This document shows positions 1 to 64,000 of a stretch of 64,000 nucleotides of DNA, one piece after another. The stretch lies in assembly GCF_016097555.1 (NCBI RefSeq), contig NC_054704.1:48645327-48709326 (forward strand), in the 5' to 3' direction. The first letter of the stretch is position 1. Every line of letters starts with the position of its first letter. The translations under genes and the position numbers were made by a program. This DNA is from Gigantopelta aegis. Lineage: Eukaryota > Mollusca > Gastropoda > Neomphalida > Peltospiridae. The notes beneath the pieces were generated by a model. It saw only the letters and a list, made by a program, of their open reading frames with translations, did no database searches and was not told the origin of the DNA.

Positions 1-35
1 TTAAACATTGCAGCAAACTCAGGACTGTCCCTTTA
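1..35. mobile_element. Foldback MITE family P, right end at window edge
   Basis: ACATTGCAGCAAACTCAGGA then TGTCCCTTTA is the right terminus of the family. The rest lies outside the window. Confidence 0.65.
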
Positions 36-44
36 ATATTTCCT

Positions 45-225
45 TTCTGGGCCCCACACCTCAGTCGTCTGGGGGTCAGAATGACCAACTTCACCAATTT
101 GTTTCTCCATATGCCAAGGTAGCTTCTTACAAAAATTGTTTGGAATTAGTTTTGGGAAAGAAGTTGAAAAATTACGGTATAAATGCATTTCGCTATACAG
201 CTATAGTAAACTTTACCTACACCTC
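45..225 (+). repeat. Old dispersed repeat (also 4590-4745 and 6635-6815)
   Basis: The three copies share blocks such as AATGACCAA, TTTGGAATTGG/AG and TTTAAATGCATTT in the same order. The rest of 226-610 shows no feature. Confidence 0.5.
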
Positions 226-610
226 AGCGACAAACGGGGACGTAACATCAATGGCATTAACAAATTAGATAACCATCTGTTAAAATTTACATCAGTGAAG
301 ATGGTTATAGCATTTCTGGAAGCAGAGAAGAACATGTTTTACGAAATTGAGTTAATTTACCCCCTTGTGGTCCCTATTCAATCAATAAATAGCCTTTCCT
401 TAATTTCTTATAAATCACTTTTTGTCTTGCCGGCAAATACTTCAAGCCCTTTCAGAATTGCAAATTGTGAAAGTTTCTTCAAGGGCGCATCATCGGAAGA
501 CCCGATGACAGAAAAATCGGCCAGGTTCAAACAAATATATTTGTTTTTATTTCACATTCTTTATCGTACACTCGTCAGTCAGAAACTGCGGTATGGACTC
601 TTTTAGGGTT

Positions 611-2290
611 TAAAGGGAGATTCCTGAGTTTGCTGCAATGTTTTAAGATGTTATCAACTAATAAAATATTTCTACGATTAAACTTACATATTAAATATAT
701 TTTCTTGTTTAGGATATTAGTGGCTGTATATTAAACGTGTTTCTGATCGTTCTAATATTTGTACTAGGTTAATTTTCATTGTATTTCCTAAAAACTATTT
801 TTTCGTACTACAAAATTATTTGAAGACAAAATCCAGTTTGGGCTTCTTACAAATATTAAGACGACCAGAAACACATTGAATATACAGACATTGATATTCT
901 AAACAAGAAAATATATTTAAAGCCGCACGCCCTAGTTCCATCCAGCGATTATAATTTGGTTAATCTACAAACCTGTAACACTCTTAGATCACGTTTTTAT
1001 CAAATGGAGTAAAAAAGCAGGTTTTATATCGATAAATACCATGGGAATTCCCATGTCCCAATTGCTTGAAATAATTTTGAAAGTTAGTATTCTGATGTCA
1101 CAGGTAGATGTCGCTCGAAGCACAACAATGCCTACGTCACGACAAGTTTCACAGAGTGCGCACAGACTTGGGGTGCGTTCCTTTCACATCTCCTGGACAT
1201 GTTCCAACTGTTCTGTCCTGGTTGTAGGGTGTATACTACCAAATCAAATCCCATAGACGACAATAGTAACATATGTGGCTAAAACTCCTACCTGCAACGT
1301 ATCAACCGACATAAACGCCACGGATATAAATACTACCACCCCTTACGCTTAAAATGAATCAGAAAAAAATGGGGGTCAAGCTGCTCATTTCTGAGATAAC
1401 GGGTAGCGTCTATGACTACCCTAGTTTCGCACAAAATTCGAGTACTTTTTTTTACAGGCACCCCATACATGTTTCAAGCACAAGGCTACTTGACACATTG
1501 GTACTAGATGAAATAAAATTGCAATTTTTTTTTACCCAGATAAAACTATTATTTTTTACAACCAACACACTCACATTTATAACCAATCACAGGACTTGTG
1601 GTGTTCACTTCTCTATCAAAAGTTCGGTGCACCTCGCACTTTGACCCAGCCGGAAGTTATTTGGTTTAGTACTACCTGTATCCCCTCTCCAGAAATCGTA
1701 AGGCTTAGCAAAATTATTGGTTTTCAGGGTTTGTAACGTTTTGTATTGAGATACTTACTTGTCTGAACTTTATTGTTACTGAAAATGTTCACGAACTGTG
1801 AAGAAAAATCTCACAAATGAACAACAAGCAAACGACAACAAATCGGATGTTGATTGCTCGAACCGTGCACGAGAAAACAAACCGAACCAAAATGATAACG
1901 GTCACGTGGTATACCAACGTCTGTGATGTTTACACAGGAAGATTCCCTCTAAAAATAGATTGGACCTGGCTTGCTTAACGGTTTTTTCTCGAGTGCACGC
2001 GGATTTTTAAGAAATATAAAAAATGCATTTCGTGGTGGTACAAACATCAGGATTACCAGGATTACCAAAAAGCACTTCAGGTGAATGGAAATGTGTATTC
2101 TAAATAATAAAATGTAAGTAAAGTGCAATTATATTTGTGAAAAAATGGGTTTAATAGCGAAAAACAACGCCGTAATGGTTAACAACTAGCCGTAACTAGG
2201 GCGTGTCCCTTTAATATGTAAGTTTAATCGTAGAAATAGTTTATTAGTCGGAAACATCTTACAATGCAGCAAACTCAGGAATGTCCCTTT
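611..2290. mobile_element. Foldback MITE (family P), split by the 921-2210 insertion
   Basis: The left arm begins AAAGGGAGATTCCTGAG and the right arm ends ACTCAGGAATGTCCCTTT. The two halves of this roughly 385-bp family are imperfect reverse complements along their whole length. Flanked by TTAA/TA. Halves are 611-920 and 2211-2290. Confidence 0.75.
921..2210. mobile_element. TTAA-flanked element, 1.29 kb, nested in a foldback MITE
   Basis: Flanked by TTAA at 917-920 and 2211-2214. Ends AGCCGCACGCCCTAGTT and, on the other strand, AGGGACACGCCCTAGTT are inverted repeats. It splits the MITE 611-2290, whose sequence resumes exactly at the second TTAA. Its interior (1212-1690) recurs inverted at 6137-6510 and 7462-7990 and direct at 62307-62515. 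Another part (1690-1860) recurs inverted at 55465-55605. The short frames show no transposase. Confidence 0.7.
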
Positions 2291-2299
2291 AACCAAAAT

Positions 2300-2910
2300 T
2301 TAAGGATTTGCTTTTAGACACAATTTAGTTCATGAATCGTGCCCCCATGCGCCACATAATCCAACAGTGGAACATGGTGGTGAGGATAATCATCAGACGC
2401 GCTTGTTAGGGGTACGTGGTTGATATACATGTACTTGGAGAGTAAAAATCAACAAATTAACTAACTGCCTCTAGCCACCTCCACAAGAGCAAGAAATAAA
2501 CGTTGAATATTAAACATTGTTTGTTAGCTAATGTAAACAGCTAAACTGTGTTTGCTAATGAGCTCAAATCGGGCGTACCTGACCTCCCGTCTAACCACAG
2601 CCCCAATAGCAACAACTACAAATGATATTTCAACAGTGTTTGTTATTGACAGATTCAACAAAACAAAAGAGTTCCGGTCATGAGCTTAGCTTGACCTGCC
2701 GATTGATCAGGTCTGATTGAACACCAAAGTGGCGTTTTGTCAGAACACACACTCGCAGATATACTCCATCTCAACCACGTGCATCTTATTGTCCAGGATC
2801 CATACGGGATGCTGTATCGGCCAATCTCACAGAAAATGCCACAGGCACTGAGGAACAGCACACACATGAGGCATTTGTTTTAAATGACATACTAGAGAAA
2901 GAAGGAAGAA
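2300..2910. other. No gene seen
   Basis: Ordinary AT-rich sequence. A short piece (GGTTGATATACATG ... AACTGCCTCTAGCCACC, 2415-2480) recurs at 4430-4515. Nothing else recognised. Confidence 0.5.
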
Positions 2911-2911
2911 A

Positions 2912-3214
<303 letters not shown>

Positions 3215-4049
3215 GTGACTGAGTGACTGAGTGAGTATGTATTTATGTATTAGGGTGTATGGTTGTTTAGCCATTTGGTAAAATAATCGATTTACTGATA
3301 TTTTAAAACAAAATTCCATCACCCATGTCCTGTTGTTGTGTAAAACATATACACGTTTAGTGCTGTCAAATGTATGCAAACAGTGTTTTGATTGGTCAAA
3401 TGAAAGGTTATACAATAGTAAGTTTTCTGCGTTGATTATTATTTAATTTTTGTTGTTGGGTTGGGGTTTTTTTTTGGGTTTTTTAATTATGTATAATCTG
3501 AAAATTGACATTTTGTTCTGAGTACCACTTTCATAGTTGACATATTGACCGTTGATATTTTGTCCTTCATTCATAGCGCAAGACCAACCTGATTATTAAG
3601 TTAGAGAACATTAAATCAAAGGTTTTTTCACTCTTCCCAACCCCGCCAGTGGCTTTGATTTCATGTAATCTAACATAATGATCTGTAATAAAATTATTTT
3701 CGAAAATTAATGAGCATGGTGTCTCTGGGGTATATATATGTTGCAAAAGGGATCTGTACGAAAGTGCAAATATTTTACAGCAAATCCGCAATGCACGCAA
3801 CTATGTTTTTGTTCAGAACAAAGTTTTCGTTATCAATATGATCAACAAGTTCAAGTGATGAGAAGAATTCCCGCTGAGTTAGGTGTACGTCAGAGTGCAT
3901 TGAGGGTCGATACATCTTTTAATCATATTGTCATTTTCAGTATCGTAATATACTGCCACATACTGATAATAGGAAAATGTTGCCATTTGCAGTTTAAACT
4001 TAAAACACTAATTTTCTTGCAATTGTGCTTTTATGGGATAGTCCACTTC

Positions 4050-4330
4050 AATATTATACCAAATTCCAATCTCCTATGTGCTTCAGAAGCCGACATATAA
4101 GCGATTGATACTTTGTCATCGTGGCCATCTTTAAATTCAAGATGGCGGCTAACCAGCCTACCCTACTTATTGGATCCATCAACTTGTGAAAGTAACAAAC
4201 CAAATTACCCCATATATACCAAATTCCAATCTCCTATGTGGTTCAGAAGCCGAACTATGAGCTGTTGATATTTTGTAATGGCGGCCATCTTTAAATTCAA
4301 GATGGCGGCTAACCAGCCTGTCAATGCTTG
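4050..4330 (+). repeat. Tandem 160-bp duplication with hairpin
   Basis: ACCAAATTCCAATCTCCTAT recurs 160 bases apart (about 4058 and 4218). Each unit carries the palindrome GCCATCTTTAAATTCAAGATGGC (23 bases; arms GCCATCTT/AAGATGGC). Confidence 0.8.
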
Positions 4331-5112
4331 AATTTAGCTGACCAAAGTACCTCTATGTACGAAATTTCACACTTTCTGCCAGATGTGAACATCTTTTGTC
4401 ACGTTTTTGTTACATATCTGCCCCACTAATGTACTTGGTTGATATACATGAATAGTAAAAAAACAAAAAAACCCACAAAAAAAACCAAACAACATTACCC
4501 AACTGCCTCTAGCCACCACTGACAAAATTCACACATTTATTTTCGGAAGAAGAGAAAAAGATTGGAAAAAAACTACTGTTTCAGTTTTCTGCCCTTTTTC
4601 GACCCTTACCACCCAGACCAAATTCAAAATTTTGTTTCTTTGTAGGTCAAGGATTCCTCCCACCAAATGTGGTTCGAAATGGTCTTGCAGCTCTGAATAA
4701 ATTACAGTTTAAATGCATTTATGTTAAACTTCACACCCTCTTTCGGGGTCCTGCCAAACATAGTGTGTGTCTGCGTGTGTGCGTGTTTTGCATATATTTG
4801 ACAGCACTGAACGTCTACATATATGATTTTCTCAAGAAGGGAACAACATGGGTGATCGATTTTGGGGTTTTTTACATGCCAGTAAATGTATATTTTTAAT
4901 CAACAATATAGCATGCTTTAATTATTCCAACTTATTTTGCTAACTCTACCACCCCACCCTCAACTCCACCCACCCCCGCGCGCGCGCGTTGACGTTTTGA
5001 TACGCCATTAATTGTACACATTTTGACCATTGACATATTGACTGCTTGCATTTTGTTTGTTCACATTGTTCTCACCGTTCAGACTAGGTCATGCTTGCAT
5101 TATTGATGCTGG

Positions 5113-5405
5113 GACGGGTGGGACGTAGCCCAGTGGAAAAGCGTTCGCTTGGTGCGCGATCGGTCCCCGTCGGTGGAACCATTGGGCTATTTCTCATTCC
5201 AGCCAGTGCTCCACAACTGGTGTAACAAAGGCCGTGGCATGTACTGTCCAGTCTGTGGGATGGTGTACATAAAAGATCCCTTGCTGCTAATCCAAAAGAG
5301 TAGCCCATGAAACGGCGACAGTGGGTTTCCTCTCTTTCAATATCTATGTTTCGTCCTTAACCATATGACCGACACCATATAATCGTAAATAAAACATTTC
5401 CTTCC
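5113..5405 (+). mobile_element. SINE-A, + strand
   Basis: tRNA-like head (GGGACGTAGCCCAGTGG A-box region). The B-box part is lost by a small deletion (GATCGGTCCCC), followed by the family body to TAAATAAAACATTTCCTTCC. Confidence 0.85.
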
Positions 5406-6136
5406 GTATTGATGCTGGAGGCGTGATACTGGGAATGGGAGTTCACTAAATTAGGCTTTTGGGTTAACGAACGATAAAAATCTGTGTTGTAAATGATTAA
5501 ATAAAAATAGAACTTCTATTGGCAAGGTCGCTGATTTTGTTTTATCTTTACAATAAAAATATATTAAAATATCACGGTTGACCGATGGGCGTAATAAAAT
5601 CAGTCATAAAAATTACAGAAATGACTTGAAGGGTTGACTTAGCTTTACTCAAGGCTAGCCAGTATATTCGTTAATTTAGACTAATTTAGTTAATTTAATT
5701 TAATATTAAGTCATTTAGACAGGTACAGTCATGTTGATTTTTCCTTCCTCAGACACTGATTGTGTTAACAGTGATATGTCTTTGATGTGCCCGTTAAAGT
5801 TTTCATAATCCAGGGGTCAGTCAAGTACATCTGTTTTAATAGAATTTGTTTTAAAGAGTTGAGGTATTCTGACTATGCTTGTTACCTGAGCACAACTGGT
5901 AGTAAATACCTTCAGAACCTTTATTTAAAACAAATATATATGTTTGTTTAATATGACATGTTGCATTTGTACAAAACTGTATACAATATATATGCCTTAG
6001 GAGGTGTACATTATATTAGGTTGCACTGTAGAAACAACAGTTTCAGTGAAGTTGTCAGTTTGTGTCAGAATACACCAGATCCTAGTTGTTATAAAAACAC
6101 ATAGTTGGATACTTTTTGAAAAATGCATGTTATCAG
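5406..6136. other. No gene seen
   Basis: AT-rich with no long frames and no recognised repeat. Confidence 0.5.
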
Positions 6137-6510
6137 TATAGGTAGTACTAAACTAAATAACTTCCGGCTGGATCAAAGTTCGAAGTGCTCCTAACTTTTG
6201 ATAGAGAAGTTAACCCCACAAGTCATGTGATTGGTTATAAATGTAAGTGTTTGTTGTAAAACAAAATTCATCTGGGCAAACATTGTATGCAATTGTGTCA
6301 AGTAGCCTTGTGCTTAAAACATGTACGGGGTACCTGTAAAAAAAGTACTCAAATTGTGTGCGGAACTAGGGTAGTTATAGACGCTACCCGTTATCTCTGA
6401 AATGAGAAGTTTAACTCACATTTTTTTCTGATTCACTTTAAGGGTGAGGGTTGGTAGTATTTATATCCGTGGTATGTTGCTATGGGATTTGATTTGGTAG
6501 TATGTTTTTT
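6137..6510 (-). repeat. Dispersed repeat related to the inside of the 921-2210 element
   Basis: Reverse complement of about 1212-1690 (for example GACGCTACCCGTTATCTCTG here). Confidence 0.75.
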
Positions 6511-7461
6511 TTTTTAATTCGCTTAGTTGTTTACCTTTTTAGGTCCCGCTTGTCAGCATGACATAATTTACAAGTTTGCGTATCCGTGGGTCAACGACGC
6601 TTGCCACCAAATGTATTTGAAAATGGTCTAGTAGAAATTTGGGACCCGCCCATCAGGCCCCGATGATCACAATGACCAAATTCACAAATTTATTTATACA
6701 TGTGTCGGACACTTCCCACAAATTCTGTTTGGAATTGGTCAACTAATTTTGGTCAAGTCGAAGAAATGACAGTTTAAATGCATTTCTCTATAATGTAACT
6801 ATAATAATCTTCACCAACCCTCACCCTAACCAAATCCCCACCAACAAAAATAAAACAACAACAACAAACACAAAACGAAACGAAAAAAAATAGCTAATTA
6901 ATTAAAAACAAATATTCCTGGATACTGGGGGCCAGTCATTTTGTTTCTTGATCATTAGTATGCACTTTCCCACACATTAGATATGTCTGTCATGTAGCAT
7001 TAATTGGGACGGGAAAACAATTAGAAAATGACTCGATCCAAGGGTTCAGGCGAGCGCTATGTAGATTGAGCTAGATCCCATCCCTCCTGTAGTAGCAGTG
7101 TTCTTAATGACCGACAAGACTTGAAATGACCGCTGATACAGGTAGTGTATCGTAATACACAGTAGTACAGTACTTACCTTTTTTAAATTATATTACCCAA
7201 TAGCCGATGTGTATTCTTGTGCTGGGGTGTCGTTAAACATTCATTCATTCGTTTTTAAATGATGCTATACCAGCAATACTGCAAATCCCAAATGGACACT
7301 TATATCCAATATAAAACCATGCATTAAACAATTATAGAGTTAATTGGAGAAGCTTATCACAGCATTAAGCTCATTAGTAATTATGTGTTAAAATTCGCCA
7401 ACGTCTTTAAACCTGTCAAAAATGTGCTCACATAATTATAAGCCTTATAGGAACTGTAGGT

Positions 7462-7990
7462 AATACTAATCCAAATAGCATCCGGCTGGGTCAAAGTTCG
7501 AGGTGCACCGAACTTTCGACAGAGAAGTTAACACCACAAGTCCTGTGATTGGTGATAAATGTGTTGCTTGTAAAAAAATAGTTTTATCTGGGCAAACATT
7601 GTATGCAATTTTAGTTTATCTAGTACTACTGTGTTAAGTAGTTTGACACCCAATAGCCAATGTATTTTTCATGCTGGGGTGTCGTTAAACGTTAAACATT
7701 CATTCATTCATTCATTCATTCATTCATTCATGTGTCAAGTAGCCTTGTGCTTGAAACATATAGGGAGTACCTGTGAAAAAATACTCAGATTGTGTGCGGA
7801 ACTAGGGTAGTCACAGACGCTACCTGCTATCTCTGAAATGAGCAGCCTAATCCCTATTTTTTCTGATTCACTCTAAGGGTGAGGGGTGGTAGTATTTATA
7901 TGTGTGGTGTTTATGTCGATTGATACCATGCAGTAGGAGTTTTAGCCGCATATGTTACTATTGTCGTCTATGGGATTTGATTTGGCAGTA
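7462..7990 (-). repeat. Dispersed repeat related to the inside of the 921-2210 element, split by a LINE tail
   Basis: Same family as 6137-6510; the LINE 3' end at 7638-7732 interrupts it. Confidence 0.75.
7638..7732 (+). mobile_element. LINE 3' tail inserted in an older repeat
   Basis: TTTGACACCCAATAGCCAAT to (ATTC)7. Flanks GTGTTAAGTAG and GTGTCAAGTAG look like an 11-bp target duplication. It splits the repeat 7462-7990. Another short tail of the same family is at 7190-7250, and a decayed one at 12680-12745. Confidence 0.7.
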
Positions 7991-8299
7991 TATCGACTTA
8001 AATGAGTCCTTGACCTCAGACGGGAACTGAACCACTGTTGAATATAATATCGCTCTCATAACAGATCTACAAATCAGATTAACAGTGTTTTAATATGTAC
8101 TTAAAATATATTTTACTCGTTAATTTTTAAAAATAAATTTATTACAGCGTAGATAAAAAAAAAAAAAGCCACTGGTAGTTTTGTAGAGTACATATGGACA
8201 AATAGAACGAATATTTAACGACATCCCATCACAATAAAAAGAATTATATTGGCTATTAGATGTATAATACAGATACCATTGGCCTACATCTGATAACAG

Positions 8300-8354
8300 T
8301 ATAAATTGTAGACAGGACGGGGGACACGTTAATCACCTATTACAGTAATCCAAG
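8300..8354 (+). promoter_or_regulatory. Gene 1 core promoter and non-coding first exon
   Basis: A TATA-like TATAAAT lies at 8300-8306. About 25-30 bases downstream begins a short exon ending CCAAG at 8354, followed by donor GTAAGT. Genes 2 and 3 have the same arrangement (exon ends ACAAG|GTAAAT and TCAAG|GTAAGA). The start of transcription is inferred from the TATA spacing only. Confidence 0.45.
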
Positions 8355-8780
8355 GTAAGTCAAACGTATTTTCAACTTTCTGGCATTGCATCTTTTGATA
8401 TGCAAATTGGATTTTTTTTTCTTCATTATTTAAAAAGCATTCGATACACAATTTCATTATCCTGATATTTCCAAAGTATTACCATTTACTTTACCTTTGG
8501 CATCAACCAGACTACACCCACCTTCCCATCCCGTTCAGTTCAAGACGAACTTAGATATCTAATGGACGCTATAGTCTATGAAATTTCATATATCAGTTGT
8601 AGAGTACCAGTCAGTTTTAAAACATTCCAGTAAGTGGTTGCTGGTCACTCGATTTTGGCTGATGTAAGTACTTGGGTTTGAGCCCTTTATCTAACGACAT
8701 TCACAGTCTAGTAAAATGCAACTTATATTCCTAATTTATGATACTGACGTTACCGAAACACACTGGTAATAACGCCCCCA

Positions 8781-8784
<4 letters not shown>

Positions 8785-8843
<59 letters not shown>

Positions 8844-8849
8844 CCCCCC

Positions 8850-8910
<61 letters not shown>
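8785..8910. repeat. (CT)n microsatellite before the gene 1 signal exon
   Basis: 125 bases of CT with two C-run interruptions, ending 31 bases before the acceptor AG of exon 2. Confidence 0.97.
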
Positions 8911-8913
<3 letters not shown>

Positions 8914-8941
8914 TATTTCATCAACTGTATTTATGTTTCAG

Positions 8942-8996
8942 ATGACGCCTTTGTGCTTTAGCTTAATCTTTATCGTTGTTTTTCGAACTGCATATG
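8942..8996 (+). CDS. Gene 1 exon 2: signal peptide
   Basis: Acceptor TTTCAG ends at 8941 and donor GTAAGT begins at 8997. The 55-nt exon starts at ATG and encodes 18 residues plus one base ([18 protein letters not shown] then G). It is a hydrophobic signal peptide ending in A-Y-G like the other two copies. The start is chosen because the same exon length (55 nt) and the ATG right after the acceptor recur in all three genes. A 125-nt CT tract (8785-8910) sits just upstream of the acceptor. Confidence 0.8.
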
Positions 8997-9454
8997 GTAA
9001 GTGATGCCCTGCAGCAATAATGCAATCGTCTTGAAATCTCCATTGCATCAATCATCTGTTGCGATTTCTTCAAATCGAATTGCTCTAATAAAATATTAAC
9101 CGTGTATATAAAACTATTATAAAATGTATAAAATTAAAAGTCTGGTCCAGTGGATAAGGAAGCTAACGACAGTGGTTAAAATCCCGTCAATGCCGGCTCA
9201 AACTGTATTCATCTTTCACATCTATCACAGTCCTATTCTTCTCATTATCTTTATATATCTCTCTCTCTCTCTCCCACTCTTAGGCTCACTCTCTGTCTCT
9301 GTCCCTTTCTTCAAACAGGTACATTCATAACTATAGGTAGAATTATTGTATCAATACATGAACTATACATTTTTTAAATATTGAACTAAGTCATGATAAT
9401 TAATAATTGCAAACTGTCTGAAACCCGTTAACAACTTCGTATTTAACTGGAACA

Positions 9455-9720
9455 TTATTGTGTGTATTAGTGATTAATATGTGAAATTGTGTTTTTACAA
9501 AGGAACTTGTAAATAATCGATGTAAACGTATTTAACGTCAAACATAGGATTGTTGTTGTATTACAGTGGTAATCGTTGACTACCGTTTGGTACACAGAGA
9601 TTGCGCAGAATTTATATAGATTCGTCTCCGAATGTCCGTCTAGCTCTCTTACCGTCAGAGTATATTCGGGCTATATTAGGTGTTGCTGTGGTTTACCACA
9701 GGTTTATGGCACACACGAAA
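9455..9720 (+). repeat. Dispersed repeat (also 13459-13830 and 21118-21505)
   Basis: The three copies share TGTATTAGTGATTAATATGT, TTGACGTCAAACATAG-type and ATGTCCGTCTAGCTCTCTTA. All lie inside lectin gene 1. The 13459 copy starts at the right arm of the helicase insert; the 21118 copy sits 0.8 kb beyond the end of the segmental duplication. Confidence 0.75.
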
Positions 9721-10032
9721 GCGACAGCGCTTCCGTAATGCAAACAAACTGTAATCCTTGATGTTACGTGATCTTTCCCTAAGCGTGCACAGGATAACGT
9801 TTCTTTAAGTGCCTCGCTTCCAAATGGTTGGTTGCACAATGTACTGTACTAAATTGGTGAGACGGATCATCTGTTGCAAGATATACGCAGTTGATTCGCC
9901 GATAGCGAACTTATATGAGTGTATTATTATTATTATTGTTGTTGTTGTTGTTTCTTTTGCATTGTTTGATCACGGGGAATCAATACCATAGTTTTAAAGA
10001 ATGAGCTGGGAATTCTCTTTGATCCATTCTAG

Positions 10033-10248
10033 GGGTAAATGTTGCTCAAGGCGCCAAAGCCATCCAGAGTTCAACGTGGAACAAAATGTACACAGCAGAC
10101 CAAGCCGTGGATGGGGACACGGGAAAGATTTTCTTCGAGGACACGTGTACACACACCAACGATAACGACCTGAAACCTCACTGGACAGTATGTCTTGGAC
10201 TGACGCACACCGTCAACTCTGTTACTATCCACAACCCAGATAAATCAT
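10033..10248 (+). CDS. Gene 1 exon 3: F-type lectin domain, first half
   Basis: Exon of 216 nt, phase 1 in and out, with acceptor TTCTAG and donor GTAAGT. It encodes V-N-V-A-Q-G, then QSSTW, Y-T-A-D-Q-A-V-D-G, DTCTHT and HWTVCLG, ending VTIHNPDKS. These match the F-type lectin (fucolectin, FTP) pattern of N-V-A...QSS...AVDG...CTHT...P-W-x-V-x-L...V-x-I. The exon length is identical in the three genes. Confidence 0.85.
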
Positions 10249-10348
10249 GTAAGTCGCTTACCAGGGTTGTAACTGAATGATATGTATAAATCATGTAAGT
10301 CGCTCACCAGGGTTGTAACTGAATGATATGTGTAAAACATAGCTAAGT

Positions 10349-10650
10349 AGAGTGCTCGACCTTAGCGGTAGCCCGAGGTGTTTGTTACTCGGGCTACCAG
10401 ATGTCTAAACCCGGGCTACTAGATTTGTTTTGCACATCCAGTTACTCCACAATCAACAACACACTTAAACATCTAAACAAAACCCCACCTAAAACAACAT
10501 GTTTAAATAAAAGTGAATGATTTTGCTTTTTGCATTTTTCTTTTAATTTATTAAAATTATGGCCTATCAATTTTTACTGAGGGCTACCAAATTTTATAAC
10601 CTGGTAGCCCAGTCGGCTACCACTGAAAAAGTTACGGTCAAGACTTGAAG
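10349..10650. mobile_element. Inverted-repeat element in gene 1 intron
   Basis: Ends GACCTTAGCGGTAGCCCGAG and (other strand) GACCGTAACTTTTTCAGTGG then GTAGCC are imperfect inverted repeats with GGGCTACCAG blocks inside. A MITE of unknown family. Confidence 0.5.
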
Positions 10651-11117
10651 TATGATCAAAATAATTATTTACATTATAATAAAAGTTGTATAATTATGTA
10701 GGAACACAGTGTAAAGACCTGTGGAAAATACAAATATTTCAGGTAAGTATGTATGTTAAACTTTTGTATATAAATTAAAGCAATTCTGGGATCACAATGG
10801 ACAAGAATCGGTTCAAGACACTTGATAAACAAAAAACACCAAACACATTATGAGGCCAGATCGAAAGATAATCGCCAGTGGTAAAAAAGACAGGTTGATG
10901 TAGAACGTCATCAGTTTATTTATGTTCTTTCTCTGGAAAAGAGCTTAAGACGTAGATAGATAATGACAATCTGACGTCAAATTGACTACATGTTTTTTTT
11001 TTTTTCCAAAGACGAAGACTACTTCATAATGACAAGGCATGAGGTCGTCATCGTAGTAACTACATGTAATTTACTTTGTCCGTTGTATTAATGGGAAACG
11101 TAGCTAGAGTCAATTCC

Positions 11118-11206
11118 ACGAAGAAACCCGACGCCCCTATGCAAACCGACCTAGCGTTGTACTTTCTTGTCGTGACTTATAGGGGCGTCGCTCAGGTGTC
11201 TTCGTG
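11118..11206. repeat. Short foldback in gene 1 intron
   Basis: CACGAAGA...GACGCCCCTAT pairs with ATAGGGGCGTC...TCTTCGTG across a loop of about 30 bases. No gene or known element is linked to it. Confidence 0.55.
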
Positions 11207-11608
11207 TAGCGTTGGTACTGGTTAAAACATGCAAGTTTAATGTCATGATTGGGCTCGATAATAATCAAACTAAAGCTCTGTGGCATCAAATTTAGGAACA
11301 AATATGCACTTTAGACACAGTAGCTTGCAACCATTTTGTTGTCAACAATTGCCGCTAGCCTGACCCCACATATCATTATCAATAAGGGGTAGGGCTGGAG
11401 GTGACTCGAGCTACGGGGAACGATGTAATGGCAATACAGGTTTATAGCGTTGCCAAAACAATTAAATATTGATTAACATGACATATCTGTAGTCTGGTTT
11501 TAAAAACAATACTCTGCTTATCTTGTATTCTGGTATATGTTTATTAAGGTCGTTATGATTTAAGTTATGTGTCATTATCCTTCATGGTTGGATTATTTTT
11601 GGTTTTAG

Positions 11609-11869
11609 ATGGCCGTCTGAAAAACATCAAGATTGAAGTATTTAGAACACTTCCTACTAAACCTGGTGCAGTTGCTCAACTCTGTGCCACTATAGGTTCC
11701 ATCCCCGCGGCTGATGGGATCTCGGTGACTCTGACCTGCCCAGCCGGTACCAGAGGTCAGTACATCAGAATCAGCAAGACTGCTGTCATGCAACAAGGCA
11801 AATGGTGGCAATATTACAGATATAATGCATTACTTCTTTGTGAAGTAGAGGTCGATGGAACACTATATG
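11609..11869 (+). CDS. Gene 1 exon 4: F-type lectin domain, second half
   Basis: Exon of 261 nt, acceptor TTTTAG, donor GTAAGT. It encodes GRLKNIKIEVF, then CATIGS, TCPAGTRGQYIRISKT and LLLCEVEVDGTLY. The R-G-Q-Y-I-x-I and L-C-E-V-E-V strands close an F-type lectin fold. It is 15 nt longer than in gene 2, from extra residues (MQQGKWWQYYR) before the last strand. The donor occurs once here, in contrast to the amplified donor in gene 2. Confidence 0.85.
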
Positions 11870-12269
11870 GTAAGTTTAAATGTTTAAACTAGTGTTTGAA
11901 AGTTTATTACCAAGACGATAGAAATACTGTGAATAACACAACTTTATAAATGTTACCCCATTCCCCATGAGTGCCAACTCTCAATGTGATGCAGTGGTTG
12001 TAACAAGTTTTCGTTTTACAGGGGTGGTTTTCCCATTACCTCGCGGTTGGCACCGATTACAGGTTCGTGGAGTTCATTTCAGGGCAATTATCTGAAACAA
12101 ACGTGAATATGTTTGGTCGGAGAAATGAGATGGAACTAACGTTAATTCTTTCTAAAGAATCAAAATGTTGTAAATTTTAATTGTACTTACCTGCGAAAAT
12201 TATTTTTACACGGCTCTTTACACTTGATTTAATTCAATTTTTGAATTTTATTTATTATTTTTACTTTTA

Positions 12270-12649
12270 AAGGGACATTCCTGAGTTCGCTGCAATTTTT
12301 AAGATGTTATCGACTAACAGACTTTTTAACGACTGTAATTACATATCAAATACATTTTTCTGCATACAATATCAGTGGGTGTATATTAAACGTGTTTTTG
12401 ATCGTTCTAATATTTGTACTAGGTTAAATTTCATTTTATTTCCTCTTTTTTTTTCGTACTTACAAAATTATTTGAAGACAAACTCCAGTTTGGGCTTCTT
12501 ACAAATATTAAGACGACCAGAAACACATTGAATATACAGATACTGATATTCTAAACAAGAAAATATATTTAATATGTAAGTTTAATCGAAGAAGTATTTA
12601 ATCAGTCGGAAACATCTTACAATGCAGCAAACTCAGGAATGTCCCTTTA
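12270..12649. mobile_element. Foldback MITE family P, full copy in gene 1 intron
   Basis: About 380 bp from AAAGGGACATTCCTGAG to CAGGAATGTCCCTTT. The flanks read TTTTA on the left and TATAAT on the right, which fits a TA target better than TTAA. Confidence 0.8.
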
Positions 12650-13209
12650 TAATACTGCGTTCATTCGTAAATTGAATTATATACTTGCCCAATAACCAAA
12701 CCGATGCATTTTCTTTTCGTAATGGAGTGTCGTTAAACATTCTTAATATATTATAAATGTTTTATTGGTTTGAAACGATAAACTGTTGTAATGTTTTCCT
12801 CCTTGATATATTTAACATGTATGAAAAGTAGTATAGTGTGTTTAGTTGGTTTGGATAGTTCTTTGACGTCTAACGTGTTTGTCACTGCTGGGGCATGTTT
12901 TAAACATATGCCCGTTCATGCATTGCTTATTAATGTGGGTACAGTTCACTGAAACAATACTTCTACCTAGTATCACGCCATGTCTAATCATATGAATATT
13001 AGACACAGAAATGTTTCCATTTCAAGGCAATCTACATTAACTGTAGAAGTGAAATGTTCGGCAAAGCCAATAATTTTAAATAGCAGCGCTTTGAATGTGT
13101 CCCTGGTCAGATTTATACACAGCCGCGACCTCCGGCCTTCCCGTACTAGGCCTATCTGTGATTTATGATGTATACTAAATTACTATTTTGATTTTTCTTT
13201 TCTTTTCAG

Positions 13210-13224
13210 TTGAATGCCCTAAGG
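13210..13224 (+). pseudogene. Gene 1 CTLD exon 1 stub
   Basis: Acceptor TTTTCAG ends at 13209. The next bases complete a phase-1 codon and read V-E-C-P-K, matching A-D-C-P-K-G at the start of the gene 2 CTLD exon (46610). After AAGG (13221-13224) an inverted-repeat-bounded insert begins and lectin similarity does not return. In the lectin frame a stop follows within the insert. Confidence 0.65.
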
Positions 13225-13458
13225 GTGCAGCAGTTACAGGGGTCGTCTCATATCAAGCGAAGTTACAACATGGAAGAGTTGGCTAATGCCGTTTTGGATG
13301 AATTTGGATTTCATTACGTCATTAAACCAAAACAATTACACATTATTGATTCCATTTTGAATTTGAAGGATACATTTGGGGTGTTATCGACAGGATACGG
13401 CAAAAGTATGTGCTACGTACTGCCTCCTCTTATGAGACGACCCCTGTAACTGCTGCAC
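13225..13458 (+). mobile_element. 234-bp insert with perfect 28-bp inverted ends carrying a RecQ-like helicase fragment
   Basis: Bases 13225-13252 are the exact reverse complement of 13431-13458. AAGG precedes the left arm (13221-13224) and follows the right arm (13459-13462), which could be a 4-bp target duplication. The open frame 13210-13449 reads MEELANAVLDEFGF (from about 13270), then IKPKQL, then VLSTGYGKSMCYVLPPL. That is the N-terminal part of a RecQ-family DEAD helicase with Walker A (TGYGKS); all later motifs are absent. The right arm also resembles the start of a dispersed repeat (copy at about 21118), so the arms may belong to a larger family. It looks like a small element with a captured helicase piece. 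Confidence 0.6.
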
Positions 13459-13825
13459 AAGGCGGAATCGCCCAGTGCGCGATCACGTGGTCTACGTCTC
13501 GAAATAGATCGCCGAGTTTTGCAATTGTTGCGACGGAGTGTCACGAAGCGTAGCTGAATGTGGGTGCTGTCGGGTTTCTTTCTGTAGTATGTGTATTAGT
13601 GATTAATATGTGGATTTTTTTTTATCACTTAACTCGAAAATGATTGATGTAAAGGTATTTGACGTCAAACATAGGATTGTTGTGGTATTAGAGCGGGACT
13701 CGTTGCCTACCGTCTGGTAGTCAGGAATTGCCAAAAAAAGACATAGGTTGGTCTCCGACTGTAATGAGAGCGTGTTTATGTCCAAATGTCCGTCTAGCTC
13801 TCTTACAGTCAGAGTACTCGGGCTA

Positions 13826-13872
13826 TACTAGTACTAATTATGGATCGGAAGTCTGGGGTTTTCACTCAGCAC
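13826..13872 (+). mobile_element. LINE reverse-transcriptase fragment (YGSEVWGF)
   Basis: TSTNYGSEVWGFHSA is the conserved segment after the RT domain of one non-LTR family. It is cut by the hAT-like insertion at 13873. The likely continuation is at 15720 onward. The same occurs at 29191-29236. Confidence 0.5.
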
Positions 13873-14918
13873 TAGGGGTGCAACGATACGATCAAAACCG
13901 TATTGCGATATATTGCGATACGACAAACCGTATTGCAGTATGTATTGCGATATATATCTGATATTTATGGATTTGTTTAATGAAGGCAGAAGCGAAACAA
14001 ATCCAATTGTGTAAATTTAACATAATGAAATAAATAAATGAAAGGAATAAAATGTATGAATTTTAATTACCATATATATATATAACGTACGAGTATTCAG
14101 TACTGTGTCCAGAAAGTTAATAACAGATAACACCATTGGGACATTTGACAGCTTGAGATAACTCCAGGGAACATTTTTGTACTCTACTAGGACCTACCTT
14201 TAATTACCGGTCGATTTCCCCTACGTTTTGTCCAGACAAAAATCGTGAAAAAAAACCCCAAACCAACATTACAGTGACAAATATTCCACATACTAGACGG
14301 TCACCTATATCGAGGGACGACCGATAGCCCAGTGGTAAAGCGTTCGCTTGATGCGCGGTCGGTCTAGGATCGATCCCCGTCGGTGGACCCATTGGTCTAT
14401 TTCTCGTTCCAGCCAGTGCTCCACAACTGGTGTAACAAAGGCCGTGGTATGTACTACCCTGTCTGTGGGATGGTGCATATAAAAGATCCCTTGCTGCCTG
14501 ACGTAAAAGAGTAGCTTATGTGGCGACAGCGGGTTTCCTCTAAAAAACAATGTCAGAATGACATATGTTTGATGTCCAATAGCCGATGATAAGATAAAAA
14601 AAAAATCAATGTGTTCTAGTGGCGTCGTTAAATAAAACAAACTTTACTTTACTATATCGACTTCGATATGATCTCCTAGGCTAAAAAGCATGTACTTTTT
14701 CGCCTGCTCCCAGTTCGTGCCATCGCTAAGTTAAAGTCACCGCGTAAACAGACGAGTGGTATGCATGGTTATTTGCACACTTTCTGTTTGTTTGTCAAAT
14801 AAGATACAAGAAAACAATAACGTGTAAAAATCGCGATACACAAAACTGTACCGCGGTTCGTATCGAGCTGATGGATCATCGCGATATACCGGTATACCGG
14901 TTTATCGTTGCAGCACTA
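13873..14918. mobile_element. hAT-like non-autonomous element with nested SINE, copy A
   Basis: Ends TAGGGGTGCAACGATA and TATCGTTGCAGCACTA are inverted repeats. They are flanked by a perfect 8-bp target duplication CTCAGCAC (13865-13872 and 14919-14926), the hAT signature. The interior holds repeated GCGATAT/CGATACG motifs at both ends and a + strand SINE-A at 14315-14645. No transposase frame. It is inserted in an older LINE right after the YGSEVWGF codons. Confidence 0.8.
14315..14645 (+). mobile_element. SINE-A, full length, inside the hAT-like element (A)
   Basis: Head GATAGCCCAGTGGTAAAGCG (A box) and GGTCTAGGATCGATCCCC (B box), a body with ATAAAAGATCCCTTGCTGC, and 3' end GTCGTTAAATAAAACAAACT. 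Copy B is at 29672-30003. Confidence 0.88.
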
Positions 14919-15009
14919 CTCAGCACACCCCTGCGTGTGCTGTAACCTCACCGTGGTGCAGGGGTGTAACATTCTCTTTGAGAATGGACAATACAGCACA
15001 ACATTGAAG

Positions 15010-15215
15010 TTTTGAGTAAAAGTCAGTATCTATCTGTGATATTTGTGTTTTTGCACAGTTCTTTACACTGTGTTTTTGTTTAAATCTTGAATTTTTATAT
15101 TGAAGTTGATCATCACTTTATTTGTTTGCATTACCATAGTTTGACACCCAGTAGCCGATGTTTTGTTCGTGCTGGGGTGTCGTTAAACATTCATTCATTC
15201 ATTCATTCATTGTAA
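15010..15215 (+). mobile_element. RNase H LINE (Nimb/I-like) 3' end with ATTC tail, A
   Basis: Shared 3' region (TTTGACACCCAGTAGCCGAT ... GGGGTGTCGTTAAACATTC) and an (ATTC)5 tail. The counterpart is 30373-30573. Confidence 0.75.
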
Positions 15216-15216
15216 C

Positions 15217-15725
15217 GAGATTGATTGAATGTTTGTTTAACGACACCCCAGCACAAAAATACATATCGGCTATTGGGTGTCACAAATGGTAAGTATATGA
15301 ACATATTTGTATAGACTCATGTAAAACCACAGTGTAAGGAGCTGTGTGTGGGGGGGGGGGGGGGGGGGGGGGGGATTATAATACAATATATAAAATCAAG
15401 TTAAGTATATCTTAAAATTTTGTATAGAAGTCAAAGTGTTTTAAAAACTTTACAATTAACATTGGATGGAATTTAAACGATTCCAAAACATTTCTGTTGC
15501 CAAATATATCATTTCTTGTTGGCCATACATATTTGACGCATTCATTTACTTTAAAGAAGGACCCTCCTCCTCAGTGTGAACACTGTCAGGGTACACTGAC
15601 TGTGCGGCACATTTTGTTGGAGTGTGATCATCTCACGCCGACAAGAAATGATATATTTGGCAACAGAAATGTTCTATACAAAATTTTAAGATATACTTAA
15701 CTTGATTTTATATATTGTATTGATG
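15217..15725. mobile_element. Inverted pair of LINE 3' ends (foldback), only in duplication A
   Basis: 15225-15524 is the minus-strand 3' end of the RNase H LINE and 15650-15725 repeats its beginning on the + strand. The middle (15497-15700) encodes HTYLTHSFTLKKDPPPQCEH then CQGTLTVRHILLECDHL, the family's C-terminal cysteine motif. A G-run of 26 (15349-15374) sits in the minus part. Copy B goes straight from 30579 to the flank. Confidence 0.7.
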
Positions 15726-16692
15726 TCCATTTGATTTCTGCATATTATACAATTTGCATATTATACAACTTTGTAAATGTTTATTGGGTGTACATAACAG
15801 AACTTGTAATTACTTTGTTTATAGAGAATTGGGACGATTTCCACTAGCTATTATAAGAAAGCTGAGAATTTTTAAATATTGAATAAACCAGTAATTGCAT
15901 TTTAAAGGCTGTGTACGAGGAAATGTATGAGTATGGACATATTTGGCTAACGAATATTAAGCAGATATTAGATACGCTTGGGCTCAGTTATATGTGGAAA
16001 TCGACCCATACCCATATCTGTTTTTATTACATAATTAAAGAAAGAATATTTGATGTATTTAAACAAAAGTCCTACAGTTTAATAACAGGGTCGCCAAAAG
16101 GATCACTAAATAAACACTTAATAAAGGAATATCAATTACAAACATATCTGACGAAGCCAATTGATTCACGTAACATAAAAGAAATAACCAAATTGAGAAT
16201 TTGTGCACACAGGCTAAATATTGAAGCTGGTAGGTACAAATATATCGAGAGAACACAAAGAGTATGTACACTATGTAATATTAACGAGATTGAGGATGAG
16301 TTTCATTTTATTCTTCAGTATCTACGGTACGAAACTTTAAGAAATAGATTTATTAAGAAATACTACTCCAAGAACCCCAGTGCTTTTAAACTAATACAGC
16401 TATTGTCAACTACAAACAATAAGGAGATAAATAACCTTGGCAAATACTTACTACAGGCGAACAAAATGAGGGATATGCTATTACTACAAACAACTTAATA
16501 TTTCTATATTTGTGTGACCCATATAGCTGATTGTTTATATATAGATATAGATGGATTGTTTTATTGGTATATGTGTTTGCATTTATATAAGTTATTCTCC
16601 ATTGTTCGGCACTATTGTACATAATATTGTATTTCATTGTTATAATGCTGATAACTTGCAAAACTTAACGCAATAAAGAACTTGAACTTGAG
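15720..16692 (+). mobile_element. LINE C-terminal region and 3' end, duplication A
   Basis: Open frame 15911-16498 (195 codons) reads LRICAHRLNIEAGRYKYIER, then CTLCNINEIEDEFHFILQ, then RNRFIKKYYSKNPSAFKLIQ. This is the C-terminal zinc-finger-like region (C-x2-C...H) seen after the RT of some animal non-LTR elements. Just upstream, another frame gives RELGRFPLAIIRKLRIFKYW, from the same protein. The 3' end is AATAAAGAACTTGAACTTGA. 5' truncated, without RT or endonuclease. Confidence 0.7.
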
Positions 16693-16725
16693 CATAAAGT
16701 GCTTCTACGGACATTTGATGGAGCG

Positions 16726-16795
16726 AATTTTCCTATTTGCTCAATTAGTAGAGGTCTGGACCCTCATGTTGAAAGTCCGTGGTTCGAATTCCAAA
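16726..16795 (+). other. Degenerate tRNA-like sequence (also 31588-31658)
   Basis: CTCAATTAGTAGAGGTCTGG and GTGGTTCGAATTCC resemble tRNA A and B boxes at about tRNA spacing, but no acceptor stem pairs well. Probably a SINE head or tRNA pseudogene. Confidence 0.35.
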
Positions 16796-17059
16796 GAAAA
16801 TGGAGTTCGTAAGGTTATTATCATAATTATTTTATGTTTAATACATTTGGACTTCTCCAGCTCCTATTTTCGAAATCCTACCTGTTACCAAGCAAATTTG
16901 CCTCTTTTCATTGACTATTATTCCATGTTCGGGACAGTATCTTGAATGATTATTGCAAACCCCCACCCCCCACCCCACCCATGTTTATGATGTAAAATAA
17001 GTGAAATTATAGCAGATCCACAATATTAATTTCATCTTAATTTAGTGTTTGTGCTTATA

Positions 17060-17282
17060 TCTAATTAAGGTTCAAGCACGTTGTCCTGGGCACAACCTAA
17101 GCTGTCTGGGCCGTCTGTCCGGGATATTGGGTTAGTGGTTAGTGAGAGAGAAGAGGGTGTAGTGGTCTTACACCCACTCAGTCGTTAAAACTCGCTCTGA
17201 GTGGGAGCCGGTACCGGGCTGCGAATTCAGTACCTACCAGCCATTTTCCCGATGCCATAACCACACCACCGAGGCCTGTGAT
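17060..17282 (-). mobile_element. SINE-C, minus strand (A)
   Basis: Body ATCTAATTAAGGTTCAAGCA, GCCGTCTGTCCGGGATATTG and GGGAGCCGGTACCGGGCTGC with head complement CACCGAGGCC. Copy B is at about 31917-32145. Confidence 0.75.
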
Positions 17283-17383
17283 GGATGGATGGGAACTTTT
17301 TTTACGTGCCCATATCCAATGAAGGTTCAGGCACGCCCACCTCGGACTTAGCCTCTGACATCGGCAGATACTTTACCGGCCTC

Positions 17384-17530
17384 GGTGGCGTCGTGGTTAG
17401 GCCATCGGTCTGCAGGCTGGTAGGTACTGGGTTCGGATCCCAGTCGAGGCATGGGATTTTTAATCCAGATACCGACTCCAAACCCTGAGTGTGTGCTCCG
17501 CAAGGCTCAGTGGATAGGTGTAAACAGTTT
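17384..17530 (+). mobile_element. SINE-B head joined to LINE RNase H (A)
   Basis: GGCCTCGGTGGCGTCGTGG to GGCTCAGTGGATAGGTGTAA, then directly LINE sequence. Same at 32242-32395. The junction is shared by both duplication copies. Confidence 0.8.
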
Positions 17531-18068
17531 TTAATGGAAATTCAAGACAGGGACCGTGATTACATTCTTGTGTATACAGATGGATCATGGGATGGGAATT
17601 CTGTGGCTTGTGATACAGTTTTTCCATCAGACACAATACTTTCCATGAGACTGCCGGACTCAGCATCGATCTTTAGTGCTGAAGTTTGGGCAGTCATTAC
17701 AGCTTTGGAAAAAATAAAGGATTCTAGTGCATCCAAATTTATTATTTTTACAGACTCAATTTCGTGTCTACAAGCTTTACGCAATATGAAGCTGGATCAT
17801 CCCTTAATTGGGATGGTGATACGAAAGTGTGTCTTTTTATCTATTGCCAATAAAGATGTTGTATTTTGTTGGGTTCCCAGCCATGTTGGTATCAGGGGTA
17901 CTGAAAAGGCAGATTCTGCTGCCAAGTCTGCTTTGGATTTGCCTCATGCCAGGGTTGGTGTACCGTATACTGATTTTAAATATAGTATTAACAAATTTAT
18001 CTTTTGGACTGTTATCAACACTGTCACTGCTTGGTTCTCAGCAAATGTAAGGTGTATGCGTTTCACAG
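17530..18068 (+). mobile_element. LINE RNase H domain, duplication A
   Basis: The frame 17489-18136 carries an RNase H domain: YILVYTDGSWDG (catalytic D), SIFSAEVWAVITALEKI (E), FIIFTDSISCLQAL (D), then VVFCWVPSHVGIRGTEKADS AAK (H and D). All four to five key acidic and His positions are visible, so this domain alone is intact. The 5' side joins a SINE head at about 17530 and the 3' side ends at a C-run (18071-18096). I/Nimb-group non-LTR elements have RNase H here. Confidence 0.75.
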
Positions 18069-18217
18069 TCATCAATACCCCCCCCCCCCCCCCCCCCTCC
18101 CACCGTCTCGTAGGCTTATGGCTAACATCATTCTAACCTCAATATTATTTGTAATCCATGCGTAGTGACTCGTTTGCAGCCGTATATAGCTGTTTCGCAG
18201 TAATACGAATATGAATG

Positions 18218-18832
18218 AATGAATGAATGAATGTTTAACGACACCCCAGCACGAAAAATACATCGGCTATTGGGTGTCAAACTATGGTAAAATGCAACAA
18301 CAATGTGATGATCATCATCAATATAAAAATTCAACAGTTAAATAAAAACACAGTGTAAAGGACTGTATAAAAATACAAATATCACAGATATATATAATTA
18401 AAAAAGTATCACGTAAAAATTGTAGAATAAGTTCTGGATGGAATCGAAAGGATTACATCACAGTTCGTAGTCCAAATATATCTTTTCGAATTGCTTTCAG
18501 ATGGGTACACTCTACCGAAATGTGTCGCACAGTCAAAAGACACCGACAGTGCTCACACTGAGGTGGAGGATGTTTCTTTAAGATAAATGAATGGGTTAAA
18601 TATGGAATATGAATTAATTCGTGCAAAAACCAGCCTGCTCCTTCAAAATGGGAGCCACAGAATTCCCTTCCCCTGATCCATCTGTATACACAGGAATGTA
18701 ATCACGGTACCCGTCTTGAATTTCTATGAAAAACTGTTTGTACACAATAGCATCTGTACGATCTTTCTTCAGATGCGTAAGATGAAACACAATGTTAGGG
18801 GTTGTAATCCTCTCCCCCCCCCCCCCCCCCAA
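18218..18832 (-). mobile_element. RNase H LINE 3' end, minus strand, internally deleted, A
   Basis: On the minus strand: HLTHLKKDRTDAIVYKQFFI then IPVYTDGSGEGNSV, a jump past most of RNase H, then LTHSFILKKHPPPQCEHC and the 3' region with GAATGAATG tail at 18218. It faces the + copy at 17530. Confidence 0.65.
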
Positions 18833-19399
18833 TACTGGAGCAGAACCTTAAATTCGTGCAAAACTGATAAAAATATTATGGCAAAATGTGTTAACCTGAG
18901 ACCGCTTTACGATGCATTTCCATCAAAATTAGTTGTAATCCATGTAAAAATGTGCAGTGATTCGTTTGAAACCCTATATAGCTGTTTGATAGTAATGCTA
19001 ATATCAATAAATGGTTTATTCAGATTCGGGCAAAAGCCTGCCTGCCCCCCCTACAAAAATGGGAGCCCGTACGTCTATGATGTTAGCACATTTTGCCCGA
19101 ATTCCTGGATTTTTTTTACACCTGAATTTGAGGTTTTGCTCCAGCACCGGGGGGGGGGGGGGGGGGGGGGGGGGTTGCCCCCGTTTCTCGTACGTTTTTC
19201 CTGTTGTGTGAAGCCACCTTACTCCGCCAAGCTTGTGTTTAAACAAGGCTGAAACACAACATCCATTGTTATCAGTAATATACACGTTACTTAACGATCT
19301 ACTGATCTGTTATTTTCCTCCATACCCGTGAGGTATGATCTAATCAGAAAAAAACCGAACATTATTTTCTAAATCCAGTTTTATGGGAGATATACAAAA

Positions 19400-19530
19400 A
19401 AAACCACCCCTGACCTGAGGCAAATCCAAAGCAGACTCGGCGCTGAATCTGCCTTTCCATTACCACTGATACCAACAACATATGTCTTTATTGCCATTGG
19501 ATAAAACGACGCACTTTCGTATGACCATCC
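19400..19530 (-). mobile_element. LINE RNase H remnant, minus strand (A)
   Basis: The minus strand gives HPLIGMVIRKC...WKGRFSAESALDLPQ-like fragments of the RNase H end. Duplicated at 34262-34395. Confidence 0.5.
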
Positions 19531-19576
19531 CAATTAAAGGATGTTCCAGCTTCTTATTACTCGTTTGTAAAGCTTT

Positions 19577-19991
19577 AAAGGGACCAAAAAAAGTCTCTCT
19601 GTTAGTCGATAACATCTTAAACATTGCAGCAAACTCAGGAATGTCCCTTTATGCATTGTACGATGTTTCCGACTAATAAAATACTTCTACAATTAAACTT
19701 GTATATTAAATATATATTTTGTTTTTTAGAATATCAGTGTCTGTATATTCAATGTGTTTCTGGTCGTCTTAATATTTGTAAGAAACCCAAACTGAAAATA
19801 TGTTTTAGGAAACAAAATGAACATTAACCTAGTACAAATATTAGAACGATCAGAAATACGTTTAATATACAGCCACAGCCACTTATATTCTAAACAAGAA
19901 AATATATTTAATATGTAAGTTTATTCGTAGAAACATTTTATTAGTCGATAACATCTTTAACAATTGCAGCAAACTCAGGAATGTCTCTTTA
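19577..19991. mobile_element. Foldback MITE family P, two fused partial copies (duplication A)
   Basis: A shortened copy (19577-19652, both ends present) runs directly into a second copy that lacks its first bases. The same arrangement is at about 34437-34850 in duplication B. Confidence 0.7.
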
Positions 19992-20390
19992 AGCCATGAA
20001 ACTGAACCTGTGAAAATAATAAACTTGGATACAATAGAATTCTCCGTCGATGTTTAGAGTGTTAGCACATCACCGATAGTTTTAAGTTTGATTTCCTTCT
20101 TGCTGGAATTCATTGTGTTCAAAAAGGTAATTTGCACATGACTGAAAACCCATCTTTAAGAAGGACATATTGCTGTAGTTGTTTGGATAATGGCTTTAAT
20201 CAACTTATTATACATGTATGTGTCAACCTCGGCATGTGTAATTACCTCAAGTCGAACGAGCACATTTTACATATTTCTAGTGACATGCTCAGGGTTGAAA
20301 ATTAGCAGCCACCCGTTCGCCCTTTATAGGTTAAGGGCGACAAAGAATTTTAGAAAGGCAGTCCGTTGGGCATCTATCGAGTTTAGAAAG

Positions 20391-20755
20391 AAAGAAGTGT
20401 TTTATTTAACGACGCACTCAACACATTTTATTTACGGTTATATGCGTCAGACATATGGTTAAGGACCACACAGATTTTGAGAGGAAACCCGCTGTCGCCA
20501 CTACATGGGCTACTCTTCCGATTAGCAGCAAGGGATCTTTTATTTGCGCTTCCCACAGGCAGGATAGCACAAACCATGGCCTTTGTTGAACCAGTTATGG
20601 ATCACTGGTCGGTGCAAGTGGTTTACACCTACCCATTGAGCCTTGCGGAGCACTCACTCAGGGTTTGGAGTCGGTATCTGGATTAAAAATCCCATGCCTC
20701 GACTGGGATCCGAACCCAGTACCTACCAGCCTGTAGACCGATGGCCTGCCACGAC
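20391..20755 (-). mobile_element. SINE-B, full length, minus strand
   Basis: Read on the minus strand: tRNA-like head GTGGTTAGGCC-type A box and GGGTTCGGATCCC B box, a body with CCGACTCCAAACCCTGAG and CTCCGCAAGGCTCA, then a 3' half (CCTTGCTGCTAATCGGAAGA ... GCGTCGTTAAATAAAACA) shared with SINE-A. Confidence 0.85.
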
Positions 20756-20791
20756 GCCGGTTCGTCAGTGTGATGCCACGCGTCCAGGATT

Positions 20792-21082
20792 GATGGGGCG
20801 GAATGTAGCCAGGTGGTAGAGCACTCACCTGATGCGCGGTTGGTGTAGGATTGATCTCCGTCAGTGGACCCATTGTGCTATTTCTAAGTGCAGCCAGTGC
20901 ACCACAACTGGTATATCAAAGGTCGTGGTATGTGCTATCCTGTCTGTGGAATGGCGCATTTGCTATTAATAGAAATAAATGTAGTGGGTTTCCTCTCTAA
21001 GACTATGACAAAAGTACCAAGTGTTTGACATCCATTAGCCGATGATTAATAAATCAGTGTGCTCTAGTGGTTTAGATAAACA
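20792..21082 (+). mobile_element. SINE-A, + strand
   Basis: GGGGCGGAATGTAGCCAGGT head to GTGCTCTAGTGG end; the variant with the TTTGACATCC-ATTAGCCGATG tail. Confidence 0.8.
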
Positions 21083-22229
21083 AAACGGTGATTGTCGGGC
21101 ACCTGTCTTATTATTGTATGAGGCGGTCCCTGGAAGACGGAATCACAGAGTGGGCGATCATGTGACGCTACGTCAAAATACAGGTCCGCGACCTTAGAAA
21201 TCTGCTGTCCGAAGTTTTTCGAAGCTAAGCTGAATGTGGGTGCTGTCGGATTTCTTTCTGCACTATGTGCATTAGTGATTAATATGTGGATTTCTTTTTT
21301 TAAATCATGTAACTCGAAAATTATCGATGTAAATGCATTTGACGTCAAACATAGCATTATTGTGGTATTAGAGCGGGAATCTTTGACTACTCTTTGGGCA
21401 GCGATTGCTAAAACAATTACATAGTTTGGTCTCTGACTAATGAGGGCGCATAACCTTCTAAATGTCCGTCTAGCTCTCTTACAGTCAGTGTACCCGGGAT
21501 ACCATTCCAAATGCAGTTTGATGTATCATGTACGTTTCTAAATCTGCGAGATATTCCTAACACAATTTGACGATTACTGACCTTGTCTTTGTCGTATGTG
21601 CGGAATTAATCTCAGTATGAATAAATACGTCATCTTTTTGTTGAACGACAACAAAGCGTTTTCTTACAAGTTTGTAAATGTTTACATTAGAATTAGTAGT
21701 TGGCTTTGCATTACGTTACCTACTTATTAATTGGACATAATTTTGTCTCATCTTTATTTTGTTTGGTTAAATCTCCTAGGTCAAAATAACTTTTGATCGG
21801 ACTGGTGGGACAGTCTCAGGGCAATATCACTATTTATTATATACATAGCAATGAAATATATACATCTGCAGAAACCATAAAAAGTAATATCCGGTGAAAA
21901 GTCATATTTTCACTGTATTTTAGCTAAAGTGAATAATATAGAAATCGTATTTACTTTTTTCTCGTTTCTTCGTATTTAAGTTTGATGATTACAAATGCAT
22001 CTGATCGTATTTGAAAAATAAACAAATGCAATTTAAACAACTGTACTTATAAAAAAAATTGGATATGAAGTGCAATTACGATAAAATATCTAAAACGAAT
22101 TGAATACAAAGCTAAATAATGATGACACAATGCTTTTTCATTGAGTGTAAGTTAAAATATAACGACTTTCGATTCGATTTGTTTTTGTGGAGGTTATTGG
22201 AGGATCGCTTTGTAAGGTATGTTTGCTCG

Positions 22230-22605
22230 TAGGGCCTCCACGAGTCCAAAATATTGGGACTCGAGTACTCGAGGGTCAAACTCGACCCGGACCCGAGTAA
22301 CCGGACACTTCCGAAGAAGATAATGAGACTGGGGAATAAAATAAAATAGTATTAGGCATCTCAATTCCAGCGGTGAAGATGGATGCCAAATCATGCCATT
22401 GTATTGCATTCCACATATTCAACTTTTGTTTTCCCTTTGTCTTATAGCCCTATAATGTAACCGGTGGTAAGCATATGGCAAAATGACATAAAAATATAAT
22501 TAAATGAAAGCGTTCTTCCTTACACAGGTACTCGAGTCCTGTGAACGGACTCGAGTTTGCCAGACTCGGCCCGTGCCCGAGTACTCGAGTACCCGTGGAG
22601 ACCTA
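22230..22605. mobile_element. hAT-like MITE, 376 bp
   Basis: Ends TAGGGCCTCCACGAG and CCCGTGGAGACCTA are inverted repeats, followed inward by palindromic ACTCGAGTACTCGAG blocks on both sides. Flanks TTTGCTCG (22222-22229) and TTTACTCG (22606-22613) are an 8-bp target duplication with one change. No coding capacity. Confidence 0.8.
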
Positions 22606-22832
22606 TTTACTCGGCAGTATTATCAAATAAATGTTACTTTAATAATTAAATAAAGATAATTTGTATTCAAATTTCTTTTCAAATGTCTGTGGTCATGTAG
22701 ATTTTCTGGAAAAATTCCATGGGAAGAAATATATCATAGCTTTACGTGTTTTTGATAGGATAAGCAAAAGATATTAACAAAAAAGCGAAAGATATTGTCA
22801 AAAATTAGGAAAGATGTATACAATAAATAGAC

Positions 22833-22950
22833 CATTTCATGGTGTTTTTTTCGAATACGATTTTTATGTCAACGAGTGATGTATTAAAACCATATTTCAC
22901 GAATTGCGACATAAAAATCGTATTCGAAAAACCCCAACTATGAAATAGCC
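22833..22950. repeat. Foldback element
   Basis: TTCGAATACGATTTTTATGTC (22851 on) pairs with GACATAAAAATCGTATTCGA, and the outer CATTTCATGG/CTATGAAATAG also pair. A decayed second copy is at 23030-23190, just before the gene 1 terminal exon. Confidence 0.65.
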
Positions 22951-23293
22951 TCTATTTACGGAAGGTCATATGACTGGTTTTTGACGAATAACAATACAGA
23001 TATATATGCATTATGTAATAAATAATAACTATACCATTTCATTGTGTTTAATAGAATACCATGTTCATGTCAACTCATGGTATGTGTAAGTCATATTTTC
23101 ACTTATTGGTTCGCAATTCGTAAAAAAATATGGTTTTCACTCATCAGTCGTAAAAATAAAAATCGTATTCGTACAAAAACCCACAACAACATGTACTTGC
23201 GCTTGAAATGATAATATATCGGTAATAGCGCGTATCCCTAGAAATGACCAGATACTAATTACACATAATGACTGTTTTACTTTATAAACGCAG

Positions 23294-23598
23294 TGGAATA
23301 TTTCGCCGGACTGCACAAGTTGAACGACCATACGATGTGGATGTGGATTGACCCTAACGCAGTGGACCCTAACTCGCTACAAGCATTCTTGGATTTGGGA
23401 AATGTGGGTGGTGATGATGACTCAGACGACCACCGTCTATCTTTGAAGCACCAAACAAGTGGCGACGACGGCAGCACTGGGGCATTTGTATGGCACCCAG
23501 AGGATTGCATTGATAACCACGTGTATATTTGTGAGGTCAGTCCGACCTTTCCACAACCGACATGCAACCCGTGTTCCTTCGACCATTCTTGCCAATAA
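23294..23598 (+). CDS. Gene 1 terminal exon: C-type lectin domain, C-terminal part
   Basis: Acceptor ACGCAG ends at 23293. The open frame gives Y-F-A-G-L-H-K-L-N-D-H, then MWMWIDP, a long acidic loop with G-D-D-D-S-D-D, then C-I-D-N-H-V-Y-I-C-E-V and a stop at 23596-23598. W-x-W, and C...YICEV near the end, are typical of the second half of a CTLD. No EPN or QPD sugar-binding triplet and no WND motif are seen, so calcium-dependent sugar binding is doubtful. The tail after ICEV has three more cysteines (CNPCSFDHSC). Entry phase 1 fits the other exons. Confidence 0.75.
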
Positions 23599-23639
23599 AC
23601 AAATGTCCAATACAATTATGCGATTGTGTTTAGGCTTAC

Positions 23640-24015
23640 ATTTAACGCGTATGCCAACAGCTGACCACTGTTAAACGTTCAAGGTAAATCCTCCACCCAT
23701 CCCTGGTAAGATGTTATACCATACGTCTACGGATATATCTTTTAGAGTTATGAGATGACCCCTCAATCAAAACAGTTAAATGCGGTCAATATCACGTGAG
23801 AACCTCAGCGCCTGCGCAAATAGCGTAAAGTCACAGTTGGATTTGCGTCCGACCAACACAGCTCTTCATTGCGTTTGTAGTTGACCTAGATAATGTAAAC
23901 AAGCAAGCGTAGCCATGTGTTGGACCTTCTATGTACCAAACAGAACTGGATCATCTATTTTAAATGCTTAAATAATAATAATAATACTAATAAATATTTC
24001 AGGGACTACAGCTTT
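23640..24015 (+). repeat. Dispersed 0.4-kb repeat after gene 1 (also 25610-26000 and 37555-37965)
   Basis: The copies share TAACGCGTATGCCAAC, ATGACCCCTCAATCAAAACA-type, GAACCTCAGCGCCTGCGCAA and AACAGAACTGGATCATCTAT. The first begins about 40 bases after the gene 1 stop codon. Confidence 0.75.
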
Positions 24016-24492
24016 AAGTAGCTTACAATGTTGTTGTGTTTTCGCCATTTATTGTTTTAACTATTCATCATTAAAGTTACATTCCCTGGTTACCATATTA
24101 TAACATCATGTACAAATATGAAATACAAGCTCAAATGCACTTTTAAAAAAGTCGTGTGTCTTCGCTATGAACGGATATCGTCAAACGTATACGCTTTATT
24201 CGTCGCCTGTAACGCCATAGCTCGGCAAAGCACACACGACAGCATGTTGTCAGTTTCAGCTAACACGTGCGTTTGCCGATTTCAAATTGTAGGGTTCGTC
24301 TCAAAAAATTAAAAGAGAAATCTTGCGCTGTACGAAGAACGTTCGGTTGAGGATACGGTACTAGTCTTTAGTTAACATCGGTTTAATCTTGACAACGTAT
24401 TATCGACAGTCGTACCTTCCTATTTCAGAATCAATATTTTATAAAGTGTTAGTAGAACTTTCAAATGTTAGTTTGTATACTAGTAATACATT

Positions 24493-24880
24493 AAAGGGAC
24501 ATTCCTGAGTTTGGTGCATTGTAAGATGTTTCCGACTAATAAAATGTGTCTCCCATTAAACTTACATATTAAATATATTTTCTTCTTTGGAATATCAGTG
24601 TCTGTACATTCAATGTTTTTTTTGGTCGTCTTAATATTTGTAAGAAGCCCAAACTGGATTTTGTCTTCAAATAATTTCGTACGTATGAAAAACAAAACTT
24701 TTGAAAATAAAATGAAATTTAACCTAGTACAAATATTAGAACGGTCAGAAGCACGTTTAATATACAGCCACTAATATTTTATGCAGAAAAATTTATTTGA
24801 TATATAATTACATTCGTTAAAAAGTCTCTGTTAGTCGATAACATCTTAAAAAATGCAGCAAACTCAGGAATGTCCCTTTA
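24493..24880. mobile_element. Foldback MITE family P, full copy with known empty site
   Basis: Full 388-bp copy between ACAT-TA on the left and TA-ATCATG on the right. The duplicate segment at about 36860-36870 reads ACACATTGATCATG with no insert. Confidence 0.85.
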
Positions 24881-25359
24881 ATCATGTATATATTTTTTAA
24901 ATAAAATTTACTAAAGTAGACAATGAACGTTTTCACGTCTTAATTTTACGTGTTAAAATCGACAAATTCAAATAAATATTATTTCGTTTGGAAACGGTAA
25001 AGTTAGGGGGGGGGGGGGTGTTTAACGACATCAAAGATAAAGCATATTGATTTAATTATCATCCGACCCCATACAACCGTAAATAAAATGTGTTGAGTGC
25101 GTCGTTAAATAAAACATATCCTATCCTTCCTTCCATCTGCTGTTGGATGTCTAACATTTGGTAATTTTGACATATAATCTTAGAGAGGAATCAGGTGCAG
25201 GTGCCGGGGGAGGGTATTGGAGGTCGAAACCCTTACTTGCCCAAGCTTAAAAAAAATTCGAAATGTATTTTTTGGGGGAGCATGGCCCCATATAAACTTC
25301 GCTCAACACAGTCTATAACCCCAACCCCACTGAAACCCCAGCACAAGCGCCTTGGAAAC

Positions 25360-25475
25360 CCGCTACATTTTTTTTAACAAGGGATCGTTTATATGTACCA
25401 TCCCACAGACAAGATATCACATACCATGATCTTTTATATACCCGCCGATGGGGATCGATCCTAGACTGACCGCGC
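25360..25475 (-). mobile_element. SINE-A fragment, minus strand
   Basis: CCATCCCACAGACAAGATAT to ATGGGGATCGATCCTAGACT. Its counterpart in the older duplicate is 37259-37425. A + strand 3' end lies at 25075-25130. Confidence 0.7.
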
Positions 25476-26190
25476 ATTTCCAAAAAATACCTTTTTAGGT
25501 CTAAGTAATGAATAAAAATAACATATAGTCTTGACAAATGTTACGTAAATCGAACACAGTACCCTCTTCCTCTACCCCTAGAGCGTTGCGTAATTAGTAA
25601 CACCCCCTTACATGTAACGCGTCACTGGTCACTGTCAAAATTTCAAGGCAAATCCCCCACCCACCGACCCCTGGACAGGTGTTGTACCATACCTCTATGG
25701 ATATAAATATGTTTTGGAGATACGAGACGACCCCCCTCAATCAAGACAGTTACATTTGTTCAAAAATTGCGAAATCTCACGTGATCTCTTGTTGGGGAAT
25801 TCTATACTTGTGATAAGCCAATGAAAACCGAGATCGGTACGAGCCCGTCAAAAGTGTCCCACTTTAAAAATACTAGCTTTGTTTTTGACCTGGATAAGCC
25901 AGCGTAGTGAAACCAATGCGTAGTGCGGCGTCATATATGCACCAAACGTAATTGGATTTTCTGTTCTATATGCTTAAATAATAAAAATATTATGGATACT
26001 GCCGCTTTAAAAATAATTTCAAATATCAATAATTGTAGAAAGAAATAAGATACAAAACTCAAAATAAGTGCACAATCTGCGGTAATGTTCCCACTCAAAG
26101 AGCATGAGGAAACGCACAAGTTGTTTTGATCGTGAAGCACGTGACGTGATGTTGTACGTGCGAAGGGTGTGATTTGAAATTGAACACTAA

Positions 26191-26757
26191 GGGCCGATTT
26201 CATATCTCTAGGTTTCGTAACACTGGGTTATGTTGAAACCTAGGTTTAACACTGGTTTACAAAAAACGCTGAAAAACTAGACCTAGACCCACACCCGTGA
26301 TGCATTTCACATGTGTATGTTTCACCTGTGTTAACCCATGCAAAATGCGTGGTTTTGTTATCTCCAGTTCGGAAAGGGACATAAGCAGGAAATGTGCATG
26401 CTGTTACCTTACTTTATACTTGTTACGACCAGCAACATCTCAGAAGATAAAGTGAGGAAAAAAAGTAATTTTAGTGAACAAGATAAACAATTACTACTTG
26501 ATCTTGTTACAGAATACATAAAAATAATCGAAAGCAAAAAAACAGACATGAAAACAAACAATGCAAAAAAAAAAATATTTGGTGTGAAATACTCCAACAA
26601 TTTAATGCCCAGTCGTCAGTAAAACGAGATTTTTTACAAATAAAGGAATTGTGGAAACGAATGAAACTGAAAGCAAAAAAGGATATTTCCAGAGTGAAGA
26701 AGCATCGAAAAGGAACTGGAGGCGGCTCACCCATATCATACATAGAAAGAAACTAAG
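26191..26757 (+). mobile_element. Harbinger-like transposon, left part, with Myb/SANT-like protein
   Basis: GGGCCGATTTCATA at 26191, preceded by TAA, looks like a PIF/Harbinger terminus with its 3-bp target. Downstream, 26447-26756 encodes a Myb/SANT-like DNA-binding domain: RKKSNFSEQDKQLLLDLV, ESKKTDMKTNN, then after a frame change at an A-run near 26566-26576, IWCEILQQFNAQSSVKRD and IKELWKRMKLKAKKD. This is the second (DNA-binding) protein of Harbinger elements or a relative. It carries at least one frameshift in a homopolymer, which might be a sequencing error. The transposase and right end are missing; a SINE mosaic begins at 26760. Confidence 0.6.
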
Positions 26758-27224
26758 AAGTGTATTCATAATTTAACGACGCACTCAACACATTTTATTG
26801 ACGGTTATCTAATTAAAATTAGGACCACTATTACATTTTGGATCTAAAGACAACCAGTTGGAGCTCATGTCCACCAATAGGCTACTCTTTTTTACGCAGA
26901 AGGCAGCCAGGGATTTTTATTTGCGCCCCCCACAGGCAGGCGTAGCACAAACCATGGCCTTTGTTGAACCAGGTAACATTTCGTCTGTAAATAATAAGTT
27001 AAATATTGACCTAATCACATTTCGCCTTGCGGAGCACTCACTCATTTGGGAGCATACGGTATTGGATTAAATATCGGGCCTCGATGGGATTAGTGGCCGC
27101 AGTACAGCCAGCCATAGACCGATGGCCTGCCACGACGGGTTATCGAGTCCGGTTCATACATAGATGAAAATTAGTGAATTTATTCATAATTTAAAAAAAA
27201 CTAAATTTCAGTCTTGAGCCAATC

Positions 27225-27835
27225 TAATTACAAATTAGCTCCACTATTACATCTGGATCTAAAGACAGGCAGTTGGAGCTCATTCCACCAATCAAAACCT
27301 TACCCTCAGAATAATTCAGTGATGTTTTCAAATTATTTTTTAATCACCTGGCCCATTCTGACCAGTAACATTTGATCTGTAAATAATAATTTAAATATGG
27401 CTATCTTTACACTCGCCATTTAGTGGAACTAATTTTAATTAGCATACAAATTCTAAAATAATCCATTCGTCGATGACAGCCTAGCAAATATGGAAACAGC
27501 GCAACCATACTGCGACATAAAGTACGGGGTGGGTTATCAAACTTTGAATCAATTTGTACATTAAAAATTATTTATTTTATAAAATTAAAAAAATACTATT
27601 ATCATCTTCAGTTTTACATTACAATTATTTAGTTTTATAAAATAAAACCCTTTTAAGGCATTCGTAATTCCCCCCCCCCATGTCGTATATCCCCAGGATA
27701 ATTTTGATACCACACTTAACTATTTTTTAATCAACAAAATCGATTTTCAGTAAGGTTTTTGTTGGTGGACATTTTCCCTATGTAATGTCTTTAGATCCAC
27801 ATGTAATATGGGGAGCTAATTTTAACGACACCCCA
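27225..27835. repeat. Repeat with inverted ends, also at 50168-50418
   Basis: The left part (TTAGCTCCACTATTACAT then GGATCTAAAGAC and GTTGGAGCTCAT) is the reverse complement of 27735-27832. A third copy at 50168-50418 ends at the N gap. Probably a DNA element of unknown family. Confidence 0.5.
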
Positions 27836-28193
27836 ATTGCACAAAAAATTCGACGATGACAGCCTAGCAAATATGGTCAAACTATGGTAAAGTGGGGGGA
27901 AAAAACTGCAAATATCCAAATAAAAACAGATTGAATGAATTGTTATACTCAAAATATTTATTTTGTGCTGTATTGGCCATTCTCATTAGATTGTTTTAAC
28001 CCCTGCACCACGGTTTTTAGTTTTTATAGGGGTTTGCAAAATGACTTGTTTCTGTAAATATTTTCATCAAATCCCGCATGCTGTGACGTCATGTATATAC
28101 ATTACTAATTAAGTGCTATGATGCCGTCTATGAAATTGCTTGTATATCAACAAGTTTGAATTGCTAATTACTCAAAATATAATATACTGTGTT

Positions 28194-28238
<45 letters not shown>

Positions 28239-28502
28239 GGAGGAGATACTACACCACCACCACCCCAGTGTTTTTTGTAACTTTTATCAACGAGTGCTGA
28301 AAAATTATATCACAAGACACGCGGGGGGGGGGGGGGGGGGGGGAGGGTATTTTTTGTCATCATCCATTATCACGCTTTTATTTTGCGACAATTAATCAAG
28401 ACTATAAGAAGCAATATCTCCTAGGAAAATATCACATGGGGATATCGCAAATTATAGTGCCAGTGATATCTCCTACAAAAGCACACACACACACACACAT
28501 AT

Positions 28503-28738
28503 TGAGAGAGGAAACCCGCTGTCGCCACGTCATGGGCTACTCTTTTCGATTAGAAGCAAGGGATCTTTTATATGAACCATCCCACAGACAAGATAGCACA
28601 TACCATGGCATTTTATATACCAGTTGTGGTGCACTGGCTGGGACGAGAAATAGCCCAACGTGCCCACCAACGGGGATTGATCCTAGACCGACCGCACATG
28701 AAGCGAGCGCTTTACCACTGGGCTACGTCCCTCCCCCT
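28503..28738 (-). mobile_element. SINE-A, minus strand
   Basis: GAGAGAGGAAACCCGCTGTC to AGCGCTTTACCACTGGGCTA, then CGTCCC. The 3' tail is missing; an (AC)n run precedes it. Confidence 0.85.
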
Positions 28739-28823
28739 TAACACAAGAATACAATTATAACCCAGTCAGGACCCCTAGAGTTCAACTGATGTTGGCTCAC
28801 AGTCCCGAGACGTAGCTAGACTT

Positions 28824-29163
28824 AAAGGGACAGACCCTAGTTTTTAAACACTAATGTATATTGTTTTCACTATTAGAGCCGTGTATGATCACTGAAATCA
28901 AACTTCACTTATATTTTATTGTTTAGATTATCCATTTCCGTACAAACGAAGTTTTTCTTGTCATACTGGTGTTTCGAATACCACAAAATGCTTTCTTTTC
29001 TTTTCTTTTTAGATTTTTTAAAACGCACATCTTTGTTTAACGGTATTTCACCGTTTCAACTTCACACTCTTGTTTCACTCTTTTAATGTTATCCAAATGT
29101 GTTACAGGTTTGTAACTTAACCAAACTTAGTGTCGAATTTTACGTGTTGAAGCTAGGATCTGC
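28824..29163. mobile_element. MITE with TTAA-AGGGACA start, right end truncated
   Basis: Begins TTAAAGGGACAGACCCTAG at 28824. The inverted counterpart CAGATCCTAGCTTCAACACG (read on the other strand) lies at about 29143-29163. It shares the first seven terminal bases with the families at 611 and 921 but differs inside. Confidence 0.5.
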
Positions 29164-29236
29164 GTTGTTAATAAGGCAGTATGTAGCAGTACTAGTACTA
29201 ATTATGGATCGGAAGTCTGGGGTTTTCACTCAGCAC

Positions 29237-30275
29237 TAGGGGTGCAACGATACGATCAAAACCGTATTGCGATATATTGCGATACGACAAACCGTATTGC
29301 AGTATGTATTGCGATATATATCTGATATTTATGGATTTGTTTAATGAAGGCAGAAGCGAAACAAATCCAATTGTGTAAATTTAACATAATGAAATAAATA
29401 AATGAAAGGAATAAAATGTATGAATTTTAATTACCATATATATATATATATAACGTACGAGTATTCAGTACTGTGTCCAGAAAGTTAATAACAGATAACA
29501 CCATTGGGACATTTGACAGCTTGAGATAACTCCAGGGAACATTTTTGTACTCTACTAGGACCTACCTTTAATTACCGGTAGATTTCCTCCAGACAAAAAT
29601 CGTGAGAAAAAAACCCAAACCAACATTACAATGACAAATATTCCACATACTAGACGGTCACCTATATCGAGGGGCGACCGGTAGCCCAGTGGTAAAGCGT
29701 TCGCTTGATGCGCGGTCGGTCTAGGATCGATCCCCGTCGGTGGACCCATTGGTCTATTTCTCGTTCCAGCCAGTGCTCCACAACTGGTGTAACAAAGGCC
29801 GTGGTATGTACTACCCTGTCTGTGGGATGGTGCATATAAAAGATCCCTTGCTGCCTGACGTAAAAGAGTAGCTTATGTGGCGACAGCGGGTTTCCTCTAA
29901 AAAACAATGTCAGAATGACATATGTTTGATGTCCAATAGCCGATGATAAGATAAAAAAAAAATCAATGTGTTCTAGTGGCGTCGTTAAATAAAACAAACT
30001 TTACTTTACTATATCGACTTCGATATGATCTCCTAGGCTAAAAAGCATGTACTTTTTCGCCTGCTCCCAGTTCGTGCCATCGCTAAGTTAAAGTCACCGC
30101 GTAAACAGACGAGTGGTATGCATGGTTATTTGCACACTTTCTGTTTGTTTGTCAAATAAGATACAAGAAAACAATAACGTGTAAAAATCGCGATACACAA
30201 AACTGTACCGCGGTTCGTATCGAGCTGATGGATCATCGCGATATACCGGTATACCGCTTTATCGTTGCAGCACTA
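29237..30275. mobile_element. hAT-like non-autonomous element with nested SINE, copy B
   Basis: Same element, same nested SINE (29672-30003) and same 8-bp flanks CTCAGCAC (29229-29236, 30276-30283) as 13873-14918. It was therefore duplicated after insertion. Confidence 0.8.
29672..30003 (+). mobile_element. SINE-A, full length (duplication B)
   Basis: Counterpart of 14315-14645; differs by a few bases in the head. Confidence 0.88.
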
Positions 30276-30584
30276 CTCAGCACACCCCTGCGTGTGCCTT
30301 AACCTCACCGTGGTGCAGGGGTGTAACATTCTCTTTGAGAATGGACAATACAGCACAACATTGAAGTTTTGAGTAAAAGTCAGTATCTATCTGTGATATT
30401 TGTGTTTTTGCACAGTTCTTTACACTGTGTTTTTGGTTTAAATCTTGAATTTTTTTATTGTAGTTGATCATCACTTAATTTGTTTGCATTACCATAGTTT
30501 GACACCCAGTAGCCGATGTTTTGTTCGTGCTGGGGTGTCGTTAAACATTCATTCATTCATTCATTCATTGTAACGAGATGTCAA

Positions 30585-31553
30585 TTTGATTTCTGCATAT
30601 TATACAATTTGCATATTATACAACTTTGTAAATGTTTATTGGGTGTACATATCAGAACTTGTAATTACTTTGTTTATAGAGAATTGGGACGATTTCCACT
30701 AGCTATTATAAGAAAGCTGAGAATTTTTAAATATTGAATAAACTTCGGTAGTACCAGTAATTGCATTTTAAAGGCTGTGTACGAGGAAATGTATGAGTAT
30801 GGACATATTTGGATAACGAATATTAAGCAGATATTAGATACGCTTGGGCTCAGTTATATGTGGAAATCGACCCATACCCATATCTTTTTTATTACATAAT
30901 TAAAGAAAGAATATTTGATGTATTTAAACAAAAGTCCTACAGTTTAATAACAGGGTCGCCAAAAGGATCACTAAATAAACACTTAATAAAGGAATATCAA
31001 TTACAAACATATCTGACGAAGCCAATTGATTCACGTAACATAAAAGAAATAACCAAAATGAGAATTTGTGCACACAGGCTAAATATTGAAGCTGGTAGGT
31101 ACAAATATATCGAGAGAACACAAAGAGTATGTACACTATGTAATATTAACGAGATTGAGGATGAGTTTCATTTTATTCTTCAGTATCTACGTTACGAAAC
31201 TTTAAGAAATAGATTTATTAAGAAATACTACTCCAAGAACCCCAGTGCTTTTAAACTAATACAGCTATTGTCAACTACAAACAATAAGGAGATAAATAAC
31301 CTTGGCAAATACAGGCGAACAAAATGAGGGATATGCTATTACTACAAACAACTTAATATTTCTATATTTGTGTGACCCATATAGCTGATTGTTTATATAT
31401 AGATATAGATGGATTGTTTTATTGGTATATGTGTATGCATTTATATAAGTTATTCTCCATTGTTTGGCACTATTGTACATAATATTGTATTTCATTGTTA
31501 TAATGCTGATAAGTTGCAAAACTTAACGCAATAAAGAACTTGAACTTGAGCAT
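30585..31553 (+). mobile_element. LINE C-terminal region and 3' end, duplication B
   Basis: Same element as 15720-16692. The frame from 30860 is open for 155 codons with the CTLCNINEIEDEFHF core and ends earlier (an 11-base-scale difference near 31310). It retains bases (CTTCGGTAGTA) lost near 15888 in copy A. Confidence 0.7.
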
Positions 31554-32394
31554 AAAGTGCTTCTACTGACATTTGATGGAGCGAATTTTCCTATTTGCTC
31601 AATTAGTAGAGGTCTGGACCCTCATGTTGAAAGTCCGTGGTTCGAATTCCAAAGAAAATGGAGTTCGTAAGGTTATTATCATAATTATTTTATGTTTAAT
31701 ACATTTGGACTTCTCCAGCTCCTATTTTCGAAATCCTACCTGTTACCAAGCAAATTTGCCTCTTTTCATTGACTATTATTCCATGTTCGGGACAGTATCT
31801 TGAATGATTATTGCAACACCCCCCCCCCCCCCCACCCCCACCCATGTTTATGATGTAAAATAAGTGAAATTATAGCAGATCCACAATATTAATTTCATCT
31901 TAATTTAGTGTTTGTGCTTATATCCAATTAAGGTTCAAGCACGTTGTCCTGGGCACAATCTAAGCTATCTGGGCCGTCTGCCCGGGATATTGGGTTAGTG
32001 GTTAGTGAGAGAGAAGAGGGTGTAGTGGTCTTACACCCACTCAGTCGTTAAAACTCGCTCCGAGTGGGAGCCGGTACCGGGCTGCGAATTCAGTACCTAC
32101 CAGCCATTTTCCCGATGCCATAACCACACCACCGAGGCCTGTGATGGATGGATGGGAACTTTTTTTACGTGCCCATATCCAATGAAGGTTCAGGCACGCC
32201 CACCTCGGACTTAGCCTCTGACATCGGCAGATACTTTACCGGCCTCGATGGCGTCGTGGTTAGGCCATCGGTCTGCAGGCTGGTAGGTACTGGGTTCGGA
32301 TCCCAGTCGAGGCATGGGATTTTTAATCCAGATACCGACTCCAAACCCTGAGTGTGTGCTCCGCAAGGCTCAATGGATAGGTGTAAACAGTTTT

Positions 32395-32930
32395 TAATAG
32401 AAATTCAAGACAGGGACCGTGATTACATTCTTGTGTATACAGATGGATCATGGGATGGGAATTCTGTGGCTTGTGATACAGTTTTTCCATCAGACACAAT
32501 ACTTTCCATGAGACTGCCGGACTCAGCATCGATCTTTAGTGCTGAAGTTTGGGCAGTCATTACAGCTTTGGAAAAAATAAAGGATTCTAGTGCATCCAAA
32601 TTTATTATTTTTACAGACTCAATTTCGCTTTACGCAATATGAAGCTGGATCATCCCTTAATTGGGATGGTGATACGAAAGTGTGTCTTTTTATCTATTGC
32701 CAATAAAGATGTTGTATTTTCTTGGGTGCCCAGCCATGTTGGTATCATGGGTACTGAAAAGGCAGATTCTGCTGCCAAGTCTGCTTTGGATTTGCCTCAT
32801 GCCAGGGTTGGTGTACCGTATACTGATTTTAAATATAGTATTAACAAATTTATCTTTTGGACTGTTATCAACACTGTCACTGCTTGGTTCTCAGCAAATG
32901 TAAGGTGTATGCGTTTCACAGTCATCAATA
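32395..32930 (+). mobile_element. LINE RNase H domain, duplication B
   Basis: Copy of 17530-18068 with a small deletion near 32628 that splits the frame (32352-32642 and 32639-32989). The catalytic motifs remain readable. Confidence 0.75.
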
Positions 32931-33061
32931 CCCCCCCCCCCCCCCCCCCCTCCCACCGTCTCGTAGGCTTATGGCTAACATCATTCTAACCTCAATATTA
33001 TTTGTAATCCATGCGTAGTGACTCGTTTGCAGCCTTATATAGCTGTTTCGCAGTAATACGA

Positions 33062-33680
33062 ATATGAATGAATGAATGAATGAATGTTTAACGACACCCC
33101 AGCACGAAAAATACATCGGCTATTGGGTGTCAAACTATGGTAAAATGCAACAACAATGTGATGATCATCATCAATATAAAAATTCAACAGTTAAATAAAA
33201 ACACAGTGTAAAGGACTGTATAAAAATACAAATATCACAGATATATATAATTAAAAAAGTATCACGTAAAAATTGTAGAATAAGTTCTGGATGGAATCGA
33301 AAGGATTACATCACAGTTCGTAGTCCAAATATATCTTTTCGAATTGCTTTCAGATGGGTACACTCCACCGAAATGTGTCGCACAGTCAAAAGACACCGAC
33401 AGTGCTCACACGGAGGTGGAGGATCTTTCTTTAAGATAAATGAATGGGTTAAATATGGAATATGAATTAATTCGTGCAAAAACCAGCCTGCTCCTTCAAA
33501 ATGGGAGCCACAGAATTCCCTTCCCCTGATCCATCTGTATACACAGGAATGTAATCACGGTACCCGTCTTGAATTTCTATGAAAAACTGTTTGTACACAA
33601 TAGCATCTGTACGATCTTTCTTCAGATGCGTAAGATCAAACACAATGTTAGGGGTTGTAATCCCCCCCCCCCCCCCCAAT
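33062..33680 (-). mobile_element. RNase H LINE 3' end, minus strand, B
   Basis: Counterpart of 18218-18832 in the second duplication copy. Confidence 0.65.
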
Positions 33681-34436
33681 ACTGGAGCAGAACCTTAAAT
33701 TCGTGCAAAATGATAAAAATATTCGGGGTGTTAACCTGAGACCGCCCCGATGCCCATCAAAAATTAGTTGTAATTCATGTAAAAATGTGCAGTGATTCGT
33801 TTGAAACCCTATATAGCTGTTTGATAAAATGCTAATATCAAAAATATTCAGATTCGGCCAAAAAGCCTGCCTGCCCCCCTACCAAAAATGGGAGCCCGTA
33901 CGTCGATGATGTTTCACGATTTGCATTACCTGGATTTTGTTTACACCTGAATTTGAGGTTTTGACTCCAAATTTTTATATTTCTGACCAAGGATGTTGGT
34001 GGGAGGTTGGGGGGGGGGGGGGGGTGCCCCCGTTTCTCGTACGTTTTTTTAGTGCCTGTTGTGTGGTGTCGTGGCCACCTTACTCCGCCAAGCTTGTGTT
34101 TAAACAAGGCTGAAACACATATCCATTGTTATCAGTAATATACACGTTACTTAACGATCTACTGATCTGTTATTTTCCTCCATACCCGTGAGGTATGATC
34201 TAATCAGAAAAAACCCGAACATTATTTTCTAAATCCAGTTTTATGGGAGATATACAAAAAAACCCCACCCCTGACCTGAGGCAAATCCAAAGCAGACTCG
34301 GCGCTGAATCTGCCTTTCCATTACCACTGATACCAACAACATATGTCTTTATTGCCATTGGATAAAACGACGCACTTTCGTATGACCATCCCAATTAAAG
34401 GATGTTCCAGCTTCTTATTACTCGTTTGTAAAGCTT

Positions 34437-34850
34437 TAAAGGGACAAAAAGTCTCTCTGTTAGTCGATAACATCTTAAACATTGCAGCAAACTCAGGAAT
34501 GTCCCTTTCTGCATTGTAAGATGTTTCCGACTAATAAAATACTTCTACAATTAAACTTATATATTAATTTTTTTATTTTTTTTTAGAATATCAGTGTCTG
34601 TATATTCAATGTGTTTCTGGTCGTCTTAATATTTGTAAGAAACCCAAACTGAAAATATTTTTTTAGGAAACAAAATGAACATTAACCTAGTACAAATATT
34701 AGAACGATCAGAAATACGTTTAATATACAGCCACAGCCACTTATATTCTAAACAAGAAAATATATTTAATATGTAAGTTTATTCGTAGAAACATTTTATT
34801 AGTCGATAACATCTTTAACAATTGCAGCAAACTCAGGAATGTCTCTTTAA
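34437..34850. mobile_element. Foldback MITE family P, two fused partial copies (duplication B)
   Basis: Counterpart of 19577-19991 with the same junction, so it arose before the duplication. Confidence 0.7.
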
Positions 34851-35589
34851 GCCATGAAACTGAACCTGTGAAAATAATAAACTTGGATACAATAGAATTC
34901 TCCGTCGATGTTTAGAGTGTTAGCACATCACCGATAGTTTTAAATTTGATTTCCTTCTTGCTGGAATTCATTGTATTCAAAAAGGTAATTTGCACATGAC
35001 TGAAAACCCACCTTTAAGAAGGACATATTGCTGTAGTTGTTTGCATAATGGCTTTAATCAACTTATTATACATGTACGTGTCAACCTCGGCATGTGTAAT
35101 TACCTCAAGTCGAACGAGCACATTTTACATATTTCTAGTGACATGCTCAGGGTTGAAAATTAGCAGCCACCCGTTCGCCCTTTATAAGTTAAGGGACGAC
35201 AAAAGGCAGTCCGTTTTAGAGTTTGAAGCCGAAAAGCAGTCCGTTTTAACGACGCATCTATTTACGTTATATGGCGTAAGACATCTGGTTAAGAGTATGA
35301 GAGGAATGAATTAACTCTTCCGATTGGCAAATGTTTTTTAACAGTGTACCCCAGCAACCAAAAATACATCACTGGCTATTGAGCCCAGCGGAGTCAAACT
35401 ATGGTAAAAAATGCAAGAAAAGTGCCCGTGATGGCCTGCCACGACGCCACCGAGGCCGGTCTATCGAGTTTAGGGTCTGGCTGTGAGTATGGATAAAATT
35501 CAACAGTGTTTAAACCCCCCAAAAAAAATACATTTCCTATTGGGTGTAAACTATGACTGCAAGAAAAGTGTATGAAATCATACAAATAT

Positions 35590-35990
35590 CAACAGTTATA
35601 TAAAATTAAAGGATTATTGTAATAAAATTCAGTATATATAATTAAAATCGAAGAAAATTGTATAATTGTAATAAAAGTTCTGGATGGAATCGAAAGGATT
35701 CCATCACATTTCTCTGACCAAATATATCTTTTCGAATTTCTTTCAAAAACTGACACTCCAACAAAATGTGACGCACAGTCAGAGTACACTGACAGTGCTC
35801 ACACTGAGGTGGAGGATCTTTCTTTAAGATAAATGAATGGGTCAAGTGAGTATGATCGATGCGGGCACGACACAAGACTATTTCATCCTTCCTGCACCGT
35901 CTATATGCCACTCCCAAGACTGGCTTGATAGTATGAAGCTTGTTCGCAACCTCACCGTCCCAATCACGTTGCCAAGTCGTGGTGAGTATG
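35590..35990 (-). mobile_element. RNase H LINE C-terminus and 3' region, minus strand
   Basis: Minus frame 35642-35917 encodes RRCRKDEIVLCRARIDHTHL, then LKKDPPPQCEHCQCTLTVRH, then FRFHPELLLQL. This is the least decayed example of the C-terminal C-x2-C-x(n)-H-x4-C motif in the window. It is inserted in a hAT-like left end (35149-36105). Confidence 0.75.
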
Positions 35991-36443
35991 GTACCGGTTA
36001 AAAAAGAAAAGACACTGAATCTCCCCTGTGTTGGCGCGAACTGCAGAAACAGAAGACATAGAACATGTTCTATATTTTGACCACACCAGATTCAGCTTCT
36101 GTGGCTTTGGGTTGGGTCTTTCTGAAAATAGAGCTCAAACCGATTCGAAGACATTGCATATATATTTTTTAATCTGGAAGTCGTCGGTTTATTGTAATGG
36201 ACTGGATACGCCATAATTATCTAGTAGAGCTACTATTTGACAACTGTTATTCAATGTTATGGTAGAAAGAAACCATTATTAGCTTACATTATTCTAGGAC
36301 AAAATCAAAATTTATCTTGTAGTTTTCACTCACACTAAAAACAGCACATGCGCGCAAATAAAAATACCAATTACATTTTCCATTACTACAGGGTTTATTC
36401 TAAAGGTCAGTTAATTGATTGTCGTTGTCGATATTGTTTTAAG

Positions 36444-37141
36444 TTTAAAGTTACAGTGTCTGGTTACCATATAATAATATCATGCACAAATATGAAATAC
36501 AAGTTCAACTGCACTTTTAAAAAATTCGTGTGTGTTTCGCTATGAACGGAGAATGTCAAAAGTATACACGCTCGATTCGTCGTCTGTGCGGCCATTGCTC
36601 GGAAAACCACAAACGACAGCCTGTTGTAAATTTCAGTTAACAGGTGCGTTTGCGGATTTGAAATTGTAGGGTTCGTCTCAAAAAATGAAATGATAATGTG
36701 CTCTACAAAGAACGTTCGGTTGAGGATACGTACTATTCTTTCGTCAAAACCGGTTTTGATCTTCATAACGTACTATCGACAATCGTACCTTCCTATTTAA
36801 GAATTAATATTTTATAAAGTGTTTGTAGAACTTTCAAAGTTTAGTTTGTATAACACATTGATCATGTATACATGTATATATTTTTAATAAAATATACTAA
36901 AGTAGAAAATAACCGTTTTACGTGTGGTAAAATCGACAAATTCAAATAAATATTATTTCGTTTGGAAAGGGTAAAGTTAGTTTGTTTTGTTTAATTACAT
37001 CAGTGTTAGAGCATATTGATTTAATAATCATCTGCTTTTGGATGTCAAACGTTTGGTAATTTTGACATGTAATCTAAGAGAGGAAACGGGCGCATGTGCA
37101 GGGGGAGGGTATTGAGGGTCGAAACCCTTCCCTGACCAAAA

Positions 37142-37172
<31 letters not shown>

Positions 37173-37960
37173 TTCTGGGGGAACATGGCCCCATATAAAT
37201 TTCGCTCAACGCAGTCTATAACCCCCAACCCCGCTGAAAACCCTGCACACGCGCCTTGGAAACCCGCTACATTTAAAAAAAATGTTGTTTTTTTTTAGCA
37301 AGGGATAATTTATATGTACCATCCCACAGACAGGATATCACATACCATGGCCTTTTATATACCAGTCATGGCGCACTGGCTGGAACCAATCCACCGATGA
37401 GGATTGATCCTAGACCGACCGCGAATTTAAAATAAACACCACATTTTTAGGTCTAAGTTAATGAATAGAAATAACATATAGTCTTCATTTCATAAATGTT
37501 ACGTATATCGAACATACCGCCCTCTTCCTCTACCCCTAGAGCGTTACGTAATTATTAACGCCCCCTTACGTGTAACGCGTATGCCAACCGCTGGTCACTG
37601 TCAAAATTTCAAGGCAAATGCCCCACCGACCCCTGGAAAGGTATTGTACCATACCTCTATGGATATAAATATATTTTGGAGGTATAAGACGACCCCTCAA
37701 TCAAGACAGTTAAATTTGTTCAAAATCACGTGAGAAGCTCAGCGCCTGCGCAAATCGCGTAAATTTCCAGTTCTACTGGCGTCCCGCTAATTGAAGAAAT
37801 ACAAGCTGGCCAATTGGATTTGCAGTTGACCTAGATAATGTAGATAAGCGAGCATTGCGAAACTATAGCGATGTGGTGGGCCTTTTATGTACCAAACAGA
37901 ACTGGATCATCTATTCTAAATGCTTAAATAATAAAACTATTCCAGACACTGCAGCTTTAA
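36444..37960 (+). repeat. Older duplicated segment, copy B2
   Basis: Counterpart of 24067-25995. At about 36865 it shows the empty site for the foldback element found in the other copy. It contains a minus-strand SINE-A fragment (37259-37425). Confidence 0.75.
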
Positions 37961-38235
37961 GCGATTTGCATGAAATAAAAACAGATTAGATCTAAAGTGA
38001 CACCAAGACTTACATAACATAACCGTCCAAATATTACTGTAATAAACAATAAGTACGTGTTTATGCTTTATAATATGATACATCGTATATTTTGGTAAAA
38101 TGTTTTTGGGTTGTTTTTTTGTCACAGATTTATTTTTCTTTCGATATTTATTTTATTAGTAGCCATTGCTTTTGTCTGACCACTGTTGACTGATTTAAGC
38201 AGTGGCGCCTTGTGTCTCGGTCTCACTGTCATGTA

Positions 38236-38548
38236 GGGGGCGGGACGTAGACCAGTGGTAATGCGCTGTCGGTCTGGGATCGATCCCCGTCAGTGGGCCC
38301 ATTGGGCTATTTGTTGTTCCAGCCAGTACACCACGACTGGTATATGAAAGGACGTGGTATGTACCATCCTGTCTATGGGATGGTGTATATACAAGATATG
38401 CTGCTAATCGAAAAAAGAGTAGCCCATGGAGTGGCGAAAGCGGGTTTCCTCTCTCAATATCTGTGTGGTCCTTAACCAGAGGTCTGACGCCATATAACCG
38501 TAAATAAAATGCGTTGAGCGCGTCGTTAAATAAAACATTTCCTTCCTT
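38236..38548 (+). mobile_element. SINE-A, + strand
   Basis: GGGGGCGGGACGTAGACCAG head, B box GGGATCGATCCCC, full body and GCGTCGTTAAATAAAACATT end. Confidence 0.87.
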
Positions 38549-39092
38549 CGCTGTGTTTTACCATTGACATTACCTTGGGCTCTAAGGTTTTGTTTGGCAT
38601 GATCTATATCAATGTAAGTATGATGAATCTACGTTTATCTTTTACTCTAAAATTCCTTGAGAGATATAGATTCCAGATTACAGGATTATTCGGGCAACAT
38701 AGGGAATGTATTCATAGGCAATGAAATAAATAATAGTTTGTCTAATGGCCAATCACCTTTCAATGGCTTTTTGTACTTTAGAACCAAGCAGTAACATAAC
38801 CTTCCCAATTTACATACATGCTCATTTCGACATTGGATCAACACAGTGTATTGCATTCATGTTTCGAACACCTCGTTTAGATGTGCATGATTCTGCCAAC
38901 ATTTTACTCTGTAATAACGAAAACCATTATAAAAGAGATGTTGACAGCAAACATAGGAAACAAGTACAACTAACATCTTTGGAGTGAGGGTATCAGAAAA
39001 TAGTTTTAATATTAAGCAGACTACAAATGCCCTATTAGGTGGTTATGGGTTTGAAATCGTTTGCAAACGAATAATACATTGCATGTGCTTTG

Positions 39093-39438
39093 AAGGGATA
39101 TTCCTGAGTTTGCTGCACGTTTTAAGATGTTATCGACTAACAAAGACTTTTTAACGATTGTAATTACATATCAAATATATTTTTCTGCATAAAATATTAG
39201 TGGCTTAATATTAAACGCGTTTCTGATTGTTCTAATATTTGTACTAGGTTAAATTTCATTAATATTTTTCGTACGTACGAAATTATTTGAAGACAAAATC
39301 CAGTTTGGCCTTCTTACAAATATTAAGACGACCAGAAACACATTGGATATACAGACACTGACATTCTAAACCAGAAAATATATTTAATATGTATGTTTCA
39401 TCGTAGAAACATCTTACAATGCAGCAAACTCACCTTTA
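39093..39438. mobile_element. Foldback MITE family P, upstream of gene 2
   Basis: About 345 bp, slightly degraded ends (GAAGGGATATTCCTGAG; GCAGCAAACTCACCTTTA). It lies about 250 bp upstream of the gene 2 TATA box. Confidence 0.75.
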
Positions 39439-39683
39439 ACAACTTTTGAAGAGCAGTGCTATCATCTATCTAAAATATGTTTTGAAATATATATATTCAC
39501 TAATTTTCAATATTTTAAGGTACGTGATTTATCATACGAACCCTCAGGCAGAAATCATGCTTAATAATCATCCCTAAAATAGGAACCACACCGGATTAAA
39601 ATCTATATATCCATTGATTGGTTATGCCAATGGCGATGTTTTTATTATAGTCCGCTGATAAACAAACGTGGATCACGGTAGAC

Positions 39684-39757
39684 TATATATAGAGAACCAT
39701 CGCATACAGTAAATCATCACTTGAAGCTGAGCTGCTGCTGGAGATGATCTTTACAAG
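39684..39757 (+). promoter_or_regulatory. Gene 2 core promoter and non-coding first exon
   Basis: A TATA box (TATATATA, 39684-39691) lies about 30 bases upstream of a short exon ending TTACAAG at 39757 before donor GTAAAT. CCAAT-type sequences in both orientations lie about 60-75 bases further upstream (near 39611-39635). The layout matches genes 1 and 3. Confidence 0.5.
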
Positions 39758-42700
39758 GTAAATTTGGATAATTATGTAAATGTTTAAAGTCATTTGATTT
39801 GAAAACATTGACAACTTTATTAACCACAGCACTTCCGTCATTTATCGGAGTAAAACAGGGAGAACCGCTGTTTCCAATTTTGTTTTGACTCTGTTAATTA
39901 TTCTATTAGTTTTATAGAAATGCGTGATAGATTCTATAGACATCGTTCGTTTTTCAAGTTTTACCTTGTAGTATGCGGATAGTTTTCCTGAACAAACTTT
40001 AGTTGTCGAGAACCAAGACGGTTCTAATTTAATAGTGTGAAAGTCGACATTGTTTATTTGAAACATATTCCGCTACACGAGTGTTGATTTTCATCCCAGT
40101 GGTAGATGTAATTTAATTCAAAAGAAAATTAAAGGGACATTCCTGAGTTTGCTGCATTTTTTAAGATGTTATCGACTAATAGAGACTTTTGACGACTGTA
40201 ATTACATATCAAATATATTTTTCGGCATAACATATTAGTGGCTGTATATTAAACGTATTTCTGATCATTCTAGTATTTGTACTAGGTTAAATTTAATTTT
40301 ATTTCCTAAAAAAGATTTTTTCGTACGTACGAAATTATTTGACGACAAAATCAAGTTTGGGCTTCTTACAAATATTAAGACGACCAGAAACACATTGAAT
40401 ATACAGACACTGATATTCTAAACAATAAAATATATTTAATATGTAAGTTTAATCGTAGAAATATTTTATTAGTCGGAAACATCTTACAATGCAGCAAACT
40501 CAGGAATGTCCCTTTAATGAAAGAGTTTTTGCGATCTCTCTTTTAAAAAAGAACAAAGCAACCAATTTAACCCCACCTATTTACAGTTGAAAATTAGCAG
40601 TCGCCCGTGGCGACCTTTATTGGCTAAGGGTGACTAAGAATTTTACCAAGGTTGGGCGACCATCGATTTTAGTGTCTGGCGAGTATAGTACTAGTTAAAA
40701 AAGAAACACACTGATACTGAATCGAATATGACAAAACACGCCGCGTCTATGTTGGCGCGAACTACAGATCTGGCAGCAGAAGACCTAGAACATGTTCTAT
40801 ATTTTGACAGCGCCAACATAATGAATAAAGATAAAATTCATATAAAAACATATTAATTTATTAAGTTTTAAACCCATACCGTCTCAAATAACATTTTATT
40901 GAGGGTAAAAGTGCAGTGTAAATTAAAGCAAACATTCTTTACAAATTACCATCAAACTGCATAGGTTAAAATGTTTTGTGATACACATTTTAAGGCAATT
41001 GATGGAACATCCAAGGTAATCTGAATGACACAACCGTAATACATGATCAGAGCCATATCTCTGCACAAAGCAGAGTCAAATAGATATTTGGCAAACAGTG
41101 GATGATTCCATGTATCTCTATCTAGTAGAACAGCCACTCCACGGGAAATCATTTGCTTGGAATTTCACCCCTCTTGTATCACCACAAAGTTTATTCCATT
41201 CCTCTTGCATTGCTACAAAGAGGACTGCCACTCCCAGATTAGTTTACTAAAGCACGCGCAGTTTTATATTTAGTCTGTTTCTACTGCATTATCTTTTACC
41301 CTGTATTGAAAATGAGATTTAATATGTTTAATTTAATAGTATTTTGTAAAGAAACATGTTTATTTATACTGGATTTTTTTTTTTTTTTTCTTCTTCTTCT
41401 TCTTCTTTCAGTTGGTATGGGTTTAAAACTTAACATGTTTTTATATCAATTTTTACTTCATTCATTATGAAGTTAAACGTCAATTCATCGGTTTTCTTTA
41501 ACGCAAACGGTTATTATTCAACAAAAAACACTATAGTTTTAATTTTACTTGTGCAGTTAAATTCTAATGTGATAATTGGAGAGCTAGTTGAATTTGAGAA
41601 GGGCCAGTAAGATTTTTCTTCAACTGGTCCTGCTGGCGACCTTGGTTTTCATGTTAATTTTCAACCCTGCCTATTCCCCCACCCCACCCCCCAAAAAAGT
41701 AACAAAACAAGAAAACCCCCACATATTTTCATAAAATTCTACTATAGTATTATTGTTTGACTAATTTAAAATAGACTTATCGCGGTACTTTAACATTCAC
41801 CTATTGAACTATTTACAATGCGAAACAGCTGCTCTGAACGGCCAGAGTCCTTGTTCAACAAACCCTGCGAAAACACACAATCTATCAAACGGAGACGAGT
41901 TATCTGCGTTCTTCGCTTAAAACCTGTTCCAAATAATAGAGATAGTGTTTATATTATTAATATTGGCGCAATACTAACTATATCTATGCAATTATTTTGC
42001 TTGAATCTGGGACCTCGCAGAGTAACGCCGCACGTCAATATCGTCCACAGAAACACCATATAGCACTTATGGCAACGATATCAACAAAACAACCAGGTCA
42101 GGGACCGTCCCCGTAGCGACCGACCACCCGTAACAACCCCTCGCCAAGACACATGGATCCGAACCATGCTGATCCTTCCTCAGATTGGAATGGCATTCTC
42201 AGGAACTTTCTCCAGCGTTTAGTGGCCAGGCCTGTATCATTGCAAAAGGTGGACACACTCGCTACTGACTGTGCGAACTGCTCTGAATCCCCTCTAGTTA
42301 TAACGTTTCATAAACGCCAGTAAAAACTTATCATCAATTATCTTTGTATAGTTGGCAACAGAAATGTTTTGGAATCTTAAATTCCATCCAGAATTAATTG
42401 TAAAGTTTTTAAAACACTTTGACTTCTATGCAAAGTTTTAAAATATACTTACCTTGATTTTACGTATTGTATTATACTTTTCACCGACTGTGGTTTTACA
42501 TAATATATATAAATAATATTTTCATATACTTACCATTTGTGACACCCAATAGCCGATGTGTATTTTTGTGCTGGGGTGTCGTTAAACATTCATTCATTTA
42601 TTCAATAACTTTTGCCTTTGAATATAGTTCGCATATTTACTTCTGATCGCTTTGGTTACTGTGCCATGACCTCTCAGAAACATCTCCAACATAGGTTGTA

Positions 42701-45700
42701 TACGAGTTTGATACATAACGGTGATCTCCTACACGGGTGTCTAAGAAGGTCAATTTCTTTTGGTAATTTTGACCTGCTAAACGTAATTTTTTAGAAGGCC
42801 AGCATATTTTATCGGATTCAGTATACCCAGATTAGGTTAGAAAAGTATGTGGGATATAATCCTAAAGGAATCCTCGGACATAATAAATAAGCACCTTTCT
42901 GAGAAATGGGACTTGACTATCATGAGTAATGAAAAGGTAGATGCAGGTGCCACGTCTGCCGTGGATTAGCCTCATGTCAAAACAAAATATATCTCAGCCG
43001 AAATGTAGTGCAACAGTTTACTTTATGAAATTAAAAACGTGATTGTTTGGGGGTTGGTACGTTGAGTGATATTATTTCAGTCAATCTATTCATTTATGAC
43101 AAGACTGTAAACAACGCTTTTTGTGCTTGCTGTTGACTTACACGTCATAAATTAATCAGTTTCAATTTCACTTATGTCTCCGAAAAATCCATTTTGTTCC
43201 TACTCATTTTATTGGGCAGTAAGTATGGCTGTGGCGACCGGGAGAAGCCAATCAGATGTCATCAAATCGATATCCAACTAGTGAGAGTTCGCTATGAGAT
43301 AACATAAATCTCAACCGGGTGTGTTAGCAAATTATATATTCGTATTCAACAATTCACAATAAAGTTAACAAAATGTTAGAAGATTAAATGTTTTACGTTA
43401 TGTTAATTTTCTTCATTAATACATTTTATACCAATCTGTTTTGTTTCAGATGAAGCTTTTCTGGGTTACCTTACTCATTATAGTTGCTGTTGGAACTGCA
43501 TACGGTAAGTCATGTCTTGCAAAAATACGATAATCAGTAACTCAAAAACGCCATTGTAATCAAAATGTGAATCGTTATGCTTGTTCCGTCCGAGTTTTTT
43601 TCCAGGATGAATCGAATTGACTGGTGTCATTTATTAATAATAATATGTCTGTACAACATTTACAGTTCCTTACTCAAAATATGTTATGCACGTCTATACC
43701 AGACGCTGGTCCAAGGGGAGGACGCTAAAGTGCAACTTTCCGTACAAAAATAATACATCACGACCACCCCTGTGTATGCGCAGTCAGATGTTTCTTTGTT
43801 TACGTAAGCTGTAGAAAGTTATTCGGCAGGTGCACTGGCGCACGCTATACAGTGCCAATACTCTATATAACACGAGAACGCCATGGCTGCATACTCTAAA
43901 ACCTCTTTCATGACTTCTTTTAGAATCGGTCTATGTAGAGATACGGTATGCCAATGGCAAATTCATTAACTGTCCATACTGTTTTTGATGTTTTACTGTC
44001 GCGCGCTTTTGGTTAGGTTACAGCTTAACACAGTATATAAAATTTTAACCCAAACTGCATGTTCTATATTCCAGCTGCTCGTCAAGCACCAACAAGACCT
44101 GTAAAGCATACAACTAGCCTTATCCTAACTGGTAGCGATTTTTAAAAATAATAATTATAAACTATTGATTTCAGTCGCTGTATCCCAAAAGGATGCGACA
44201 GATTAATTTAGTCTAGCGTGTGAAACCATACCGATGAGAATTTATTCTATATTTTTCGCGCGACTCCAGCGACAAAAGCATATTAACCAGTCATGTTTGC
44301 AGTAAGATGATAGAGCAATTCATACATACCCAGATCAAGTTTCACTTGGCGGCTTTAACCGGACGCTACCATAGCAACAGTCGCAATGTTGAAACAGTCG
44401 GCCATCACTGAAATCGCCGAAAATGATACTTGTTTGGGTATGTATAAAAAGCTTCATCATATTATTGCAAAGCTACCTATGGATATCAGTAAACAGTCAT
44501 GAGATGAAATTACAAACACATTACATAGTTATATTATTTTTAACAGTGGATGCCTTTCGAATAGAAATTGTTGTCTTGTTTGTGTTTTGCTTTATTTGAT
44601 CACGGCGAAGCCTGACCGCAAGTTTAAACATTTTACTGGGATTCGCTTTGATCTATTCTAGGCGCAAATGTCGCTCAAGGAGCCAACGCCAGACAGAGTT
44701 CAACATGGAAGAAAATGTACACAGCAGACCAGGCCGTGGACGGGAACACGGGCAAGGTGTTCTTTCAGGACACGTGTACACACACCAACTGTAAAGACAA
44801 GAACCCTCACTGGACTGTGTGTCTGGGAGAGAAGCACACCATCAACTCTGTTACTATCCACAACCCAGATAAAGCACGTACGCTTAAACTATAATAATTG
44901 TATATAGATTCTCACTGGAGAATTATTACAAATTTCATGTCACAAAACATGTTTCACTGAATAATTATTACAAATTTCATGTCACAAAATATGTTTCACT
45001 GGAGAATTATTACAAATTTCTTGTGTGACAAAATATGTGTAAAGAACTGTTTGTAAAGAAATCTTTTAAATTAGCACTTTTGGGGACGGTCAACTTTAAA
45101 TGATATACTAGTAATTACCGACATCTTAATAAAGTCGTTACCACTTAATTTTGCAGTTTCGTTTTACGTATTTTCTGTTTTAGACGGCCGCTTGAAGAAC
45201 ATCAAGATTGAAGTGTTCGAAACTGATCCTAGCAAGCCTGGTGCAGTGGCCCAACCTTGTGCAACTATAGGTTCCACACCCGTTGCTGCTGGAATTGCTG
45301 TGACTGTGACATGTCCAATTAACACAAGAGGTCAATACATCAGAATCAGCAAGACTGTGACTTCGTGGCACAATTATAAATGCGATGCACTACTTCTTTG
45401 TGAAGTTGACGTAGATGGGACACCATATGGTAAGTTTAATAACAAATGCGATACACTACTTCTTTGTGAAGTTGACGTAGATAGGACACCATATGGTAAG
45501 TTTAATAACAAATTCGATGTGCTACGTCTTTGTGAAGTTGACGTAGATGGGACACCATATGGTAAGTTTAATAACAAATGCGATGCACTACTTCTTTGTG
45601 AAGTTGACGTTGATTGGGACACCATATGGTAAGTTTAATAACAAATGCGATGCACTACTTCTTTGTGACGTTGATTGGGACACCATATGGTAAGTTTAAT

Positions 45701-46778
45701 AACAAATGCGATACACTACTTCTTTGTGAAGTTGACGTAGATAGGACACCATATGGTAAGTTTAATAACAAATTCGATGTGCTACGTCTTTGTGAAGTTG
45801 ACGTAGATGGGACACCATATGGTAAGTTTAATAACAAATGCGATGCACTACTTCTTTGTGAAGTTGACGTTGATTGGGACACCATATGGTAAGTTTAATA
45901 ACAAATGCGATGCACTACTTCTTTGTGACGTTGATTGGGACACCATATGGTAAGTTTAATAACAAATGCGATGCACTACTTCTTTGTGAAGTTGACGATG
46001 ATGGGACACTATATGGTAAGTTTAATAACAAATGCGATGCACTACTTCTTTGTGAAGTTGACGATGATGGGACACTATATGGTAAGTTTAATAACAAATG
46101 CGATGCACTACTTCTTTGTGAAGTTGACGTTGATGGGACACCATATGATAAGTTTAATAACAAATGCGATGCACTACTTCTTTTTCATCTTGACGTTGAT
46201 GGGATACCGTCTACAGGCTGGTAGGTACTGGGTTCGGATCCCAAAACAAGATCAAACCGGTTTCAACTAAAGACTCGTACAGCGCAATATTTCTCTTTTA
46301 ATTTTTTTAGACGAACCCTACAATTTGAAATCGTCAAACGCACGTGTTAACTGAAACTAACAACAAGCTGTCGTTTGTGCTTTGCCGAGCTATAGCGGCA
46401 CAGGCGACGAATCAAGCGTATACGTTTGACGATATCCGTTCATAACGAACACACACGACTTTTTTAAAAGTGCATTTGAGCTTGTATTTCACATTTGTAC
46501 ATGATGTTATAATATGGTAACCAGATAATGTAACTTTAAATGTGTGGTATAGCAGGACTGCGATTTGCGTTTTGTTTACGATCTATTTAACAAAGATTGA
46601 ATTTTTCAGCTGACTGTCCCAAAGGATTTCAACGAAATCAAGATTCCTGCTATCTCTTCGCCGATGATAGTGTTGAATCATGGTTTGAAGCACGGGTATA
46701 GTTTTATTTAATATTCTGTCGACCTGACAGCTCTGCTATTTTGAACTAAATTTAAACTCACTCACTCACTCTCTCTCG

Positions 46779-46812
<34 letters not shown>

Positions 46813-48080
46813 GCGTGATGTTGCCACAGTAGGTGTCTGTGTAAAAACAATTCAGAAATCGCAATGCATTAAACTATTAATTAATTAGTAGTCTGTCAGA
46901 GAGTATCACCTATTTTTGATTACAGATTGCCTGTCAGACCATGGGAGCCGATCTCGTCGTTATCGATAGTCAATCTGAAAATGATTTCATAAGATCCGTC
47001 CTAGATGCTGGTGATCAGAATTGTAAGTATATACCTTAATCACTCATTCATTCATTCATTATTATCGAACTTATATCCATTTAAGCTCAATCATGCTTTC
47101 CTGGACCCCCGACCCCCCAAAAAAACCCCAAACAAAACAACCCCAACAACAACAACAAAAAACTATCTTTCCAGGACAGTAGGCTAGTGATTAGTGTGAT
47201 AGAAGTCGGTGCACTGACTTTAAATCGGGAGGCGAAGCCAGTACCTATCAGCCTTATGCAGATGACTTAACCACTAAACCACCGAGGCTGGTCTTAATCA
47301 CTTGCGGCATCTACGCTATGGGACGACGGGAAAATTGATAACGTGGTGAAAAAAAAGTGATTGTGTGTGTGGAGGGGGAGGGGGGGGGGGCATGGCCTTC
47401 ATATTACGTCTTACAGGGATTAAAAATAATCTAGTAGTATTATGTTTTCATAGTTATTTTTGATGAAAAACAGTAATGTCATCATACATGGATATCAGAT
47501 TTCACTGTAAATTATGTCTCAAATTAGAAGGCTGCCAATTCAAATTAGGTGGTTATTTTAAAGAGACTTCGCTTAAACGAAACTCTTTTTCCAATAAAAC
47601 TGATTACCAGTATAAAGATTGAAAGAGTGTATGTAACATGATAATACGAATCTTCCATTACCATATAAAAGACGATAGGGGCCTAACTGTATTTCTGCAC
47701 AAGACGGATTCCAAAACCGGTTAAGAAAATTGTGATGGTATATGCTAAAAACCTTTATACAGCTTCCTTAAATAAAAGGACCTCTGAATCAGCTCAGGGA
47801 TGTGCACACAACGATATTTAAAGCAAGGAACCATAAGTATTTACATAACGTTACCAAAGTTATTTAATCTGTACCGTATTTAAGATGCAAAACATAATCA
47901 GTGCAAACGTTCCATAGCCAATGAAATTCGACTGCTACCGGCTTATTGTAATATGCCTACATTTACGTATGTAAATAATTTCCTCTGATATATTATGGTA
48001 CATATGATTCAGGTGATTTTACTGAAACAGTTACTTGTTAAATTACTGTTCTATTTCCAGGTTGGTTTTGGACCAGATAA
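39684..48080 (+). CDS. Lectin gene 2: secreted F-type lectin + truncated C-type lectin
   Basis: Exons: non-coding about 39714-39757, signal peptide 43450-43504, F-lectin 44662-44877 and 45184-45429, CTLD 46610-46695 and 46926-47022, and a decayed CTLD exon 48061-48080. Phases agree throughout. The protein would be a signal peptide, a complete F-type lectin domain of about 155 residues, and the first half of a CTLD (ADCPKGF...DSCYLF...ACQTMGADLVVIDSQSENDF). The last exon reads C-W-F-W-T-R then stop. It resembles the gene 1 terminal exon loosely (CAAGxTxAAC shared), so the CTLD is cut short. The end of the second F-lectin exon sits in a minisatellite with many alternative donors. No full terminal CTLD exon was seen before 59 kb. 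Confidence 0.65.
40131..40515. mobile_element. Foldback MITE family P, full copy in gene 2 first intron
   Basis: AAAGGGACATTCCTGAG to CAGGAATGTCCCTTT, flanked by TTAA on both sides. A CGTACGTACG palindrome marks the centre. Confidence 0.82.
40584..41669. mobile_element. hAT-like element, about 1.1 kb
   Basis: Starts CAGTTGAAAATTAGCAG and ends TTAATTTTCAACCCTG, imperfect inverted repeats. Flanks are CCTATTTA (40576-40583) and CCTATTCC (41670-41677). It holds a TC-rich tract near 41380-41410 and a minus-strand frame (40952-41152) with no recognised domain. Partial copies of the left end are at 20292-20365, 35149-35190 and 35975-36105. Confidence 0.6.
42000..42622 (+). mobile_element. Tc1-like deletion derivative interrupted by a LINE 3' end
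   Basis: Same family as the element at 60250-61038: CTTGAATCTGGGACCTCGC start, QVRDRPRSDRPPVTTPRQD, then GGHTRY-type C-terminus near 42240-42268. It is shorter still. Near 42352 the sequence switches to a Nimb-type LINE 3' end and returns at about 42604 to the Tc1 terminus (CAATAACTTTTGCCTTT), so the LINE tail inserted into it. Confidence 0.65.
42352..42604 (+). mobile_element. RNase H LINE (Nimb/I-like) 3' end
   Basis: It contains the element's 3' untranslated region ending CACCCAATAGCCGATG ... TGCTGGGGTGTCGTTAAACA and an (ATTC)n tail. It is inserted in the Tc1 derivative. Confidence 0.7.
42830..42985 (+). mobile_element. LINE RNase H remnant
   Basis: A short decayed reading, SNEKVDAGATSAVD then PHVK, matches the GTEKADSAAKSALDLPHA stretch of the RNase H domain at 17900-17950. 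Badly decayed. Confidence 0.4.
43450..43504 (+). CDS. Gene 2 exon 2: signal peptide
   Basis: The 55-nt exon between TTTCAG and GTAAGT encodes MKLFWVTLLIIVAVGTAY plus the first base of a glycine codon. It is a clear hydrophobic signal peptide and is aligned in length and phase with genes 1 and 3. Confidence 0.85.
44662..44877 (+). CDS. Gene 2 exon 3: F-type lectin domain, first half
   Basis: The 216-nt exon encodes ANVAQGANARQSSTW, then YTADQAVDGNTGK, DTCTHTNC and PHWTVCLGEKHTINS, ending VTIHNPDKA. Acceptor ATTCTAG, donor GTACGC. It is the closest of the three to the family pattern. The paired CTHT...C and WxVxL residues are present. Confidence 0.88.
44915..45040 (+). repeat. Three 42-bp tandem units in gene 2 intron
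   Basis: GAATTATTACAAATTTCATG repeats with period 42 (starts 44915, 44957, 44999). Confidence 0.85.
45184..45429 (+). CDS. Gene 2 exon 4: F-type lectin domain, second half, with amplified 3' end
   Basis: Acceptor TTTTAG. The first donor GTAAGT is at 45430 (exon 246 nt). It encodes GRLKNIKIEVFETDP, CATIGSTPV, TCPINTRGQYIRISKT and CDALLLCEVDVDGTPY. If the first donor is skipped, the frame stays open through the next two 66-bp units and into a third. Each adds a 22-residue repeat (core LLCEVDVDGTPYGKFNNK), so longer isoforms are possible. The donor chosen cannot be told from the sequence. Confidence 0.8.
45364..46200 (+). repeat. Exon-boundary minisatellite: 61-67 bp units, each with a splice donor
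   Basis: About 13 tandem units span the end of F-lectin exon 4 and the start of its intron. GT of the donor motif ATATGGTAAGTTTAAT occurs at 45430, 45496, 45562, 45629, 45690, 45756, 45822, 45889, 45950, 46016 and 46082. A twelfth has GT changed to AT (46148). Steps are 66, 66, 67, 61, 66, 66, 67, 61, 66, 66, 66. The four steps summing to 260 bp repeat, so 45431-45690 and 45691-45950 form a higher-order duplication. Most units are 22 codons long. Confidence 0.93.
46290..46545 (-). repeat. Inverted copy of the 24.08-24.31 kb repeat
   Basis: Reverse complement of the start of segment A2 (for example TTTGAAATCGTCAAACGCAC here against its complement near 24270-24290). It sits just upstream of the gene 2 CTLD exons. 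Confidence 0.7.
46610..46695 (+). CDS. Gene 2 exon 5: C-type lectin domain, start
   Basis: The 86-nt exon between TTTTTCAG and GTATAG, entered in phase 1, reads ADCPKGFQRNQDSCYLFADD then SVESWFEAR. C-P-x-G-F/W...SCY-x-F...W-x-E-A is the standard opening of a CTLD. Confidence 0.8.
46926..47022 (+). CDS. Gene 2 exon 6: C-type lectin domain, middle
   Basis: The 97-nt exon between TTACAG and GTAAGT reads IACQTMGADLVVIDSQSEND then FIRSVLDAGDQN. A-C-Q-x-M-G-A-x-L-x-x-I-x-S-x-x-E-N-x-F-I is the canonical CTLD helix-2 segment. Confidence 0.82.
48061..48080 (+). pseudogene. Gene 2 exon 7: decayed C-type lectin exon
   Basis: A good acceptor (CTATTTCCAG) ends at 48060 and phase 1 is kept, but the frame reads C-W-F-W-T-R and stops at 48078. 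Short nucleotide similarity to the start of the gene 1 terminal exon continues past the stop, which points to a decayed exon rather than a natural end. No AATAAA follows closely. Confidence 0.5.
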
Positions 48081-49263
48081 CCAAGATAAACAATTCTTTT
48101 AAAAGTATACCCTGCTATATATTATAATATTTTTAATATATGACATATCAAACTTGTTTACATTTTGGGTCCGTATGCTAAAGTTTATTGAAGGGACCGA
48201 CATGTGTTTTCAGACCTAGCAAGACTTCTGTTTGTTCCCATAAATGTACGTGACAGGATGAGCAGGGGGACAACTGCCAACCTTTTGCTGTAAAAATAAT
48301 CCTCAAATTCGGGCAAACACAATAGAGATATTCGGGCAGAATTAACTAGCCTTTGGCCGTTGGAAAATGTTTTAAAATTTTCACCTTCAAATTTATTTTA
48401 GACAAAAATCGATATTGAAATATAAAACATTACTATGTCGAGAAACGCATGGGTTATAGAAATAGTCATATTCTAAGCAAGAAAATATAAGTGAATTTTA
48501 ATTTTAATAATGCATTAATATTTTATTTGTCGAGAACGTTTTAAACGGCTACATATTTAGGATATAGTCCAATCCCTTTAATACAAACTTGTATAGAATA
48601 TTACTCTGGCATAAATGCATGAAAATATATACTCTTAAAGTATATTATAGACATTAGTTAAAATAAAATCAATATTTAATTTCAGAAATTATGCCAAAAT
48701 ATCATGTTCCTTGCAAGGTGTAAATTAGATTAAATTGGGATTTTTATTTTAAAATCTGTTATTTTTTAACTTTCTTCTGTGGAAATCCCCCATCCAAAAT
48801 GTTACCATTTTTATATTAACCAATACAGATTACACATATTCTTGCTTATGTAGTGAAAGCATGCCCACCTACTTAGTTTTGAAAACCAAGATGGCCGTCA
48901 GCAAACTCCCCTGAAATGTTGCTATAATGTTTTGGTTTTATTGTATTATTCTTTAGTGTTTGTAAAAGGTATCCAAATAGGTAGGGGGTCTTCTAATAAT
49001 CTTGTATAAATAAAACATTATTTCATAACGCAATTGGTCTAACTGAAAAAAACAGGTGTTGTTGTTTTTTTGCTTGGGGTGGTGTTTTTGTCCCAGGCCT
49101 GGGGTAAAAGGCCCCATTACAAGATATTATTCTTTAATAAATATGAGTGTTTTATTATATTGTTTTAATATCACAAATTCGATTCCTCTGTGCATCAATT
49201 ATATTTATTGCTCAAAACGGGGAAAAGTTGCTAAATGTGGTATGAAATATATATTTTCCTTAA

Positions 49264-49304
<41 letters not shown>

Positions 49305-50167
49305 TTATACCCAACTCTACCCTTCGTCTTACATGGGTTAAAGACAATCTAGTAGTAGTATATGTTTTGATAGTTGTTATGTTTGTAAATATTAAGAATA
49401 TGTTGTCATATTATGTCATGTCGTTACTAAATGTTTGACATTTAATAGCCGATTTAATAAATCAATGTAATCTAGTGGTGTCGTTAAACAAAAACAAACT
49501 TACTTTTAATGTCATGTCATTCAAACAGTCAAATAATAAGGGACCAGACTGGCCAGTTGTTTGTTTCGTTTTTGTTTTGTTTGGGGGGTGGGGTGTTGTT
49601 GAGTTTGTGTGTGTCTGCCCCCCCCCCCCCCCCCCCCCCCCATCCCGTCTACCTCAATTTACCAATAATTATATTTCGTCTATTGGTGGACCTAATAAGA
49701 ACTAACTCGAGTCACTGTTTGTTGTTGTTGTGTGTGTTTTTTTTTAGGGGGGTGCTTTTGTTCCTTTCTCCTCTAAATATTTTATTATCCCCAGAAACTA
49801 GAGCAAAGTCTATAGCTGGGGCCTTGAATTATGTTTAACTTTGAATATATAGTACATATACATTTAACAAATGTTATACACGTTACTACCCTAATACACG
49901 TATGTTTACATAATGAACTACTTTAAGTATGATATGGTCAATTAAAAGAATAAATCGAAAACTGAAAAAAGAAGAGGGTATATATTGCTGTCCTCGTTGC
50001 AGTACTTGTTCCAATTACTTTAGATTGGCAGTATTTTAGGTTATCTTCCATCCATAAGTCAAACTGTCATGATTAAACGATTGAATGCTTATTTGTTATA
50101 TAATGCCTTTCGTGTCTTGCTTTGAAACACACTCAGACACACACATTCCACTAGAAACGACTCTGAT
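48081..50167. other. Intergenic, low-complexity runs only
   Basis: Poly-G and poly-C runs and short frames, with no domain recognised. 48290-48350 has CAAATTCGGGCAAAC motifs like 19020-19060, a weak repeat. Confidence 0.5.
49263..49302. repeat. Poly-G run of 40
   Basis: The longest of many G or C runs (also near 15349, 18071, 18812, 19150, 28322, 31817, 32931, 33663, 34009, 49619, 54987 and 55209). Confidence 0.95.
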
Positions 50168-50418
50168 AATGCAATCTAATTAAAATTTGCTCCACTATTA
50201 CATGTGGATCTAACACCAGCCAGTTGGAGCTCATGTCCACCAATCAAAACCTTACTTACAGAATCCTGCCAGTGATTTAAAAATAATTTGAAAACATTCC
50301 GAATTATCGTGAGGGTATACGACATGTTTCGTGTGAATTACGAATGCCTTAAAACATGTTTTATTTTATAAAATAAATAATTTGTAATGTAAAACTGAAG
50401 ACTGCTTTAGTTTTTTGG
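50168..50418. repeat. Copy of the 27225-27835 repeat, cut by the gap
   Basis: Shares CAATCTAATTAAAATTTGCT and following bases with 27225 on; the distal half runs into the N gap. Confidence 0.6.
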
Positions 50419-50435
50419 GTTTTTTTTTTATAAAT

Positions 50436-50635
50436 NNNNNNNNNNNNNNNNNNNNNNNNNNNNNNNNNNNNNNNNNNNNNNNNNNNNNNNNNNNNNNNNN
50501 NNNNNNNNNNNNNNNNNNNNNNNNNNNNNNNNNNNNNNNNNNNNNNNNNNNNNNNNNNNNNNNNNNNNNNNNNNNNNNNNNNNNNNNNNNNNNNNNNNNN
50601 NNNNNNNNNNNNNNNNNNNNNNNNNNNNNNNNNNN
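50436..50635. other. Assembly gap (200 N)
   Basis: A run of exactly 200 N: a fixed-size scaffold gap of unknown true length. It lies between genes 2 and 3, so exons could be hidden there. Confidence 0.98.
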
Positions 50636-50794
50636 TACATTACTCAGCTCAAATATACATTAACCAACATGTATGTAATGTAATGTACCACATTAAAGGA
50701 AAAGTACCCTTGGTGGATGATATCCATGTACCCTTGGTAGTTAAGTATGATAAAATCCACGTTTTTGAAATTTTAAGAGTGTCCTTTTCTGATT

Positions 50795-51070
50795 GATTGA
50801 TTTCAACTTATTTTCGTGCTTATATCCAATTAAGGTTCAAGCACGCTGTCCTGGGCACACACCTCAGCTATCTGGGCTGTCTGTCCAGGACAGTGGGTTA
50901 GTTGTTAGTTGGTTAGAGGTTAGTGAGAGAGAAGAGGGTGTAGTGGCCTTACACCTACTCACTGAGCCCTTAAGAACTCGCTCTGGGTAGGAGCCGGTAC
51001 CGGGCTGCGAACCCTGTACCTACCAGCCTGTAGTCCGATGGCTTAACCACTGCGCCACCGAGGCCGGTTC
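50795..51070 (-). mobile_element. SINE-C, full length, minus strand
   Basis: On the minus strand: CCGGCCTCGGTGGCGCAGTG head, TGGTTAAGCC A box, AGGGTTCGCAGCCC B box, then the body to CTTGAACCTTAATTGGATAT. Confidence 0.85.
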
Positions 51071-51135
51071 CTTTTCTGAAAACCACTCCTGACATGGATA
51101 GTAAATATACAGTAAGATTATTGACATCTTGTTAC

Positions 51136-51166
<31 letters not shown>

Positions 51167-51580
51167 CACACATGAAAAGTACATCTACCCTGATCAGTTA
51201 AATAATAGATTAAGCCATCACATTCATATTGAATTGTCATGTCTACATGAGAAATATACATTAGCCAACATATGTGTAATGTAATATGACATATTAAAGG
51301 AAAAACTACCCTCGGTCGATGATATCCATGTACCCTCGGTAGTTAAGTACCATAAAATCCACCCTTTTGAAATGTTACGTGTCTATATTTCTGAAAACTA
51401 CCACTGACATCGGTAGTAAACATACAGTAAGATTATTCACATCTACTTAAAAAATAATAATATAATTTTAATGGAAATGTAAATGCACATATGTAATAAA
51501 ATGGAAATCTACCCTGATCAGTTAGATAGTTGATGAATAATTCATATTCATTTTTAATTTTCAGTGTCTACATAAATTGG

Positions 51581-51845
51581 AGGGGCCGGACGTAGCCCAC
51601 TGGTAAAGCATGGTCGGTCTAGGATCGATCCATTTTTATTGGACCCTTGTGCTATTTCTTATTACAGCCAGTGCACCACAACTGGTACATGTATATCAAA
51701 AGCCGTGGTATGGTGCATATAAAAGATTACCTGCTACTAATGAAAAAATATAGTGGGTTTCCTCTCTAAGACTATATGTCAGAATTACCAAATGTTTGAT
51801 ATCCAATGAATCAATGTGCTCTAGTGGTGTCGTTAAACAAAAACA
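51581..51845 (+). mobile_element. SINE-A, + strand
   Basis: GGGGCCGGACGTAGCCCACT head to GGTGTCGTTAAACAAAAACA. Confidence 0.82.
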
Positions 51846-51884
51846 ACCAGTGTTTACTAATACATATGTATTTCACACACGTAC

Positions 51885-52162
51885 ACATTTATTTCAACTT
51901 ATTCCCTTGCTTATATCCAATTAAGGTTCAAGCACGCTGTCTTGGGCACATACCTCAGCTATCTGGGCTGTTTGTCCAGGACAGTGGGTTAGTTGTTAGT
52001 TGGTTAGTGGTTAGGGAGAGAGAAGAGGGTGTAGTAGCCTTACATCTATGCATTGAGTCCTTAAGAACTTGCTCTGGGTTGGAGCCGGTACGGGGTTGCG
52101 AACCCTGTACCTACCAGCCTGTAGTCCGATGGCTTAACCACTGCGCCACCGAGGTCGGTTAC
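51885..52162 (-). mobile_element. SINE-C, full length, minus strand
   Basis: Second full copy about 1.1 kb downstream in the same orientation. A degenerate one is at 47060-47295 and a bare head fragment at 46207-46245 at the end of the gene 2 minisatellite. Confidence 0.85.
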
Positions 52163-52189
52163 ACACACAAACTCACACTCACACACAGA

Positions 52190-52275
52190 ACACACGCACG
52201 TATGTATGTGTGTTTTTGTGTATGTATGTATGTATGTATGTATGTATGTATGTATACATGTATACATGTATGTAT
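52190..52275. repeat. (TATG)n microsatellite
   Basis: ATGT/TATG repeats right after the head of a SINE-C, with ACAC before it. Confidence 0.9.
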
Positions 52276-52796
52276 ATGTATATTAAAGGTAAATGAACCT
52301 TCAGTGGTACTTTATTCAAATTTATTTAATAAAAATCATATTTAAAAAAATAAAGAAACAGAAATCTACTCTGATCACTGAGATAATTGATTAATTTTGT
52401 GTTTACAAAAGTAGATTTTTACTTTGAGGAAATAGACATTAGCCAAGAAGTGTGTAATTTGTTAACTACATCAGTGGATGACTTCATGTGTACTTGGTAG
52501 TGAGATAATGTATTTATAATGCAACCTACTGAAATCTTAAATTTATAATTTTCCAAAAACCTACCGTAACTACTGTTGTGTCGGTTTGACCTGTACTCAT
52601 TTATACAGTAATTATTTTAAATTATATATTCTGTAGTTGTTGAATGATTTTTGTTGTTGTTGTTGTTTGTTTATTTGTTTATAAAATTAAGTTGTACGCA
52701 CGTGCATTACAATTTTGACGTTTAGATAACCGTAACCACTGGTGTAAAATTCATCAAAATATCGGCGGGATTATCCCATAGAAGAAAAAAGAAAGA

Positions 52797-53185
52797 AAGA
52801 AAGAAATGTTTTATTTAACGACGCACTTAACACATTTTATTTACGGTTATATGGCGTCAGACATATGGTTACGGACCACACAGATTTTGAGAGGAAACCC
52901 GCTGTCGCCACTACATGGGCTACTCTTTCCGATTGGCAGCAAGGGATCTTTTATTTGCGCTTCCCACAGGCAGGATAGCACAAACCGTGGCCTTTGTTGA
53001 ACGAGTTATGGATCACTGGTCGGTGCAAGTGGTTTACATCTACCCATTTAGCCTTGCGGAGCACTCACTCAGGGTTTGGAGTCGGTATCTGGATTAAAAA
53101 TCCCATGCCTCGACTGGGATCCGAACCCAGTACCTACCAGTCTGTAGACCGATGGCCTAACCACGACGCCACCGAGGCCGGTACC
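52797..53185 (-). mobile_element. SINE-B, full length, minus strand
   Basis: Same composite as 20391-20755, with a better preserved head (CCGGCCTCGGTGGCGTCGTG on the minus strand) and an (AAAG)n-type end at 52790-52806. Confidence 0.88.
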
Positions 53186-53949
53186 CACAGAAGAAGAGTA
53201 GGAAAACAACAAACAAAGACATTGATATACGCTACGTAACATCCAATTACACAATTTATTAACCACATTGTATATTATTAAATACTTGTTACATTAATAT
53301 CTACAGTTAGAATAATTTATATATACACACCAGAACATTACTCGATGTCGTAAAATCTCGATGTCGATCAACCGTTTGCTCATGAATATTCAGTAGACTC
53401 TCACTGGCTGACGACTCTCAGTGTCTACGATTTAGTCTCTCCCATTTTAGAAGGACAGTCCAAAAATAAATAAGAGAAAGAAGAGAGGATCGGACTATTT
53501 AATAATATTAAAAATATATATATATATATATAAAATAATAATTTCGACAAACTTTTGAACGAAGGTCTAAAAGTTTAAAGTCCGATCTATATGTCCACGT
53601 TAGTGGCCTCGTTAAAGGTAGGGTCAACTCAAACAAGAGCCTTATGTGTTGGAAAGATGCATACCCGGACCACCGACACATACTGACACTTTAGCAAATA
53701 AAAAACGCGTAATTTTAGAGTTAATAAAAAGACATGATTATTCATGCTAACTGGGGGCAGCCATTTTGTTTCGTTTTTGTGACGTCCGGTGGGATTCCAG
53801 CGTTCAATCAGTTGCAATAGCCGCATACATTCCAGTAGAAAACTTCACTTCGCTGACAAAAACAATAAAAGTGAAGGATCCCCAAGTCGAGCCGCGAAAG
53901 CACGTGCAGTGTGCACAAACACGTCTTACCGCGACGAGCTCAGACTGGG

Positions 53950-54150
53950 AATGACATAGGAAGCGCAGTAGAGCGCACAAGGACGCAACAGAGGCGCAAA
54001 GGCGCGCATGAGAGCGCTCAAGGATGCAGTAGAGGCGCATAGGAGCGCAAAAGAGCGGCGCAAAAGAGCGGAAAAGAACGCAAAAGAGCGCACGGCGCAA
54101 AAGGACGCAAAAGGGCGCACGGTGCAAAAGGATGCACGGTGCATAGGAGC
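53950..54150 (+). repeat. Degenerate GCGCAAAAGAGC minisatellite
   Basis: Short irregular units with GAGCGCA, GGCGCAAA and GGATGC variants, strongly purine-biased and GC-richer than its surroundings. Confidence 0.7.
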
Positions 54151-54620
54151 GCAGTGAGAATACAAGTAAAAGGAATTTTAGCAAACTACCTAATAGATAG
54201 TGATACTTAGTGATGAATCCCAAGACGTCTATGTGACGTTTGCGATCCTGTACGCTACATCATTTTGGTGACACTGTGAGCAGACCAGATAGGAAGTACA
54301 GAAATAGGGACTTCTGACTATTGGGTTGGATGCTGATGTTCACAATATAGATGTACCTAGGGAGTTACAGACCGCTACCGTTCCTTTTCCTGCTGATTAT
54401 CCTTGGACGGGAGTGCTTGGTTCTGCTGTACTTCTGATTAAGACGAGGACTTGTAGTTCGTCTACCGGAGACACACGAGCTAAAGCAGTAAAGGGCTCAC
54501 TACCCGAAGAAACCACAACGTGTTTCTCCCCGTAAGTTCCCCGATAGGAACACTATTCTTCACATTTTCCAGACCAGCGGTGCTAACTGAAACTCCAGAC
54601 CGACTACTTAACCCCCGGAC

Positions 54621-54774
54621 CAGGCCCTGTGCTTATAAACCTTAAAGTCTAGACTTTAATAAAGTCCAGACTTTAACGTCATGACAACGCCATTCAAATA
54701 GAATTACGTTAAAGTCTGGACTGTATTAAAGTCTAGACTTTAAGTTTTATAAGCACGGGCCCAGGACTCGACCA
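54621..54774. mobile_element. Near-perfect foldback MITE, about 150 bp
   Basis: Arms GCTTATAAACCTTAAAGTCT and its complement (ending TTTAAGTTTTATAAGC) enclose further paired AAAGTCTAGACTTTA blocks, so almost the whole unit folds into one hairpin. The ends look like GGCCCTGTGC and GCACGGGCC. Confidence 0.65.
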
Positions 54775-54947
54775 GTGTGTACCTGACCCGTGTATAGTAC
54801 CTGTAGATGAAGACAGTTATTAGAGTTACTTCCGTTTGTAGATTAAAGTGTCAGCGTACACTTCCGTGTACGTTACTGATGTTGTTTGCTACAACATGCA
54901 CTTTTTCAGTTTTCTCAACTGTTTCTTTAGAGACCATGCATTAATTA

Positions 54948-55252
54948 CTGGGGTGGATCTAGAGGGGGGTGTCCAAGGTGTCCGGACACCCCCCCCCCCC
55001 CCCCTCAAATTTGAGAAGTGCCCCTTTTATTTAGGATTTTTAGGGGTTTTTTTACAAATTTATTTATTCTGTCAATGTATAGAACACTGTAGAATACGTC
55101 TGTCAGCGTCCCTGTTGTAGCACTATTATATTATGGTCCATGTGAACCGTGTGTAAATTTTTCAATAGTGCCTTTTCATAATGTTATGGTGCCCTTTTTT
55201 GTTTTGGACCCCCCCCCCCCCCCCCCCATCAGAAAAGCTGGATCCGCCCCAG
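54948..55252. mobile_element. MITE with CTGGGGTGGATC ends and C-runs
   Basis: Starts CTGGGGTGGATCTAG and ends CTGGATCCGCCCCAG, inverted repeats. Both flanks are AATTA (54943-54947 and 55253-55257). It contains two poly-C runs of 18 or more. No coding. Confidence 0.6.
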
Positions 55253-55257
55253 AATTA

Positions 55258-57460
55258 TGCACGTATTTGTCATTGGTGTTACCTGTTCATTGGTCTTATC
55301 AGGTACCGAGTAAGATGCCGTTTTCCTCTCTTTGCATATTTTTGAAGATGATTTGCAAATTAAAGGGACTTGTGCAGCATCATAGTTGCATAATGACACT
55401 TTGGGTAAATGTTTTGCTGGAATGTAAAGAGTATATCTTCAACGTCCCTGACTGCGTTATGCTTGGTTCGCGCAATTAACATCCGATTTGTTGTCGTCTG
55501 CTTGTCGTTCATTTGTGAGGTTTTTCTTCACAGTTAGTGAAGATTTCCATTAACAATAAAGTTCAGACAAGTAAGTATCTAAATACAAAACTTTACAAAC
55601 CCCTAAAATCCGGAAAGCATTATAGAAACTTAAAGAAAATTCTCTTCTTAACCGTTTAAGGAGTTTTAGACTATTAACTACTCAGTTGCCCCCCAAAACA
55701 GAAAATCCTAGCACGGCCCGGTAAAACCATTAAGCTTAGGCTGCTATAGTCCGTCCCATATCCTTCTACAATTTAAATGGGGTTTTTTGTTGTTGTTTTT
55801 TTTGTTGCTGTTTTTTGTTTGTTTGTTAATAATTCCAGTTTGGTTTGATGTAAGAAGACAAGTAAAAGTGTTTTGGAAATAAAAAATAAATACTATTTTT
55901 CTGTCCAGTTTATAAAACAATCGGCTCAGAAATAAATAGCATGTAGTAAATTTCATAGTATGAAAAAAGGCGTTCCCTGTGAAACCGTTGGTAAAACCTG
56001 GACCGGACCGGAACGCTGGACAAACTGATTTTTTCCTTTTAAAATTAAACAAAGTGTTCGTCCATTGTGCATAGTTCAGAAATATATATTTTATCATGTA
56101 GTTATTTTAAAAAATTTAAAATGTCGAACGGTGCATGCGCAAAATTGTTATTTTTCCAAATGCTAAACGCAGTTAGAAACTACTAACCTTTCCTGTTGAA
56201 GTTAAAATCATACCGAAAATGTATTACCAAGTTGTAGTCAAATACATTACGTATGTTTTCATTTCCAATAAAGGCTATTTATATTTTATTTTTAAAAATA
56301 CTGAATATCCTGCATTAAAATTGCTTTTTATGTAAAAAGAAATAGTTAACTCTTTTGAATAATGACGCAGTTGTTATGATTTATTTCTTGAATAGTGACA
56401 TAATTTGTTTGATTTGCTGTATAGTGTATGTACTGAAAACATTAGAATGACAGAGCACGTATTTATAAGGCGTCCTCCTTTTCTGAAAATATTTGGAACA
56501 TTTAACTTAGAGTTTTGTTGCGCTTGCGTAAAAGCAAAAGTAGGAGTACAACATTTTACTGTTATTGGGAATACAAGTATACAGTAAAATAGATTTTGAG
56601 CCTTAATATAAACACGAAAATAACTACATTAATTAATGAATGAATAAATCTTTAATTTAATATTTAAACAAAATTAGAATTCTGTATCTTAATTTAGTAT
56701 ATATTTTTAAAATGTCTGACTGGTCATATCTTATCAATACAGAAACACACAATTAGGCTAAAGATTAAAAAACAAACATTTACGGAAATATTAATTACAT
56801 AATTTTGCTAACAAGTAGTGTAGTGGTAGTCTCAAGAATAATAGTATTTCCAGGATACGGTCTTGAATGTCATTGGTGTTACACATTGTCATTGGTGTTA
56901 CTTGTTTTGTCAATGATGTTACGCAAGAATATTTTAGCTGTCATTTCTCAAGAAACTTTATTTTTGAAATTTAAATTGTTTATATAGGAAAGCATACCTT
57001 CTACTTTTATGACTTTGATGAAATTTATTTTGAAGGACTCCATATTTTTAAATAATTAAAACTGCCACAGTGTATAATTTAAGTCACATACAGAATATCC
57101 GTGTGGAAATGCACAATTACACCCTTGGATAGTTTTTGATTCTAAAGTTATTCCATATATGTTATTAGGAACACCCAAATAGCACATCCATGTGCTCTTG
57201 ATCACTATAAACCAATTGGATCACACTGCTGAACTACCCCCACTTGTCCGGTAACACCAATGACATAATGAACTTGTTCATAGAGTAACATGTGTCTGCA
57301 CGTGCAGACCGATTACAGTTCTGCGTGGCCAGATATAATTTTATATTTCTTTATGCATCTAGTTTCCAAAAGTTAACAATAAATATTTATATCTTTTAAT
57401 TGTTTTATCTTGAATTTGTATTTTTGAAAAGTGACGTTTTCTGTACAATGACCCATATAT
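55258..57460. other. No gene seen
   Basis: AT-rich. An inverted relative of 1690-1860 lies at 55465-55605. The short frames (for example 55744-56097 on the minus strand) are T/K-rich and match nothing I recognise. Confidence 0.5.
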
Positions 57461-57577
57461 ACACCAGAACATTACTCGATGTCGTAAAATCTCGATGTCG
57501 ATCAACCGTTTGCTCATGAATATTCAGTAGACTCTCACTGGCTGACGACTCTCAGTGTCTACGATTTAGTCTCTCCC

Positions 57578-58227
57578 TCAGTTTTATTTAACGACGCACT
57601 CATTTTATTTTATTTACGGTTATATGGCGTCAAACTTATGGTTAAGGACCACACAGATAATGAGAGAGGAAACCCGCTGTCGCCACTTCACGGGCTACTC
57701 TTTTCGATTAGCAGCAAGGGATATTTTATATGCAACATCCCACAGACAGGGTAGTACATCCCGTGTCCCACATACCACGGCCTTTGATATACCAGTCGTG
57801 GTGCACTGGCTGGAACGAGAAATAGCCCAGTGGGCCCACCAACGGGAATCGATCTTAGTCTCTAACTTTCTCTTAATGGAACTCAATGGACCCATTCTCT
57901 TTTTTCCCGTCCCAACCAGTGTACCACGACTGGTATAGCACGACTGGTATGTACTTTTCCTGTGTGTGTGTGTGTGTAAATGCATATAAAAGATTTCTTG
58001 CTACAAGTGGGAAAATGTATCGGGTTTCCTCTCTAAGACAAAGATATGTGGTATGTGATATCTTGTCTGTGGGATGGTGCATATAACAGTTCCCTTGCTA
58101 CTAATGGGAAAATCTAGCGAGTTTCCTCTCTAAAACTGTATGTCGAAATTACCAAATGTTTGGCATTCAATAGCCGATGATTAACAAAAAAATCAATGTG
58201 CTATAGTGGTGTCGTTAAACAAAACAA
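57578..58227. mobile_element. Two SINE-A copies facing each other
   Basis: Minus-strand copy 57578-57868, then a headless + copy about 57885-58227 with an internal partial repeat of the GTGGGATGGTGCATATAA segment. The first begins at the end of the 117-bp direct repeat. Confidence 0.75.
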
Positions 58228-58618
58228 AAGCACAAAAAAAAGCCTCCTAAATGTTTTTCACTAGTTGCGACCCTCAAGGTTGACTGAATTTTAGGTTCAC
58301 CTTTTAGTCAATCTATGAATAAATTGCTTAAACTGAAAATATGAAAGATAATGTATTCATTTATCGGAGCTATCTTTTGTAAGACCGCACGCAGTACCTG
58401 GCACGATTGTAAATTATCGAAACTAAGACGTAAACTTAAAAAAGAAAAGCAAATCTCATACATAAAAGCTGATCTTTCTTCTTTTCGAGCGTGCGTCACC
58501 CTAGAACATATAGACATTAAGTGGCGATAAAACCTTGGGTCGTATTACTTACGTAAATGGTGTTAGTTATAAACATCGCAATTTTAACATGCATTACATA
58601 TTTTCTCGGTTACAATTA

Positions 58619-59060
58619 TGGCCATCATAATTTTTAATTGTAATGACAGGCAGTGGGTAATGGCAGCATGAATACTTGTTATCAATACGCGATGTCGCCA
58701 CGCTGTACATAAAAGCATTTACTTCGATTTTATCAGCAAACGATTGCATTAAAGCAGAGATCATTTTTAAAAACCGCAAAAACGGTAAACAAAAAACTGT
58801 TCCTAATTATGCTATTTTAAGTACCTTAAATAACCTTTTTATTTTTACTGAAAATTTTTTCGCTTATAATTGTGGTTATCATAATACCAGGTACTCGTTG
58901 ATGGCAGTATGAATGCTTACTAATTCGCAGTGTCACAACTCTGTTCAGTGCAATATTTCTTTTATCGACAATTTATGACATTAAAGAAGTGATATATTTT
59001 TTTTAATAATTGCAAATATGGTAAAACGTTTCTAATATGTCATTTTAAGTATCTTAACTA
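58619..59060 (+). repeat. Diverged tandem duplication upstream of gene 3
   Basis: 58619-58830 and 58871-59060 align in order: ATCATAAT, GGTAATGGCAGCATGAATAC against GTTGATGGCAGTATGAATGC, then GTCGCCAC/GTCACAAC, CATTAAAG and ATTTTAAGTA. Period about 252. It ends about 50 bases before the promoter. Confidence 0.6.
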
Positions 59061-59099
59061 CGATTCATTTAATACAATAGAGGAATTTTAATGGTCTTG

Positions 59100-61773
59100 G
59101 TAACGAATATATATTGCGAAACCTGCAGTATTAAATACCAGTGAATGTAAACAATTCAGAGAGCAAACTAAACTGAAGCAGAGGCTGATTTCAAGGTAAG
59201 ACTGGGTAACAGTTTTAATTTGTCAGATTTTTTAAAATACCAAGCAGTGAGCTTATGCCATATGACATTAGTATAAGATATTTCATAACAGTATAATTAA
59301 TCATTGTTTGTTAATGTTATATAGTTATCATACAGCTAATTAAAAATAAAAATTCAGAATTTTTTGTATGTTTCCCACTGATAGAGCTTTTAAAGCACTT
59401 AGCGCACGCCTGATGCTCGGTCGGTCTAGGAACGATCCCCGTCAGTATGCCAACTGGGCTGTTTCTCGTTTCATCGTGCATCACGACAGGTATATCAAAG
59501 ACCGTGGTATGTGCTATCCAGTCTGTAGGATGATGCATATAAAAGATTCCTTGCTACTAATGTAAAAATGTAGCAAGTTTTCTCTCTATGACTATGTGTC
59601 AGAATTACCCGATGACTAATAAACCAATTTGCTCCAGTGGTGTCGTTAAACAAAACAAACTTTAACTTTCAGTTATATAGCCGTAATTACAATGTGTTGA
59701 ATGCCATTAAATGAAACATTCCTTTCTTCTTTGGCTGTAAGTTACAAGTTTTTTTTTAAAGGACACTACTAGAGCAGCGCAATGAATAATTAATTATCGG
59801 CTATTGCATGTCAAACAGTTGGTAATTCTCACACGTAGTCATCGGAGGAAACCCGCTGCATTTTTCCTAATGCAGCAAGGGATCTTTTATATGCACTTTC
59901 CCACAGACACGAAAGCACATACCACGACCTTTGACCAGGTGTGGTGCACTGGTTGGAACGAGAGAAAAAATCAGTCCAATGGATCCAACAATGTGGTTCG
60001 ATCCTCCAACACAAGCACCTCAAGTGAGCACTAAACCCAGAGATTATGATGAAGATGTTTCTTTTAGATTAATTTTTATTTCTGTAATTGTTTTTGCTGT
60101 TTTGGGGTTTTTTCAGATGATGTTTGCTTGTATCGGTTTAATCTTTGTATTTGCTGCTCAAAATGCTTATGGTAAGTGATTTCCTAAAACTGTATAAAGT
60201 AATTAATATACTCAAAGGCAAAAGTTATTGTGACATGGATTGTTTGGAGTAATAAATTTGTGAATGGATGTATGGATGTAAACCAGAGAAAATTTGCATG
60301 AAACAGCTCAAAGAAATGCAACCAAGCAGTTGTTGCAGCGATTGCATGCTTTGTGCAAGAAACATGGAATATTCGGGAGAAATGCTGTCCAGTGTTCACC
60401 ATAAAAGGCCAGACATTCAGTCGCAAATCATTGCCACTCTGTGGAGCTTTCAGAAGTCCAGAAGTCAGAAAAACACCATTAGTGAACTGTTTGATGCAAT
60501 TTCAGTGAAAATAATAGATGGCGAGTCATCGGTATGCTTGAATCTGGGACCTCGCAGCGTGACGTCACGTCAATTCAACGTCCACAGAAACACCATATGG
60601 CACTTAAGGCAACGATATCAACAAAACAACCAGGTCAGGGACCGTCCCCGTAGCGGCCGACCACCCGTGACAACCCTTCGCCAAGACACATGGATCCGAA
60701 CCACGCATCTGCAAAACAGGTTCCAGCCAGCATCCCTCACAGCTCGTACAACCCCTTTCTCCAGCGTTTAGTGGCCTCAATGAGACGACGGTGCCAGGCC
60801 TGTATCAATGCTCAAGGTGGACACACTCGCTACTGACTGTGTGAACTTCGATCTGGACCCCCTTTAGTGATGTGACTCATTTGCATATGGCGGGTGAGCC
60901 CTTTTCATGGACTATTGCTTGTTTCCATACCATCGGACATTTCTCTTTCCATGTTATAACGTTTCATACACGACAGTAAAAACTTATCATTAATTATCTT
61001 TGTCTTTTGTGTGTCACAATAACTTTTGCCTTTTAGTATATCTCAAAACCAGAAAGGCTGCAGTCAATGTACAATTGTATACCTGTCGCCTTTTCTTTAC
61101 ACCCGCTTGATTATTTAAAGTGCTTTAAAACCAAATTATCAGATATGCGGAAATTCATGTTATTTAATTCCTATTTTTGCGATTAAACATAAAACAACTG
61201 TAACAGCCCAAAATGTCACAACTGCCCAAGATGTCCCAGATAGGACATATTGGGCACCCCTACATATATACAATACCTGAATAATAAAATCACGGTTTTT
61301 TTTTTTACTAATGACTATTAGAAGTGGAACTACTACTAACATACCAATGTTTGTAATATGGTCTTCCAGTATTTCCTCAGTCTTCTCCATGTATTGGGTG
61401 TAGGATGGACGTGCTTGAACCTTCAGTGGTTATAGGCCCTCAAATAATTTATCCTATCCCAAGTGTATATATACTGGATACGGGATGTAATTAGAGACAT
61501 TATTTATCTCTTTTTTAGACCTATTGGCGTTTTTGATGGCGTTCTGGTTTGTTGTGGGGGGTTTTGTGTGTTTGTTTGTGGGGTGGGTTTTTTTTTTTGT
61601 TTGGGGGGGGGGGGCATTTTTGTTTTCTTGGGGTGGGGTTTTCTTTTTCTTTTGTATGGAATGTTTTTTATTTATTATTATTTATTTTATGTTTGGCGGT
61701 GTGTTTGGTAGGGTTATTTTGTTGTTATAGCTGGTGGTGGTGGTGGTGTTTTCGGGGGTATGTCTTTTTTTTT

Positions 61774-61822
<49 letters not shown>

Positions 61823-64000
61823 TTGGATCAATTTCGATACAGAATTCACCAATAATCTTACTAAATGTTCTGACGACTTTTCTGGTTCTGAAATAGGCAA
61901 TGGCGAGTTTTTTGTTGGTGGTGGTGTTGGGGTAGGGTGGGGTGTTGTTTTGTGATACAGGTTTTGTTTGGGGGGGGGGGGGTTCTGGGGGTTGTTTTAT
62001 TTTCTATTTTCATTTTTTTAAATAATAGCTGTTGGTTACAACATCATCTTGAAAGTTAATTTCCCTCCTTCTTTTGTTCTAGGGGCAAATGTTGCCCAAG
62101 GAGCTACAGCTACCCAGAGTTCCACGTGGCGTGGGATATACACAGCAGACCGAGCCGTGGACGGGAACACTGGAAAGACTTTCTTTCAAGACACGTGTAC
62201 ACATACCGCCTGCAACGACCCGAATCCTTACTGGACGGTGAATCTTGGACGAACTCACAACATCAACTCTCTTACTATCCACAACCCAGACCAAGCACGT
62301 ACGTTCATGATAATTTAGGGTGTATACCACCAAATGAAATTCCACAGACGGTAATAGTAACATATGTGGCTAAAACTCCTACATGCAGCGTATCAATCGA
62401 CATATACACCATGGATATAAATAATACCAACCCTCACCCTTAAAATAAATCAGAAAACAATTTGAGGTTAAGCTGATCATTTCAGAGATATCGGGTAGCG
62501 TCTATGACTACCGAATGCATTGGTGGGCATTGGGCCGAATTTACACTCATGTAACTACAAACATTGACAACCCTCCAGGCTTCGTAAATTCGGCCCAATG
62601 TCATTTGGTAATAGTACTAATTCTTCTATCAATGTTCAAGCGAGTATACAGGGAGTATAAAGGGAAATTGTGCAAGGGGGGTCTGTATTGTGGTGAGCAA
62701 TGTATTTTGGATGCTCAAGTCATGTTAACTCCCAAAACAGTTTTTAAATCCCTTGGAGCATTCCATTCTCAATGAAATAATCGTATATGGTGTACATGCC
62801 CAAAACGCCATCCGCACACACATCAGACGTAACACGCGGACCGCACGCACGTACGTACGGTATCCAGTCTATATGAGACTTTGGTTTAGCATACTACGCC
62901 TTTTCATGAAGTCGCAGCTTCGACCAGATTATTTTGACGTATTATTGTATTTCAAGCGTCAGCTCAATTATTGAAACAAGATGACATGTCTACCCTCGAT
63001 TCATATATCTGTTTCAGGAGGTCGCCTGCACGACGTCAAGATTGAAGTATTCGCAACGGACCCCGCTACCGGAGGCGGTAAGATCATATTTAAACATAAC
63101 GGTAAAACATCACTAACGCCAAAACAAAGATTTTTCTTTAATAATCCACAGTTTAATAACAAACCATGTGAAAACTAAAAATACAAATAAACACATTCTG
63201 AGAAATAAAATAGAATCCGCGTCAACTATGATTGTACACCTTTAAATATTATTACCACTCTTTTTTTATATATATATATATAGCCAGAAATTATTTTTGT
63301 TCTTTTGTTCATGCATTCTCCTACTTCGTTTTTAACATTATAAAGTGTGCCTATCAATTCATAAATGAAATAAATTAATTGTTTATCACTCAAGAACTTT
63401 ACACAGGTAATATGTATGTAAGAGGGGCGGGACGTAGCCCAGTGGTAAAGCGCTTGCTTGATTCACAGTCGGTTTGGGATCGATCCCCATCTGTGGGCCC
63501 ATTGGGCTATTTCTTGTTCCAGCCAGTTCAACACAACTGGTATATCAAATGCCGTGATATATGCTATCCTTCTCTGTGGGATGGTGCATATAAAAGATCC
63601 CTTGCTGCTAATCAGAAAGAGTAGCCCATGAAGTGGCGACAGCGGGTTCCCTCTCTCACTATCTATGTGGTCCTTAACCATGTGTCCGACGCCATATAAC
63701 CGTAAATAAAATGTGTTGAGTGCGTCGTTTCCTTCCTTTTATTTATGCGAGATTCCATTACATTTGTCAGTGGTCAAAGGGACTTAACCCTTTCCATCAT
63801 AATTACGTTTTTCGTTTTATCTTAAAATAGATAATACTGGTTACTAGCTGTTAAAAATATAAAATACTAGTATTGTTCAAAAAGTAGCTTATAATCTAAT
63901 TATGACAGATACGTTATACATACGTGGGGCGGGACGTAGCCCAGAGATAATGCGTTCGTCTGATGACAGATCGGTCTAGGATCGATCCCCGACAGAGGGT
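59100..64000 (+). CDS. Lectin gene 3: F-type lectin gene, incomplete at window edge
   Basis: Exons: non-coding about 59150-59195, signal peptide 60117-60171, F-lectin 62083-62298, and a short exon 63018-63077. The first half of the F-type lectin domain is intact. The second half differs: after GRLHDVKIEVFATDPATGG a donor GTAAGA occurs 60 nt into the exon, where genes 1 and 2 continue for about 190-200 nt more. The rest of the domain (CATIGS...LLCEVDV) is not found before 64000. So this copy has either gained an intron here or lost the rest. A CTLD would lie outside the window. Confidence 0.6.
59105..59195 (+). promoter_or_regulatory. Gene 3 promoter region and non-coding first exon
   Basis: AT-rich TATA-like stretches (ATATATAT near 59108; TTAAATA near 59131) precede a short exon ending TTTCAAG at 59195, then GTAAGA. 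The position is set by analogy with genes 1 and 2. Confidence 0.4.
59380..59668 (+). mobile_element. SINE-A, + strand, in gene 3 first intron
   Basis: Degraded head, then GGTCGGTCTAGGAACGATCC, ATATCAAAGACCGTGGTATG and the GTGGTGTCGTTAAACAAAAC tail. Confidence 0.75.
59780..60010 (-). mobile_element. SINE-A, minus strand, in gene 3 first intron
   Basis: GGAGGAAACCCGCTGCATTT, GGGATCTTTTATATGCACTT and CGATCCTCCAACACAAGC. It ends about 100 bases before the signal-peptide exon. Confidence 0.7.
60117..60171 (+). CDS. Gene 3 exon 2: signal peptide
   Basis: The 55-nt exon between TTTTCAG and GTAAGT encodes MMFACIGLIFVFAAQNAY plus one base. Same length, phase and A-Y-G ending as the other copies. Confidence 0.78.
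60250..61038 (+). mobile_element. Tc1-like element with internal deletion
   Basis: The frame 60268-60771 contains the Tc1-type N-terminal DNA-binding part: NVHRNTIWHLRQRYQQ, then VRDRPRSGRPPVTTLRQD, then IRTTHLQNRFQPASLTART. After a short gap, 60790-60846 in another frame reads MRRRCQACINAQGGHTRY and stops, the family's C-terminus. The whole DDE catalytic core between them is missing. The 3' part ends near CAATAACTTTTGCCTTT (about 61038). It lies in the gene 3 intron. A sister copy is at 42000. Confidence 0.7.
61764..61819. repeat. Poly-T run in gene 3 intron
   Basis: About 55 bases, almost all T, within a G/T-rich low-complexity stretch 61510-61990. Confidence 0.95.
62083..62298 (+). CDS. 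Gene 3 exon 3: F-type lectin domain, first half
   Basis: The 216-nt exon reads ANVAQGATATQSSTW, YTADRAVDGNTGK, DTCTHTAC and PYWTVNLGRTHNINS, ending LTIHNPDQA. Acceptor GTTCTAG, donor GTACGT. WTVNLG is closer to the usual W-x-V-D-L than the WTVCLG of genes 1 and 2. Confidence 0.85.
62307..62515 (+). repeat. Dispersed repeat related to the inside of the 921-2210 element, in gene 3 intron
   Basis: GTGTATACCACCAAATGAAA to GGGTAGCGTCTATGACTACC, starting a few bases after the exon 3 donor. Confidence 0.75.
63018..63077 (+). CDS. Gene 3 exon 4: F-type lectin, short exon
   Basis: Acceptor GTTTCAG ends at 63017, in phase 1. It encodes GRLHDVKIEVFATDPATGG, colinear with the start of exon 4 in genes 1 and 2, then meets GTAAGA. 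If not spliced, the frame runs on to a stop near 63176 with no lectin similarity. Confidence 0.55.
63424..63735 (+). mobile_element. SINE-A, full length, + strand
   Basis: GGGGCGGGACGTAGCCCAGT head, B box GGGATCGATCCCC, body, and the GTGTTGAGTGCGTCGTTTCC end. Confidence 0.88.
63924..64000 (+). mobile_element. SINE-A, head only, cut by window edge
   Basis: GTGGGGCGGGACGTAGCCCA to GGATCGATCCCC, then the window ends. Confidence 0.85.

Follow-up and report, generated by a model that had tools for sequence, protein, structure and literature searches.

A splice-donor minisatellite at a lectin exon of Gigantopelta aegis, and similar arrays at other lectin and kinase exons

How does an exon end when its splice donor stands in eleven tandem copies? 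The question is raised by a gene in a 64,000-nucleotide stretch of the Gigantopelta aegis genome (NC_054704.1, 48,645,327 to 48,709,326; hereafter the window, in whose coordinates positions are given). A first-pass annotation had described a minisatellite whose unit straddles the exon–intron border of the second F-type lectin exon of a gene called gene 2, and had proposed that use of later donors could lengthen the lectin and that copy-number change could alter its isoforms. The window has a GC content of ~37%, within an assembly of 1,149,253,464 bases; the genome report puts the size at 1.15 Gb, in 15 pseudo-chromosomes, and the GC content at 37.22%, and it includes expression data for the oesophageal gland, mantle, ctenidium, and foot (PMC7895826).

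The array lies in a recognizable lectin gene. Two plus-strand exons of gene 2, at 44662-44877 (open frame, AG before and GT after) and 45184-45429 (ending at the first donor), join in phase into an F-type lectin domain. The joined protein matches PF22633 (1.2e-14), striped-bass FBP32 (3cqo; 2.1e-20), and the eel lectin 1k12 (1.2e-10), and gene 2 is predicted on this sequence match to carry an F-type lectin domain of the FBP32/eel lectin kind. The repeated stretch encodes the closing strand, LLCEVDVDG, which aligns to LTLCEVEVHG of FBP32. The next two coding exons, read from their AG and GT on the plus strand (~46610-46695 and ~46926-47022), begin a C-type lectin domain (PF00059 positions 3-36, 8.4e-6). 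Within the window, neither tblastn with 70 C-type lectin exons nor a profile built from them located the final C-type lectin exon of gene 2, so gene 2 may be incomplete and its splicing inconsequential. A run of 200 N occupies 50436-50635.

The repeat proved to straddle the donor border of this exon, as the first-pass annotation had it. TRF reports 66 bp x 12.7 with a score of 1371-1462, far above chance, and the unit and donor listing resolves the plus-strand array (45378-46208) into 12 units and a decayed 13th. Unit lengths from a pattern scan are 66, 66, 66, 67, 61, 66, 66, 67, 61, 66, 66, and 66 bases, followed by the 54-base decayed copy. Each 66-base unit comprises 52 exonic bases (17 codons and one base) and 14 intronic bases, with the border placed by reading frame and paralogues, not RNA. 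All eleven donor positions listed earlier are correct, the G of GT lying at 45430, 45496, 45562, 45629, 45690, 45756, 45822, 45889, 45950, 46016, and 46082; these donors share an identical ATATG/GTAAGT (slash, border). The claim that every unit brings a full donor holds for 11 of the 12 full units: the twelfth reads AT, as had also been noted, and we place it at 46148-46149. The array has the structural features of a "mirage" minisatellite, a name given to such repeats in amphioxus: a tandem array, a border-spanning unit, and splice signals in many units.

Part of the array is internally identical. Units 2-5 and 6-9 form two plus-strand four-unit blocks of 260 bp (45444-45963) that are equal letter for letter (0/260 differences), giving a perfect 260-base period across 297 bases. 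Unit 10 equals unit 11, units 12 and 13 are distinct, and the unit tree has no starred branch. The assembly holds one full-length copy of the window locus. Just past the array, on the minus strand, lies a dispersed-repeat fragment (46275-46539) with 94% identity to 24071-24335 and 86% to 36444-36696, both on the reverse strand.

We joined each donor in silico to the acceptor side at 46610. Only donors 1-3 (45430, 45496, and 45562; plus strand) keep the frame open, adding 0, 22, and 44 residues. The proposal that later donors would add 22-residue copies thus holds in silico for donors 2 and 3, and the stated in-frame reading of the first units is correct as far as donor 3 and fails beyond it: donor 4, which follows a one-base insertion, yields TGA at the junction, and donors 5-11 would retain a TAA within the exon.

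To place the array among its relatives, we searched the genome with the protein of the gene 2 second exon and obtained 35 places, its own locus included; the 30 for which DNA was at hand were all inspected. An array covers the donor in 3 of these 30 second F-lectin exons—the window gene, C12:33782402, and C15:13014692—with the exon end approximate in more distant relatives and the match stopping before the exon does in L028-L030. The C12 array has the same repeat register as the window array and shows three donors before its fourth unit is interrupted by an LTR-type insertion; the rest of the split unit carries AT, the identical change to that in the twelfth window donor. The inserted element (L007, ~3848-9766) is flanked by a CACTG duplication and has the ends TGTCACGG and CCGTGACA. 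Beyond its final repeat unit, the C12 gene continues into intron with TTTAATTATGCTTGGGG, nearly the same as the TTTAATTATGCTGGGG that follows the one donor of a single-copy paralogue, L012. The C15 array (L035, 838-1514) consists of 46 bases x 15, with GT intact in 15/15 copies though other bases vary; it is unrelated to the window array, although it, too, sits at this exon end, in a distant F-lectin gene.

Single ancestry of the window (C6) and C12 arrays, suggested by the common register and AT, was considered and set aside, as the exon tree does not pair them. That tree groups L017 with gene 1 at 82/90 and leaves the position of gene 2 unsettled; in the unit tree only the C12 units group, and weakly (83/86). 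The two arrays may reflect one origin, gene conversion, or two births. Three further relatives (L029, L030, and L031) contain an 18-base coding minisatellite within the domain, past the end of the match to the window exon, which is another repeat-prone spot in the second F-lectin exon.

Gene 1 was said to have the donor once. This is true of its second exon (donor at 11870) and not of its first F-lectin exon, where a plus-strand 46-bp tandem duplication of 2.2 copies (10240-10340) gives donors at 10249 and 10295; read-through to the second meets TGA. The profile from the 70 C-type lectin exons finds a candidate last C-type lectin exon of gene 1 at 23272-23595, a segment to which Pfam assigned 0 families. 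Genes 1 and 2 have, between their F-lectin exons, a large direct duplication made up of two blocks with 98% and 96% identity (13826-20344 and 29190-35203). A third F-lectin gene has its first exons in 62082-64000; its second exon is seemingly split by an extra intron after ~63080, with the remainder just outside the window (L027).

Arrays straddling a donor or acceptor are found in 9 of 140 surveyed exons from F-lectins, C-type lectins, and kinases, a count in which L010/L017 and L051/L096 are pairs and hence not independent. Survey borders were taken from protein matches plus splice letters rather than RNA, and the gene 1 exon 1 duplication was left out. Among first F-lectin exons (20 of 79 rows, hand-picked among chromosome matches, with the donor side alone in view and the donor not confirmed in each), one of 20 has an array: L072, 150 bases x 3, where donors remain at 29, 179, and 480 and another has been lost. 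The 70 C-type lectin exons comprise the best 30 and 40 of the following rows of 150, the second part skipping rows that contain stops or lie on unplaced contigs, and two further rows. They include L063, with a 62-base donor array x 9 (GT intact in 9/9), and two loci with a common 51-base acceptor array: L051 (1684-3207), x 30 with AG intact in 29/30, and L096 (1-325), with 6.5 copies. In both, the true exon follows the last copy. The kinase set (20 of 136 rows: partial matches without stops on chromosomes) contributes L134, a protein kinase exon with arrays over both acceptor (1-324, 61 bases x 5.3) and donor (563-720, 41 bases x 3.9), and L143, whose motifs read like a MAP2K and which has an array over the acceptor. 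The nine exclude 3' arrays of the C-type lectin set at an apparent coding end rather than a donor (L104, L116, L117, L120, and L128), ambiguous cases (L091, L140, and L144), an array ending 7 bases short of the match (L127), one starting ~6 bases past the donor (L076), and the coding repeats inside the exons of L029-L031.

To ask whether the border itself is special, we counted, in the lectin sets, arrays crossing the match end by at least 10 bases (offsets 0-30) and compared them with flank 100-280 bases away. At the 3' end, arrays cross in 4-7/70 C-type exons vs 8-10/70 in flank, and in 3/30 F-type exons vs 3-6/30. On the acceptor side the counts are 2-3/70 C-type and 0/30 F-type, vs 4-5/70 and 1-4/30 in flank. 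Seven loci have C-type 3' arrays, of which one is at a clear donor, one is ambiguous, and five are at apparent coding ends, so this comparison is less informative about donors than the figures imply. Exon interiors are nearly free of arrays in the lectin sets. Enrichment at exon borders, a candidate we had considered, is not seen in either lectin set; there, arrays are not attracted to borders but merely not much kept away.

Repeat cover (period at least 20) is 2.5% over the window and 9.1, 0.0, and 6.4% in three other 8-10 kb stretches near F-lectin genes. Within 300 bases of exons it reaches 7-9% for lectins and 14% for kinases, and 22-35% on the acceptor side alone of the kinase exons (L130-L149). 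Enrichment of minisatellites next to exons is possible; in 60 loci with 1.5 kb flanks, near and far repeat cover differed in no consistent direction.

Nor did the splice letters stand out statistically. Variable columns in the window array number 1/14 in the intronic and 15/53 in the exonic part (p=0.16, not significant). In L035, L063, L051, and L096, respectively, 16, 49, 42, and 56% of the column pairs nearby are conserved no less than the splice pair. The intact pairs themselves (GT in 11/12 window units, 15/15 in L035, and 9/9 in L063; AG in 29/30 in L051) would also suit selection on splice signals.

Because arrays in the lectin sets reach exon ends no oftener than they reach flank, we regard the window array as probably a tolerated mirage minisatellite, in which the exon-bordering donor is mostly used and the other copies are tolerated as intron. 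It may have been born in a tandem duplication of ~66 bp that fused intron TTTAAT to exon AACAAATGCG at a 3-base match, AAT: given the C12 intron and the sequence after the L012 donor quoted above, the unit junction TTTAAT/AACAAATGCG looks like such an AAT-match duplication. With exon and donor kept whole in the upstream copy, later copies would lie in the intron, free to multiply, and their increase would include the recent duplication of the 260-bp block. We infer that splicing to 46610 proceeds mostly from the first donor. Were donor 2 or 3 used now and then, the lectin would gain 22 or 44 residues between the F-type and C-type domains; use of donors 4-11 would lead to a stop and probably to message decay. 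The extra units would on this account be neutral. Some observations sit uneasily with it: three units run in frame without a stop, as an isoform device would need, and the AT common to the last units of two arrays is not accounted for by simple drift.

The proposal that the array generates isoforms—the choice among donors 1-3 adding the 22-residue strand not at all, once, or twice, with unit number varying between animals and so diversifying an immune lectin—is improbable in our judgment. In its favour, the first three donors have the same sequence and preserve the frame, a recent change in length is suggested by the identical 260-bp block, and fucolectins are described as expanded and immunity-related in G. 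aegis (PMC7895826). Against this, an alternative-donor device would be expected to keep frame, and only 3 of the 11 donors do, the other eight leading to premature stops. Relative to unit 1, five residues are replaced in the two added units (A>T and G>R in unit 2; C>F, A>V, and L>R in unit 3), among them the strand glycine and cysteine, and by inspection of this small sample the added units give no sign of coding constraint. Elsewhere, the second unit of the C12 paralogue has 66 bases but the third has 71, and read-through stops occur in the added units of two other arrays, that of gene 1 exon 1 and, by eye, the 46-bp array of L035. What survives of the isoform reading is the in-frame status of donors 2 and 3.

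About as improbable is a regulatory sink, in which the donor row binds U1 or yields early-stop messages and unit number tunes the amount of lectin. Eight donors do lead to a stop, and under the U1 pairing rule all eleven offer seven consecutive U1-pairing bases; but the sameness of most donors is explained by their having been copied from one another, and 27 of 30 second exons have no array at the match end (an approximate exon end in distant relatives, and a short match in L028-L030). It is very unlikely that the assembler stretched an array which has fewer units in the animal, chiefly through the block: the two identical 260-bp copies would fit, as would the amphioxus mirage that a supplement legend records as aberrantly assembled in the draft genome (PMC3087553), but the units outside the block differ from each other, similar arrays occur at several loci, and the assembly is described as polished and built from PacBio reads of at least 8 kb after correction, several times the array length (PMC7895826), so that at most the unit number is doubtful.

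A wider reading goes beyond the tolerated array in the window, and we offer it as a tentative and rather doubtful one: mirages may be spread over the whole genome, affecting a few per cent of exons both in lectin genes, which evolve fast, and in conserved kinase genes. They could stem from a mechanism linked to the borders of transcribed exons, and the copy number of some of them might tune isoforms. If this reading were true, the genome would amount to a large natural experiment on how a splice site is chosen when tens of identical donors or acceptors are present. How one site is picked among equals has long been asked; where 10-30 near-identical sites adjoin a real exon, RNA reads would by themselves suffice for a direct test. 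If such arrays recur, exon ends may be called wrongly by gene predictors in Gigantopelta aegis and genomes like it, and tandem duplications that cover splice sites, for the most part tolerated, would often supply new isoforms and introns with their raw material.

The nearest known counterparts are the amphioxus mirages, and our literature search found arrays under that name for amphioxus only. In the portions of the two amphioxus papers drawn on here, mirages lie at 5' and 3' borders of the globin genes and Adh3, where the data suggest that regular splicing is undisturbed (PMC3087553), a conclusion reported in the second paper as well (PMC3902484), which adds PGBD5 and troponin C to the list. 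The mirage of BflGb6 has 6 and 3 units in two haplotypes (PMC3087553). The window array resembles those of Adh3, BflGb6, BflGb9, troponin C, and PGBD5 in that border-spanning units copy splice signals; the amphioxus arrays are described as homogenized within a cluster (PMC3087553, PMC3902484). The arrays of this genome differ in their setting—a gastropod, with lectins and kinases among the genes concerned—as well as in scale (up to 11-15 donors and 30 acceptors) and in the three in-frame units of the window gene.

Two other systems share parts of this pattern. In human segmental-duplication genes, variable internal tandem repeats at exon–intron boundaries are associated with 27 intron modifications, as summarized from De Grassi and Ciccarelli 2009 (PMC2812944). 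Those repeats are likewise minisatellites at exon–intron borders, there of recently duplicated paralogues, but are linked to new introns that transcripts support, whereas the window array is known from DNA. The intron gain through AG/GT tandem duplication proposed by Rogers, as cited in PMC3087553, has the same start, with splice signals copied in tandem; at the window array, unlike there, a new intron would be hypothetical. Each full window unit does contain a pyrimidine stretch and an AG (for example CTACTTCTTTGTGAAG) ahead of its donor, and use of this AG as an acceptor is speculation. Taken with the sources cited, the comparison suggests that the border-spanning array as a type is known from amphioxus and that its recurrence in lectin and kinase genes of the Gigantopelta aegis genome is new.
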